NCBI GenBank assembly: GCA_021234155.1
Contig: JAJEKV010000005.1
Location: forward strand, 9,914,572-9,978,571
Source of the DNA: Isoetes taiwanensis
Lineage: Eukaryota; Streptophyta; Lycopodiopsida; Isoetales; Isoetaceae
Length of the DNA: 64,000 bases
Direction: 5' to 3'
How positions within the stretch are numbered: position 1 is the first letter of the stretch; each line of letters begins with the position of its first letter. The notes under the pieces are model-generated. The model had not been told where the DNA came from and did not search any database. It saw only the letters and a list, made by a program, of their open reading frames with translations. Positions 1 to 64,000 of this stretch are shown here, in pieces. Position numbers and translations under genes: made by a program.

Positions 1-250
1 TTATTTATCTTTGTATTCTTAACCTCTATAATAATATTTTTCTAAACTTTCTTGAGAGTTGCATGGCAAAACAGCTATGATATCTTTGTACTTGAACTTA
101 ATAGTTTCTAATAGCAGCATAAGCTTTTGATTTACTTGTTGGCATGCTACGTCTTATAATTTGTAGCAAAAATGTGCATTTTAACAATAGCAAATATGTC
201 CAATAAAGCATTGCAAAGAATGTGCAATTTTTTTATTTTTTATTTTTTGG

Positions 251-668
251 CCATACCAAATCATAAAAATTCTTTAAAAAACGTGAGGATTTATAAAAGT
301 ACTTTAAAAATAAAAAACGGGTCTTTTAACAACATTGTTTCCAATCTTGGGAGGCTAACCAAATTCGAGGTAGGGAGATAGTTTGATCGCTCTCCTCGGA
401 GAAATGGGACTTCAAAAGTTGGCCTCAACATGTCTTAGAAAATTTGTATTAAGAAATTAAGGTGTCTTTATGCGGCCAAAATGGACAACCAACTTCCAAG
501 ATCAGAGCAAAATGAGGATGCTCTTGGAAGTCGGCTAAATGATCTAGAAGACACACACTTGTGTTAGGGTGGAAATCATAGAAAGTTGAGATCAACCATT
601 AACATTAAGGGCTACTTACATCTAGTTAGACCGGTGCCTAATGATATAATATCGTTATAGATCCCCAA
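251..668. repeat. Dispersed repeat, copy 1 (second copy at 9443-9851)
   Basis: This AT-rich block starts at 'ccataccaaatc' and ends near 'gatccccaa'. It is repeated in the same orientation at 9443-9851 with a few small indels and substitutions. The second copy sits between the GCATGC-rich block and the second pogo copy, so the segment belongs to a larger composite repeat. Short frames inside are broken and differ between copies, so I call no gene. The first 230 bases of the window are AT-rich and show nothing I recognise. Confidence 0.8.
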
Positions 669-839
669 TAACCTGATTTCATTAAATATGGACAATACCT
701 TGAATTGTGGACTTTTATAAAGAGGCGATAACACTAACATACATCCGGCAAGTCGCATATGCTTCTACTGACAAATTAGGAATCTTGGCGGTGTTTGGTA
801 GCTTCTTCTTGACCGAAGGGATAGCGTGGTCGATGCTCT

Positions 840-3300
840 CTCTATCTCGAAATGCGGTCACTAAGCGTTGATGCGGCCTCCATCTCTTCTTCCAACAATT
901 GACATAGTTGGTATTTTGGGAACACTGGTTCCTACTTGAGGGGAGGCTCCCACCAAGTGACTGGATAGTCGAAGTTGTCTTTTCTTACCATCCATTTTGG
1001 GGTTCCCTCTGTAGCATACCCTAGCCATGTTAGAGGAACAAGACATCATCGAGGCGTAATACAAACATGCCCTTCTTCAAATCCTTGAGAAAGGATTGAA
1101 TTAAATGCAGACTTATCCTTCAATGGACCAACATAAGCGGAGTGATGGTTGCAGGTGAAACCACCCGCGACCACATGAATGCGTCAAGTACATCACACTT
1201 TAGTCTTGCTGACCAAAAGTCCTCGTAAAAAGGACCTTCCACGTTAGTGATGTTGCGGATGCTCCGAGTCCCATCTAATATTCAATTGTCGTAGGGTAAT
1301 GTTTGTATATATTTGTAGTCTGCAGTGTGCCTTCTTGTTAAATGAGCATGCGACCCAATGGAGGGATATGCTTATGGATCTTTTGTTTGAGACTGACCAA
1401 TGTCTTTCACTTGGAGACTCTTAGGTGCTGGCATCTTCAGTTTCGGATGAGTAGGGGTTTTCCATCCTCTCCTTCTTTCCATTCTTATTCCACGGTAATT
1501 GTAATCCACGAATGTAGGGCAGGCCTTATATGGTACACTGTGAGGCGATCACCATTCATAGCAAACTTAAAGGTGAGGAGGCTGAGTGTGACTGTCAATC
1601 TATCTTCCCCATCAGGATATACCCTTCTATGAAACCTTTCCAATGCAGGAACCTTATGAACAACATATGGCATTGGCGTGTTGAGATTGCAGTATGAAAT
1701 TCATACAACAACTTCGGGCATGGTTAGCACTTGGCTTTCTTCAAGGTTAGATGAAAATTACCAAACATAGCATCTATATCATCATGTGTATGGCGGCATC
1801 ATAAAACCTAACTCAATCTCCTCGAAAACGCGGATATACAAGGTATGAAAGATATGAGAATACATACCTATTTTTGTTTTGTCGGATGCATTGTCTAGTT
1901 GCAACATCAATTTGGGAGAGCCTTCAATGGGGTCGAGGGGATGCTTGAGGGATGCTCTTCGAGCGGCGGCAACTTGGGCCTTCGTAGCGGTGGTATCCGC
2001 GTAAGGCCCTTACCCAATACAGGGTGATGGATCAGTGATTACAAGATGGCCTCCTGCCAAACTCATTAGGCAGCTCAACCTTTTCAAAAGTACACTATTC
2101 AAAGGAACCTCACGTGTTAAGAGTTGGAGTAAGCCTGACCCTGAATCAAAAGCAAAATTTCCATAGCACCCTCTCCCATGGCGTGGGTAAAGTGCACACA
2201 ATCAATAGAAGCCTTTAAACATCTAGTCTCCAAAGGGACTTCCGCGAGGTCGAGCAACTTTGGAATCATAGTCTTTGCACGATCCATTTTGTCATGAATG
2301 ATACATACAAAAGTCTTTCGAGGATGCACGTGGGATACTTGATCTCCATGACGATCTTGGAGTGCGACGCGATTGCTGCTCTAGTCTATGTACCCTTCTC
2401 ACGTCATGCAATATTCTCTCTGTTACCTCATCCTTGGTCTTCATGACTTAGATGCGGATAACCTGCGCCAAGAGTGTCACGCTTGGAGAATGCATTCTTC
2501 TTACTTAATGCGGCGTCCTTGAAGCTCGTCTCCGTCCTGGAAATCACAGCCGAGATACCTTCTTACTGTGAGTGCCATCACTTGACGTTGACCTCTTGAG
2601 AATGCGTAATGGCCGTAAACATGGCGGGCAACTTCCTCCGCGTTTTCCGAGATCATCATCATTTCCTCCTGCTACGGTGAAGTGGGATTCACAATTTTCA
2701 GCCTTCACAAATGGAAAAAAGCGACCTCGAGGCCAAGGTGGCCGCCGCGTGCTCATAGTGCACAATTTTGCTTGTACTTTCGGCTTTTTTCAGTACTTGG
2801 GGCCGAGAATTACGCCTTCCACTTGAATACCAGGCTTTGAAATCCCAGACCAAGGTACCAAGCTCTCCACGATTACTTGGCCTTTCAAGACTGAGTCGAT
2901 GAACCCTTCTACCCTTCATATTGTTGCCTAACATATCATACACAAAAGTGAGATCACATCACTTTCGATTTCATGGTGAAGAAAATCTTTCGCATATTTA
3001 TAGCTTGATCCCTACTGAATTTTTCACACAACACATCACAATTTTGCAACACATGGTCTTCCTATACCTCCAAGATGGCTTCATTGATTGTTAGCGATCT
3101 ATCTTTGGAGGCTTTGATGCTTTCTTTGGTGGCGAGAATGGAAGGTGTATTTAAACTTATAAATCACTTTGCGGATGCTTCTCCAATCTCAGAAACATAC
3201 TGGCTCGGCGTCGTATCATCTTTATTCCCTTTGAAGTGCTTTGCGCAATTTCCGATACCTTCACCCACAAACCCCTAACTTCGATCATTATTCCACCTCA
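840..3300 (-). pseudogene. Decayed 'HTHDDIDA' (DUF7869-like) transposase-like gene
   Basis: The minus strand holds coding-looking pieces in changing frames. In order they are: a segment around 3270-3060 containing HFKGNKDDTTPSQ; at about 2313-2270 the motif HDKMDRAKT; at 1792-1760 CRHTHDDIDAMFG; and near 970-850 TWWEPP followed by EEEMEAASTLSD. HDKMD..KT followed by GHTHDDIDA.FG is the order I know from large uncharacterised transposase-like proteins abundant in plant genomes (DUF7869-like). Stops and frameshifts between the pieces mean no full protein is made. Boundaries are approximate. The two motifs are seen directly; the family name is from memory, and a profile search would settle it. 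Confidence 0.5.
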
Positions 3301-3889
3301 AAAGCATGCGGCTTTAGGTATTGTCAAACTTGTCTTTAGGACAGGAAGTTCACCCCTCATGGGAGGGAAAGCTGCCGATACTTGAACCTCCTACGATCTT
3401 CGCCTTACCCAGAAGCTGGTCACATCGCATCGTTTGGACGATTGAAGGATATAAATCTCTTATTTGCGGGGATGGCAACACAAGAGTGATAAATTTGTGA
3501 TCAGGTCTCAGTGTGTACCTAGTTGGCGACATGGTGGCCTGTTGCTTCCCCCCTCATTTGTCTTTTTGATCTTGAAGCGGCTTGCGTCCGCATTTGTAGT
3601 CATGAACATACTTTTCGCTCGAGAGAATGAAGGAACCCAATGCCTCACCTAAGGTACTTGCTTCAAGGTAGGCCAAGAGAAGAACATGATGCCCCTCAAA
3701 CCTGACTAGAACACCAACACTCACAAGTCCATCACGGGATGTCTTTAAGTGGCATCTCTCCTAGCTCCCCATGGCCCCTTTGCCTTGCTGACCATCTTTG
3801 AATAGGTACACCTCACGCACCAAAAAAAATGAATGGGTTCAAAACAAAGGATTACGTACATGGTCATAGCTGGTGAAATTAGGCTGAGT

Positions 3890-4540
3890 AGCTCAATTTT
3901 TCTCCCTATTATAGCGTAAGTGGAAGGTGAGAATTGGGCACCTTCAATATATGCTCCCTGTAATCACTCCCCTCACAGTGAGGGTGGAGCCCATTTGCTC
4001 ACAGTGTAGTGGTCTTGAGGGAGTTGAAGTGGGCACAGCTTGTTTCTCCACTATTCTGATGTTCCTCATTTGCTAAAAATTGGTAGGCGCCCAATTTGCT
4101 CCACAGTCCTAGTAACTTTGAGGAGGTTGAAGTGGGCACCGCCCAATTTCCTCACATATAGGTATTTCGCCAAATTTGCTAAAAATTGGTAGTAGCCAAT
4201 TTGCTCCTGTCCTAGTAACTTTGAGGGAGTTGAAATTGGGCACCGCCCAATTTCCTCTATGCGATGTTCATAGGCCCACTTCTAAAATTGGCTGAGCGCC
4301 CAATTTGCTCCACTGAGATTTGGAAAAGATTGGGCACACTTGAACTGCTGCCTGTGCGGTGTTCATAGCCCATTTGAGAAATTGGTAGTAATTTGCTCCC
4401 TGTTGTAGTGGTCTTCATGATTTGAGGTGGGCACCCGCCCAATTTGCTCCATAATTTGACATCACAGGTGCTATACATAAGTGAGACATAGCCCTCTTTC
4501 TAATTGAGCACCCACCCAATTTGCGGTCTGGATGGTATAA
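3890..4540. repeat. Degenerate tandem array with GGGC...GCCC hairpin core
   Basis: About five or six diverged units of roughly 110-130 bp repeat the phrases 'gcgcccaatttgctcc', 'agtaactttgaggaggttgaa' and 'gtgggcaccgcccaattt'. At 4226-4246 the core forms a perfect hairpin, AAATTGGGC-acc-GCCCAATTT. The same hairpin core reappears at 5757-5900. No coding frame explains the pattern. The function is unknown. Confidence 0.7.
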
Positions 4541-5033
4541 ATGAATGATACATACCGGGAGGTCTATGCGCTTACATCATTTGTTACTGGATTTGATGTG
4601 GTCAATACCTCTGCTTTCGGTTTGTTGGATGTGATTTGAGAAATATCAAGAAATGGAGCATGGTCAAGAGTATTAGAAGTTTCAGCGGCACTTGAAAGTG
4701 GAGGACATAGAGAAGAACCTCCGTCATGAGTCTTGCTTGGCAGCATGATTTAAACCGAGTGCGTGTCATTTCTTTTCAATGTCACTTATAACTTGATTTG
4801 TGTACTTTTCACGTCGGCCTCTTGGTTGTATTGTATGCGGCCTTAGGGTGACAAGAGTGTGGCAAAGCGGGTGCTCTTTGCCATCAATTCAAATTCCGGG
4901 ACATGCACATACCTTGTCAGGAATTTATCTTGAGGGTTCGCGGTGTCCTTGATTTCTTCTCACGGAGGATCCTTTAGGTACAATGCGGCTATGTTGCGAG
5001 AAGGGTAGCAAACCCTTTGCCTTTGAGTGATAA

Positions 5034-5735
5034 GAGAATATCGGCTTAAACTTATTTAAAATTTTTTTAGTCAACTTCAGTAATGTTGGGCCGAGAAGAA
5101 ATGAGCACGCATTACCAAAGATAGCGAGGAGGAGTAAAAAGAAGCAAGCGGCTCGAGGCAAGAATGTTGTAGTGTCCACTCCTCCGCCTCCTTGTCCATT
5201 CCCTGCACAAGCGGTGCAAGAGTTGCAATCCACTCTCCGGTTGTCTAAAGATTCTCTCACAGACCATTTGAGAAAGGTTGCAGGTTTTGGAGCAAAGGAC
5301 ATGTCTTTCTTTAGAAAGAAGAAGGATAACATTAACGCTTTGGCGGGCACTACACTAGTGTGCACCCAAGATGTGGTCGAGGGTAGCTCGAAGTTTACGC
5401 AGCTACTCCTCAAGGATCAAGAACCTTCTGTTGTCTTGGAGACACAAGAAGCTCAACCTATGGACCCGCTATCATCAGAGCAAGAAAAGGAGGTCGAAAA
5501 GGAGAAGGAGGATGAGGAAGTTGAGAAGGAGGACGAGGAAGTTCAGAAAGAGGACGAGGAAGTTGAGAAGGAGGATGATGTTGAAATGGAAATTGAGAAG
5601 GATGCTCCTGACGCTACACTAACCACTGAAGAATTCCTCGCCCGGATGGAGCTCCTTAAGCAAGCGGCACAGGCAGGGGGAGAAGAAAGCGAAGCTGTTC
5701 ACACAACTACGTCAGCTGAAGGGGTGGACCCTTAA
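5034..5735 (+). CDS. Unidentified open frame with acidic heptad-like repeats, probably partial
   Basis: The frame is open from 5034 to the TAA ending at 5735. No in-frame ATG occurs before the conserved-looking part; the first plausible alternative start is a GTG at 5172. An exon start is therefore more likely, for example after the splice-acceptor-like 'aatttttttag' at 5061-5070. The protein begins basic (RRSKKKQAARGK), has a Pro-rich patch (STPPPPCPFP), a mixed central region, then repeats of the type E-V-E/Q-K-E-D-E, predicted to be highly charged and possibly coiled coil, and ends at EGVDP. Opposite-strand frames here are compositional shadows. I do not recognise a family. A 72-bp tandem repeat begins 22 bp after the stop. 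Confidence 0.4.
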   Translation, partial: ENIGLNLFKIFLVNFSNVGPRRNEHALPKIARRSKKKQAARGKNVVVSTPPPPCPFPAQAVQELQSTLRLSKDSLTDHLRKVAGFGAKDMSFFRKKKDNINALAGTTLVCTQDVVEGSSKFTQLLLKDQEPSVVLETQEAQPMDPLSSEQEKEVEKEKEDEEVEKEDEEVQKEDEEVEKEDDVEMEIEKDAPDATLTTEEFLARMELLKQAAQAGGEESEAVHTTTSAEGVDP

Positions 5736-5756
5736 GCACAAGGGGTGTGTTTTGCT

Positions 5757-5900
5757 AGCACAGGGGTGCAAATTGGGCGGGCGCCCGATTTCACACCTCT
5801 GATACTCAGTGTATATGTTTTTAGAATGAGCACAGGGGTGCAAATTGGGCGGGCGCCCAATTTCGCACCTCTGTTACTCAGTGTATATGTTTTTAGAATG
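5757..5900. repeat. 72-bp tandem duplication with perfect GGGCGCCC-type hairpins
   Basis: Two adjacent 72-bp units differ at only a few positions. Each contains 'gtgcaaattgggcgggcgcc' followed by the complementary half, forming a stem AAATTGGGC/GCCCAATTT; in the first unit one stem base differs. The core matches the array at 3890-4540. It lies just 3' of the acidic-repeat frame, so it could shape that transcript's 3' end, but this is inference. From 5900 to 6110 I see only AT-rich sequence. Confidence 0.8.
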
Positions 5901-6112
5901 AAATTGAGTGAAAAAAACTAATGTACATTGACCAAGAAAATAAATACATGTCGAAAATTTTTGGTATTACTTTCCAATGTTTACAACATTTATTAACCCA
6001 CAGTTTGGTATTCTTTTAGATAAAGAAAATACATAGGTCTTACAAGACATGGCTAATTCAACACAAACATACTAGATAATAGACAACATATAATAGAAAA
6101 GACCAAAGCTTC

Positions 6113-6610
6113 AGTCTATGCCCAATTCAACCTGAATAAGATCCCCCAGATCGAACTCATCAATATGACTTCGACTGTACAGATCCAGCCAGTCATCCAA
6201 GTTTTTGAGAGAGTGACCACTGCTGACGATGAGCTTGGTTACCAAACCTTCGCATTGTCTTCTTTGCTTCTTGTAAAGCTTCTTAAGCCGGGTCTAACGT
6301 GTTGTGCATCCAAACGTCCTCCATTTTCAGCAGCCTTTTCAGTGCCTTTGCCCTGTAAATAAAGCGTTTCAAAGATATGAGGCAGTCCTCCAGGTCCACC
6401 CTACTGAGTTGTTCCTCGTCGCCATCCTTTATCAACCCATCCCCTTCGAGGAGTTTCGTGAATTGGGCGCTAACTTCTCTCGTTCGGATCTGGTTCATCT
6501 CGCTTTGTACCTCCAAATTTAACCGATTAAGCATGGGCTAAGATAGCCTCACTAATATGAGACTGCATTTCGGTGATGGTGTGTCCCTGTCTGCGCCTTG
6601 TGTCGACCAT
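6113..6610 (-). pseudogene. Frameshifted minus-strand gene beginning MVDTRRRQ
   Basis: An ATG at 6610 opens MVDTRRRQGHTITEMQSHIS and continues 27 codons to a TAA at 6527-6529. The next frame at once carries an 83-residue charged segment (NRLNLEVQSEMNQIRTREVS..., 6534-6283). A third frame carries LKKLYKKQRRQCEGLVTKL... through DEFDLGDLIQVELGID to a stop near 6113. The three pieces abut with no intron-sized gap, so two frameshifts in a gene of about 170 codons is the simplest reading. Starts of the type MVxTRRxx are common in plant retrotransposon Gag proteins, but nothing else confirms that. Sequencing error cannot be excluded. Confidence 0.4.
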
Positions 6611-6903
6611 TTTGAGTGTCCTGAGATGAATGTAAGAGAGCGAATGAAGGTGCTTGCACGAAGAGATAGAATGAAGAGACAATGAAGAGACTGGATGAAG
6701 GGACCTCCTACCTCACCTACTTGCACGATTCCCGAAATTGTGGCTCATTTTAATAACAAGAAATGACGAAATCTAAAAATCCGCATTGGGTTCCACGACC
6801 TGCCATGTCAGCTACCCGCACGGAATCCGAGTTCTTTTTTAAGCAAAAACCTTATATTTTCAAAAAAAAACCTATATTCTTACCACTGGCGCTAATTTGA
6901 GAT

Positions 6904-6932
6904 ATTTATGGACTTGTGGAAAGTCCATAAAT
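6904..6932. repeat. Perfect 12-bp inverted repeat at the edge of pogo copy A
   Basis: ATTTATGGACTT, five bases, then AAGTCCATAAAT form a perfect stem-loop 17 bp before the shared boundary of the two pogo copies. It is absent before copy B (9859), so it lies outside the duplicated block. It may mark an old insertion end. The stretch 6611-6903 otherwise shows no gene. Confidence 0.7.
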
Positions 6933-6949
6933 AATGAAACTGTCATTGA

Positions 6950-8335
6950 ATGAAGAGATAAGATTGAGAGAAACTCATGGGCATGAAGATCATAGGAAGG
7001 AAAGGGGAGAATAGGCTGAATAAATTGTGATGAACACTAGAGAGTGGGTAACCATCTTCCCCAATGAAGAGAAAAGATTGAGAGAAAGTCATGGGCATGA
7101 AGATCATAGGGAGAAAAGGGGAGAATAGGCTGAATGAAGTTGTGATGAACACTAGAGAATGGGTAACCATCTTAGTGTGTGGGAATGTTAAAGGCTTTAC
7201 AATTCCTAATCTATACGTATTCAAGGGCACTCAAATGAGGCAAGATAACATAGGAAGATGTGAAGAGGGTGCAATTTAGGCTATCCAATCTTTAGCATCG
7301 ATGATAACTGAATTGTTCAAATCGTGGTTGTCACACTTTCACTCAAGAGTCCCTAGTCGTGTGTCTCCAGACAGACCGCCCTTAATCATTTTGGATGATC
7401 ATGGTAGCCTTGTGGAGCTTGATGTCATTTTGACAGTAAGGACATGGAAATTCATTTTCCCTTGTTGCTTGCATACACATTCCATGGGCTGCAACCTTTG
7501 GATGTTGTTTCTTTTGTACCTTTCAATGCGGCCTTCAAGAATATGGGGTTGCTTATATGGTTAGGAAAGGCAGGTTAGAACCTAAGAGGGAGGAGATTGT
7601 TGAGCTGATCTCACTATCCATTAAGATAGGATTGACATCAAGCAACACCAAGGCTAGATTTAGTGAAATTGGTATTTTGCCTTTATATTCTGAAAGAGTG
7701 AGATTAGGCTTGAAAGGTTGTAGGTTTGTTAACCATGTCCTTGCCGAAATCAGACAGCAAAGGGAAGATGTGCAAGATGGCAATGCCATGGGACTTGATG
7801 GCAACAACCTTGATGAAGCATGTGTGCAGATGTGCAAATGCATTTGGAAGGACCCCTGGAAGAGATTGTTCATCGATCAAAAACCCAGGTTGGAAAATGT
7901 GATGTTGGATATGTGTATCAAGAACCTAAACATGTGCAACATCAAATTGACAATGTGAAGAGACATGCATTGGATGCTCAAGAGAGAAAAATAGGAAAAA
8001 GGGCCAGTTCGGGCTACACCTTAATGGGTATATTTTACAAGGAATGGCCTATTATATACTTAGAAAAAATCATATGTCCTTAAAATTTTTACCATAGCAA
8101 ATGTATTATTGCTAGTCCCGAAGGGTTTTCGAGGGAAGAACCTTGACACTAATATGTATGCTGAGAAATTGTACAATGATACATTATGATACCTTTTAAT
8201 CTCACTGCAATATCTGAGGACGTAACTGAGTGCATGCATTCATGATCTCTTGGAGATAAGATTCTAGCACATCCACTGGGGTTGTGGTGAGTAGCACATG
8301 GTGCAGCTGGTTAGACAGGATCAACTCAGCACAGA
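6950..8335 (+). pseudogene. Pogo/Tigger-like DDE transposase relic, copy A
   Basis: This is the catalytic and C-terminal half of a pogo-type (DDE_1) transposase, broken by stops and at least one frameshift. Readable pieces are MGMKIIGRKGENRLNEVV, REWVTILVCGNVKG, MRQDNIGRCEEGAI (then a TAG), LIILDDHGSLVEL (region of the second catalytic Asp, with the usual DGHxSH degenerate), LQPLDVVSF in another frame (third catalytic Asp retained) and KGRLEPKREEIVELIS. The CENP-B-like DNA-binding N-terminus and the first Asp are missing. A roughly 120-bp tandem duplication (about 6950-7070 and 7071-7190) repeats the first coding segment. The same family occurs nearly complete at 45480-46995 on the minus strand. 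Copy B at 9859-11248 is almost identical. Confidence 0.85.
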
Positions 8336-8337
8336 TG

Positions 8338-8387
8338 AAATCTGCTGAGATGAATGAGAAGCCTATCTATCATCTCAGCAGATTTCT
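8338..8387. repeat. Perfect 16-bp inverted repeat, start of the GCATGC-rich block
   Basis: GAAATCTGCTGAGATG and its reverse complement CATCTCAGCAGATTTC flank an 18-base loop. The right half also begins the related block at 62996. This looks like a terminal or junction hairpin of the repeat that follows. Confidence 0.75.
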
Positions 8388-9440
8388 ACAATGGTGGACA
8401 GTGGATAGCCGCACACATGCGAACTACCCACGAAAAATAAAGGGAAAATCCAATTATAACATTTGGACCCCAAAAACAAATACAATGCTAATAGATGAGT
8501 GGCTGATGTACTTGCCGAAAGCTTATCACCGGGATTAAAAAACCCCGCCCTTTCGGGTTTTCGAGGAAAAACCCTAGTGATAAGCCTTGACAGCGGGGCT
8601 TAGACAAACGTAAAGCGCGAATCGCCCCAAAAACCAGCGCATGGAGAAGTCAAAACGGATGGCGCCGCCAACCCAATGCACTGCACATCACCAACAACAA
8701 ACGAAAACATACCAAAGAATAGCATCACCCGATTGGGTGGAAAAAAAAGCATCACCCAATCGGTGGAAAAACATGATAAACAGAACTTGTACAAAATATA
8801 GTAAACAAAGAAAGGGGGAGGGTGGGTTCAAAGAGAATAAGGTATGCTGGCGAGAGAAGAAGAAGCGCCGATAAAATGTCGATGAAGAACTCTGCAATAA
8901 GTAGCAAACGCCCATCCTGACGAACGGCCCAAAACGCATGCGATGCATGCATGCGACGATGCAATGCATGCATGCATGCTCGCCTTTGAGCAGAATGCCG
9001 ATTCGCGCTACGAATCGACAACATTCTTGCACTGCGACTCGCATGAAACCAACAAAGCGCCCGAAATACCAAAGGACTTCCTTAACAAACTAGGATCGAG
9101 GGGACGAAGGTCACAGGATGAAGGCTAAAGGCGAAAAAGGACAGCAGGAAAGCAACGCCAAATTGGCCAAACCAGGCAGGAAGAAGCCCCTCCCCTGCCT
9201 GGAGACAAATCAAAGAGAATAAGGTACTGCTGAGAGAAGAAGAAGCGCCGATAAAATGTCGATGAAGAACTCTGCAATAAGTAGCAAACGCCCATCCTGA
9301 CAAACGGCCCAAAACGCATGCGATGCATGCATGCGATGCATGCAATGCATGCATGCATGCTCGTCTTGAGCAAGAATGCCGATTCGCTACGCGAATCGAC
9401 AACATTCTTGCACTGCGACTCGCATGAAACCAACAAAGCG
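8388..9440. repeat. Composite repeat with GCATGC tracts and two ~225-bp units (also at 62996-64000)
   Basis: Two units, 8828-9058 and 9212-9438, share 'caaagagaataaggta', 'cgccgataaaatgtcgatga', a GCATGC/ATGCAT alternating tract and a hairpin around GATTCG...CGAATC flanked by GCAAGAATG/CATTCTTGC. They are about 384 bp apart. The same pair occurs at 63437 and 63818, the second cut by the window end. Long minus-strand open frames here shift between copies and are mostly tract-driven, so I do not call a gene. Confidence 0.8.
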
Positions 9441-9442
9441 CC

Positions 9443-9851
9443 ATACCAAATCATAAAAATTCTTTAAAAAACGTGAGGATTTATAGAAGTACTTTAAAAA
9501 TAAAAAACGGGTCTTTTAACAACATTGTTTCCAATTTTGGGAGGCTAACCAAATTTGGGCGGAGATAGTTTGATCGCTCTCCCTCCAGAAATGGGACTTC
9601 AAAGTTGTACAACATGTATGCGACATGTCTTAGAAAATTTGTATTAAGAAATTAAGGTGTCTTTATGCCAGCAAAATGGACAACCAACTTCCAAGATCAA
9701 GAGCAAAATGAGGATGCTCTTGAAGTCAGCCGTAGTCTAGAAGACACACACTTGTGTTCGGGTGGAAATCATAGAAAGTTGAGATCAACCATTAACATTA
9801 AGGGCTACTTACATCTAGTTAGACCAGTGCCTAATGATATAATATCGTTAG
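9443..9851. repeat. Dispersed repeat, copy 2 (of 251-668)
   Basis: This is a direct copy of 251-668 with small indels. It joins the GCATGC-rich block at 'caaagcgccataccaaat' and runs into pogo copy B at 'gatccccaatgaagag'. These clean junctions show the order of assembly of the composite region. Confidence 0.85.
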
Positions 9852-9858
9852 ATCCCCA

Positions 9859-11248
9859 ATGAAGAGATAAGATTGAGAGAAACTCATGGGCATGAAGATC
9901 ATAGGAAGGAAAGGGGAGAATAGGCTGAATAAATTGTGATGAACACTAGAGAGTGGGTAACCATCTTCCCCAATGAAGAGAAAAGATTGAGAGAAGGTCA
10001 TGGGCATGAAGATCATAGGGAGAAAAGGGGAGAATAGGCTGAATGAAGTTGTGATGAACACTAGAGAGTGGGTAACCATCTTAGTGTGTGGGAATGTTAA
10101 AGGCTTTACAATTCCTAATCTATACGTATTCAAGGGCACTCAAATGAGGCAAGATAACATAGGAAGATGTGAAGAGGGTGCAATTTAGGCTATCCAATCT
10201 TTAGCATCGATGATAACTGAATTGTTTAAATCGTGGTTGTCACACTTTCAATCAAGAGTCCCTAGTCGTGTGTCTCCAGACAGACCGCTCTTAATCATTT
10301 TGGATGATCATGGTAGCCTTGTGGAGCTTGATGTCATTTTGACAGTAAGGACATGGAAATTCATTTTCCCTTGTTGCTTGCATACACATTCCATGGGCTG
10401 CAACCTTTGGATGTTGTTTCTTTTGTATCTTTCAATGCGGCCTTTTCAAGCATATGGGGTTGCTTATATGGTTAGGAAAGGCAGGTTAGAACCTAAGAGG
10501 GAGGAGATTGTTGAGCTGATCTCACTATCCATTAAGATAGGATTGACATCAAGCAACACCAAGGCTAGATTTAGTGAAATTGGTATTTTGCCTTTATATT
10601 CTGAAAGAGTGAGATTAGGCTTGAAAGGTTGTAGGTTTGTTAACCATGTCCTTGCTGAGTCTGTACAGCAAAGGGAAGATGTGCAAGATGGCAATGCCAT
10701 GGGACTTGATGGCAACAACCTTGATGAAGCATGTGTGCAGATGTGCAAATGCATTTGGAAGGACCCCTGGAAGAGATTGTTCATCGATCAAAAACCCAGG
10801 TTGGAAAATGTGATGTTGGATATGTGTATCAAGAACCTAAACATGTGCAACATCAAATTGACAATGTGAAGAGACATGCATTGGATGCTCAAGAGAGAAA
10901 AATAGGAAAAAGGGCCAGTTCGGGCTACACCTTAATGGGTATATATTTTACAAGGAATGGCCTATTATATACTTAGAAAAAATCATATGTCCTTAAAATT
11001 TTTACCATAGCAAATGTATTATTGCTAGTCCCGAAGGGTTTTCGAGGGAAGAACCTTGACACTAATATGTATGCTGAGAAATTGTACAATGATACATTAT
11101 GATACCTTTTAATCTCACTGCAATATCTGAGGACGTAACTGAGTGCATGCATTCATGATCTCTTGGAGATAAGATTCTAGCACATCCACTGGGGTTGTGG
11201 TGAGTAGCACATGGTGCAGCTGGTTAGACAGGATCAATTCAGCACAGA
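9859..11248 (+). pseudogene. Pogo/Tigger-like DDE transposase relic, copy B
   Basis: This copy matches 6950-8335 almost base for base, including the internal ~120-bp duplication, the TAG after CEEGAI and the degenerate LDDHGSL motif. Two small differences join the downstream part into one 219-codon frame (10210-10869), which runs from MITELFKSWLSHF through a frameshift-garbled LQPLDV region to KGRLEPKREEIVELIS. The longest frame is therefore partly out of the ancestral phase and is not evidence of function. The two copies lie in direct orientation and flank 8336-9858. Confidence 0.85.
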
Positions 11249-11899
11249 GGGGTCGGATATGAGTGATGCCATGCAATACTGTAAAGTATGACATTCACGT
11301 TCAATAATGCCATGGTGGAAACACTGACATATATTCTATCCTTACGCCTCCCGATCCCACTTGCCTACCTCAATTTAGAGGCAATGTGCATCTGTGCAAA
11401 TTGAAGCTATCAATCTGCACTTTTTAGTGGCAAATGTATATGGAGGTAGCACTGTGGACATGGGGTTGATCTGAAGTTGGTAGTGTATTGTCTTAATATG
11501 TTCAAGACCACTAGCATCCCAGAGCTTGCTGATGAAGAAAGTATCAAGGTATGGTCGTAATGGCGATCCTCTTTAATTTCAACCTGTATGCATTTGCGCT
11601 CTTGCACATTATAGCGGGAGAACCACTGAGCTCGTCTCTCCTTGAGGCATTGCCGACCCACATCCACGGTATAAGCAAGGCTGGGGAGATGATTGGTGCC
11701 CATATCGACTATCTTCTAAAAGTAGATAATGTGGCAATCAAGTGCAGCCCACTGTAAAGTAAGAATCATGTCTCTTGTAAAAGAATATGTTATGGACTAT
11801 GGATTTTACCTCAACTGCCTGAGCTCGTAAGGCTTTCTATTCTAGGTGGCTAGGGGTATGACCGGGCCCGAGTTCGACTCTTTACAAAAGAACGAGTTC

Positions 11900-12400
11900 T
11901 ACCAAAGCCCTAAACAAGCATGAGATATGGGTCCAGTCATATAGCTCTGTCTTGTATTTATTGCTCTGCATTGCATACAATGCCTTCCAACCTGCTTGAT
12001 AGAAATACCTTCTGTGGTACGGGAAACTCTACGTCCAAGTACTTGTAGATAAGTCCTACCTCCACATTTTGGTCCTGATAAGTGAAGAAAGGAACCCTTG
12101 GCTGCCATGAAGATGAGACAAACAGTACCTCAATCTTAACCAAATTGACCCACATTCTAGTGGCTCGGTAGAGAGTATCAAGGACATGTAGATGCTGCTC
12201 CATGTCTTCAAGGATGTGGGCTAAAAAGTCCATATCATCAGTGTATATGGGCTATCGAATAATCAGATGTACAAGCTGAGCTTCCTTACCCCTGCTTCAG
12301 TAAATCACCCTTCCAATTGATTAATGTAGAGGCCAAACGACATTGAAGAGAGCGAGCATCCCTGGCGGACCCCTATACTATTGTTGACAGGCTTTTCATG
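11900..12400 (-). pseudogene. Non-LTR (LINE) reverse transcriptase fragment
   Basis: On the minus strand GVRQGCSLSSMSFGLYINQL (about 12375-12315) matches the GxRQGxxLSP motif of LINE reverse transcriptases. About 110 nt later YTDDMDFLA (from 12245) matches the YADD catalytic motif, followed by HILEDMEQHL and, in one frame, VNLVKIEVL. The spacing and order are right for RT motifs B, C and D. A stop and a frameshift lie between the two motifs, so this is a relic. The stretch 11249-11900 holds no other recognisable coding sequence. Confidence 0.8.
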
Positions 12401-12859
12401 TCATTCCACCTCAGCGAGTCTCATACAACATGCATACTATATTTTGCAAGCTTATAGAGGCTCTCAATTGCCTTCTTTCCTACAACTTTTCTGTAATGTC
12501 CCCTGCTCATATACGATGTTCCCATCGTATAAGAACCGGAGTTCATCCCTCGTTCCAACGTATATGCTGAGAGAAGCCATCCACCCAACATCGAATCCTT
12601 GCTAACCAACAAGGACTCGACGGGGCAGAATGGATGTGTCATTCATCTCGTCGCCCTTCCACCTGGCCCAAATCGATTGGGCAAGGGAGAGTTACTAACT
12701 TGGGACCCAAATTGGAGTTTTGTACCCCCATTTGCCCCAATTCGAATTGGGGGAGGTTGGTGGAGGAGGAGCTGCTGTTCCACCATGTTCCAGCCGGAAG
12801 GATGGAGCACCCGAGCGATAGTGGACCTAGCTATGATCCCGGTTAGTACCTAGATAGCT

Positions 12860-13310
12860 TGGATTCCTAGATAGTCATAGGACTGACCCTTGTATGCTCA
12901 GAAGGTAGCTAGGGTTAACCCTTGTATGAATAGATGTATGGTTAATCTCTATTTTATGTTCTATTCGAAGCTATGGATGGATGGATGCATAGGGATAGTT
13001 TTCTTTCTATTCCTCCTGTGTTGCATGGGTAAAAGGGGGGTAGAGACCTAAAGGCCCTCTAGAAGTAGAGATGTTCCTAGATAGAACCCTTAAAACCCAG
13101 TAAATGCGGCCTGTTCACAAGAGCCTACCTGGCTGTGGATGCTATGATGTGGTTTAGCACCAGACAATGAGTATGAGGGTGAATCGGGGGTGGGGTCTTA
13201 CCTAGCACGGCTACAGGAATCCTATAGTGTGCTAGGCTTATAGCCGGTCACTGTGTGTGGGCCGGGTATGGGTCTGACACTCTCTGGGCCGAAGGGCGTG
13301 AGTCGTAGAT
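12860..13310 (+). repeat. LTR fragment related to the 27129-41827 element
   Basis: Several blocks align in order with the 3' LTR around 40870-41130: 'gtagagacctaaaggcc', 'gcggcctgt', 'gctatgatgtg', 'atagtgtgctaggcttat', and 'gtgtgggccgggtatgggtc'. The similarity is clearly lower than between the element's own LTRs. Neither end is preserved well enough to place; a start near 12491 is possible. It is a diverged solo LTR or a truncated relative. From 13310 to 14090 I see no gene. Confidence 0.65.
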
Positions 13311-14093
13311 GGGCAAATTTGAGATTTTCAAACTAGTGTGTGCAAACGTCTCTTAAAGCAAAGAGATGCATTGGATATTGCTCTTAGGTAGGACATACCA
13401 GTAAGAGAGACCAGTAAGTAAGAGATGCATTGGAAATTGCAAATGCAAATGGAATGGAAGGATTTTTTTACCTGCTTAAGAATGCAAAATGACAATTTGT
13501 GTGTGAGAATCCAAATCCGACTGTGTGAATATGTGCTTTGGGTTGGGCGACCTAGGGTGTGAGTCTATGATAAAGAAGGAGCGTTGCTTGCTATATGTAG
13601 AAATGAGAATCTGTGTTTGCTGGAATTGGACCCCGCAATCGCATTCCGGCCGGTCGTGCTTCCTTCATTCGGTCTGTCTTAGTAAGGGATGAACTAAATT
13701 AGTCGTGTTAGGTTTGTTGGTCAGGAGATTTAAGCCAAAAACGGCATAAAAGAATGGCCTATATGCCGTATTTGTAAAAAAAATGACGTATTTGGCATCC
13801 GTTTTTTCCCAACACCGTTGTCCATTTTTTATACGATTTTTTTTTTTCTAAATTCTTATTTCTCGTATTAAATGAAAAATACAGCCATTTTTGGTAACTA
13901 TGCTTAGAGATCTTAGAGGATTGTTGTAAATGATATGCTTGTGGGTATGTGTTGACAATTGAATTTACAGTACAAAATGATGGTGAATACATCCGAGACA
14001 TGGAGGTGCTTACAGGTATGTATAATCTGCTAAAAATGTATACAAAATGGTACCATGCATAAACCCCCTAACAACAACAACTAAAAAAAAAGA

Positions 14094-14270
14094 AAGTGAG
14101 TGAGTGAGTGAGTGAGGCAATGAGATGGGGGCGCTTCCCCCTCGAGAGTGAGGTCGATGAGTAAGGTGGGGCACTTCCCTTCGAGCAGGATGAGTGAGTA
14201 TGAGTGAGGTGGGGGCGCCTCCCCTCGAGTAGTGAGGATGAGTGAGGAGGGGGCGCTTCCTCCATCGTCG
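14094..14270. repeat. GTGAGTGA microsatellite with GGGGCGCTTCCCC units
   Basis: A (GTGA)n tract is followed by four diverged units of about 45 bp carrying 'ggggcgcttcccctcgag' and 'gatgagtgag'. Any open frame across it is repeat-driven. Confidence 0.8.
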
Positions 14271-14343
14271 TTGAGATACTTTGCAGCATTAGACTAAGTC
14301 CTTCGAGAGGTCCTTAAAAAAGTGTCCTTAAGAAAACGAACTC

Positions 14344-15290
14344 CAAAAAGAAAAACAAACAAACTAACTACACAAACTCAAACCACAAACTCAAACCACA
14401 AACTCAAACTCCACAAACTTAAACTCCAATTCTCACCACAAACTCAAACTCCAATTAGAAAAACAAACAAACTAACTACAAAACTCAAACCACAAACTTA
14501 AACTCCAATTTTCACCACAAATTCAAACTCCACAAACTCAAAAACAAACTAACTAACTACACAAACTCAAACCACAAACTCAAACTCTGCAAACTTAAAC
14601 TCCAATTTTCTTTATAAACGCAAACTCCAATTCTCACCACAAACTCAAACTCCAATTCTCTTTGTGGCGTGTCACTACACAAACTCAAACTCCACGTTAA
14701 ACAAACAAACTACACAAACTCAAACCACAAACTCAAAACTCCATTTCCCTTTGTGGCTTGTTACTACACAAACTCAATCTCCACAAACTCAAACTCCAAT
14801 TCTTCTGTGGCTTGTTACTACACAAACACAAACTCCACAAACTAAAACTCTAATTCTCTTTGTGGCTGGTTACTACATAAACTCAAACTTCCAATTCAAC
14901 TCTAACTTTGAGCTTACAATATATTCAAAATTAAAACTCAAACTCCACATTAAAAAAGTAAACTACACAAACTCAAACCATTTACTACACAAACTCAAAC
15001 TCCACAAACTCAAACTCCAATTCTTTTGTGGCTTGTTACTACACAAACTCCACAAACTAAAACTCCAATTCTCTTTGTGGCTTGTTACTACATAAACTCA
15101 AACTTCCAATTCAACTCCAACTTTGTGTTTACAATATATTTAAAATCTGAATAAGCAAGTAATCTCATGTCTATAACTCAAACTTCACAAACTCAAACTC
15201 CAATTCTCTTTGTGGTTTGTTATTACATAAGCTCAAACTTCTAATTCAACTCCAACTTTGTGTTTACAATATATTCAAAATCTGAATAAG
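14344..15290. repeat. CAAACTCAAACTCCA minisatellite with higher-order units
   Basis: About 950 bp of pyrimidine-poor, G-poor repeats of 'acaaactcaaactcca' are organised into higher-order units that end in 'ttctctttgtggcttgttactac'. A 143-codon frame (14664-15095) is a product of the repeat. A related but looser 'accacaaac' repeat continues at 15900-16260. Between them (15290-15900) is AT-rich sequence with no recognisable gene. Confidence 0.85.
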
Positions 15291-16429
15291 CAAGTAATCT
15301 CATGTCTATTACAAATTATATCCATAATCTCTAAAAACTTGATTACATATACAAATAATCAAGTAATCCTTTATACTAGACACAACCTCTGGTGTAAAAC
15401 ATCGGTTTGAATACTGTAACCAATTCTGTATGACAGCATCTTCCTCCATGATGATTTTAGCAAACATACAAATATACAATCCACATGAATAACCATCTAC
15501 AACAACCAATGATGCCACAACTTTAACTACCTCGGCTTCTTTATATCTACTACCTGTTGCACCCCTGCAGTTGCTTCTTTTGCCATTCCTTGCATCAAGC
15601 GTTTGTTGCCTACAATTTCTTGCATATAATGCTCCTTCTTCTCCCTCAATGATTTGAAGGTTTTCTTCAACTCTTTCTATTTGTTATATGACTATTGTAG
15701 CCTGCAATCAACCTCTTTCACCTTCCATTTGTCATCACCCATAAGGAATCTGTAATGAAACAATTCAGTAAGTTACAAGCATACAAAGTATATCCCACAA
15801 TCTAAAGAAACTTTATTAAAGGCTCAATCCGCAATCTATATTCCACCCACTATAATTTAGGCCACAATCCTTAAATCCTTTCCTTAAGTATAAATCCTTA
15901 ACCACAATTTAACCTTCACAAATGCAAAACCACAAATCAGCACAGATGCAAAACCACAACCACAAAACACAATATAAAATTTCCCCAATCCACAAACCAC
16001 AAACCACAAACTACAGAACATACACAATATATAATTCACTCAATCCACAAACTAAGACACCCAACTCATAAACCAAATTCATTAACCCCAAGCCAAAAAT
16101 CATAAACCACAAACAACAAATCCAAATATATGAACTACAATCTAAATTCACAAACTCTAAATCATAATTCTATATCACAATTTCAAATCTACAATATAAA
16201 TTCACCACAACTTCAAACCACAATTCTACTAAAGAATCACAAACAAAAACTATGACCACAATAATCACAAAGCCTAGGCTATGAATGAAACAATGATTAC
16301 TTGTTACTTCAAGACTCTACAATCCTTTAAGAAATCATATAATCCATATTCTAGTCCAGAAATTAAAACAGAACAATGTTTATCAAAAACACTTACTATC
16401 AGAATCTCCAAAGGTAAAATCTCATTTTT

Positions 16430-17040
16430 GCATCTTCAACTTTGTTGAAACCACATTGTGTTGCGTAAGCTCATTTACAGACAAAATGCAACTGTCTCTT
16501 GGACTCCACGGTTTTAGAATATGATGAAGCCAATCGTGGTTCAATGATGCCTGAATCTTGTATAGGTTTTAGTGTTTTTTTAGTCCCACTATCTTCCTCG
16601 ATGGGTAGATCATCTTTCTCTAACATTGAAGACCTCTTCTTTCATACATGCTTATAAAAACTCGACCAATCTATATCCTTACCTTTAACATCATGCAAAA
16701 ACTTGGCTAACCTGCTCATTTTGTACATGACTTCTTTCAGCGTACATTGCCTTGTAAATGCTCAGAAAAGCCTCTTTCTTCTCTTTTTTTAGAGCCTTCA
16801 GTCTATAGGATTGTTTATTCTCCACCTTTGGTCCTCAATACTTGTGCATCTCTAAATGGATCCACAAACTTTTCCTCATGCTTTAACAAATCCCTGTATG
16901 ACAATCCACTATCATTCAAGACAATTTTTTCCATTTCTACAGCCATGAAATCTAAGAGAACAAGGATTGAACCAAGTCCACAAGATAAAAAATCAATCAA
17001 AACAAAATCGGCACTACATACAGCAAAAGCTTTGCCCATG
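16430..17040 (-). pseudogene. Unidentified decayed coding region
   Basis: Minus-strand pieces in different frames look coding: MAVEMEKIVLNDSGLSYRD and LLKHEEKFVDPFRDAQ (about 16960-16815), RLKALKKEKKEAFLSIYKAM (near 16790), EVMYKMSRLAKFLHDVKGKD (near 16730) and IEEDSGTKKTLKPIQDSG (near 16580). They are separated by stops and frameshifts. I do not recognise a family. The order and composition suggest one protein of 200 or more residues that is no longer expressed intact. Confidence 0.3.
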
Positions 17041-17220
17041 ATTCGGCAAGCTCTAGTTATGATCCGACAATCTCTGTGCTATGATCCACAAGCTATGATC
17101 CATAAGATCTGATTATGCTTCTGCAGTCTCTGTTTATGTCTTTTCACAAGGTCAAAAATCAATGAAAACAGAATCGGCACTGCATATAGCAAAAGCTTTG
17201 CCCATGATTCGGCAAGGTAT
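16982..17220. repeat. ~167-bp tandem duplication
   Basis: The segment 'atcggcactacatacagcaaaagctttgcccatgattcggcaag' (16999-17047, given here only by its ends) recurs at about 17165-17216 with few changes, with further short 'ctatgatccacaag' repeats up to 17300. The duplication partly overlaps the start of the decayed minus-strand gene. Confidence 0.7.
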
Positions 17221-17889
17221 GATCTGACAATCTCTATTTGGCGGCTATGATCCACAAGATCTATTTGGCTATAATCCACAAGCTACGATCCACAAGATCT
17301 GGCTATTCTTCTGCAGTCTCTATTTAGGTCTTTTTGGTGTTTTTGGTTATTTTTTGGCGGTCCACATTATTTTGGCCTCCGTGGCATTTGCTTATGTGGC
17401 AAATTCAAAAGGGCCTATTCCCGAAAAAGATATCATGCCAAAGAGACGAAATTTTATTTTCGCACTATCATAAATGCTAAATGGTTTGAATTTATATGTG
17501 TACAAACCACAATCTTGAACTATGTTTTGGGCTATTTTTGTGGTGCAAAATGAGCATAATTGAGACACCATATCATGAATCCACCCGCTCCTGGTGGAGG
17601 TTGTGAAGAACCACAAGAAAGATCTCGTCAGATTACACATGCCAGGGCATCAGATTTCAAAGAGGGTCTGATGAAGAAGGAGGGGAGTGCTGAGTCATGT
17701 TTCAAGTATGGATGGCCTCAAAATACTGCTCTCACTCTAGTATCTATAAGTGAAGGGGAGTTTGCGGTGACAGCTATGCGAGGACCTTCTCCAAGCTACT
17801 ATCTGGAGGACTTGAACCATCAAAATGATATTAGGGATGTACGAGGATTGCTGGACTGTGACGGGCCTGGCCAGTTAGCCTCTCGGTAA

Positions 17890-20096
17890 CTGGAGATCCC
17901 ATCGATCTCTACCGTTGGATCTACTTAACTCTCGGAACTCAAGAAATTGATACATGATGCATATTTAGGTAAAGAATTTAATCTTTATACATGCTCTAAG
18001 GTCCCAAAAATAGTATACTTGCCATTGCTTAGCTAAAGCCCCACACAACACCCAAAGTTTTTTATTTTAAATAATGTTAACTTGAAGCCCATATATAATC
18101 AGAATAATAGCAATAATAGTCAAGTTAATTGAATAGCAATCCACACACTCCTACTCTCGCCTTTCCGAAGCTTGGCTACTTTTCGGAGCATCTCGCACCT
18201 CTGCTTACGCCATTAACCACGGGGTTAGTCACACGGACTAAGTGGGGATCAGGGATCTAGGACGAATCTAGCATCATCAATAACCACAAAACATTAACCT
18301 TAAACAATAAACTAGTCTTACCGTAGTCTCGCCCCTGCAATCTGAGTTACTAGTCCAACAAGCAAAACCGCAATGCATAATTATGCCAAGCATGACCATT
18401 GCAACTTAATTCCAACATTAAAAACACATATACAATAACCAAGCAATCATAGCATCAACATTGCAACCAATATTCCTCTGGGTATGAGCAAGTCAACTCG
18501 GCTGATCAGGCCAGTGACGTAGAGGGGGGGTAACCACGTGTGTACACACCCATCCACGCGGCGTCCAGCATTGAAGGACCACTTAACTGTGCATGACGTT
18601 GTACCATACGGTACCAACGCCCGATGTTCAAATAATACCATTTACATAGCACTGCATAACCGCGAGTCTAGACCATCGCACCTAGACTCCGGCCCCAGAG
18701 GTCTATATCAAAGAATTACATACATTACCATCATCACACATGCCACTGCAAGTTCAACATCCAGGAATTTCCATAGTTTGCAATTCACGCAATAAGAAAA
18801 TTCCACCAAGCTCATATAATTACTACTAGCTCTACAATGCACTTGCCACCAGTACCACTAGGTTAAAATTAAGAACATCCATTGATATCAATATCCAACT
18901 AAGTTAATTTTCTTATCAACGATTATTATTTATGGCCTTAGCGACGGATGCTTCAATAATCAATCATATATCCTTTCGGTGCCGGTTTCACAACTTCTAG
19001 TCCCTTTGCCTTCTCCATGGACGATAAATAAAAAATATTCTATTCTATGTTTATCCAATTGACTTAAAACCCCTACCCTAGCTCATTCTTATTAACCTTT
19101 TAACCTTTAACTTTTAATAAACTATCAATACTAACCATGCCCTTAACGAATCTTTTCCTTTTAACCCTAAAATTTTCTAACTTTTTTTCTTCTCTTGCAG
19201 AACGCGGCGTGCAGCTCGAACCCAATCTGGCTGGCATCAATCTGATCCTGACCTGCCCGAATCTTCCTGTACAGGTGATATCTGATGGAATCGACCTGCT
19301 TGGGCTTCAAAACGTTTGATTCTAAGCATGTTCTTGGCATGGAGGCGGAGTTAAAATGCAAGCTTTTGCTGCCAAATCCCATCCTTATCATTCTGAATCC
19401 AACTCTTAGATCAAATCGGCCATCCCAGGTTCCAAATCGGCCCATTCCAGGTTTGTTCCATGATTTTTTTAAGCATTCCGACACCAAAATCCCATGCCTT
19501 TCTGCCAGCAGACTGCAAAAATACTGTCATCTCCTTGGCAGTTCTTCGCTCTTACGAAATTATTCTGCTCAATTCTCATTTCCTATGATGTTTCAGCTCA
19601 TTTCTATATTGGTTGAATCTAATAAAACTTATCTGAGTTCAAGAACTTCCCTAATTCAAAGACATAGAATGACCTCAAATAAAGAACTCATAAGCATGCA
19701 GTCTTACTATCCCAACTCCATATAAGACATGAATAAATTCTAAACTTATGTTGACAAGAACAACCATCACTCTACTCAAATCACAACTTAATCAAGCACC
19801 AAAACCCCAGGTGTAAGGCTTAATCCCCACCTGGAATCCCGCTTGCTTCTTCTGCGCTCCAACACGCTCCCAAAGCTCTGCACGCAACTCGCTCCTTCAG
19901 CAATTCCTCTACAATCGATCTCCTTCCAATTGCTTTTCACTGTATTTGTATTTATTTTTAACCACCAGTATTCCGTCCGTATAATTTCTACATATACGAC
20001 GTATTAACTCTCCATACGTGATATTTTAATTATTATCCCTTTGCATCCTTTAATAAAATAATTCCAGAATGTACCTCAAAATCCTAGTTCCGTTAC
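17890..20096. other. Non-coding stretch, possible antisense LTR-like sequence
   Basis: No coding frame looks real here. Segments such as 18130-18260, 18480-18720 and 19805-19930 have the mixed composition often seen in plant Ty3/gypsy LTRs and leaders, but I cannot find matching ends, a PBS or a PPT. I record it as unexplained. The frame at 17560-17889 (109 codons from ATG 17575) matches nothing I know. Confidence 0.3.
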
Positions 20097-23051
20097 ATGG
20101 ACTTAGGAAAGGACATCTCAGCTGCAACAGTTGATGGCATGCTAGCAGAAAATGAGCCCGAAAAAAATTTGCAGCTCGAGGCAATGAGTAGACTAGTCAA
20201 GTATGAAAACAACTATCCACTTGGCCAATCTTTTATGCATCCCATCCATGTTGACCGCCTGATGAGATCGCATAACATTTATTAGCAGGAGGTATGACCC
20301 TGAGCATGCAAGAGAAATCTTGAGGGCGATGGTGAGGAATTTAGGCCAAGTTCCCATGCCAGCAGATGTGCTTCCTTGGGATAAGAAAAAAGATGCTCCA
20401 CTCCAATGGACAACGCAGGAGGAGCTTACAGTGGAGAACCCAAATGTATGCTTTCTTAGGCCAGTTGGCCTCCATGGACGTTAAAATATACTTCCTTCCT
20501 TCCTTCCTTCTTATTATTCACGTACAACATTCTATTGAAGCACAAAGACCCCTCTCCAACCAGGCTAAGCAAACAGGACAAACCATGTATCTGCTTCATT
20601 ACAACCATAGGAGGTGCCGATTTCTAAGCCCCCATACTCCTGTAGAGGACCTCGTAGAGATTAGTGCAACATTAAACGAAATGGGCGAAGTCTTCCTTTA
20701 TAAAAGGTTAGTAGATTAGGTGGCATTTAGACAGATTAAGTAGGAATAACAGCAATAGACCAGGCCAACCATGTATTCATGCTAACAATTCACGTCGAAC
20801 GCGAATTGGCAGCATGAGTACATGCCAAGCGCGAATTGGCATGCCTAGCTTTATCATTTCTTATTTATCCTATTGGCTTGGTATAAAATGCCTCCTGAAA
20901 TAAGTTCCCTAACTCATTCCAATAGGACCATCAAGATTATACTAATCCAGGCATGTATTCATGCTGGCAATTCATGCCAGGCACGAATTGGCAGCAGCTT
21001 GAACACACGCCACGCACGAATTGGACCCGCCCGGCTGTTGGCTTGATCTAAAATGCCTCCTGAAATAAGTTCGTTAACTCATTCCAATAGGACCATAAAG
21101 ACTATGATAAGCCAGACATGTATTCATGCTGGCATTCACACCAGGCACGAATTGTCAGCTTGAATACACATTAGGCGTGAATTGGGCACTCCCGGTTTTG
21201 GCCTTTCTTGTTTATCCTGTTGGCTTGATCTAAAAGCGGTATATTTTTGTCTACCCAACGTGTTTTTGCTTCTTATTCGTATAGCCCTTACATGAAACAA
21301 CTCCGTCATGCCCGCCAGCAATGGATAGAATATGGAAGACCACTGCAAACAAAACAAAGAACGAAGTCTGAGGAGTATAAGGCATTGGAAAAGACCTTGG
21401 CCCAGACTATCATCCAAGATAAGAAACCAAGGCCCAGAAAGACAGGAAAAAAAGTGGGGATGAAGCTGGGGAGACTTCTGAAACATCTTCTAGAGGTCCT
21501 ACAGATGCCTACAGGATCGTCTTCTCTAAGAATGAAGTCTGGGCGAAGTGGAACGCATTTTGGAATGCTTATGCTCAAAAACAGCTACCAGATACAATGG
21601 GAAGAATGCCTCCTCAAGATACTTCCATAATTGATTTGAAGACCACTGAGATAGGAAAAGTACAGGGCCTTCAGGATGATGAAGTCATTCGCTGTTAGAT
21701 CAATGCATAAACAAAGAGGTTGTACAAGAAGGGTTCTTTGTTAAGGACAAAAAGTCCTTCGTTGAATGTTGCAGTCATATAAAAGACATGCGAGTTATGA
21801 AGGTAGTAGTTGGGCAAGAACTTCAGAATCTGGTGATGTAATATTGTCTGAACTCGGTTTGCTAGACAAGTATAGCGTCTGCTGATGATATCAAGAAATA
21901 TGACTTCTGGTCCAAGGACTTTTTGAAAAAATAGAAAATCAAAGAACGAACAACATATTGCAAAAGTATCAGATAAGGTGATGGCTGAGCTGAGAAGAAA
22001 GGTTGCCATCCTGAAAGATATTGGTGGTGATTTACCTGCACTCCAATACCTGGTCTCTACTAGCTATAAGGATCGATACAACAATAGGCTCTCGTAATAT
22101 TTCTCTGTTTGTATTGGATATCAGGACTACAAAAGGAGAGAAGGGGATGACTCAAAAAGAGTACAATAGTTCTTTTACTAGCTGCATAGGCTTGATAACT
22201 GACAAGCTCTTTATTATCGTGATCATATGCCCTCCAGGGGAGCCTCATATGCATGCTTTGGTGGTTTCATATGACTTGGAATGCCTAAAGGTCGTTAGAG
22301 AAGGTTCTCTTCTCTTTGAGACAAAGGATACCGATTTGAAGATGCAGTTTAAAAGCTCTTGTATAATCTTCATAATGATATCCCTTGTGCCAGATGATGA
22401 TTATGAGGTAGCGAAGAGCAAAGAGGCGTTAGATAAAGGTGCATGGTAGTGTTTTCTTCTGGATGAACCTACCTTGAAAATTTGTTCTATGAAGCAGATG
22501 ATGAGGATGAAGTGAATGAATGTCAGGAATTTAATGTTCCTGACCTCTGCCGGAAGGACATCACTCTGAAATTGCTGACAAACGAGAAGGGGCCCTTGAA
22601 TAAACATGGGTTTGCAATCAATCTAGCTAGTTATCTTGTTGAGGCTTTCGCCCCACTTGATACCACTTACTGTGAACTTCATGTTGGAGGGTACATTTGT
22701 AGAGAAGCCTTGAAGACATCAAGAAGATGTCTAAGTCTTGTCAATGATGACCAGTCCAGGGATTTCCTTGAAGTGTTTTTCGAAAAGGTACTAGCCACGG
22801 CTGATTGGGGTTCTGTCAAGGATAAAAACCCGTTTGCTTTTGTACCTTACAATGGGGTGAAGCAGACTCCTCTTTCACAATCGCCTCCAACAGCAATTCC
22901 AAAATGTTCAAAAAGCAATGCAACCCCCAAGGAGAAGGCCGCAATGCTAGCACGAGAATGTGAGATCGTGGAGCAAAATATGGAGTTTATGCTTGGTAAT
23001 ATTCCAACTGGTAATGTTACACTTGGGGGTCAGTCACTTCGACTATGGTAG
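20097..23051 (+). pseudogene. Decayed multi-exon gene, possibly ParB-like plus DNA-methyltransferase-like
   Basis: Coding-looking pieces run in order on the plus strand. 20097-20283 is MDLGKDISAATVDGML...HVDRLMRSHNIY, then a TAG. 20284-20480 contains YDPEHAREILRAMVRNLG and DVLPWDKKKDAPLQW. 20510-20719 contains QHSIEAQRPLSNQAKQTG and LVEISATLNEMGEVF. 21290-21440 contains MKQLRHARQQWIEYGRPLQ. 21470-21690 holds frames with FSKNEVWAKWNAFWNAYA. 22090-22330 contains LFIIVIICPPGEPHMHALVV. 22482-23051 is a 189-codon frame with YCELHVGGYICREALKTSRR. GxQHSIEAQRRL resembles the ParB-domain core, and ELHVGGY..REAL....RR resembles motif I plus helix of amino-methyltransferases. Both assignments are weak. 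Several frameshifts and stops make the locus non-functional as read. Confidence 0.4.
20768..21238. repeat. Three ~175-bp tandem repeats inside the decayed gene
   Basis: Units starting near 20768, 20952 and 21117 each contain 'catgtattcatgctggc', 'gcgaattggcagc'-like phrases and (in the first two) 'cctcctgaaataagtt' and 'actcattccaataggacca'. They separate the coding-like pieces ending at 20719 and starting near 21247, so they most likely lie in a former intron. Confidence 0.75.
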
Positions 23052-24093
23052 TTTTTTATACAAGCCAAGATGATGCAAGCTCAGATCCTTCTAGGATTGC
23101 TTTGCCAAGAGGTGAAGATAGCATAAATTGTAAAAACCCTTCTGCTCTCATTCACATTTTGGTGCATTTTCGAAATCAATAAGAGCCTAACTGATGGACA
23201 TCACTTGCCTATGCACTGACTAGAAGACGTAAAGCTTTGTAGAGTATCTATAAGTTATGGTAAGGAATTTGAATGGTAGAACATGTATTATTTTCAAGAT
23301 TGAGATGGACATTGTTAAAATCCCTAATATCAAGATAAGGAAGCCAAGTTATTTGTACATTAGATGTGATGCAGAAATCTCGAGATGGTTTATACAACTC
23401 CACCCATCAAAACATGCATGCTCATTTTTGTGCCAAACGTAAAAAAGAATATGATCTTATTCTATATTGTTGTGAGTGGTGTAAAGTAATAATTCTCATG
23501 GTGGATGTGAATGGTCCTTTGTCCTCTAAATACAACACAAGAGTTTCATTTGGATGAGTAAGTTGTATAGGTACTCTCCACGCAGGCTTTCCAATCCAAT
23601 CACATCTGTCGTCCCTCCATCATGCATTTTTATCCCTCAAACTACAACTTCCTTATATTGGATTCACATAACTAAAGTGATTGTTCTTTGATGTTAAGAG
23701 GACATGAATGAAACTCATTTGAGATGCAGTTGAATAAAAAATAGCCACCATAAACTTAGTTTAGAAGGTTTGCAACATACCACAACATGCCAACATTTGC
23801 TAAATCTCGCACTCATTTGCAACGCACCCATGACACATGCGCTGGCTCCGGCAGTGCTAAATTCTTGTAAAATAATATTCTAAAATATATTCCATACAAT
23901 ATTATATCACAACCAAATCCAGGCCTTCTATAAGGCACTCCTCTCTCCAACAAAAGGGTTTCCCCCTACAACCCAAAAACAGGCTTTTTATGAAGTTTAG
24001 TAAATTACAGTTTTCAAATCCACTGTACTTATAACTAAATGTCATGCACCACTTGATGTGATGGTTAATTGGCTCTCATAACATAGTAATATC

Positions 24094-24199
24094 TCTAGTC
24101 CTCCGTGATCTGCTGTGAACTTGCCTAGAGATGTTACTCCGTGATCTGCTGTGAACATAGTAACATCTCTAGGCAAGTTCACAGCAGATCACGGAGGAC
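24094..24199. repeat. Foldback repeat, ~42-bp arms
   Basis: The left arm from 'agtcctccgtgatctgctgt' (about 24096) through 'ctagagatgttact' is matched by a reverse-complement arm ending 'cacggaggact' at 24200. A partial third copy, 'ccgtgatctgctgtgaac', lies between the arms. This is a local inverted duplication or a small foldback element. It directly precedes the dispersed repeat at 24201. The region 23052-24090 shows no recognisable gene. Confidence 0.8.
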
Positions 24200-24200
24200 T

Positions 24201-24790
24201 TCTATTCAAACAATTGACGAGGGTCACTAGTCATGTTGATTTGAGAATCCATTATTCCAAGACATTTTCCGAAGGGACGCAACTGAACGTCAATTAGTCG
24301 ACTGTAATTTATTTGTCGTTTTAAGTTTTCAACGCTTGTTACAGCAAGAGATGGGCGTGGGTCGTCAGAAATTGAGTGGGCAAGCCGTGTTGGTGGCAAG
24401 CATGGGCACTGGTCTGAATTGACATGGCCGACTGCCGAAGATCAGGGGGAGCACCTTCTATGCATGTGTGCTTCGTTCTATGCTTGTGTATATAAATGGA
24501 GGAATTCGAAGGAAGCGGATTAAAGCTGAAGATGGGAAGGGCCTTTAATTCTGGCGCCTTGCCTTGGAGTTTCGTCATTTTTTCCTTTTTTCACATAATG
24601 GTTGTGTGAGGGCTCAAATCCATAGTGGCGAGATGTTAGCCATGGCTATGGCTTGGTTATGGCTCTTGGATTCACCCCAGCAACAACTAATGACTTAATG
24701 GAATCTCCGCCTCACATGTAGATTCGTCCAGATATAGGCAAGCTATGGTATTTCTGAATATGTTGTAGTACTATGATTTAAGGAAGGAGA
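24201..24790 (+). repeat. Dispersed promoter-like repeat, copy 1 (other copy 54540-55450)
   Basis: 24201-24560 matches 54540-54870 closely, from 'ttctattcaaac' to 'gggaagggcctttaa'. 24590-24780 matches 55195-55450 ('ggctcttggattcacccca', 'ggaatctccgcctcac'). Copy 1 lacks the roughly 330 bp present between these parts in copy 2. Both carry a TATA-like element (24489-24496; 54802-54809). It may be a captured or duplicated promoter and 5' leader, but no downstream coding region was identified. Confidence 0.75.
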
Positions 24791-24904
24791 AATTTTTTGC
24801 ACCTGGAAATTTCGGGGAGAAATTTTCGGCTGACCTGGCATGCCATGGCTCTGCCAGGTCAGCTGGAAATTTCCCCAGGAATTTCCAGGTGCAAAAAATT
24901 CTCC
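24786..24904. repeat. ~119-bp foldback hairpin
   Basis: The left arm 24786-24840 (starting 'ggagaaattttttgcacc') and the right arm 24852-24904 (ending 'ggtgcaaaaaattctcc') are imperfect reverse complements with a short centre around 'tgccatggct'. This has the form of a MITE-like or foldback element. No target duplication is obvious. The stretch 24905-26300 has only broken frames; one piece at about 25660-25730 reads LHCEKCRGHWPTKN and vaguely recalls a zinc-knuckle Gag. Confidence 0.85.
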
Positions 24905-26309
24905 GATGAAATTTTAGCCTCCTTGAAATTTTTTCCCCTTCTCGCCCAGAGGATCCTTGGCGCTAGTGCAGTTGCGGGCCGATTCTTGCAATGTTTCTGT
25001 AGATTAGGGTCGTAGGATGCTAGATCTTGTCGGTGAAATGTGAGCGCATGTCATCGCCATGATTTTTGGGGAGTTTTGTTGAGTATTTGAAGAGTTTTTG
25101 CCGAGTTCAGGTTCTTGGCGAGTTTTTTGGGAGTTTTGGAGGATCTTTAACCGTTTTGGCGACTCTAGAGCAACTTAGTTGTTGTGCAATGGCATTTACA
25201 TAAGCGAGTTTTAATTTGGATTATGTTTTGATGATTTTTCCTTCTTTAACTGTCTTTTTCTTGCAGATCTTGCTAGTTAATCAAGAAAGGAAGTGCATGC
25301 AAATGGTAGATGAGCTGCTGTTACAATCGATTTAGGGGGGCAATGCCTTCAATATTAGTGGCAAGGTCAGAGCTCCAAAAACTGCAAAAACTGATAACAC
25401 GCTAATAGTCAAATGTGTAAGGGTTAGGAGTTACCCACGGACCAAGTGTCAGGAGACTATAAACCTGGGCCAAAATTACAAGAATCACAGTATCAAAAAA
25501 AGGAGAAATGATCCATGAGGGTCCTCGGAAACCACGGTTACACCGGGATCAGGAATACAAGAATTACAGCATCAACATGGGGAAACCAACTATGAGGATG
25601 CCTGGAAGCCACAGGGCTATGCCGAAATCAAGAATTTTAATATATACAGGCTCAACAGAGGGGGGCTTTCCCTTGGTGCCCTCCAGAAGTGACAAGTGCT
25701 ACACTGCGAAAAATGCAGGGGCCATTGGCCAACTAAGAATCAACTTGATAGTAATCAAATAGTTAATAGCTCACGCAAGTGAGCAAAAAGAATAGGACTA
25801 TGCCATCCCAGATGCAAAAAAGACCAACAAGATATAACCCCAAGGCCGACACAATGATATCCAACTAGAATAAGAGGCCCCGAGGAGGGGGGGGGGGGGA
25901 CTCTGCACAACAACATAGATTCAACATAGAGGAAATGATGATGAGGAATGCAAGAACAACTAAGCTTTTATAGGAGAGTGAGCCAAAGAAGGCATGCATG
26001 ATAGAAAGCCTGAGCCATATGAGGACGGGACCCAGAAGGAGAGCTGGCGCCAAAACTGGCGCCCCTTTTCCTGGAATGATAGCCCAAGGCTATCTATGGG
26101 AGACTACTGGGAGGAAGGAGGACACTTTATGATATATCCAAGACCGAAACTAGATGTCGATTAGATGAACAGACAAATAGAATGGTAGAAGCATGGAGTG
26201 GAGCTACATAACTAGGTGGGAAGATTGACAGATAGCTCCAAGGTAAATGATAGCCAAATTGGATCGAACTTCACTTGCTGGGAGGAACAAAAAGACTACC
26301 TCAAAAAAG

Positions 26310-27060
26310 GTAACCGCCAGCACTAGATTAATCTGCACACTAACATACCACAATGATTTTCACTTGGCACACCATACCAATTCTTAAGCATGCTAGGAGG
26401 TTGTTTTAAACGGTATACATATTGGCTCTTTGGATGATTTCTAACTGGTTTGTTATTTCTAGGTATGCACAACTTTTGACATTCCAAAAAGTCATATCTT
26501 TGACATTTGATGCAACAAAGGAGAGATTATAGAGGCTTTTGAACAACAAACAATATATCTGATTTGCTATCATGTAATTTACAAAGTCTCAGTTGTTTTT
26601 CCCTGCCATTGCTCTATGATGTGCTCCAACAAATTTTGCTCACAAGATTATACACACAATCAGATCAACTTGTTTGGTTTTTGTTGGCATTAGCACGCCG
26701 TGTAGAGAAAGAGAAAAAAATTTCAAATTGTCACGAACATGGTTGATAGAGTAATAAAATAGCATAAGCTATTAATGCCCGTTTTAATGTGACTTTTTCC
26801 ATGCCTGTATTTGAAATTTGAAACCATAAAAGATCACAATTTCCTCTACTCCCTCCTTTCAACACACTATCATACAATGCTATATCTGGCAATAGGCCAT
26901 CGATGCTATATCTGGCCAAATATACATTACCACTTACATATTCATACGCTAGATTGAGGATCAGAAAAGATATAACCCATGGTATCGTTGGGACCGAGTA
27001 AAACATTTGCAAAATCAAAAATAGGAATATACAGTGATTTGTATAGTTTGCAAAGGTATG
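26310..27060. repeat. Dispersed repeat (other copy 57955-58550)
   Basis: From 'cgccagcactagattaatctg' to 'tatatctggcaatagg' this segment matches 57955-58550 at a level readable by eye. In copy 2 a minus-strand frame (58200-57970) gives NVKDMTFWNVKGCAYLARNN and PPGMPKNWYGVPTENHDG; in copy 1 the same region is broken. I do not recognise the protein. A short downstream phrase, 'agtgatttgtatagtttgcaa' (27030), occurs at 57596, before the other copy, so order is rearranged. Confidence 0.7.
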
Positions 27061-27123
27061 TTTGGAGACTTTTCTTTATACAAATGCATTTAAGTCGCAT
27101 TTGATTAAAGTGATTCTCATTTG

Positions 27124-27128
27124 CTTCC
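27124..27128. other. Target-site duplication, left copy (CTTCC)
   Basis: CTTCC precedes the first LTR base and is repeated at 41828-41832 directly after the second LTR. A 5-bp duplication is usual for Ty3/gypsy integration and confirms that the two LTRs belong to one insertion. Confidence 0.9.
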
Positions 27129-28742
27129 TGTGACGTTCTAGGGGAATATACGCTATAAATACGTATATTTCTGGACCCGTCACCATACAAGTCCACCTAT
27201 GTAGCCTTGTATGCCTTAGAAAGTGGCAAGGGGTACACATCTAAGTTAATTGTTTAACTTAGATAACCTTAGGATAAGGCCCATTTCCACATGGCCTTAT
27301 CCTATTGGGCAACCGCCACACAGTCTCATCCTAGTGGTGCCACGTGGCATCCTATGTGGACCCTAACCTATATTAGCATAAACCCTAACCCTAGGCCTCT
27401 TTCCAGCCCCAGCACCCAGAGACTCATCTACGCACTCGAAACCTCGTTTCGAGTATCGTTTGCTGTGGCATAGATTGATGCAGCAGCCCCCCTGAGGGTA
27501 GATCCATTCTTGGAGGGAGAGTAGCTTCACGCGATTCGAAGGCCATGGAGACGCCCGGGATTGGAGGGAGTGCTTCAGGAGCAGGTATGTGGAGTAGTGG
27601 CCATAGTAGTTCATCTGGAATTAGCACTCCAGATGAGTTAGTATCTTGTATCTAGAGTCGAGCCATCCTAGGACCCTCATACATCATCTTGAACCCTAAT
27701 CAAGGAACCCTAACTGTAAGTTAGATTTGTATGATTAGGTTAAGATGTTCTTATGATTATTCTCATGATGTGATGATTATGTGATGACGGTTGATCATGT
27801 TTGCTCCTCTTGTATTGGGAAGGGGGGTAGAGACCTAGAGCCATATGTAATATGCTCCTAGATTAGATCCCTTAGTTCCTATTAGTTGCGGCCTGTGCAT
27901 AGGAACCCACCGGGCTATGGACGGGGCTAGAGGCAAGATGGAGGGAGGATCCCTGCCGAGTGGGGACTACGGGGGATCCCATAGTGGGCTAGGCTTATGG
28001 TCGGTCACCTCGTGTGGGCCGAGCATGGGTCCGACACCTCCTGGGGCGATGGTGTCGCCCTGCCTCTCAAGAGTTGCAAGTGTCAGCTTGGCTCTTGTTT
28101 TGGGGGATTCAGTCGGGTATGAATCGTGTGTCACCATGATTCTCTAGCCGCCCGTGGAGCCTCTAGACCCCGGGAAGGGGAGATGCAACCCTTCCTACCT
28201 CGACGGACCAGGGAGATGCAACCTGGAGTAGTCCCGATGGGTGATGCCATGGGATTGCAATCCCAAGGTTAGAGTCATGTCAGAGCCTGATCTAGCCCAT
28301 CTGCAAAGTATGCACAGGAGGGGCGGATGGAGTGGTCAACCCTAGCCATTGTCTTATGCCAGCCCCGCCATTGTTATGACTCGGTCTGCTCTATCTTGAG
28401 GCCTATCCAGTCAGTCGACTTCCCTATGTGTCGGAGCCCGGGTAGGAGCTCTCCTGTTTTATGGTATATGATTATGTTCATTGCATCTATGGATATGTGG
28501 ATGGGCTACCCTTCGAGGTAGCATTTGTATGGTTGATGTTAGTTCTGACGTGTTTATCGCTTTCGCTGTTATAGGAGCCCATATAGGGGAAGGGCGCGCA
28601 AGACACCTTCGTGTCCCCTCCCCGCACTAGGGTCACCCCAGAGTGCGGGGAAGACGGAGGGCCTGTGCGGTTGTTGAGCCGGATGGGGGATTTCCTGCCG
28701 AGTGTATGGCCGGGTGCCGTATGTTTAGCAGGGAGCGTCACA
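27129..28742 (+). repeat. 5' LTR (1614 bp)
   Basis: It starts TGTGACG and ends CGTCACA, a 7-bp terminal inverted repeat. An inverted repeat, AATATACG...CGTATATT, surrounds a TATAAATA box at about 27152-27159, and CTCGAAAC/GTTTCGAG forms a small hairpin at 27437-27455. Compared with the 3' LTR it lacks about 28 bp around 'gctatgga|cggggctag' (near 27920) and has small changes near 28255 and 28585. Short open frames inside are not genes. Confidence 0.96.
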
Positions 28743-28743
28743 A

Positions 28744-28755
28744 TGGTATCAGAGC
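28744..28755 (+). promoter_or_regulatory. Primer-binding site, initiator tRNA-Met
   Basis: TGGTATCAGAGC begins two bases after the LTR end. It is complementary to the 3' end of plant initiator tRNA-Met, the usual primer of plant LTR retrotransposons. The leader from here to 29358 is AT-rich with no gene. Confidence 0.95.
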
Positions 28756-29358
28756 GATGTGCTTGGTTGACCAGGAACTAGCACTGACCATAACCATGAA
28801 AGTAATCTAACAGGCCTATAGGGGTGTGAAATAAAAAAAAAATTCCACCATCGAACCTCGAAAATAGGAGGAAAATTTTCTCCTAGGTAGTGGGTCCGAA
28901 ATTAGGTTAATTAGACAAAGAAATGAATGAGTCAAATTCATCTTCTAGTAAATTTGGAGTGAAAGTTATGCATCTGCATCAAATTTCACCTAAAATGGGT
29001 CGAAGAATTATGCCAATCTGAGGCCCGAGTGAAAAATGTTGCAAATCCATAATTAATACTTCAAACTATCAGGAAAATTAAAAATTCTAAGGTATAATAT
29101 GAAATTAAGTATGTATACCAGTAATTAAATATATTAATAATTAGGGTACATTGGTGTAATTAATAAGGGGGGCTAATAAGTAGGCCTATTAATGGTAGGA
29201 GAATATTCCCAAGGACCCTCCTTTTTAAATATCCCTGACACCTCATTTTCCCTCCAACATTTCCCTCCACCTTATCTCTCTTGATCAGCCTTACATCATC
29301 CATTTTCTAGACCGTTAAGCAAACAAACAGCTAGGAAGGGGAGAGGCCTACACTCTCG

Positions 29359-30432
29359 ATGGCGCAGGTAGCAGCAGGTCGCCACGTCAAGAAGGTTCCG
29401 CCACACCTTCGACCGAAGCCGGGCGACGAGGCGTTTTCCTCCAGCGATGAGACCTTCCACGTTTCCCAGGAGGAGGGCGCAGGTAGCAGTAGCAGCTCTT
29501 CGTCGGCGGGCACCCAACGAACTGACGAATCCCGCCATTTTGAAGCCTCGACTGATGTGGAGGTGGAGCAATAGGAGGAGAACCAGGAACAGCCGCAGCA
29601 GCAGACCCAAGAGGCGGGCCCTTCGGCAGCAAAGAAGAAGGGCAAGAACAAGGTTGCAGAGTGGCCGGAGGACAGGGCAGCACGAAAGAAGAGAGAGAGT
29701 GAGCTGCTTGAGAAGGAGCGTAGAACTAAGAGGAGGAACGATCGGCCCCGAGGGACCGTAGTGATTGAGAAGCCTCCCCGATGCGAAGAAGAGGAGGTGG
29801 AGGAAGGAGGAGATGGCGAGGAAGACCCGGAGGAGGAAGACAACGAAGTCGTCGGGGAACCTTCAAACCCCGACGCAAGACCACCTTACCCGAAGTGGCC
29901 CACCCCACCCAAGGTGGTCAAGAAGCAGAAGGCCGGCGAGCGACCGTTCGCCCTGAGGGAGGAGCGCCTCTTCAGATGCCGCCTCAAGGCGTACGAAGAA
30001 TACCTCCGTCGTTGGACGAGGTATAACGACTGGTACTGCCGCCAGAACGTCCAGCGCTACGTGGAGGGGAGCCAACCGAGCAAGAACCAGCCCAAGCCTC
30101 TGCCGCCACGACCGGAGAAGCCCAAGAAGGCCCATCACGGGCCAAATTCTAGGCATGCCCGAGTTTTTCGGGAGATTAGGCACTTTCAACAGTGCACTAA
30201 TCTCCTGATTAGGAAGGCACCTTTCGAGCGGCTCATGCGGGAGGTGATGCAGGACTTCGTCACCGACTACAGGGTGACGTCGCTCACAACAAGGGTGTTG
30301 CAGGTTGCTGCGGAGGCCGAGCTCACCCAATTGTTCGAGGAAGGAAACCTCTGCGCGATCCACGCGAAGAGGGTAACGGTGATGCCCAAGGATTTGCACT
30401 TGGCATGCCAGATCCGCAAGGAATATCCTTGA
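29359..30432 (+). CDS. Retrotransposon ORF ending in a complete histone H3 fold (one in-frame TAG)
   Basis: An ATG at 29359 (context tcgATGG) opens a 358-codon frame closed by TGA at 30430-30432, with one in-frame TAG at 29572-29574. Residues 1-71 are Ser-rich. After the TAG come KR- and E-rich stretches, Pro-rich linkers and a segment rich in Arg, Tyr and Trp. The last 87 residues (30169-30429) are a histone H3 core from the alpha-N helix ([10 protein letters not shown]) to the C-terminus ([14 protein letters not shown]). It aligns without gaps to canonical H3, about 53 of 87 identical, including [21 protein letters not shown] and MPKD. Positions of H3 K56 and K79 read Gln and Val; loop 1 has canonical length, so it is not CenH3-like there. 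The H3 N-terminal tail is absent. The ORF is visibly more GC-rich than its flanks. Role unknown; chromatin association is an inference. Confidence 0.9.
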
Positions 30433-30994
30433 GGATAATTTCGTAGTAACGTATGTAAATTGACCAAATTTTCCTTATAAATATATAAAATTTTGTTTTG
30501 TAAATGAATTTGAATTTAGTATGAAATTGTGCTTAATAGCTCAAATTTTACTTTAGTTTTGACCATTAAAATTGGAATGTTCAAAGTAAAATTAATTAGT
30601 AAGCATTCTAATTAAATTAGTCAAAATCTGGAAAAAAAATTCCAAAACCGGGTTGCATCGCGCAAAACCCATCTGCGTTCGCGACGCAGAGCCATTTTGC
30701 GCGAACCAACCCGATTTCAGCGTTCTGACGCTAATTTATGTTCAATTTGCATAAGAAAAGTTGATAGTTAGACTAGGATCATACCAAAAAGTCATATTAG
30801 GATCTCTAAATTTCCTGAAACTCCTCATAGAAACAAAAAAACCTGAAATCGGGTTGCATCGCGCGAATGCTGCCTCCGTTCGCGACGCAGAGCCATTTTG
30901 CGCGAACCAACCCGGTTTCGCCCATTTTTGCCCAATTTGACCAATTTTCATCCAACAAACTGCCATGTAGTGTTTCTTGCTTTGCTTTGTTTAG
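30433..30994 (+). other. AT-rich spacer with two CpG-rich hairpin repeats, possible intron
   Basis: Two copies of a ~72-bp element (30648-30720 and 30850-30920), about 202 bp apart, each start 'gggttgcatcgcgc' and end 'gcgcgaaccaaccc', so each can fold on itself. They share 'ttcgcgacgcagagccattt'. The spacer ends in a strong acceptor-like tract, 'tttgctttgtttag' (to 30994), and a donor-like GTATGT lies at 30452. This suggests that the second ORF may be expressed by splicing. Confidence 0.6.
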
Positions 30995-31632
30995 ATTTGC
31001 GTCAACATCAGGAACCCATCATTCCAGAAGAAGAATTCCAGCAGATCCAAAGCAGGCTGTATAAGCCAGGAAGAGGCCCAAGCTCCAGCCGACCAGTGCG
31101 CTCCAGAAGTATGCGCGAAGCTTCTAGCAGCATCAACTTGGAAAATGCGACTACGATGTGGAGAGATCACGAAGATCTTATAGCAATAGATGTTTTCGGC
31201 GAAGCAGCTTAGAGGAGAGGTACGGGAACCACGTGCCCGAACAGGGGTAAATCACTCAGGTACTATCTTCCGGTCCTTAGCCAAGGGCAGATGATAGTCT
31301 TCCACAAGGAGTTCAGCCCAAGAGGTGAAGAATCCGTGGCGCTCCTCATAGCACTCTCAGGGTTTGGGCAGCATGCCAGAATAGATCACGCAGTAGATCA
31401 TGTTATCCTCTTCAAGAGATCCGTAGCTCTTCATTCTCTCGACTTCGCAAGGGGCCACCTCAGGAATGCACACTTGTCAGTAGTGGCGGCAACGGTACCA
31501 GAACTTCCGGCACCACAGATGGCAAGAGCATTGGAAGGAGGATCAGCGGCAAGAATCCTGCAGAACGTCGGCAAGGGGATAGGATTGAAGAATGTCAAGA
31601 ACTTCTTCAAGTCCATGAGGAGGCACCGATGA
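30995..31632 (+). CDS. Second extra retrotransposon ORF, unidentified (one in-frame TAG)
   Basis: One reading frame runs from the acceptor-like AG at 30993-30994 to TGA at 31630-31632, interrupted by a single TAG at 31210-31212. Before the stop it reads QHQEPIIPEEEFQQIQSRLY, a basic Ser/Arg patch and MWRDHEDLIAIDVFGEAA. After it come GQMIVFHKEFSPRGEESVAL, LIALSGFGQHARIDHAVDHV, FKRSVALHSLDFARGHLRNA and a C-terminal QNVGKGIGLKNVKNFFKSMR. There is no ATG near the acceptor; one in-frame ATG is at 31291. It shares frame and single-TAG damage with the H3 ORF. I found no convincing family match; a histone-fold relationship was considered and not supported. The 31633-31849 spacer ends in an acceptor-like 'tccttgcag'. 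Confidence 0.6.
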
Positions 31633-31947
31633 GAAAAATTTGCTTTGTTAATTAAGTAATTGTATTGAAAAATACTCTCTTCAGTTATTATCATGTACCT
31701 TTATATATATTAATTAATGTCTTACCATGATCTTAATTTGTAAGTGGAATTTTCATATGATTTCTTTTGTGCCTAACAATAATTCAAATATAAATAAGCT
31801 TGATTAATACCTAATCTAAATAACAAGTGTTGATCATCAATCCTTGCAGCAAGGAATTCAGGTGCAGGATCCCAAGACCAGCGCCGACAACACAATCGAG
31901 TACCAAGGAACTTGTTCGGGAGCGAACAAAAAGACATTGAGCAAGAC

Positions 31948-33106
31948 ATGTCACCAGAGGCAATCAACGCAAGGTTGACACAGCTGAGGAACCAAATGCA
32001 ACAGCTGACCCATTGGGCGACACCACTGATGAATGCGCAGGAATATGGTCCTCTACCTCCACCTCCACCCTATGCGCAAGATGGTGACCAAGCCCCTCAG
32101 CAGGAAGGGGAAGGTAACCAGGGAAATGTCAGGGATAGGAGAAGAAAAAGAAGAACCAAGAGCCCAACATCATCTAGCTCAAGCTCAAGCTCATCAGGTA
32201 GCTCTTCCAGTGAGGACAACTCTAGCTCTGACAGTCAGTCTGACACATCTAGAGCAAGGAAAAGGGTAAGGAAAACAGATGAGTACCAGAAGAAAGTTGA
32301 CAGTGCTATGAGCAATGTGCGGAAGACTAGGAAGCTGGATCAATTCTCAAGGAAAGACAGGTCAGGTATGGAGGCCGAAGCTTGGCTTGACGAAATGGAA
32401 GAATTTGGCAACTCCTACGGCATGAAAGATAAAGACATAGGGAAATTTGCTACAGCTAACCTCATTGGTCCAGCAAGGATTTGGTGGAAAGGATATGCGA
32501 AATCTAACAAGCTAAAAAGGAACAATTGCAGATTCAAGACTTTCAGCAAGGCTTTTTCGTAAGCACTATGTGCCAAGATCTCATACTAGCAGGCAGATCC
32601 AGCAGTTTTACAGGTTGAACCAGGGTACCTTGTCAGTAGCAAAGTATACAGAGGAATTTATGCGGCTCAGACTCCATGTTCCCGGAGTATCAGAAAGGCA
32701 AGCGGTTGATACCTACATTGAAGGGTTGAACAGCAATATCAAAAGGCTAGTCCGAGCAATCAACCCAAAATCAGTGGCAGAAGCCGAGGATAAAGCCATA
32801 AGTTTGGAAGAAGCTCCAGCAACGCCAGGGGAGAAACAGTCGGCCTTCAAAGGAAAGTCAACAGGGCAGTACCAAGGGCAGTACCAGAGTAAGCAATCAG
32901 CAGCTACGCCATCAGGAGGCCAGCAGTAAGGAAGAGCTCAGGGTAAGAACTTTGGGGATCGTAAGCCGCAGAATGCATCAGGGGGTAGTGCCCTAAAGCG
33001 TCTTTTAGACAGTCTGACGAAGGAGAAGAGACAGGAGTGTATCGAGAAGAAGCTATGTTTCAAGTGCTTCCAGCCAGGGCACCGGACACATCAATGCCCA
33101 TTCGTC
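31948..33106 (+). pseudogene. gag: gag (capsid and zinc knuckle), frameshifted
   Basis: The Gag frame starts at ATG 31948 or upstream through the acceptor at 31849. It has a Pro-rich stretch, a long Ser run, a basic patch (RARKRVRKTDEYQKK) and a typical Ty3 capsid region: AEAWLDEMEEFG, ANLIGPARIWWKGYAK, then, after a one-base shift at about 32555-32562 in a T run, HYVPRSHTSRQIQQFYRLNQ, AKYTEEFMRL and AVDTYIEGLN. A TAA at 32927-32929 interrupts the second frame. Past it lies the zinc knuckle [14 protein letters not shown] (33056-33097, CX2CX4HX4C). The frame then continues into pol. The shift and the TAA could be decay or, for the TAA, a natural Gag/Pol boundary; one copy cannot tell. Confidence 0.9.
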
Positions 33107-35896
33107 ATGCAGGCAGATTTGGCAGAGCTTGGGGATTGGGATTCACCAACAGAAGCAGATGAAGACGACGACCAGCAGGAGGCCCAGGAATTCATAGATG
33201 GTGAGTGCCATATCTGTGCAAATATTGAGTCAGGTGATATTGAAAATCAGTCGTCAGTCATTGCGGCTGATGGGATCATAGATAATAATCCATATGTAGT
33301 CCTCATAGACACAGGTAGCTCTCACAACTTTGCCTCTCCTAGGCTGGCTGCCCTAATGAAGAACAAGGTATTGAAGTCTAAGCCAAGGCCAGTTAGCATG
33401 GCAAATGGTGCAATTCACCACACTAAGGGGAAGAGGATCACATTTGATATAGACCTTAGTGGAAGTAAGTGGCCGATGGGGGCAGAAGTCATGGATATTG
33501 GAAGGTATGATCTCATAATGGGAATGGAATTTTTGAAGCCAGTCAAAGCCATGATCGACTGTGACCGCAACGAAGTCGCCATGACGGCACCGGACGGCAA
33601 TAAATTTATAGTGAAAGGTAAGAAGGTAGCTTCTCCCATGCAGTGTATTTCTTTGAAGCAGCTAAGGAAGAGTATAGAAAGGAATAAGGTGGACTATATT
33701 TTGAGGCTAGAGACAATTGAGCCCAATAAGCAGGATGGAAGTGGCCAAAAGGGGAATCAGTTGCCCAAGCAGATAGCAAGGCTCATTTCAGAGTTTAAGG
33801 ATGTATTCCCGGATGAAATCCGGCAGCTACCACCTTATAGGGGTGTGGAATGTGAGATCACATTAGCTCCAGACGCTAAGCCTACCAGTAAGGCGCCGTA
33901 TAGAATGAGCACCCCAGAATTGATTGAGCTCAAGAAGCAGCTCCAAGAATTGCTTGAGCTTGGTTTTATTAGAGCAAGTGGGTCTCCTTTTGGAGCACCT
34001 ATACTCTTCGTCAAGAAGAAAGATGGAAGCTTAAGAATGTGCATAGACTATCGCCAGCTCAACAAGCAGACGATAAAGAATAAGTATGCCCTCCCAAGAG
34101 CAGATGATTTGATGGACCAGCTCCAAGGAGCAAAGGTATTTTCCAAGATTGACTTAAGGTCAGGTTACCATCAAATCAGGATAAAGGAGGAAGATATCCA
34201 TAAGACCGCCTTTAGAACGCGGTATGGTCACTTCGAGTTCACAGTCATGCCTTTTGGATTGTCGAATGCTCCAGCAACTTTCATGCGCCTCATGAACGAC
34301 ATTTTCAGGGATTTCTTGGATGAGTTTGTTATTGTTTTCTTCGACGACATTCTAGTCTACATCAAGTCCATTGAAGAGCATTGTCAGCATTTGAGGAAAG
34401 TGTTGGAGAAGTTGAGACGTCATCGGTTGTATGGGAAGTTCTCCAAGTGCCACTTTGCAACAGGTCGAGTGGAATACTTGGGGCATGTGGTAACATCCGA
34501 GGGGATTTCTATAGATCCATCTAAGATCGAGGCAATAGTTGATTGGCCAGCTCCAAGGAATGTAGCAAAAGTAAGAAGCTTTCTCGGGTTGGCGGGATAT
34601 TATAGAAAGTTCGTGAAGGACTTTGCTAAGTGGGCGTCCCCTTTGTCGGACCTCACCAAGGCCAAGAAGATTAAGGATTGGACTAGCCATTGGTTAGAAA
34701 AAGTCCAAGCTTCCTTTGAGAAGCTTAAGGAGGCCTTAACAATAGCTCCAGTGCTTGTTCTCCCGGATCCGAGTAAAGATAAGTTGGTAGCAACGGATGC
34801 AAGCCAGATAGTAACAGGGGCAGTCTTGATGCAAGAAGGAAGGGTAGTCGCCTACGACTCAAAGAAGATGAACGACGCCGAGCAACGCTACCCAACCCAT
34901 GATCAGGAGCTGCTAGCCATTGTCAGGGCATTAAGGATATGGAGGCATTATTTGCTGGGAAGGAAGTTTCAGTTGGATACTGATCACCAGAGCCTCCAGT
35001 ATCTTTTCACCCAGCCACTTCTCAACCTAAGGCAAAGGAGATGGATGGAGTTTCTTGAGGAGTATGATTTTGATATAGTGTATAAGCCCGGCAAGCTTAA
35101 TGTTGTGGCAGATGCTCTCTCTAGGAGACCGTTTGAGACAAGAACGCATTGTAATGCGATTTCCACTCTCTCGAGTGAGTTTGGTAAGAAGATTGAGGAG
35201 ACTTTGCCAGGGGATGAAGATTTCAAGGAGGTATGGGAAAGCCTCTCGAGGGAAGCTAGAACAGATAAGGAACGGGAAGCCTTCAAGCATTGTAAGAAGG
35301 AAGGCAACCTGTTGTATCATAAGCATAAGTTGTGTGTGCCCAAATCATCAGGGGTAAGGAAGCTAATTCTTCATGACACACACAACAGCCCAATAGCAGG
35401 GCATGCGGGATTTATGAAGACCTATTTCAAGATTCGAAGTAGTTATTTCTGGCCAGGAATGAAGAGGCAGATAGCGAGATATATTCGGGAATGCCAGTTG
35501 TGTCAGCAAACCAAAGCAGAGCAGCTTCGGATTCCAGGTGCCTTAGAGCCATTGGGGGTGCCAAATGCTAAGTGGGAGGTCATAAGTATGGATTTTATTA
35601 CAGGACTTCCTAGAACTCTTCGAGGCAAGGATGCATTGATGGTTGTCGTAGACAAGTTATCTAAGATGGCACATTTTGTGCCTTGCAAAACTACGGACAC
35701 CGCTTTAGATACTGCCAAGTTATTTGTAAAGGAGATTTTTAGACTCCATGGCATGCCTCGGGAGATAATATGTGACAGAGATTCTAAGTTTATGAGTGCT
35801 TTTTGGCAGGACCTCTTTAGCACCATTCAGCCGAAGCTCTCCATGAGCACGGCATATCATCCCCAAACAGATGGTCAGACGGAGAGAACAAGGTGA
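33107..35896 (+). pseudogene. pol: pol, 5' part: protease, RT, RNase H, integrase core, truncated by insertion
   Basis: This is a 929-codon frame continuous with the zinc-knuckle frame. Aspartic protease has IDTGSSHNF (DTG at residues 68-70). Reverse transcriptase has [12 protein letters not shown] (Asp 349) and [10 protein letters not shown] (Asp 413-414). RNase H has ATDAS (Asp 564), DQELLA (Glu 601) and TDHQSL (Asp 626). Integrase has the HHCC finger (H759, H766, ECQLCQQTK), Asp 829 in SMDFITGLP, Asp 890 in CDRDSKF and Glu 926 in GQTE, giving DD35E. The last three codons before the TGA belong to an inserted DNA transposon that begins at 35887, two bases into the codon after Glu 926. All catalytic residues are intact; the break separates them from the integrase C-terminus. 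Confidence 0.95.
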
Positions 35897-35920
35897 CCTA
35901 GCAAATGCACTAATGACCTG
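35887..35920 (+). repeat. Left terminal inverted repeat of nested transposon
   Basis: This is the 34-bp left TIR, AACAAGGTGACC through CTAATGACCTG. It differs from the right TIR at position 5 (A versus C) and at one T/C position near its middle. Confidence 0.95.
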
Positions 35921-38530
35921 CATTTGCACCACAAAAAGGAATCTTTCAAAGATTCCCTAAAATACCCTTAAATTCTGCCACTTTTGGGGGGTCACTTAAA
36001 AAAATGACCCTAATTTTACGATTGCATGTGCCATTTTAGGGGCCAAATTTACAAAAAAGTTGGCTTCTTGTTAATTTGATATCCCTAATTTAGGTATAAA
36101 ATAAAAATCTAATTTAGGTGGTTTTGGGACACACATGGAAAGTGGAAAAATGAAAGAATCATCAGAATCTCGATGAATAGTGAAAGCTGAAACGTGGAAA
36201 TGAAGTCGTGTACAACTAAAACAGAAATTGCAAAATGCGCATAGCATAACATAACATCTTGTTGCCTCTGTCTATGCGCACATAGCATAACATAAAATCT
36301 TATTGCTCTGTCTATGTGCGCATAGCATAAATTAAAATCTTGTTGCCTGTGTCTACTGCCTGTGTCTATGCTCGAATCGAGCATAGCATAAAATTTCTTC
36401 TTGAGGTCCCATATAATATAAGAATCCTTTTTTGAGGTATATATTTATGCTCTCTTTGTAAGAGAACTCACTGAAAATAAAAGGGCATGCATAGAGCAAA
36501 AGAATGTTCATTCCAGCTCTGGCTTTTATGGCATGTGTCTAGCTTATTGAATTTAGATCTGTTACATGTTAAAAATAAAGGTTAAGCCCATGCCCGCATA
36601 GCAACACATTGAAATATTCGAGTGAAAGAAAAGCCTATTTGAAAGAATAAGGGTTTTGCTCAATCTTGAAGAATGGCTGTATTCTGGTGGTCGATTCTGG
36701 TCTTTACTGGCTGAATCTAGTCTTCCTAAAAGACTGGTGGAAGCATCCACAACCAATGGCGAACGCAGGTTGCATATTTTGAATGCAAGGTTTAGGGTGG
36801 TCTGTAGCACAGTACAGAGATAGTGGAGCCGTTCTTGAATATGCAGATGCATTCATATTTTATACTGAAGCCATGGCGCCATGAAGCCGTTCTTGAATAT
36901 GCAAGATAGTGGAGCCGTTCTTGAATATTTATGGGTGGTTTGTAGCGCAGTACAGAGATAGTGGAGCCGTTCTTGAATAATCGTTCTTGAATACTGAAGC
37001 CGCTAATACAGAGATGATCATCTCTGCTCATCTCTGCTCATCTCTGTTCAGAAAATAGGGGGACATCTAGAAAGAGGATTTCGTCCACTTTGATAGCTGC
37101 AAACAGCCTTCTTGCTCAGACAAAGGCCTTAAGAAACTGACAAAGTGCGGAATGAGTGCCCGTAATTTCTTCAGTCTCAAACTTAAGGCTTCCTTCGAAT
37201 TAACAGCTCCGAGGATGCCTTAATCGGGCAATTTGGCAAAATATTGTCCCAATCTGAGACCCAAAGCTGCACAATCCGACCCCAATCCAGGCTTTTCATC
37301 ACAAATCAAAGCCATAAAAAATTCACAAAAAGCCCCTTTTTTTCACAGATTTTACCTCCTCCTCCTTCTTCTTAGCTGCCAGGAACGCACTGTAACAGAA
37401 AAACTGCCAAAAATTGTGTGAAACTTGAAGATAAGAAGAAAATTCTGAGGGGAAAAAAAGTGTTTAGCTATGGGCGCATAGCACAAGACTTTTGTCTATG
37501 CGCGCATAGACACTACCTACCAGGTAAAATTCGACCTACTCTTTTTTTAACAACCTACTAGTTTTGTACTCGCCACATCCCACCCAATATTTTCCTACCT
37601 AAATGTTTTACTCCTAACCTAGTTATTCGATGCCACATCCTTTTAATTTTGGTTCCAATGTGCCTACATATATTTCAATTATCTTTTTTTTTTTGCATTT
37701 ATGGCTTGAAAAGGTCCCTAACATAGTCCGCAACATTTGCCCTTAGCTATATCCTTTTCTTTTTTCTCAATATTGGTTATGTGCACAAAACTTGGCTATG
37801 TTCTTTTCCACCTTGTAGATTTCGCACACTGAGCTTGGCAATTTTTTTATCCTTATAGGCAATAACATGACAACCTTTTTCTCTTCTAGTTGGCTCTATG
37901 TGCATAGCTCAACAACATTTCCTCCTCAACCATAGCTAGCAACTTTTTTCCCATGTCTTTGATTGTGTTATGCCTAATTGTTTGTGGTTGTTGTTTCTTA
38001 TTTGCTCACACATTCCACAAACATCTCATAAAGTATTATTCGTGAAAGGACCATTGTTCAACTAGTTAAGCATCATTCAACTGGGTTGCGTAATGTTATG
38101 AATACACGTTTAAGATGTTCCATACCTAGTGCATGCGCCAAATTTTTTGGCACCATATAACTTAAGTTACTAGACCTTCAAGTCTGCCTCGGACTTTGAG
38201 GAAGTTATTCCTGACGTGTTGAGAAGGACGCCCCCCTTGATATTTAATGTGTGTAAAAGAAGTAGTTTAGTATGTGTGCCTATATTACTCTGTTCAATTA
38301 TTGAAATATAACTTCAAAGTCTATGCGCGCATAGACATTCTTCCTTTCCTTTGCATTTCTGTGTCTTAAAAAAGTGTATTTTTTAGTGTGGCTTAAAGCA
38401 AAATGTATCCTCCACTTTTAGTATTGCCCTATTTGAATTGCGGCACCTTTGTTTAGTACTTGTTTTTATAAAAATAGGTAAAAAATGCCGAATTTTTGTG
38501 TTTTTGAAAAAGGAATATGCAATTGCACCA

Positions 38531-38564
38531 CAGGTCATTAGTGCGTTTGCTAGGTCACCGTGTT
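38531..38564 (-). repeat. Right terminal inverted repeat of nested transposon
   Basis: This is the 34-bp right TIR, ending ...GGTCACCGTGTT before the AGAG target duplication. It is the reverse complement of the left TIR except for two positions. Confidence 0.95.
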
Positions 38565-38569
38565 AGAGG

Positions 38570-39361
38570 ATGAATCGAATCATTGAAGACATGCTTCGAA
38601 GCTATGTGTGGAATAAGCAGTCCAAGTGGGATGAGTACATCCACTTGGTGGAATTCGCCTACAATAGCGCCAAGCAGGAGTCATCCCAGATGTCTCCTTT
38701 CATGGTGAATTACGGGTACCAGTGCCTAACCCCGGATACTTGGCACAATCCTGTGTCAAAGGTTGAAGTATCCCAGCAGATGTTAGGAGATATGCAGCAG
38801 CTGGTGGAAGAAGTAAGGGGTTACCTATTAGCAGCAAGAAGTCCGCAGAAGAGTGTAGCCGACAGGGACAGGACCGTAAGGGAGTTTAAAGTAGGCGATA
38901 GTGTGTGGTTGAAGATTAAGGTGAAGCAAGCTAAGCTTCGCATTGGGAGCTGCAAGAAGCTTGCCCCTAGGTGGGCTGGTCCGTTCAAGATTTTGGAGAG
39001 AGTGGGATCCCAAGCCTACAAGTTGGATCTTCCGGCCCATCTTAAAGTTCACAAGGTGTTCCACGTGAGTTTATTGAAAAGGCACAATCCTAACCCTGAA
39101 GAGGTCTTGGATACTCCAACTTTGTTAGAAATGACGGAGGAGCAAGTGGAAATTGTGCCTGAATTGCTTCTTGATAAGTCATTCAAGAAGACTAGGAGAT
39201 CTCAGTTCCTCCAGTATTTGGTCAAGTGGAAGCACTTGCCCGTGGAAGACGCGACATGGGTATTGAAGCAGGATTTGGAGAAGCAATACCCAGAGTTTAT
39301 GAAGGAGTTCGATGGGCGAGTCGTCTCCGACTTGGTCGACCCCGACTTGCCAGGAGGTTAG
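38570..39361 (+). pseudogene. pol: pol, 3' part: integrase C-terminus and chromodomain
   Basis: This 263-codon frame from the ATG at 38570 to TAG at 39359-39361 is the continuation of integrase after the nested transposon. It starts MNRIIEDMLRSYV, the helix that normally follows the catalytic Glu. It contains the GPF/Y module (PRWAGPFKILERVG, residues about 134-147), the conserved LDLPAHLKVHKVFHVSLLK, and a C-terminal chromodomain at about residues 198-248 with FLQYLVKWKHLPVEDATW. The chromodomain identifies the element as a chromovirus; in this group it is thought to target integration by reading histone marks. Any protein made from this piece alone would lack catalysis. Confidence 0.93.
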
Positions 39362-40170
39362 CTAGTATATTTGTTAGTTAGCCTTAAGCCCTGGCCCATG
39401 CATTCTAGTTAGTAGGGTGCATGTGCCAGAACCTTGGATCATGTGGGCGATGATGGGATACGCCTTTAGGGCATTCTCTAGGCCGACATGCACCAAGAGG
39501 TGCGCATGACTAATAGGGTCATGCGAGAGAGGAAGTGAGGCATGGTGCGCGATGATGGGACATCGGTCGGATGCTCTCTATGCCACGATGCGGGGTACGC
39601 ACACTGGGCTGTAGGAGGGCCATGGTGAAGGTCAAAGTGATCATGCGCGATGATGGGATCGTGAGACGTTCCCTAGCTTAAAACCCTTGGGGCATGATGC
39701 ACTAGGGGTACTCGGAACCGGGTAGCCGAGTACAAGGTAGCACTTGATCATGGGCAATGATGGGATCACCTTAAATGGTCCTTAAGCTCAAATCCGAAAT
39801 GGCCATGATCGAGTGCAAGGTATCGTAAGGGGGTGGTCCCCTAAAACCACAAATTTATTAATCAAACTAACGTAATGTGCTCCTTGTGCAGGCAAGTGAG
39901 AAGCGAGCATCGAGGTGGGGCGCATTACGAGAAGATGGGGGAACCATAATTTAGATTATGAACCCTAATAACTCTTATAGTAATGTTTGAATAAGGAACC
40001 TTGTTAAGGCTATATAATTTTGTATAAGTACAAATATAGTCTAAATTTTGACATTTAACTCTTTAGTAGGAAGTTGATCGTTTAAATTAAATTTAAATGC
40101 ATGTTCTTATGATTGTTTTGCAGGATAGAGTAGGTTCGTCACCTTAGCGCAATGCTGAGGACAGCATTGT
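39362..40170 (+). other. Long 3' untranslated region with four GCGATGATGGGAT repeats
   Basis: Four copies of a motif of the type 'catgcgcgatgatgggatc' occur at about 39438, 39544, 39640 and 39747, roughly 100 bp apart. They are set in otherwise divergent sequence. Two acceptor-like sites, 'ccttgtgcag' (near 39891) and 'gttttgcag' (near 40123), follow. No coding frame is visible. The motif could be an RNA packaging, dimerisation or processing signal; that is inference. Confidence 0.65.
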
Positions 40171-40173
40171 CCT

Positions 40174-40186
40174 AAGGGGGGGAGAA
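40174..40186 (+). promoter_or_regulatory. Polypurine tract
   Basis: 'aaggggggggagaatg'-type purines directly precede the 3' LTR. This is the plus-strand priming site expected at this position. It follows 'gaggacagcattgtcctaag', a phrase common before the PPT in plant Ty3/gypsy elements. Confidence 0.92.
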
Positions 40187-41827
40187 TGTGACGTTCCAGG
40201 GGAATATACGCTATAAATACGTATATTCCTGGACCCGTCACCATACAAGTCCACCTATGTAGCCTTGTATGCCTTAGAAAGTGGCAAGGGGTGCACATCT
40301 AAGTTAATTGTTTAACTTAGATAACCTTAGGATAAGGCCCATTTCCACATGGCCTTATCCTATTGGGCAACCGCCACACGGCCTCATCCTAGTGGTGCCA
40401 CGTGGCATCCTATGTGGACCCTAACCTATATTAGCATGAACCCTAACCCTAGGCCTCTTTCCAGCCCCAGCACCCAGGGACTCATCTACGCACTCGAAAC
40501 CTCGTTTCGAGTATCGTTTGCTGTGGCATAGGTTGGTGCAGCAGCCCCCTGAGGGTAGATACGTTCTTGGAGGGAGAGTAGCTTCACGCGATTCGAAGGC
40601 CATGGAGACGCCCGGGATTGGAGGGAGTGCTTCAGGAGCAGGTATGTGGAGTAGTGGCCATAGTAGTTCATCTGGAATTAGCACTCCAGATGAGTTAGTA
40701 TCTTGTATCTAGAGTAGAGCCATCCTAGGACCCTCATACATCATCTTGAACCCTAATCAAGGAACCCTAACTGTAAGTTAGATTTGTATGATTAGGTTAA
40801 GATGTTCTTATGATTATTCTCATGATGTGATGATTATGTGATGACGGTTGATCATGTTTGCTCCTCTTGTATTGGGAAGGGGGGTAGAGACCTAGAGCCA
40901 TATGTAGTATGCTCCTAGATTAGATCCCTTAGTTCCTATTAGCTGCGGCCTGTGCATAGGAACCCACCGGGCTATGGAAGCTATGATGTGACTCAGCACT
41001 ACATAACGGGGCTAGAGGCAAGATGGAGGGAGAATCCCTGCCGAGTGGGGACTACGGGGGATCCCATAGTGGGCTAGGCTTATGGTCGATCACCTCGTGT
41101 GGGCCGAGCATGGGTCCGACACCTCCTGGGGCGATGGTGTCGCCCTGCCTCTCAAGAGTTGCAAGTGTCAGCTTGGCTCTTGTTTTGGGGGGTTCAGTCG
41201 GGTACGAATCGTGTGTCACCACGATTCTCTAGCCGCTCGTGGAGCCTCTAGACCCCGGGAAGGGGAGATGCAACCCTTCCTACCTCGACGGACCAGGGAG
41301 ATGCAACCTGGAGTAGTCCCGATGGGTGATGCCATGGGATTGCATATCCGGAAGGTTAGAGTCATGTTTGAGCCTGATCTAGCCCATCTGCAAAGTATGC
41401 ACAGGAGGGGCGGATGGAATGGTCAACCCTAGCCATTGTCTTATGCCAGCCCCGCCATTGTTATGACTCGGTCTGCTCTATCTTGAGGCCTATCCAGTCA
41501 GTCGACTTCCCTATGTGTCGGAGCCCGGGTAGGAGCTCTCCTGTTTTATGGTATATGATTATGTTCATTGCATCTATGGATATGTGGATGGGCTACCCTT
41601 CGAGGTAGCATTTGTATGGTTGATGTTAGTTCTGACGTGTTTATCGCTTCCGCTGTTATAGGAGCCCATAGGGGAAGGGCGCGCAAGACACCTGCGTGTC
41701 CCCTCCCCGCACTAGGGTCACCCCAGAGTGCGGGGAAGACGGAGGGCCTGTGCGGTTGTTGAGCCGGATGGGGGATTTCCTGCCGAGTGTACGGCCGGGT
41801 GCCATATGTTTAGCAGGGAGCGTCACA
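40187..41827 (+). repeat. 3' LTR (1641 bp)
   Basis: It starts TGTGACGTTCC and ends CGTCACA before the CTTCC target duplication. It has about 28 bp that the 5' LTR lacks (around 40980-41007). In this copy the inverted repeat GGAATATACG/CGTATATTCC around TATAAATA is perfect at 10 bp. The short frames repeated in both LTRs are not genes. Confidence 0.96.
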
Positions 41828-41832
41828 CTTCC

Positions 41833-43523
41833 CACTTTTCTTTTGCACTCGGTTAAATTGACCCAAAAGGACGTATGAAACTTTTGGAATGCCTTTAGGG
41901 CTTTAGAAGAGGCTTTTTTCCCCAAATGGAAAAAAAACTAAGGAAAGTTATGTTGTCTAATTTTTGCAGTTAGCGAGTCGAAAAGGTAAAAAGCATAACT
42001 AAAATCAATGAAAATGCTATCTTTCTATAAATAAAGTGCTAATCTGCATTGAATTTTCGTTCATAAATAATTTCATTACATTGTATTTTATGCACAAGGG
42101 CCAAGGTGTGGAGCCCCCTTCGACCTGTTCCAAGCCACAGGAGGAACTTGAAGACGAAAAAAACCTGTACGAGGAGGTGCTTCATTGGCCACAATCTGGT
42201 CTGTCCAACTTATTTCATGACCTCATCTCGTCTCCTTTTGTCAATGAACGAGTCTTTCGATTGCTCCCGAGAAGGTCATGTCGTCGGGATAATGACTGTA
42301 GTACAGATAATCAAGTTAATCAAGAAAGGCATCTCAGAGTGAAAAATGCAGATCTGAGGTTCTTTCTCAACTCTTAAGTCGAGAAAGGCAGCTCAGAGTG
42401 AAAAATGTAGTTCTGAAGCACTTCAAAGTGAAAAACATAGGTCTGGGGCCGTCGAGAAATGCGACTCAGAGTGAAAAACATAGGTACCATTCTAAAATGA
42501 TTCACAAAACCTAATAAACCTATGAAATCTATGCATTAAAACTATGTAAACCTATGCATTGAAACTAGGAAAACACATTAAAATGATTAAACCTATGTAA
42601 ACATATGCATTAGACCTATGTAAACCTTGTGCAACTTTATGTTAGGAACTATGTAAGACGATCATGTGCATCAAAGAGTACTTGTCACCATTTTGTGTCC
42701 TAAATATACCTTCAAAATGGGCCAATAAGTTTTAAAATATATCATGATCTTCAGAAAGTTAAATTTTTACCTTAGAATAAGAACAACGTGAACCAACATA
42801 ACGCGTAACATGTGAATATAGTAGCATGCATATAAAAAGAGAATTGGGGACGATTAAATAAACATGCCAAATTATAATCCCATATTAGTATTTATTTTAT
42901 AATTGTTTTTTTCAATGTATTTTCTATACCCCGCTTTTCCCGCCCACGCTTGAAATTTAAAATTTGGTACATACCTTTGTCCTGAGCATCCGTTATTCCA
43001 CTTGGAAAAGCTACTTTTTCTTTTTGGCACAAGCTTCAGCAAAGCCTGATCTGCTTCTTTCTCCGGCAGATCTGCTCCTTATTCCGACGTGTTTTTGCAT
43101 CAGTTTTCTTGCCCTAGGAGGTAGATCATCCATGTTGCATACTAGAAATGGGCAAACCATGAAGATGCAATGTCAATCCGAGATTTTGCTCTAAACTTAT
43201 TTCGATAGTTCTGGCCATTTGAATTTACTAAAGCCGTTTCGATCTTCTGGCCATTACAGAAGCTATTGTGGTAGAAGCCATGTCGCAGACAACAAAATAA
43301 GACCAAAGAAACAGAGCACAGCAAGAAACAAGGGATTAGCAGGAGCCAGATTTGGATCTTCGTGCAGTGGAATCCATTTGGAAGGAATATGGGTGGGGCT
43401 CAAGAAAGGAGAATCACGTCCTAATTGAATAATCGTGTCTATTCATATGTTCATTGCCAATATATCTAGGTCATGGTTGAGGCCTATTCAACCAGTTTTC
43501 TATTTTCAATACAAAGTTTATCA
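41833..43523. other. Intergenic stretch, possible 5' LTR of a degenerate second element
   Basis: 42295-42490 holds four diverged ~45-bp repeats of 'cgagaaaggcagctcagagtgaaaaa'. The 3' end, '...caatacaaagtttatca' at 43523, directly precedes a PBS-like site, so the upstream sequence probably includes an LTR whose 5' end I cannot place. No gene is recognisable. Confidence 0.4.
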
Positions 43524-43524
43524 T

Positions 43525-43536
43525 TGGTATCAGTGC
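43525..43536 (+). promoter_or_regulatory. Second primer-binding-site-like sequence (tRNA-iMet)
   Basis: TGGTATCAGTGC differs from the iMet PBS at one base and follows '...tttatca' by a single base, the arrangement seen after an LTR ending in CA. It marks another, degraded LTR retrotransposon. Confidence 0.65.
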
Positions 43537-43581
43537 GGATGAGTTAATCCGATCCTGGGAAGCAGAAATGAGAGGAAGGTA

Positions 43582-45100
43582 TTGAAATCTAAAACTGAAA
43601 CCTGCATAATTGCATGTTCTTCTATTTCCTCGTGTTGTATTGCAGAAGAGGGGAGGGATGATGCCAGGAGTGGTTATGTTAAAGAAGGGGCCATGATGGA
43701 AGACCCACTAGATTGCGTTGCAGTTGAAGAGGTTGTAGGCAAATTTGCCCATATGGCCGAGAAGTGTGAGAATGCCATAAATTTGGCTGGGGCCATGCAA
43801 AATTGTCGAGAATTCAGAGCACCTTTTGGAAGTATTGTTGATGGATTACAAAAGATTGTCAAAGACTAAGAACAAGGCCAAGAAAGGGAGATAGCTTCGA
43901 TTCAACAAACCAAACTTGACGTTGCTCATAAAGCCCACAAGGAAGGGGCTAATCTATGGGCAACTGCAGCAATTGCAGCCGTAGAAGCATTGGCCCATTC
44001 TGGCACTGCGGCATCTAATGCAGCCATAGCCACAAACAAAGAGCACACAAGAGGCAACAAAAGCAAAAGATATTTATGTGATGAAATCTATTCCACACAA
44101 AAATCCCATGGATGTTGAGATGAGATTGGATTTGGAAGAAATGGTTGTAAGGCCAAGAATAGGGCAGCTAAAATCACGTCAAAAGATGATAATGATGTCG
44201 AAATTGAAGACCAATTGCTTGGAAACCGGATTGCTAATCATGCCCATGAAAATCCACGGATGCCAAGACATGTTGCAGAGACAAATTTTGGGGTTGCCAG
44301 ATACAGCAATAGAAAACCCGGTGCAGATGGAGACATTGTTGAGGCTCACCTTAAAGAACAAGTCATTGGAGATAGACAGAAGGAAGTCGTGCCCCAAGTG
44401 GATAGCAAGATAAAGCCCACAAGGAAGGGGCTAATCTATGGGCAACTGCAGCAATTGCAGCCGTAGAAGCATTGGCCCATTCTGGCACTGCGGCATCTAA
44501 TGCAGCCATAGCCACAAACAAAGAGCACACAAGAGGCAACAAAAGCAAAAGATATTTATGTGATGAAATCTATTCCACACAAAAATCCCATGGATGTTGA
44601 GATGAGATTGGATTTGGAAGAAATGGTTGTAAGGCCAAGAATAGGGCAGCTAAAATCACGTCAAAAGATGATAATGATGTCGAAATTGAAGACCAATTGC
44701 TTGGAAACCGGATTGCTAATCATGCCCATGAAAATCCACGGATGCCAAGACATGTTGCAGAGACAAATTTTGGGGTTGCCAGATACAGCAATAGAAAACC
44801 CGGTGCAGATGGAGACATTGTTGAGGCTCACCTTAAAGAACAAGTCATTGGAGATAGACAGAAGGAAGTCGTGCCCCAAGTGGATAGCAAAATTCCAGAA
44901 AAAGAAAGAATCTCCAAGAAGGGATGGCGCCTCGAGAATTTAAGGGCATGAAGGCAGTTAATATTACAGCAAGTAATTTTGATGCTGCACAAATGATTAT
45001 TGTTAGTATCGAAGCTAATGAAGAAGAAGCTGGAGACCTAGATCTTGGGGCAGAATTGACACTAGAAGATCTATATGCTGACATTGGAAATCTTTAGCTC
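43582..45100 (+). pseudogene. Degenerate gag-like coding region with 482-bp tandem duplication
   Basis: Downstream of the PBS-like site a frame reads DPLDCVAVEEVVGKFAHMAE and FGSIVDGLQKIVKD, then a TAA. Still in frame it continues EREIASIQQTKLDVAHKAHK, WATAAIAAVEALAHSGTAAS and, after another stop, DVEIEDQLLGNRIANHAHEN. The last pieces are present twice because of the duplication. After it, another frame reads MKAVNITASNFDAAQMIIVS and LTLEDLYADIGNL to a stop at 45098-45100. Position after a PBS suggests Gag, but no Gag motif is recognisable. Confidence 0.35.
43928..44890. repeat. Exact 482-bp tandem duplication
   Basis: 43928-44409 is repeated immediately at 44410-44890, with no difference that I can find by eye. 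The breakpoint is at 'ATAAAGCCCAC'. Such identity beside decayed sequence means a very recent duplication or an assembly artefact. Confidence 0.9.
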
Positions 45101-45479
45101 TAGGGAGGGTCCACAATCCCAGATGCAGATCATGGAAAAGCTTACTTGAAAGGTACTTGTGAGTCTTTTAATGCAGACAACATAATCTTTAGATGCTCAA
45201 GGGAGGGAAGATTAGATGATGTGAGCAATCTAAAGAATGTTGTAAGAAATGGCACAACCTAAGAACTTGGAATATGGCGTTACTCCTTTTGCATGCAAAA
45301 AGAGAGAAATTTTATTTTATGGGATCTTTGGTATGACTTTGCCAATGATCATGAAATGATCCAACTAATCCTAGAAGGCAACAATAAGAATCTGTTCCTA
45401 AAGGAAGTTGTAAGTATCATTGGAAGAATGTTACTCTCTAAACAAGTCTCTGAAATAATGACATGCCAGTCAGATATAA

Positions 45480-46995
45480 GGCATGATCGAAGATGTAGAA
45501 GGAAGGATAAAATCCTTCAGTACCAGGCTTAAGATTGTTCCAGATGCTCACCATCTTGAATTTGTGGTGCTTGGTCATTTTGCACATCAGTTGGGAGTTG
45601 TCCAGGTAAGGCCTCCCATAGCTAGTGCACTTCTGCCATGTCAAACCCTTCCATTGGTGCATCTGGATGGCACTCTTCTCCAGCCTGCTCCCGGCCTTCT
45701 GTAAGGTCTTCAACATGCACCCTCCCAAACCTGGTACACTCTTGGCCTGGCTTAACTTTTTCCTGGTCAAAGGGCCAAATATCAGTGGCCCTAAAACCTG
45801 CCTTGATGTTGTGGGGTGTTAGGCCACATGCAATTGACTGTGAAATCAATTCTGCTATCTCCTCCCTTTTTGGCTCTGCCCTCCCTTTGCTAACCATGTA
45901 GGCAGATCTAAGTCTCTTGAATGATGCCTTGAAAGGGGAAAAACATGCCACATTAAGAGGTTGAAGCCGATGAGACGTGTGTGCAGGCAATAAGGCAAAG
46001 TGAATGCCCTTCTCTCTCAATATGACTTCTAGATCTACATGGCTGCCATGACCATCCAAAATGATAAGGTGAGGCTGATCTGGGGATATACCTCCTGGGA
46101 CTCTTGCTGCAAAATGTGACAGCCATGATTTAAACAATTCTGATGTCATCCAAGCTGAAGTCTGGACAGCCTGAATGGCACCCTCTTCACATCTTGCAAT
46201 GTTGTCCTGCCTCATTCGACTACCTTTAAATATGTACATGTCGGGGATCCTATACCCCTCAGCATTTACACATACCAAAATTGTTACCCACTCCCTGTTG
46301 TTCATGACGACCTCACTCACCCTGTTTCCCTCCTTCCTAGCTATGATTTTCAACCCCTTCACTTTCCCTGTCTAAATTCCAGTCTCATCAGCGTTCCAAA
46401 TCCTTGAGGCGTGGAAGACAAATTCAGCATAAATCTGCTTAAGCCCGACATAAAAGTTGTTGAGGTTCTCCTGGGTCATGGCAGGAGCCCTAGCTACATC
46501 TAGGGTTTTTGCACTCCTGAGTGCAACTTCGGGATGTCTTTGCTTAAATAGCTTCCACCACTTACTGCCTGGTACTCCAGATATCCCACAAGACCCCCCT
46601 GCTCTAGCCATCTCTGCTGCCTTTTTCTTGACCGCAGATAGGGTAACTCCCATTTCTTGCTCTGCAATGCTAAGGGCCCAATTAACTAGCTCCTCCTCTT
46701 GGAGAGTTGTCAATATTTATGGATGGTTTGTTTGCTTGTGGGTTGTTCTATCATATAGCCAATCTTGGATTGTGGATTCTGTTATACCAGACCTCCTTGA
46801 TGCCTTTCTAATCGAAATGCCTAGTTCACTTACCTCTTCAAGGATGTCCACCATTTGCTCCTCAGTCCATTGGTCTCTCCTACTCGGCCTCCTCGGCATT
46901 GGACTGGTAGCATCACTGCCTTGTGGTGCCCTCTTCTTTGTCCTAGGCACACAGACTCTTAGATGATGCCGGTCTCCTGGTACCTCTATCAGCAT
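45480..46995 (-). pseudogene. Pogo/Tigger-like DDE transposase, nearly full length with two in-frame stops
   Basis: One frame covers the protein with stops at 46717-46719 (TAA) and 46372-46374 (TAG). The N-terminus has MPRRPSRRDQWTEEQMVDIL and GISIRKASRRSGITESTIQD, a psq-type helix-turn-helix. Then a CENP-B/Tc5-type domain includes GSKWWKLFKQRHPEVALRSA. The catalytic core has WNADETGI (first Asp), LIILDGHGSHVD (second Asp) and HTSHRLQPLNVACFSPFK. There, the third catalytic residue is Asn where the family has Asp (LQPLDV, still Asp in the relics near 7500 and 10410). The spacing from the second to the third position is 33 residues, fitting pogo DDxD. With two stops and the D-to-N change it cannot be active. 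Terminal repeats were not located. Confidence 0.92.
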
Positions 46996-48600
46996 CGGTA
47001 TCTCTTCGTGCCCTTGTCGAAACCATGGCTGCCTTCGTGTTCTTCGATGCCTCTTCTCGAGAGCATATGAACTATGAAGCGAGGGCAGGATTTTATGTCC
47101 ATGGAAGCCATAGCGGGAGTCGGAGAATTGAATTCAGAAGAATGCAATCGAGTGCTAGGTTTGGGTGCCAAATCGTTAAAGGCATTGAATTCGTCTTTCA
47201 ATCGTCATGCTCAGGGTATTTTCTCCTGCACGGATATGGACATCCATTGCATGGTGCTTGGGACCCGAATTCACGACAGAGGCACTGACACGGTTGGTGG
47301 ACGCTGGTGTCACAGTTGACGGAGACCTAGTCGATGACACCTGGCCACAATATGGCAGTCCGTAGACGGGTGGACCCACGGCAGCATGGAGCTTAACCGC
47401 GAAGGGATGGGGGGCTGACTCATGCTCCGAGATGGGGTCACGGCAAAGGGCAACCATACCCTAGTAACTCAAATAATAAGATAAGAATGAGTTGGACTGC
47501 TAATTTTAAGTCACAAATCTAGTTCCATCCAGCCTGCCTTCGTACGGCTGTTCTTGTCTCTACAACCTAAATTCAACACTTATAAAATAGCATCCAATAT
47601 CTAGGTCAAAGGCTCTGAATTAGTTAAAAGCTCACTTAGATAACTGTATGGATAGATGGAGAGAACCTGAACATCTTTATCTTTCCTTGTTCACATCTAC
47701 ATAAGAAAGTGCGTATTTAGATTAGGTAAGACTATTCTTAATCAGACGGATCATATGCTTGAGCCACCTGCTCGATCCCTGTAGTCGTAATCATCCAATG
47801 ACCCCGGATATCAGTCTGCATCTACAGCAACATTGCCAAAATGGAAGTATCTCTAACTTCGACCTGTGCCAGTTGATACCAGAGATGTGGCATCAGTCTT
47901 CACAATCCTCCTCTTTATATTCTATTTTGGCTTGCTCTTTCCAGCCTATAGTAGAATAAAAATCATAGAGCGAGCCTTAGGAAAAAGTATGAAGAACTTT
48001 CTGCTGAAAAAAGCCCTTACAGCATTGTTACGACATATGTTCTATGTGTTACTGCATCCTAAAATATGACATGGGTATTTCCTTATCACATTTGCTTCAG
48101 AAAAAGTCACATTCAAAGTTTATAGCCATATAATAGGCCAGCTAGAGCTACATTCCCTTATTAGTAGACTCGCCATCTATATTCTATCTAAACTCTATCA
48201 TCCACCACTCCTTGTAGATTCACCTTGATAATTGCGGGCAACCAACCGTCTTAGTACAATCTACATGAATTCATAATAACGGGCATAGACATTACTATAA
48301 ATCCAAGGTAGTAATAATCTGACAAACAAGAAGAAAGTTGGCAAGCAAAGAATCTAATGTACCTCCACCGCATTCAGATGCACCGTATTCAGGTCTAGCA
48401 AATTTTATAGATAATGGAACAACGCACTTGGGGTTTGTAGACAAAGAAGGCATTACCTGAGGTAGCTCTGTAAGGTAAGGCAGCTCTGTAAGCTAGGTAG
48501 TGAGCCGGAATTGTATGCAAGGACTGAATTAATGGATTTCGAAAATCATATGTGGCTCACGTAATAACGATGCCCACTATGGGCCGAGGAAGCCAGGTTA
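46996..48600. other. No recognisable gene
   Basis: Minus-strand MVSTRARRDTDADR... at about 47025-46990 may be the true start of the pogo gene in another frame. Beyond it I see broken frames only, with no repeat or RNA gene. At 48600-49530 a short inverted pair ('accacctaccaaatattctg' near 48760 and its complement near 49500) is 740 bp apart and may be incidental. Confidence 0.4.
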
Positions 48601-49929
48601 AAAGGTCATTACTTTGAGCTTGAACAATCGTGCAAACACGCAATCTTGAAGAAGCTTGCATGCGATTTCGTATAAGGGAATGTCAAGCACGTGGAACCCA
48701 AACCGATGCCGTTAGGCGGAGGCGTGGTTGACACGTGGGACATTCCCGTTACGTGGAAACCACCTACCAAATATTCTGTGCAAAAAAAATTTCCTTCTTT
48801 GTTCCTCCTGCCGGTAGGCTCGAGGTTGTATGGCAATGGCCGATTGATCTTTGGAGGCACTCTTGGAGGGCGCCTTTAATTTATGTTCTTAGATTAGCAG
48901 CTACTCTAGCAGATTAGTAACTTGCTTGGAAGTTTAGCAGCCATCTTGAAGTTCTTGCAGCAAAAGTTTGAGAGTTCTGTGAGATTAGCAACCATTTTGT
49001 AGTTCTTTTAACAAAACTTGAGTTTTATGAGATAGCAGTTGTTCAGAGATAATGGCAGATGTTCAGAGATATGGCAGGACATTTCGTCTGCAAATCTAAC
49101 CAACCTTGTTTCTGGTCCATCCCTATTTTATTTGCCTTGTGTTGCTTAAAAATCAAACCCCTGTTTTCTTTTGCCCTGTTTTGTTTGCCAAACCCCTATT
49201 TTGTTTGCCTTGATCCGCCCTATTCCTGTACAAATCAGATAAAGCTCTTATTCTATTACAGATCTTTTGTTGCCCCTTTGTTGCAGATCTGTGGCAATGA
49301 AAAATTAGATAAGAATTTTCAAGCTCCAAAGCATTTAGGCGTTGCACTTTTGCTGCAAATACAGAATGTCAACTTGAATGTAATGCAAATACAGAATGCA
49401 ATGCAAATACAGAATGTCAACTAGAATGCTACCCAAATGGCAATTCCAGGATTGAATTTTTGCCACGTGGCAAACACTGATTGGGAGATACGACAGAATA
49501 TTTGATAGGTGGTTTTTACGTTTCCGCCCTGCCCTTGCCCCTACCGCTGCCTCTGTCACCGCTTGAAAATGCGGATTGCGTATCCACCTTCCTTGTTTGC
49601 GAAAAAAATTTCTATCGTGCAAGTCTCACAAACCCCACACCAAATCCCAAACAATCGAAGTGTGACAAACCCCACACCAAATCTCAAACAATCGCATGAC
49701 AACAGTTGGGTCGCCAGTTTTGTCTGGCGTGCATTTTAATACCGACACGTGCCACCCCACAATAACACGGAATGGAAGTTCGGTGCCCATTCCGCTCATC
49801 TGGTAGGCAGCCAGTCGATTAGGACAAGGTATATAGGTTGAGTGTCGGTTTGCTGCAGCTCGCCCAACTGTGCAAAATTGGCAGAAGATTCGTGCAAATG
49901 AATCAAGCAGCCGAATCAAGTAAAGATCT

Positions 49930-50230
49930 GTGCGGAAGAAAACACCGGAAGAAATGGCAGCGGATCTGTGGAAAACAACGGAAGAAATGGCAGCGGATCT
50001 GTGCAAAACGGCAGCAGATCATCTCCTTTATGCAAAAGAAGGTGTCGAATGTGTGCTTGAACCTGCTCAAACTCGCCTATCTATGCTTAAACCTTGTGAA
50101 TCTGTGCTAAAACTCACTGATTCTGTGCCTAAACTCGCCAAATCTGTGCTTAAACTCGCTTATCTTTGTTTAAACCTTCTGAATCTTGCCAAAACTCATC
50201 GAATTTGTTCCTAGACTCGCTAAACTATGC
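49930..50230. repeat. Two minisatellites
   Basis: 49935-50020 has two to three units of 'gaagaaatggcagcggatct'. 50056-50230 has about seven ~24-bp units of 'ctgtgcttaaactcgcc' type. The open frame across them is repeat-driven. Confidence 0.8.
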
Positions 50231-50280
50231 TTAAAACTGGATCCCCAACTTCTCTGTTGTAGGGGATTGGCATTTGGTCT

Positions 50281-50356
50281 GCCATTCACTGTTTATCTGG
50301 TGGGCTGCTCCCGGCTGCTGCCGGTCGCAGCAGCCACCGGATAAACAGGGAATGGC
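50281..50356. repeat. Foldback hairpin, 28-bp arms
   Basis: GCCATTCACTGTTTATCTGG plus TGGGCTGCT (50281-50309) pairs with 50329-50356 (AGCAGCCACCGGATAAACAG plus GGAATGGC) with two or three mismatches and a 19-base GC-rich loop. It is flanked by 'attgg' and 'attcc'. It may be a small MITE or a cruciform site. A looser 'ctaatactaacggg' repeat follows to 50510. Confidence 0.85.
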
Positions 50357-51342
50357 ATCCATTCCCCTATACATTAGAAAATATGATGCGTAATGGCTAA
50401 CTCATAACAACGAACTAACGGCTAACCTAATACTAACCCAATTAACTGCTAACCTAATACTAACGGGGCTAGTTTTGGTCTAATACTAACGGGCTTAGTT
50501 TTGACCAAAAATTATAACTATTTGGGGAAAAAAAAAAAAAACTCTGAGTTCATTTTTTCCTCCTGAACACAGTGGTTGCATTATCATGCGGGCCAGATGC
50601 GTGGAACATGCCGAAAATGCTGAAAGTTATGTCCTCTCTATTTCTTCTCTGCCGACTGTCGCCATTGCAATCTCAGAGCCCATACAGGCAGGTAGGCAAA
50701 AATTTTTTCCTTCCATCATTTCTGTTGCATATATATAATCGATACATTTCACATGTTGCATGTATACTGAATCACAGGTCTGTTCTGTTGCGTTATAACT
50801 TATTGGTTGGGGCTATGACTGCCACAGTGACACTACTGCCACTCATTCATTCTTATTAGGTTATCATTTTTCATTCTATCTATTGCTATTCTTATTTTTA
50901 TTCTAGTACTAAATGGTTAGAGCCATCTATCTACTATCTGTTACTCTGTTCAGCGTGACAGGTTCGAGTTGCAACCATGATAGGATAGGATAGAGTATAA
51001 TTTTAGATTATTTTATTGCAAATTCTTAGTCTGCATGCTGAAATCATTCTACCTGATATACTGAATTTTCAAAATTTGATTTTTTTTTTGTGGATTGAAA
51101 CTAACTACGTTAGTATATTTGAGCATAACTAGTTAGACTATTATACGTTAGGCATTAGCTAACTCCTAACTTCTAACTATGCATCCATGTATCCTATATT
51201 ATAAGGTTTTAATATAAGTCGATAGTGCATCGAGCCCTATATTGAACAAATCAGATTAATCTATGCCACGTGGCATCATCTCAATTATTCCAACTTCTTT
51301 TCTTTAGGGTTTTTCTTTTGTTTTCGTAGCATCTATCGAACT

Positions 51343-51600
51343 ATGGCGGCCCGACCCATGGTGATGGTGCAAGCAGCAGAAGGATCTACAGAAACTGGGG
51401 TGGTTCCACTGTCAGATGTGTTGAAGGCTCTAATCCGGATAGATATGGTGCAAGTTTTTCTTGCAAAAAAAAAGAAACGGCAACCCTATGCCGTGAACAC
51501 CCAAGCAGAGCACTAGACTTCTGTTGAATCATAGTGCAGGGTAGGGTGTGTGGTCTGGAGCAGTAGCAGCGGGTCTGGAGCGGGTGGGATTGGGGCAGCA
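51343..51600 (+). pseudogene. RPL4: 60S ribosomal protein L4 (uL4), 5' fragment
   Basis: From the ATG at 51343 the frame reads MAARPMVMVQAAEG, VVPLSDVLKALIRIDMVQVF and RQPYAVNTQAEH, then TAG at 51514-51516. Beyond the stop, TSVES and a second stop follow where L4 continues TSAESWGTGRAVSR. The order matches the N-terminus of eukaryotic L4: initiator MAA-RP, a PDV-APIRPD region, RQPYAV and GHQTSAESWG. The 5' flank keeps TAGGGTTT (telo-box orientation, 51304-51312), typical of plant ribosomal-protein promoters. The promoter was therefore copied too and this is not a processed pseudogene. The rest of L4 is absent. It lies 440 bp before a kinase fragment. Confidence 0.85.
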
Positions 51601-52043
51601 AAACTGAGGCAGTCAAAATTTTTGAAATTGGGTTCTGCCATAACGCTGGGTCAACACTACATCAATAGGTATAAATGTACATTTTATCGGCAATCCTACT
51701 GCTAAAAATGTTTCCTCAAAATCTCTTCAAGGCAAAGGCTTTTCAATCCTAGACAATAATAGATCTCTTGTGTTATTTGTTTGGGCCTCATGCCTCTTTT
51801 ATCCTCATGGATAGTAAAATTCAATTTAGTTCAATTTAATTCTATTATCAGATAAACAAATTTAAACACTGTTTTTTTTTTAGGAACTGCTATTCAACTG
51901 TTTGTGCAGTTCCTGACGAAGATGAGAAAACCAAGCAAGCAACTTTACAAACCAAAGCCAGGTAATTTAATTTTTGCTTCACAGTTTGCCCGATTTCAAA
52001 GTCTGATAGTTTGTTAATTTGATGCAGTGTTCGTCAATATTCA

Positions 52044-52456
52044 GTAGTTTTAATTGTGGAGCACTTGCTCGAATATAGACTTCCAAAGCAGTGCTACATG
52101 AAACAGCTTCTAACAGTCCTTCATTACTGCCCCATTAACCAAATTATACATCTAGATATTAAAGTTGCAAAGTAGATATTATGGTGGAAACCACTTAATC
52201 TCTAAAAACTTCTATTTTTTTGGAGATGTGTTTAGTTTTATGGGTTTCTTATTTTTCCAGGATCCAATCCATTGATTGCCAGCAATAGAAATCTGAAGCT
52301 TGCTGGTTTTGGACTTGCAAGATATTTCCGATGCAATCAGAATGTTGTGATACAGGTGATTATAGTTCAATGATGCTATTGACATGTGGTCTATAGCATG
52401 CATTGTTGTCGAGCTTCTTCACGGAAAGCCTATCTTAACTAGAAAAGACGAGGTAG
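52044..52456 (+). pseudogene. CDK-C-type protein kinase fragment
   Basis: 52044-52163 reads VVLIVEHLLEYRLPKQCYMK and QLLTVLHYCPINQIIHLDIK, matching the CDK-C stretch around CYMKQLLTGLHYCH and HRDIK, with the HRD Arg changed to Leu. An intron-like gap with a good acceptor (ttttccag, to 52260) follows at the position where CDKC genes have an intron after DIK. From 52261 come SNPLIASNRNLKLAGFGLAR, where DFG is changed to GFG. 52377-52455 reads DMWSIACIVVELLHGKPIL. The TLWYRPPELLLG region is missing. Lost catalytic residues and exons show it is a pseudogene; the retained intron shows it came from genomic DNA. Confidence 0.85.
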
Positions 52457-52459
52457 ATT

Positions 52460-54240
52460 ATGTAACTTATATTGCTTCGTAATCTGTTGACCATATTTTC
52501 TTCGTTCAATTAAGTCTACTGCTATTTTACACGGTCATTTCGAAGCCGAGCATATTAGCAGGATATATAATTTTTGCGGATCAGCTGAAGAGAGTAATTG
52601 ACCTAGAGTGTCAAAGCCACCCCATTAATTCATGGATCAGAGGGCATGAATTTGCCTTTTCAAGGTGGCAACAAATGGAGTTTTTATTTGGCACACAAAG
52701 ATGGACACCATTAGATGATTATGTAGAGATAAAAAATCAAGGTGAATTACGACCTTCTGCAGACTTTGCACTGCTCTCCATGCACAATCGATACGACAAG
52801 ATCCATGCTTCAAGATGCTATAGCTAATCAGACATGATAAATCAGGGTAAATTATGGCCTTTTGCAGGCTTTGTGCTTGGTGCTATCCATGCACCCAATA
52901 TGACAAGATGTTAAACATAATACACTGTTTGCTTTAGGATGGTATGCCAACCAGGTAGAGATTCATCCGCAGTGCGTTAGTTTCTGCCCAGTGCTTTAAT
53001 TTTTGCATGGTTGTTATTCGATCTTGTGTGGAAGTTATTCAAGATTATGATAATTGACGTGGCTTAGGGAGTGCATGGAGGCAATTAGAGGTGCATATTA
53101 ACACAGCTAAAATAGAGTTGTTAATGCGTGTACAGTGTACAATATAAGATCATTTACAACGATCGCATGTGCTTGCCAAAATTGGAGGTCAAATGGAGAT
53201 CTTTTTTATAAGTTAAATTTCTATCAAGCATCTTAGCTTGCTGGGATTGCCATCTGACTTGGCTTTACCAGATTGGAGCATTTTGTGGATGATGAAGAGT
53301 TTTATATAAATTTGTTTCCTGTCTACACATACTTCGAGGCTTTTTTGAACATCTTATGATTCAAAGTGGACGGTAATGCATCATTGTATATTGTGGTTAA
53401 AGTATAATTTAAGTTTTATGAGCTTAGCTAATATTTTCTTCTATTGATGTCGTATTGCTCTTATGTTCCTTTTTAAACTTTCAAACTTCAGCTATACAAA
53501 GACTCGGAATCTACAACATATGGTCAATGTTTTGAGTCTAGAGTACAAGCTCATCTATTGCAACCTACTACTGCTAACCACTTAATACCTATTGGACATA
53601 AACATCTCAATGAACTAATCAAAATAAGCATTATTTATTATACCCTATTCAAGGCAATGCATCTACTATTTTAAGAACCTATATAAATTAGCTCATATAT
53701 ATATATAATCCATCATTTAGAAAACTTAGCACATCAACATAAGACAAGGAAAGAAAGAAATAAACAACTGAAAAGCAATTTGTATGGACGTTACAAAATT
53801 GGACTCGGTGTTTCAAGGGAATGTGGTTGCCTTGGTGTTTCAAGGGAATGTGGTTGTAGCATTGTCTATGCAAAGCTCAACCAACTATTTCCAAAGTCAC
53901 GAGCTTAATTCGTGGGACAACAAAGTGTTCACCTTTTCATAAGATTTTCATAAGGAGGGATTTTTATGTGCATAAATTCCTTATATCCGTGCCTTATGTC
54001 TCGGCCATGAGATATTCCTTATTGGTCTAGTATGCCGATAAGAAGACATCAAAACACCCATGAGTTGCATATAAGACTTCAGTTCACTTCTTTGAAAGAC
54101 CAATATTAAGATTAAATGTCTCTGGGGTTCAAGTCTTTGGGGTCTGTCATATGTACTCATGGATGTTGCCAATGTGGCATGACATAAAAATACTACCTAC
54201 CTACCTACCTATCTAAAATCCAAATGTCGTGTTTCCAACT
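52460..54240. other. No recognisable gene
   Basis: The frame at 52560-52830 (AGYIIFADQLKRVIDLECQS...) looks mildly coding but matches nothing I know. The rest is AT-rich. It lies between the captured gene fragments and the Helitron-like end. Confidence 0.3.
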
Positions 54241-54243
54241 TTT

Positions 54244-54271
54244 GCCCAGCAATGCTGGGCACCGTTACTAG
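54244..54271 (+). mobile_element. Helitron-like 3' terminus
   Basis: A perfect 7-bp stem, GCCCAGC-aat-GCTGGGC (54244-54260), is followed seven bases later by CTAG (54268-54271) and a T. A short GC hairpin followed by CTRR and insertion before T is the Helitron 3' signature. The 5' TC end is not identified; an A-TCTATCTACTATC site near 50926 is a possible candidate. If real, the L4 and CDK-C fragments would lie inside the element in the usual sense orientation. Confidence 0.55.
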
Positions 54272-54539
54272 TTTACAATATATAATATTATATCAAAACC
54301 AAATCCAAAACCCAAAAAAAGCTTTGCCCCCTACGAGCAACCCAGAGCAACCCAAACAAAAGGCTTTGCATGAAGCTACAAAAGGCTTTGCATGAAGTTT
54401 ATTAAGCTACAGTTTTCAATTCCAGTGTATAACTAAATGTCATGCACCACTTGATGTGTGTTAATTTGCTCTCATAACATAGTAATAGAGCATCTTTAAC
54501 AGCAACTCTAGGCAAGTGCACAGCAGATCACAGAAGACT

Positions 54540-55450
54540 TCTATTCAAACAGTTGACGAGGGTCACTAGTCATGTGGATTTGAGTATCCATTATTCCAAG
54601 AAATTTTCCAAAGGGACCCAACTGAACGACAATTAGTCGACTGTAATTGATTTGTCGTTTTAAGTTTTCAACGCTTGTGACAGCAAGAGATGGGCCTGGG
54701 TCGTCAGGAATTGACTGGGCAAGCCGGGTTGGTGGCAAGCATGGGCACTGGTCTGAATTGACTTGGCCTGCTATGCATGTGTGCTTCGTTCTATGCCTGT
54801 GAATATAAATGGAGGAATTCGAAGGAAGCGGATTAAAGCTGAAGATGGGAAGGGCCTTTATCTGGCGCTTTTATACTCATTCTCATCACTTTTCTGTTGT
54901 GCTTGGAATTGTCCAATGCTCAGTCCTGTCCGCCTCCGCCGCCCGGTTCCTCTCCCCAGCCGTGCGATCCAGCATCGCCTTCGAATTCAAACACTCCCCC
55001 ATCGCCCCCACAGTCCATAGAAATGCCATTTCTCAACCATACCCTTAATCCCTCGGAATCCTGAAACCGATCCCTACATTTTGGTTTGGATTATTATAGG
55101 TAAGTGTATTTTTACTTCATGCCTTGAATTTTTGCATGCCTTGGAGTTTCATAGTTGGAGTTGGAGTTTCATGGTCATAGTTGGAGTTGGAGTTTCATGG
55201 TTGTGTGAATCCATAGTAGATTTTAGCCATGGCTTACTTATGGCTCTTGGATTCACCCCAGCAACAACTCATGGCTTCATGGAATCTCCGCCTCACACAT
55301 AGATTCGTCCAGATATATTGAATCTATGTTTAGGCAAATGGTATTTCTGAATATCTTGTACTACTATGATTTGAGTAAATTAAATACTTTTGTTATGAAA
55401 TCTATGTGGAGGCAAGCTATGAAATTTCTGAATAGCTAATAGTACTATGA
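54540..55450 (+). repeat. Dispersed promoter-like repeat, copy 2 (other copy 24201-24790)
   Basis: It matches copy 1 in two blocks and has about 330 extra bp between them, including a 79-codon frame (54809-55048) and a consensus splice donor, 'ataggtaagt' near 55097. An AATATAAA box overlaps the ATG at 54809, so that ATG is unlikely to be a start. It may be a gene's promoter and first exon copied by a transposon. Confidence 0.7.
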
Positions 55451-56711
55451 TTTGAATAAAAATGAACCACGCTTTTGTTTCTGCTTGTAAACATCTCGCA
55501 ATCTAAATTTGTGATCAATGTGAATACCGTATCGTTTGCCAGCATTTGTCTACACTATTAATGCTCTCCGAATTGAGTATCTGTTATCATATTGGTGGTA
55601 GCCTATCACCTTTAATTTTCATCATGTGTTTAGGAATGTGATTTTAATTTCATTCTAGGGGGAGGTCCTTATGCACAAATATCAACATCCGATGTGAAGT
55701 GGTGTTCCATTAAGCTGAATGAATGAGTACAATGACACATCGGGGTACCAAATAATGAATCTCAAATGAGCAAAAAACAATAGCATCCCCGGTCTTCTAG
55801 TCAAATCCGAGGGTAACACAAATATCGTTCATAGTGAGACCAGGCCCCCAGCAGAATGTTAATACCAGAAAATCACTGCCGCACTGCCCAAACCGCACCC
55901 CAAAAGTATTGCCACTCATTGAAGCTGCCACAACTAGTTTTACTAAAATCTCCATCATAATACTACACGCACCCACCTTGGCAACCATCCAAGCTAAAAC
56001 TCAAACATGTCTCGCTAAGGTTGCCACCTTGACGAGTGTCCACCTACAACATCGGTAACATGCCATGCGAAATTTTGGGACCGGAATATCGTTTTTCCTT
56101 TAGGGTTTTTTTTTTCCCCCTTTCGTCATTATGCTATGTGCCTGGCTAATCCATGGGGATTTTACAATGTATCCGATTTTACAAGCATGTTTCAATTTTA
56201 GTTTAGCCTTCAAAATTTCTCAATCTTCACTTACTTTAGGCTTCGATGTTTTACTTTAGGAGCAAAACCACCCTCAAGCAAGTCGAAACAACACAGAGGA
56301 CAGGCTAAGAGCACAGGTAATGTGGTTCTTATTAGGTGCATTCTTAAGCCCCAAGAACAAGCATCTGGCCTCAAACAACAGAGGTTTCAAGGGAGCTTTG
56401 GATTGGTGCTTGCATTGCTTGCAACAGTCTTCTTAGATCTCTCCTTTATCATGGAATACAACGATGGCATTAAGGATCTGCCTCCTTTTGTGTCTGCATC
56501 ATGGATTCCAGTTCACGCCAATTCCTTAAATTGCTGGTATTGTTTTGAGCTGGAGGTTTCCTCATATTTGACATTGTTTGCAACAGAATCTGCCTTTGAG
56601 GAGCGCTTCAACAAGTTTTTATTCGGGAAGCAACACACTGTTTTGATTTTGATTCATATTTCGATTTGAGCAATGTTCAACTTTTGCAATGGCAGAAACA
56701 ACTTGCTTTCT

Positions 56712-56748
56712 GCTCCGTCCCCTCTAGCCAGCCGGGGCGGAGCACTAG
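56712..56748 (+). mobile_element. Second Helitron-like 3' terminus
   Basis: GCTCCGtCCCC (56712-56722) pairs with GGGGcGGAGC (56734-56743), then A, CTAG (56745-56748) and T. It has the same layout as the 54244-54271 site with a longer stem. 55450-56700 upstream holds only an unidentified 115-codon frame (56322-56669). Confidence 0.45.
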
Positions 56749-57731
56749 TATGTGTCTTACTCCCCTACCGATAGACGGCACCGATGGCGGTGACAAGTCC
56801 CAAGGCCAGATAATGTAAATGGTTGATTGTATTTTTCAAATCCAGTGTTTAATCAACAATGACGCTGTCATGTTGGAGACACATACATGGAGAGATTATA
56901 TGAAGAGACATGACGCATAAACATTTAGCTAGACATAACAGACTAGGCATAAGACATATACGACATCTATATTAGAGATTGTTGGACACACGTCGTGTTT
57001 CTATTGAATAACAAATAATAATAAAATCATCTTTCACATTGGAACCACGCATATGGAAAGTTTACATTGAGATCTACAACCAAAATTGCTTTGGGATGAA
57101 TCCTATAACATCCAGTCTTAATTTGAAAGCCATATAAACATATGCCCTATATATGCGCGGCAACGCCGGCATACCAAAAAGTTATGCTTTTCATATTTGT
57201 ATCCTTTGTTGACTTACTTAACTATTTCTAAATGTGACATTTCGAGAATAAGTTTTGGATCCGTCTTCCCAATTTTTTTACTTTAGAAAAAGGTTTACTT
57301 GCTGCCTACATTCCTTAGAAAGCATTGTTTTCTCTATTAAAATCCACACGACGCAAAGTTTACACATTGACGATACTGTCATTAGACAATTTCAACAAAA
57401 AAAATAATTAGAAAAGCAAATCATGCCCATTTTTATAAGCATCAACCTGGGGTGTTGTCGAAAGTTGCGCATATGATGCTAAGGGCCAAGTGAAAAACAC
57501 AAGTTAGGGCATTAGCGCAGTAAAAAACACAAGCGAGGACATTAGCGTGACAACGTCGGGCACACGTTTACTAGTCAGAATTAAAAAACATAGAGTGATT
57601 TGTATAGTTTGCAATATCCCCTAATGCCATTACATATGTTTGCAGCTTAAGAGCTTGTGAGAGCATGCATGTAAGATTGCACAAGAGGATTTGCATAAGG
57701 ATCAAGAGGATTTGCATAAGGATATATTAGA

Positions 57732-57874
57732 AATGCATTAACTAAAGTTTATGCTAAGTGTGGCTCTATTTTAGAGGCATGCGAAGTATTTGAGAGAATT
57801 ATAATTAAAGACATAGGCTTCTGGAATACAATCTCAAAATATATTGAGAAACGATGTGGTCAAAATGCCCTTTA
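57732..57874 (+). pseudogene. Pentatricopeptide repeat (PPR) fragment
   Basis: The frame reads NALTKVYAKCGSILEACEVF then ERIIIKDIGFWNTISKYIEK and GQNAL before TAA. This matches the PLS-type PPR pattern NALVDMYAKCGSIEDARKVF..M..RDVVSWN.MI..Y...G...EAL. Plant PPR proteins edit or process organellar RNA. Only about one and a half repeats remain, so it is a relic. It lies between a weak Helitron-like CTAG site (57571) and the dispersed repeat at 57955. Confidence 0.75.
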
Positions 57875-57954
57875 ACTGTTATCAGGAGATGACAGCCAAG
57901 AGCATTGAGATACCTTTCGAAATATACAGTCATGCCAAGAATCAGAAATCTAAT

Positions 57955-58550
57955 AGATAACCGCCAACACTATATTAATCTGCACACTAACATACCATCA
58001 TGATTTTCAGTTGGCACACCATACCAATTCTTAGGCATGCCAGGAGGTTGTTTTAAATTGTATACATAATGGCTCTTCGGATAATTTCTAACCAGTTTGT
58101 TATTTCTAGCTAGGTATGCACAACCTTTGACGTTCCAAAAAGTCATATCTTTGACATTAGGTCCAACAAAGGAGAGGTTACAGAGGCTTCTGAACAACAC
58201 ACAATATTTCTGATTTGCTATAATGTAATTTACAAAGTCTCAGTTGTTTCTCCCTGCCATCGCTCTATGATGTGCTCCAACAAATTTTGCTCACAAGATT
58301 GCAAGCACAATCATATCAACTTGTTTGGTTTTTGTTGGCATTAACACTCGGTGTAGAGAAATAGAAAAACATTTCAAATTGTCACGAGCATGGTTGATAG
58401 AATAATAGAATAGCATCAGCTGTTAGTGCCCATTTTAATGTGACTTTTTCCATGCTTGTATTAGAAATTTGAAACCATAGAAGATCACAAGTTCCTCTGC
58501 TCCCTCCTTTTCCTACACTATCATACAGTGCTATATCTGGCAATAGGTCA
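57955..58550. repeat. Dispersed repeat (other copy 26310-26920)
   Basis: This is the second copy of the repeat described at 26310, in the same orientation. Its minus-strand 76-codon frame, 58200-57970, is better preserved here (PSFVGPN-like start, GCAYLARNNKLVRNYPKSHY), so the repeat may have carried a real exon. The family was not recognised. 58550-60080 shows no gene. Confidence 0.65.
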
Positions 58551-60084
58551 TCAGTGGCAAGAATGTGCTTTAGAAGTCTATTTAGAGAAGGAATTCAACT
58601 TTACTCTAACAAACACTGACATCCTTGTGACATTACACATTAATAAAGAAAAGAACAATGATAAAAATAATTTAAGCTGGGATAGACTGAGACCTGTTCA
58701 AGTCTTGTTCTTGTTGTTGTTGGATCGCAAGAAACACCTGTAGAGTTGAGCTTGCTTGTACAAAGCACCATCTTGCAGCAAATTGCCCACCTCAGGGGCT
58801 TCACAAAAGAGCAGAGTAGCGCCTCTAAACCTAGACCACTGGGAAGCAAGCGGTGGCTGGGCACCTCCATTCAAGGGCTATTGGGTAGTTTTCGCTTCTT
58901 CTCGTAAACGCCCTGCAAATGTAGAAAAGGCACATAAATTGTCCATCCGTAACCGCCGTTGGATAAAAATTCCTAGAATATTCCTTATTTTTAGCAGGGC
59001 TGCCTAACCCTAGGTGCAACTTTTCCTGCAATTCTAGAGTGTCGACGTGTCATGCCACGTAAGCCAATAATTATTAGCCGTCGGATTTCATATTTAGCTA
59101 TCCAACGGTCATGAATATTCCAAAAATTCTAGGTAATTCTTTATCTCCTTCGTCCTTCGTGCCCGTGGCCTTGTACACCCGACTTATATTCACTCCGGCA
59201 TGCGGCTCCAACAGCATCCTCAATTTCTTACTCGGCTTTGGAAGAAGATGAGCTTCCATTCCGGCCATGGGAACAGTTGAATCAGGTTCTGTGTTCTATG
59301 CCACATTTTTGTGCATCAAGACTTCAATTTAGGTTCTTTCTTTGTTGTATCGAAATATCTTAATGGCAAAGTATCTCTTGAGTCAAAGCATCTCTGTCTT
59401 GAGCTGTTCTACCGTCTCTGCCACCATTTCCTGAACATTTCCCTTCTGGTTTCCCATACAATAATGATCACATCAACCTTGATCTAGTCTCAGAGAGTTT
59501 GATCCCTTTAACAACATAATGGAGATCTTCTTGCCGTTTTGTTCTTCTGGCTAAGGGATTGCATTCAGATCTCATTCCCTAGATGTGTAAACTTCCTCTT
59601 CTTCATCAGGGATGCGGCAGATGGGTGCACTTTCAAAAATCTGTGTCCCAATGGTTAACTCAGTTTGGCATACCCTGTTGGAGGCCCTCTCTAAAATGCT
59701 CTCACGTTGATTCATTTTCTATTACATGTTCGTCATCCTGGCAACAGCCATTGGAAACCTAGTAAAGCTGGAAAGAACGGGACATTCTAGATTGACTATA
59801 TTTGGAGATATACGTGGCTTTTTACAGGTGCCAAGGTGAAGCAATAGTCTTGGAGATCTTAAAGGGTTATCAGGCATTTACCGAGGTGGATGCGGTGTTT
59901 TTAAAGTCTTGTCCATGGCATTGTCTCCTTTCTTTGCCCTGCTTATTACTTCTTAATTTGCAGGCTTGTGGTGTACTTCAAATACTTGATGTGATGCCTT
60001 TCTTTCTTGATACATTTATATGGGTTGGCATTGCAGAGTACTAGTTTACCAGATCAAGACGTGTGGGAAACTTGATTTTTAAGC

Positions 60085-60325
60085 AAAGATTGAAGAACTT
60101 CCCAACCACTCTCGAGAAAATTTTGATCCTGTAGAATGAAGTCTTCTTACATCAGTAGAAAATCCTGTCAGGTCAAGTGACTGGAGCCATGATTTATTGT
60201 TCAGGTTCTCTTCCCCAACCACTTTTGAGAAACTGTTGATCTTGTAGAATGAAGTCTTCTTACATCAGTAGGAAATTCTATCAGGTCATGTGATTGGAGC
60301 TATGATTCATTGTTCAGGTTCTTAA
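60085..60325. repeat. ~120-bp tandem duplication
   Basis: Two units share 'gtagaatgaagtcttcttac', 'atcagtag.aaat', 'tcaggtca.gtga.tggagc' and 'ttgttcaggttct'. They differ at about one base in ten. The surrounding 60330-62340 has scattered short frames and no recognisable gene. Confidence 0.8.
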
Positions 60326-62397
60326 GTATTACAATTTAGAAGAATTTGAATCCAAACACTTTCTATCAATCAGAAGGCAGGCTGCATTGCATTGTCTGAG
60401 TTCGGCATTAGCCCAAATGCCTGGCAATTTGCAAGTTTACCATGGGATCAGAAATGCCAAATGTACGAATGTCAATCATAGAGTTAACACATGCTTTGAC
60501 AAAATTGTCTGTTTGGATTCATTTTGCAATGTAGCATATGCGATTATGGCAGACATTCATGCTAGTGTTAGCATGCAATACTTGGCAGACAAATATGAAT
60601 ATCAAGATTTTCTTGTATTGCAGTCATGCCAGAAATTCATCTTTGGTGGAAATTGCAGATACTGGGGTTGAGATGCAAGGTGGCTTTTTGTTCCTGTAAC
60701 TAAGGCCTGTTGGGACGCAGTTGTTTTATAGAACCCTCCTAATGTGGCACAAATTCAGGCCATACAATTTGAAAATCAAGGGCAGAGTGTCACATGAGAT
60801 GCGAGGCTGCAAATCAAAAAGTAGCCAGGCCCATTGTGTATAATAAGAGATAGGATGAGAACACAAAGAAAAGGATACCAGAGCCAGAGATGGCTATTTC
60901 ATCAGAAGAACTCATGTGCTATGAGTCCATTCTGGGTTTATCAGCAAATTAGCAAAGTTCTTCATTATTTAATTAAGGGTTTGAATGTTGACTTGAACTC
61001 CTTATTTTTGAGCACATCGGACATCTAACAGACAACCAAACTTCTATGGAGGCTTAGCTTTTATCCTTCAGCAAAATGTTTCATTTCCTTACTGTCTACC
61101 TCAAGCCTATACCAGCTAACATTCTTCAACCTGGTGGTCATCATTATGGTGCTTCCCATCAAGTTTTTGTTCCATAGTCTGAAACATGCTGGTATGGGGT
61201 GAGCAAAGCATGCCTACACGTCAAGGGGTGTGTTGGAAGTAGCAGGTTGTTGATAACAACTAGACTTATGAAGGTGTAGGACAACCTTCATATTTGGTTG
61301 ATGAAACTAATGAGGTGCAACAATATAGCGACTGAACATACTACTAATAAGAGCGCTGAAGATATGGTGAATGCTTATCCACCTGGCATGAGTTCTCCAA
61401 GTGTCAAGCCAGCAAGTAGTGTGGCAAGTGATTCTTCAATGGGCCCTCGAAACTTGGACCTGACGTCATTCGTTGTGAAAGTGTGAAGAGCCAGTAGAAG
61501 GGAAAGCTTTTAATGCCCTCGTAAAATTAGAAGATGGTTGTCTTAGAACTGTGAATGATATTAGAGAGCATCAAGTAAATCTTCTTGACTAATCATGTCT
61601 AACCTGCTACATTGGCTTGCATATAACTTGGGCTCCATCCTTGGTTTGGCATGGGCTTCATCCTTGGTTTGTTGTACAATTAAAGCGATCTCCTATTCCT
61701 TCAACTTAATTTCTTTATGATGGCAAATTCAACAAGAATCTAGGGAATGGCCTACCATGCGAGACATCATGTTAAAACTGATTTTACAGTATTTAGTATT
61801 TAGTTGACAAGTGCATTAGGGCTAAGATTATTGTTCTCCATGCTTAACAACGTTATATCTTGTTTAACCAATGCAACGAATTAAGACCTACCATTCCATG
61901 CATACTTCTTAGTTATTTTGGGGTGTTTTCAAAGTGCACATGCTATTACATAGTGCAACCTTTGCAATCCTCACTTTATAATTAATAGAGGTAAGATTGA
62001 ACATGACAATTGCTTAATGACATGCCAATTGCAAAATGTTACACAAAAATGATGGTTTCAATTATAGCTAAGTAAGATCTGCACCTAAATTGATCACATC
62101 AAATTATCGTAAACTAAATCTAAATTGATATTTAATACTCATTAATTCTGTCAAACTGAACAAATAAATGGATATGGTTCACACTTGAACAGTTTGGACC
62201 TTAAGGCGACATTCCCTTGCCATCATAAATTCACTTCTTGCTTTGAACTTGACTTTAGGGTCTTCTCATGTACGTCATGTAGAGTGCTTGCTTGTATATA
62301 TGTGGATATTATTAGCTAAGCGCCATAATTAGACAGTAACCAGTAAACCAGCCACAGTAATCTGTAAACCAACTTTTACTGGTCTAGACTAGTCTTT

Positions 62398-62612
62398 TGA
62401 CAGACTAGCTAGTTTTTGTCCCACTGCCAACGAGCAGCCAAAGTGGAGGACATGTATAGGCTTTTAAGTTCTACCACGTCGGGGATCATGGCCGTATAAC
62501 CCCAGTAACCAACTCCCAAATATAAACATACACTGGCCGGATTTGAACCCCCGACCAAGTGCACATTTATTTTGGCATTACTAGGCCTATACCAACTCAC
62601 CACACATCCGTT
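62398..62612 (-). mobile_element. tRNA-derived SINE
   Basis: On the minus strand TGGTGAGTTGG (62602-62592) fits the RNA polymerase III A box and GGTTCAAATCC (62549-62539) fits the B box, 42 bp apart as in a tRNA. A ~140-bp body follows to the 'gactagctagtt' end. The body, without the tRNA head, is repeated at 62841-62994, where it joins the GCATGC-rich block. Poor folding of the acceptor half argues against a functional tRNA. Confidence 0.6.
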
Positions 62613-62995
62613 GGGCAAAACTTTGGCCATACATGCACACTTTGTAGGCAGGATTAAATCCCACCTTGAGGAAGTTTTCGGATCCTAGGGGCAACTCTAG
62701 GGGCATCGCCGAACCTAGCGTCACCAGCCTAGTGCCGCCAATGCCACGATGACTTTTGGGCATCCTAGGACCGAGGGCTTTAGACAAGAACCAAGAAACC
62801 AGCCACGAATCAGAAACCAACTTTTACTGGTCTAGACTAGTCTTTTGACAGACTAGCTAGTTTTTGTCCCACTGCCAACGAGCAGCCAAAGTGGAGGACA
62901 TGTATAGGCATTTAAGTTCTACCACGTCGGGGATCATGGCCGTATAACCCCAGTAACCAACTCCCAAATATAAACATACACTGGCCGGGGGTTTC

Positions 62996-64000
62996 TCATT
63001 CATCTCAGCAGATTTTCTACAATGGTGGACAGTGGATAGCCGCACACATGCGAACTACCCATTAAAAAATAAAGGGAAAATCCAATTATATCATTTGGAC
63101 CCCAAAACAAATACAAGTGGCTGATGTACCTGCCGAAAGCTTATCACCGGGATTAAAAAACCCCGCCCTTTCGGGTTTTCGAGGAAAAACCCTAGTGACA
63201 AGCCTTCGGCAAGGGGCTTAGACAAACGTAAGGCATAGAATCGCTCCCAAAAACCCGCGCATGGAGAAATCAAAACGGATGGCGCCAAAACCCGTACGCA
63301 CATCACCAACAACAAACGAAAAACATACCAAAGAATAGCATCACCCGGTGGGTGGAAAAAAGCATCACCCAATCGGGTGGAAAAACATGATAAACGTAAC
63401 TTGTACAAAATATAATAAACAAAGAAGGGGGAGGGTGGGTTCAAAGAGAATAAGGTATCACGAGAGAAGAGGAAGCGCCGATGAAACGTCGATGAAGAAC
63501 TCTGCAATAAGTAGCAAACACCCAACCTGATGAACGGCCCAAAACGCATGCGATGCATGCATGCGACGCATGCAATGCATGCATGCTCGTCTTGAGCAAG
63601 AATGCCGATTCGCTACGCGAATCGACGACATTCTTGCACTGCGACTCGCATGAAACCAACAAAGCGCCCGAATACCAAAGGACTTCCTTAACAAACTAAG
63701 ATCGAGGACGAAGGTCACAGGATGAAGGCTAAAGGCCGGAAAGGACAGCAGGAAAGCAACGCCAAATTGGCCAAACCAGGCAGGAAGAAGCCCCTCCCCT
63801 GCCTGGAAACAAATCAAAGAGAATAAGGTACTGCTGAGAGAAGAGGAAGCGCCGATGAAATGTCGATGAAGAACTCTGCAATAAGTAGCAAACACCCAAC
63901 CTGATGAACGGCCCAAAACGCATGCGATGCATGCATGCGACGCATGCAATGCATGCATGCTCGTCTTGAGCAAGAATGCCGATTCGCTACGCGAATCAAC
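62996..64000. repeat. Composite GCATGC-rich repeat, second locus (window end)
   Basis: This corresponds to 8372-9440: 'catctcagcagattttctac', the 'aaaaccccgccctttcgggt' segment, then two ~225-bp units at 63437-63660 and from 63818, the second cut by the end of the window. Orientation and order are the same. Long minus-strand frames (for example 63973-63458) cross the repeats, but they change between copies. Confidence 0.85.

Follow-up and report, generated by a model that had tools for sequence, protein, structure and literature searches.

A plant retrotransposon of the Ty3/gypsy type carries, between its primer-binding site and gag, a reading frame that ends in a histone H3 domain and in which the usual H3 tail is replaced by a long sequence of different character. 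The element lies within the window, i.e. the whole 64-kb stretch of DNA that was analysed. As a tentative reading, we suggest that a plant chromodomain Ty3/gypsy element gained a canonical-type H3 long before the present insertion, and that it keeps the gene, as an additional ORF with a swapped tail, in the interval from primer-binding site to gag. The H3 ORF is known here from one damaged copy.

The retrotransposon occupies positions 27129-41827, and both of its ends are inside the window. An LTR pair with TG..CA ends and a target-site duplication, the order protease, RT, RNase H, integrase, and a chromodomain on the integrase (Pfam match, E 1.9e-11) identify it as a Ty3/gypsy chromovirus. 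Compared over 1611 sites, the two LTRs differ by 24 transitions, 6 transversions and 4 gap events, corresponding to a K2P distance of 0.0189 (about 1.9%). The primer-binding site, TGGTATCAGAGC, is what we take to be the usual one in plants, complementary to initiator tRNA-Met, and a purine run is located 5' of the 3' LTR. The placement of the H3 domain proposed in the first-pass annotation, in an ORF inside a Ty3/gypsy element between primer-binding site and gag, is borne out by the primer-binding site at 28744-28755 and by a gag located 3' of the ORF (Table 1). Outside the H3 frame, the lesions of the examined copy are a frameshift and a stop in gag, the DNA insertion in the integrase, and the expected gag start, which is without an in-frame ATG.

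Table 1. Coordinates of the features of the retrotransposon and its leader, numbered from the first letter of the window.
Feature	Position	Strand	Remarks
Target-site duplication, left copy	27124..27128		CTTCC
5' LTR	27129..28742	+	1614 bp; TGTGACG...CGTCACA; pairs with 40187-41827
Primer-binding site	28744..28755	+	TGGTATCAGAGC; just inside the 5' LTR
TATA-like motif	29224..29231	+	TTTAAATA; from motif scan; followed by a pyrimidine-rich stretch (GC skew -0.42, 29200-29349)
H3 ORF, first 71 codons	29359..29571	+	acidic, Ser-rich
In-frame TAG stop of the examined copy	29572..29574	+	
Rest of the replaced tail, 196 codons	29575..30162	+	basic, acidic and Pro-rich blocks; two predicted helices
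Histone H3 domain, alpha-N to C-terminus, 89 codons	30163..30429	+	stop at 30430-30432
Two similar hairpin units	30634..30919	+	85% identical; z -7.85 and -4.72; between the H3 ORF and the next ORF
Possible second additional ORF	30985..31632	+	in-frame TAG at 31210-31212; between the H3 ORF and gag
gag	31834..32929	+	frame open from 31834; frameshift near 32560; stop at 32927-32929
pol: protease, RT, RNase H, integrase core	33107..35893	+	
DNA insertion splitting the integrase	35892..38559		terminal inverted repeats starting GGTGACCTAGCAAA
Integrase C-terminus and chromodomain	38570..39361	+	
3' LTR	40187..41827	+	1641 bp; start TGTGACG, end CGTCACA
Target-site duplication, right copy	41828..41832		CTTCC

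The closest protein among 120 listed matches is P0146, a gag-pol of 1602 residues. From late gag to the integrase core inclusive it is 70% identical to the window (1130 columns); for the integrase C-terminus and chromodomain the value is 80% (260 columns), and for early gag 56% (158 columns). The alignment stops at 35890 and resumes at 38567, thereby bracketing the DNA insertion. An RT tree was built from 25 rows, of which 24 were picked by hand from the 120 listed matches; in it the element groups with P0146 (100/99) and is placed among plant chromodomain elements. The tree is unrooted and was drawn with a midpoint. A neighbouring group of 19 rows (97/97) includes all four pine rows and eight out of nine named flowering-plant rows, whereas three Closterium rows and a long-branched grass row (Lolium) are found outside, joined in a way that the program flags as possibly false. 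This placement suggests that the host is a land plant but not a seed plant. The lineage name of the element is presumably Tekay.

By eye, the conserved N-terminus of gag (31834-31950) extends 5' of the first in-frame Met (31948), toward an AT-rich stretch. Since this conserved part begins 5' of every in-frame ATG, gag may be spliced or its start may have been lost. The possible second additional ORF located upstream of gag holds one in-frame stop, as against 7.87 on average in shuffled sequences. Its codon periodicity is not significant (matched in 89 out of 1000 shuffles), and it gave no family match over the cut-off.

Inspection of the frame from 29359 to 30432 revealed an ATG that opens 71 codons in all, a TAG as codon 72, 285 further codons and a stop. 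What had been described as one ORF with an ATG of its own does have that ATG, at 29359, but it is not a single open frame, and the intact frame expected of a conserved additional ORF is missing from the examined copy. Given the TAG at codon 72, this copy is unable to make the protein without read-through. The next in-frame ATG after the TAG, at 30235, is already within the H3 domain, and the 223-aa ORF in the list of reading frames starts at a GTG (29761). Other parts of the original description agree well with our results: about 270 residues in place of the H3 tail (about 267, when both sides of the TAG are counted), and a stop at the natural C-terminus of H3, found at 30430-30432.

The profile search that had been proposed for the domain returned PF00125, the Pfam Histone family, on the piece downstream of the TAG with 97.4 bits and an E-value of 9e-28 (cut-off 26.4). 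As PF00125 spans all core histones, the assignment to H3 rests on a phmmer search and on an alignment with canonical H3. Against PDB, phmmer matched H3 chains with E-values of about 2e-29 over 87 ungapped columns, and the best 60 of 178 PDB matches are all H3 or H3-like by name. Chance similarity to H3 is excluded by the Pfam and phmmer matches. When aligned with canonical H3, taken from P0024, 54 of the 89 residues are identical and 35 are changed, with no indel from alpha-N to alpha-3; the earlier estimate had been about 53 identities over some 87 ungapped residues. The canonical N-terminal tail (ARTKQTARKS..) is absent.

Changes relative to canonical H3 include K56 to Q, K79 to V, R128 to C, R129 to Q and R134 to Y. 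R63, K64, R69, R72, R83, C110, H113, K115, R116, T118, D123, L126 and I130 are kept, positions that we take to be DNA-, H3-H3'- and chaperone-contact residues. The changed R129 is presumably a chaperone contact as well, and Q at position 56, if we may speculate, would resemble the acetylated state of K56.

AlphaFold models were obtained for the piece 29578-30429 (mean pLDDT 59.1 in the H3 part, pTM 0.26 for the whole piece) and for the H3 domain alone (mean pLDDT 55.6, pTM 0.31), from shallow alignments of 12 and 9 rows, respectively, and in both cases without H4 and without a canonical-H3 control; confidence in the H3 domain is low in both. The predicted helices follow the H3 order in both models. 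A Foldseek search with the model of 29578-30429 gave 18 PDB matches, 15 of them at E<=0.001, with rmsd values of 10-13 A. The top 16 are histone or H3-chaperone entries and the last two are TAF complexes with E above 7. The putative H3 fold is assigned on the basis of the sequence rather than of these predicted models.

An H3 core with a replaced tail is also what plant CENH3 proteins possess. A centromeric origin could be suspected from the stretch 'EIRHFQ..TNLLI', which resembles plant CENH3, yet this candidate was rejected. The domain of the element aligns with canonical H3 without a gap in loop 1, unlike plant CENH3, and scores 261 with canonical H3 as against 152-195 with four CENH3 cores, the two plant ones scoring 152 and 186 (all four CENH3 sequences being provisional). 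Neither the longer loop 1 nor the affinity to plant CENH3 that would mark a CENH3 was thus found in comparison with these provisional sequences. In an H3 tree of 21 rows the domain has a long branch of its own (1.05) and does not fall within the plant CENH3 pair (97/92); it is not separated from human CENP-A, yeast Cse4, canonical H3 and others, and 16 of the 18 inner branches of this tree are open.

The part of the replaced tail that follows the TAG is coding-like. For codons 29575-30162 the frame stayed open in only 3 out of 1000 dinucleotide shuffles, and the codon-position GC pattern was matched in none of the 1000. The first 71 codons alone behave like chance sequence (208/1000 shuffles open, periodicity matched in 227/1000). 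For the H3 domain alone the open frame is not significant (68/1000), and its periodicity was matched in 0/1000. A negative periodicity result means little, because the gag frame, which is real coding sequence, shows no periodicity either (779/1000 shuffles match).

The 196 tail residues comprise 45 K/R, 38 D/E and 24 prolines, and a motif scan of the tail found no ARKS, the context of K9 and K27 in H3. AlphaFold predicts two helices in the piece 29578-30429, at its residues 30-54 and 123-162, with block means of pLDDT of 83-89 and 77-91, respectively, in the helix cores. The proteins P0001, P0002 and P0013 (449, 483 and 362 residues) likewise join a full H3 domain to a long N-terminus of foreign sequence. 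Their H3 domains are nearer to canonical H3 than that of the element, with 13, 12 and 18 changes, and in the alignment their N-termini have no conserved columns in common with the tail of the element.

The LTRs differ by 1.9% while the domain is changed at 35 of 89 residues, so that the divergence of the H3 predates the insertion, whether it arose within the element or earlier, in a donor gene of the host. The same figures exclude that an ordinary H3 gene was captured recently. The domain is a canonical-type H3, gained well before the insertion or from an already diverged host variant. A separate origin from the rest of the element is hinted at by GC content at third codon positions, which is 0.65-0.74 in the H3 ORF, whereas pol has 0.505, gag 0.48-0.50 and the integrase C-terminus 0.61.

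The pattern of replacements in the H3 domain shows signs suggestive of constraint. The replaced sites are those that vary among other H3s (mean variability 0.40 vs 0.17), a difference matched by 0/2000 neutral simulations at kappa 2 and 0/2000 at kappa 6. This first test used 12 of the 18 matches of our protein search, with P0004, P0006, P0008, P0010, P0017 and P0018 left out by hand, and it is biased in favour of constraint since the comparison proteins were found by their similarity to the ORF itself. A retest with an independent set, the four provisional CENH3 cores, gave a weaker result (0.46 vs 0.26; 5/2000 simulations; rank test p 0.0065). The absence of stops from the H3 domain is not significant alone (P 0.18-0.21), nor is the mildness of the replacements (P 0.20-0.29). 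Selection on a host gene prior to capture could account for this constraint, which is not assignable to the time spent inside the element.

A search of 5.8 billion proteins, within a limited length range, returned 18 matches. Fourteen of these cover roughly the H3 domain (23-31% of the query), and P0005, P0007, P0008 and P0012 span 39-45%, reaching partway into the basic end of the tail; none of the 18 is related to the ORF across the tail. H3 domains in proteins of 247-786 residues gave 4900 matches, of which 120 were listed, at 76-85% identity to the domain of P0001. Many of these 120 are histone H3-like or uncharacterized proteins from animals and plants. No relative was found in viral contigs scanned with the H3 piece, P0001 and pol, in plasmids, or in genome contigs scanned with P0146 and with the H3 ORF piece. 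The collections searched hold viral, plasmid and prokaryote records, and their silence on a plant element therefore says little. PHROGs and NCBIfam gave nothing over the cut-off, apart from which an archaeal-histone match was seen below threshold (E 0.076). Two regions in large IMG/VR contigs of 74-87 kb (L001:10001-10255 and L002:10001-10252) were matched by the H3 alignment with 31-32% identity.

Carriage of H3 by a mobile element is already known. In Pyrenophora tritici-repentis a hAT element carries the H3-like gene H3L, present in 10 long copies and 16 short ones (PMC3538342), and the 471 hAT elements of Pseudocercospora fijiensis that were described contain 784 H3-like sequences, of which RIP inactivated all except the original (PMC6710886), as given in the available parts of these reports. 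As far as these sources go, the fungal elements, which also include those of Cercospora and Sphaerulina, amplify an H3-like sequence as an extra ORF, as the present element does, but they are DNA transposons that took their H3 from an ordinary H3 transcript, and the Pseudocercospora, Cercospora and Sphaerulina copies are dead through RIP. The element studied here is instead an LTR retrotransposon whose H3 domain has diverged strongly and is joined to a new tail, about 267 residues in length. No convincing pair of terminal inverted repeats was found around its H3 ORF, and the ORFs scanned hold no hAT domain.

Extra coding regions beside gag-pol and within the LTRs are described from plant LTR elements, mostly between pol and the 3' LTR, unlike the H3 ORF (PMC7264820, available portion). 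The word 'histone' is absent from the accessible part of that review, and the accessible part of a review of LTR-element host factors treats additional ORFs and histone marks but no histone-encoding element (PMC12786077). Among the matches listed from the open-licence PMC literature we found no report of a histone-carrying LTR retrotransposon. The view that no retrotransposon with H3 had been described thus stands for LTR elements, where H3 is apparently not reported, and has to be qualified for mobile elements at large, in which the fungal hAT transposons came before, going by the available text (PMC3538342, PMC6710886).

A role in chromatin may be proposed for the H3 ORF. That an anciently captured H3 has been retained as an additional ORF we consider somewhat better than an even proposition, and, given such a capture, it is fairly probable that the product acts on chromatin. 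Plant transposon silencing uses H3K9 and H3K27 methylation. Intact copies of the family would exist and encode a nuclear H3-like protein, which may pair with host H4 and enter nucleosomes or bind H3 chaperones. With the canonical tail and its methylatable K9 and K27 lost, nucleosomes containing this protein would be without silencing marks in their usual context, and the likeliest benefit to the element would then be resistance to silencing by H3K9/K27 methylation, more so than the marking or packaging of DNA. Overall, anti-silencing in particular appears rather unlikely to us. The fuller proposal, that a plant chromovirus family encodes a counter-silencing histone, a tail-swapped H3 that enters host nucleosomes and denies them H3K9/K27 methylation sites, is unlikely as well, and slightly more so. 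We place counter-silencing ahead of both packaging and the steering of integration; the main reading is closely followed by that of an inert passenger. If true, a tail-less H3 of its own would be a direct counter-move of the element to host silencing, it would become possible to test from the side of the parasite what the H3 tail does in silencing, and capture of H3 by mobile elements would extend from fungal DNA transposons to LTR retrotransposons.

Translation of the H3 ORF by simple scanning from an unspliced LTR transcript is unlikely, as 12 ATGs are located between the LTR and the ATG of the ORF. Expression could be served by TTTAAATA as a weak candidate for a promoter of its own, or by splicing; a splice-site scan of the leader gave loose candidates only.

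Ancient capture with retention has to be weighed against the possibility, doubtful in our judgement but a serious one, that this copy or its sub-family took a fragment of a diverged host H3-like gene with an odd tail by template switching and derives no benefit from it. One copy is known and it carries an in-frame stop, the base composition is unlike that of gag and pol, and plant LTR elements commonly transduce genes according to the available parts of two reports (PMC7264820, PMC13317346). On the other hand, the lesion load of the H3 frame, 1 stop in 358 codons, is similar to that of gag-pol, with 1 frameshift and 1 stop in 1548 aligned columns (the DNA insertion uncounted), numbers that are too few for a test. 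Furthermore, no host protein with this tail was found among the proteins searched, in a database that may lack the host. A benefit of another kind, in which the H3-like protein packages the cDNA or acts with the chromodomain in steering integration, would be in keeping with the presence of a chromodomain in the same element and with the basic blocks and long predicted helices of the tail. We consider it improbable; a K9-reading chromodomain would find no target in a tail lacking ARKS.

It is also conceivable, if quite unlikely, that the ORF is not part of the retrotransposon at all, and that a host retrocopy or an H3-carrying DNA transposon landed in the leader. The ORF is a GC-rich island (53-62%) flanked by AT-rich stretches, a TATA-like motif and a pyrimidine-rich leader are located 5' of its ATG, and H3-carrying hAT elements exist in fungi. 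Yet no convincing pair of terminal inverted repeats with a target duplication surrounds 29359-30432 among 21 inverted pairs, and those that span the ORF (29069-29090/30797-30818, for example) do not stand out from the rest and, as read, are without a duplication. The leader ORFs scanned have no transposase domain over the cut-off, the weak Recombinase match in 30985-31209 having an E-value of 0.051, and by reading there is no clear poly(A) tail, with a run of eight As 200 bases downstream.

Elsewhere in the window, the region 6949-11248 consists of two direct copies of 1.39 kb (98.8% identical) on either side of a central segment, which is found again at 63000-64000 (91%). Part of the sequence of the copies matches the DDE_1 transposase ORF at 45622-46362 in inverted orientation (about 71%), and the ORF at 10210-10866 gave no Pfam match. 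A tandem duplication of 484 bases, with 99.8% identity, is located at 43928-44893.
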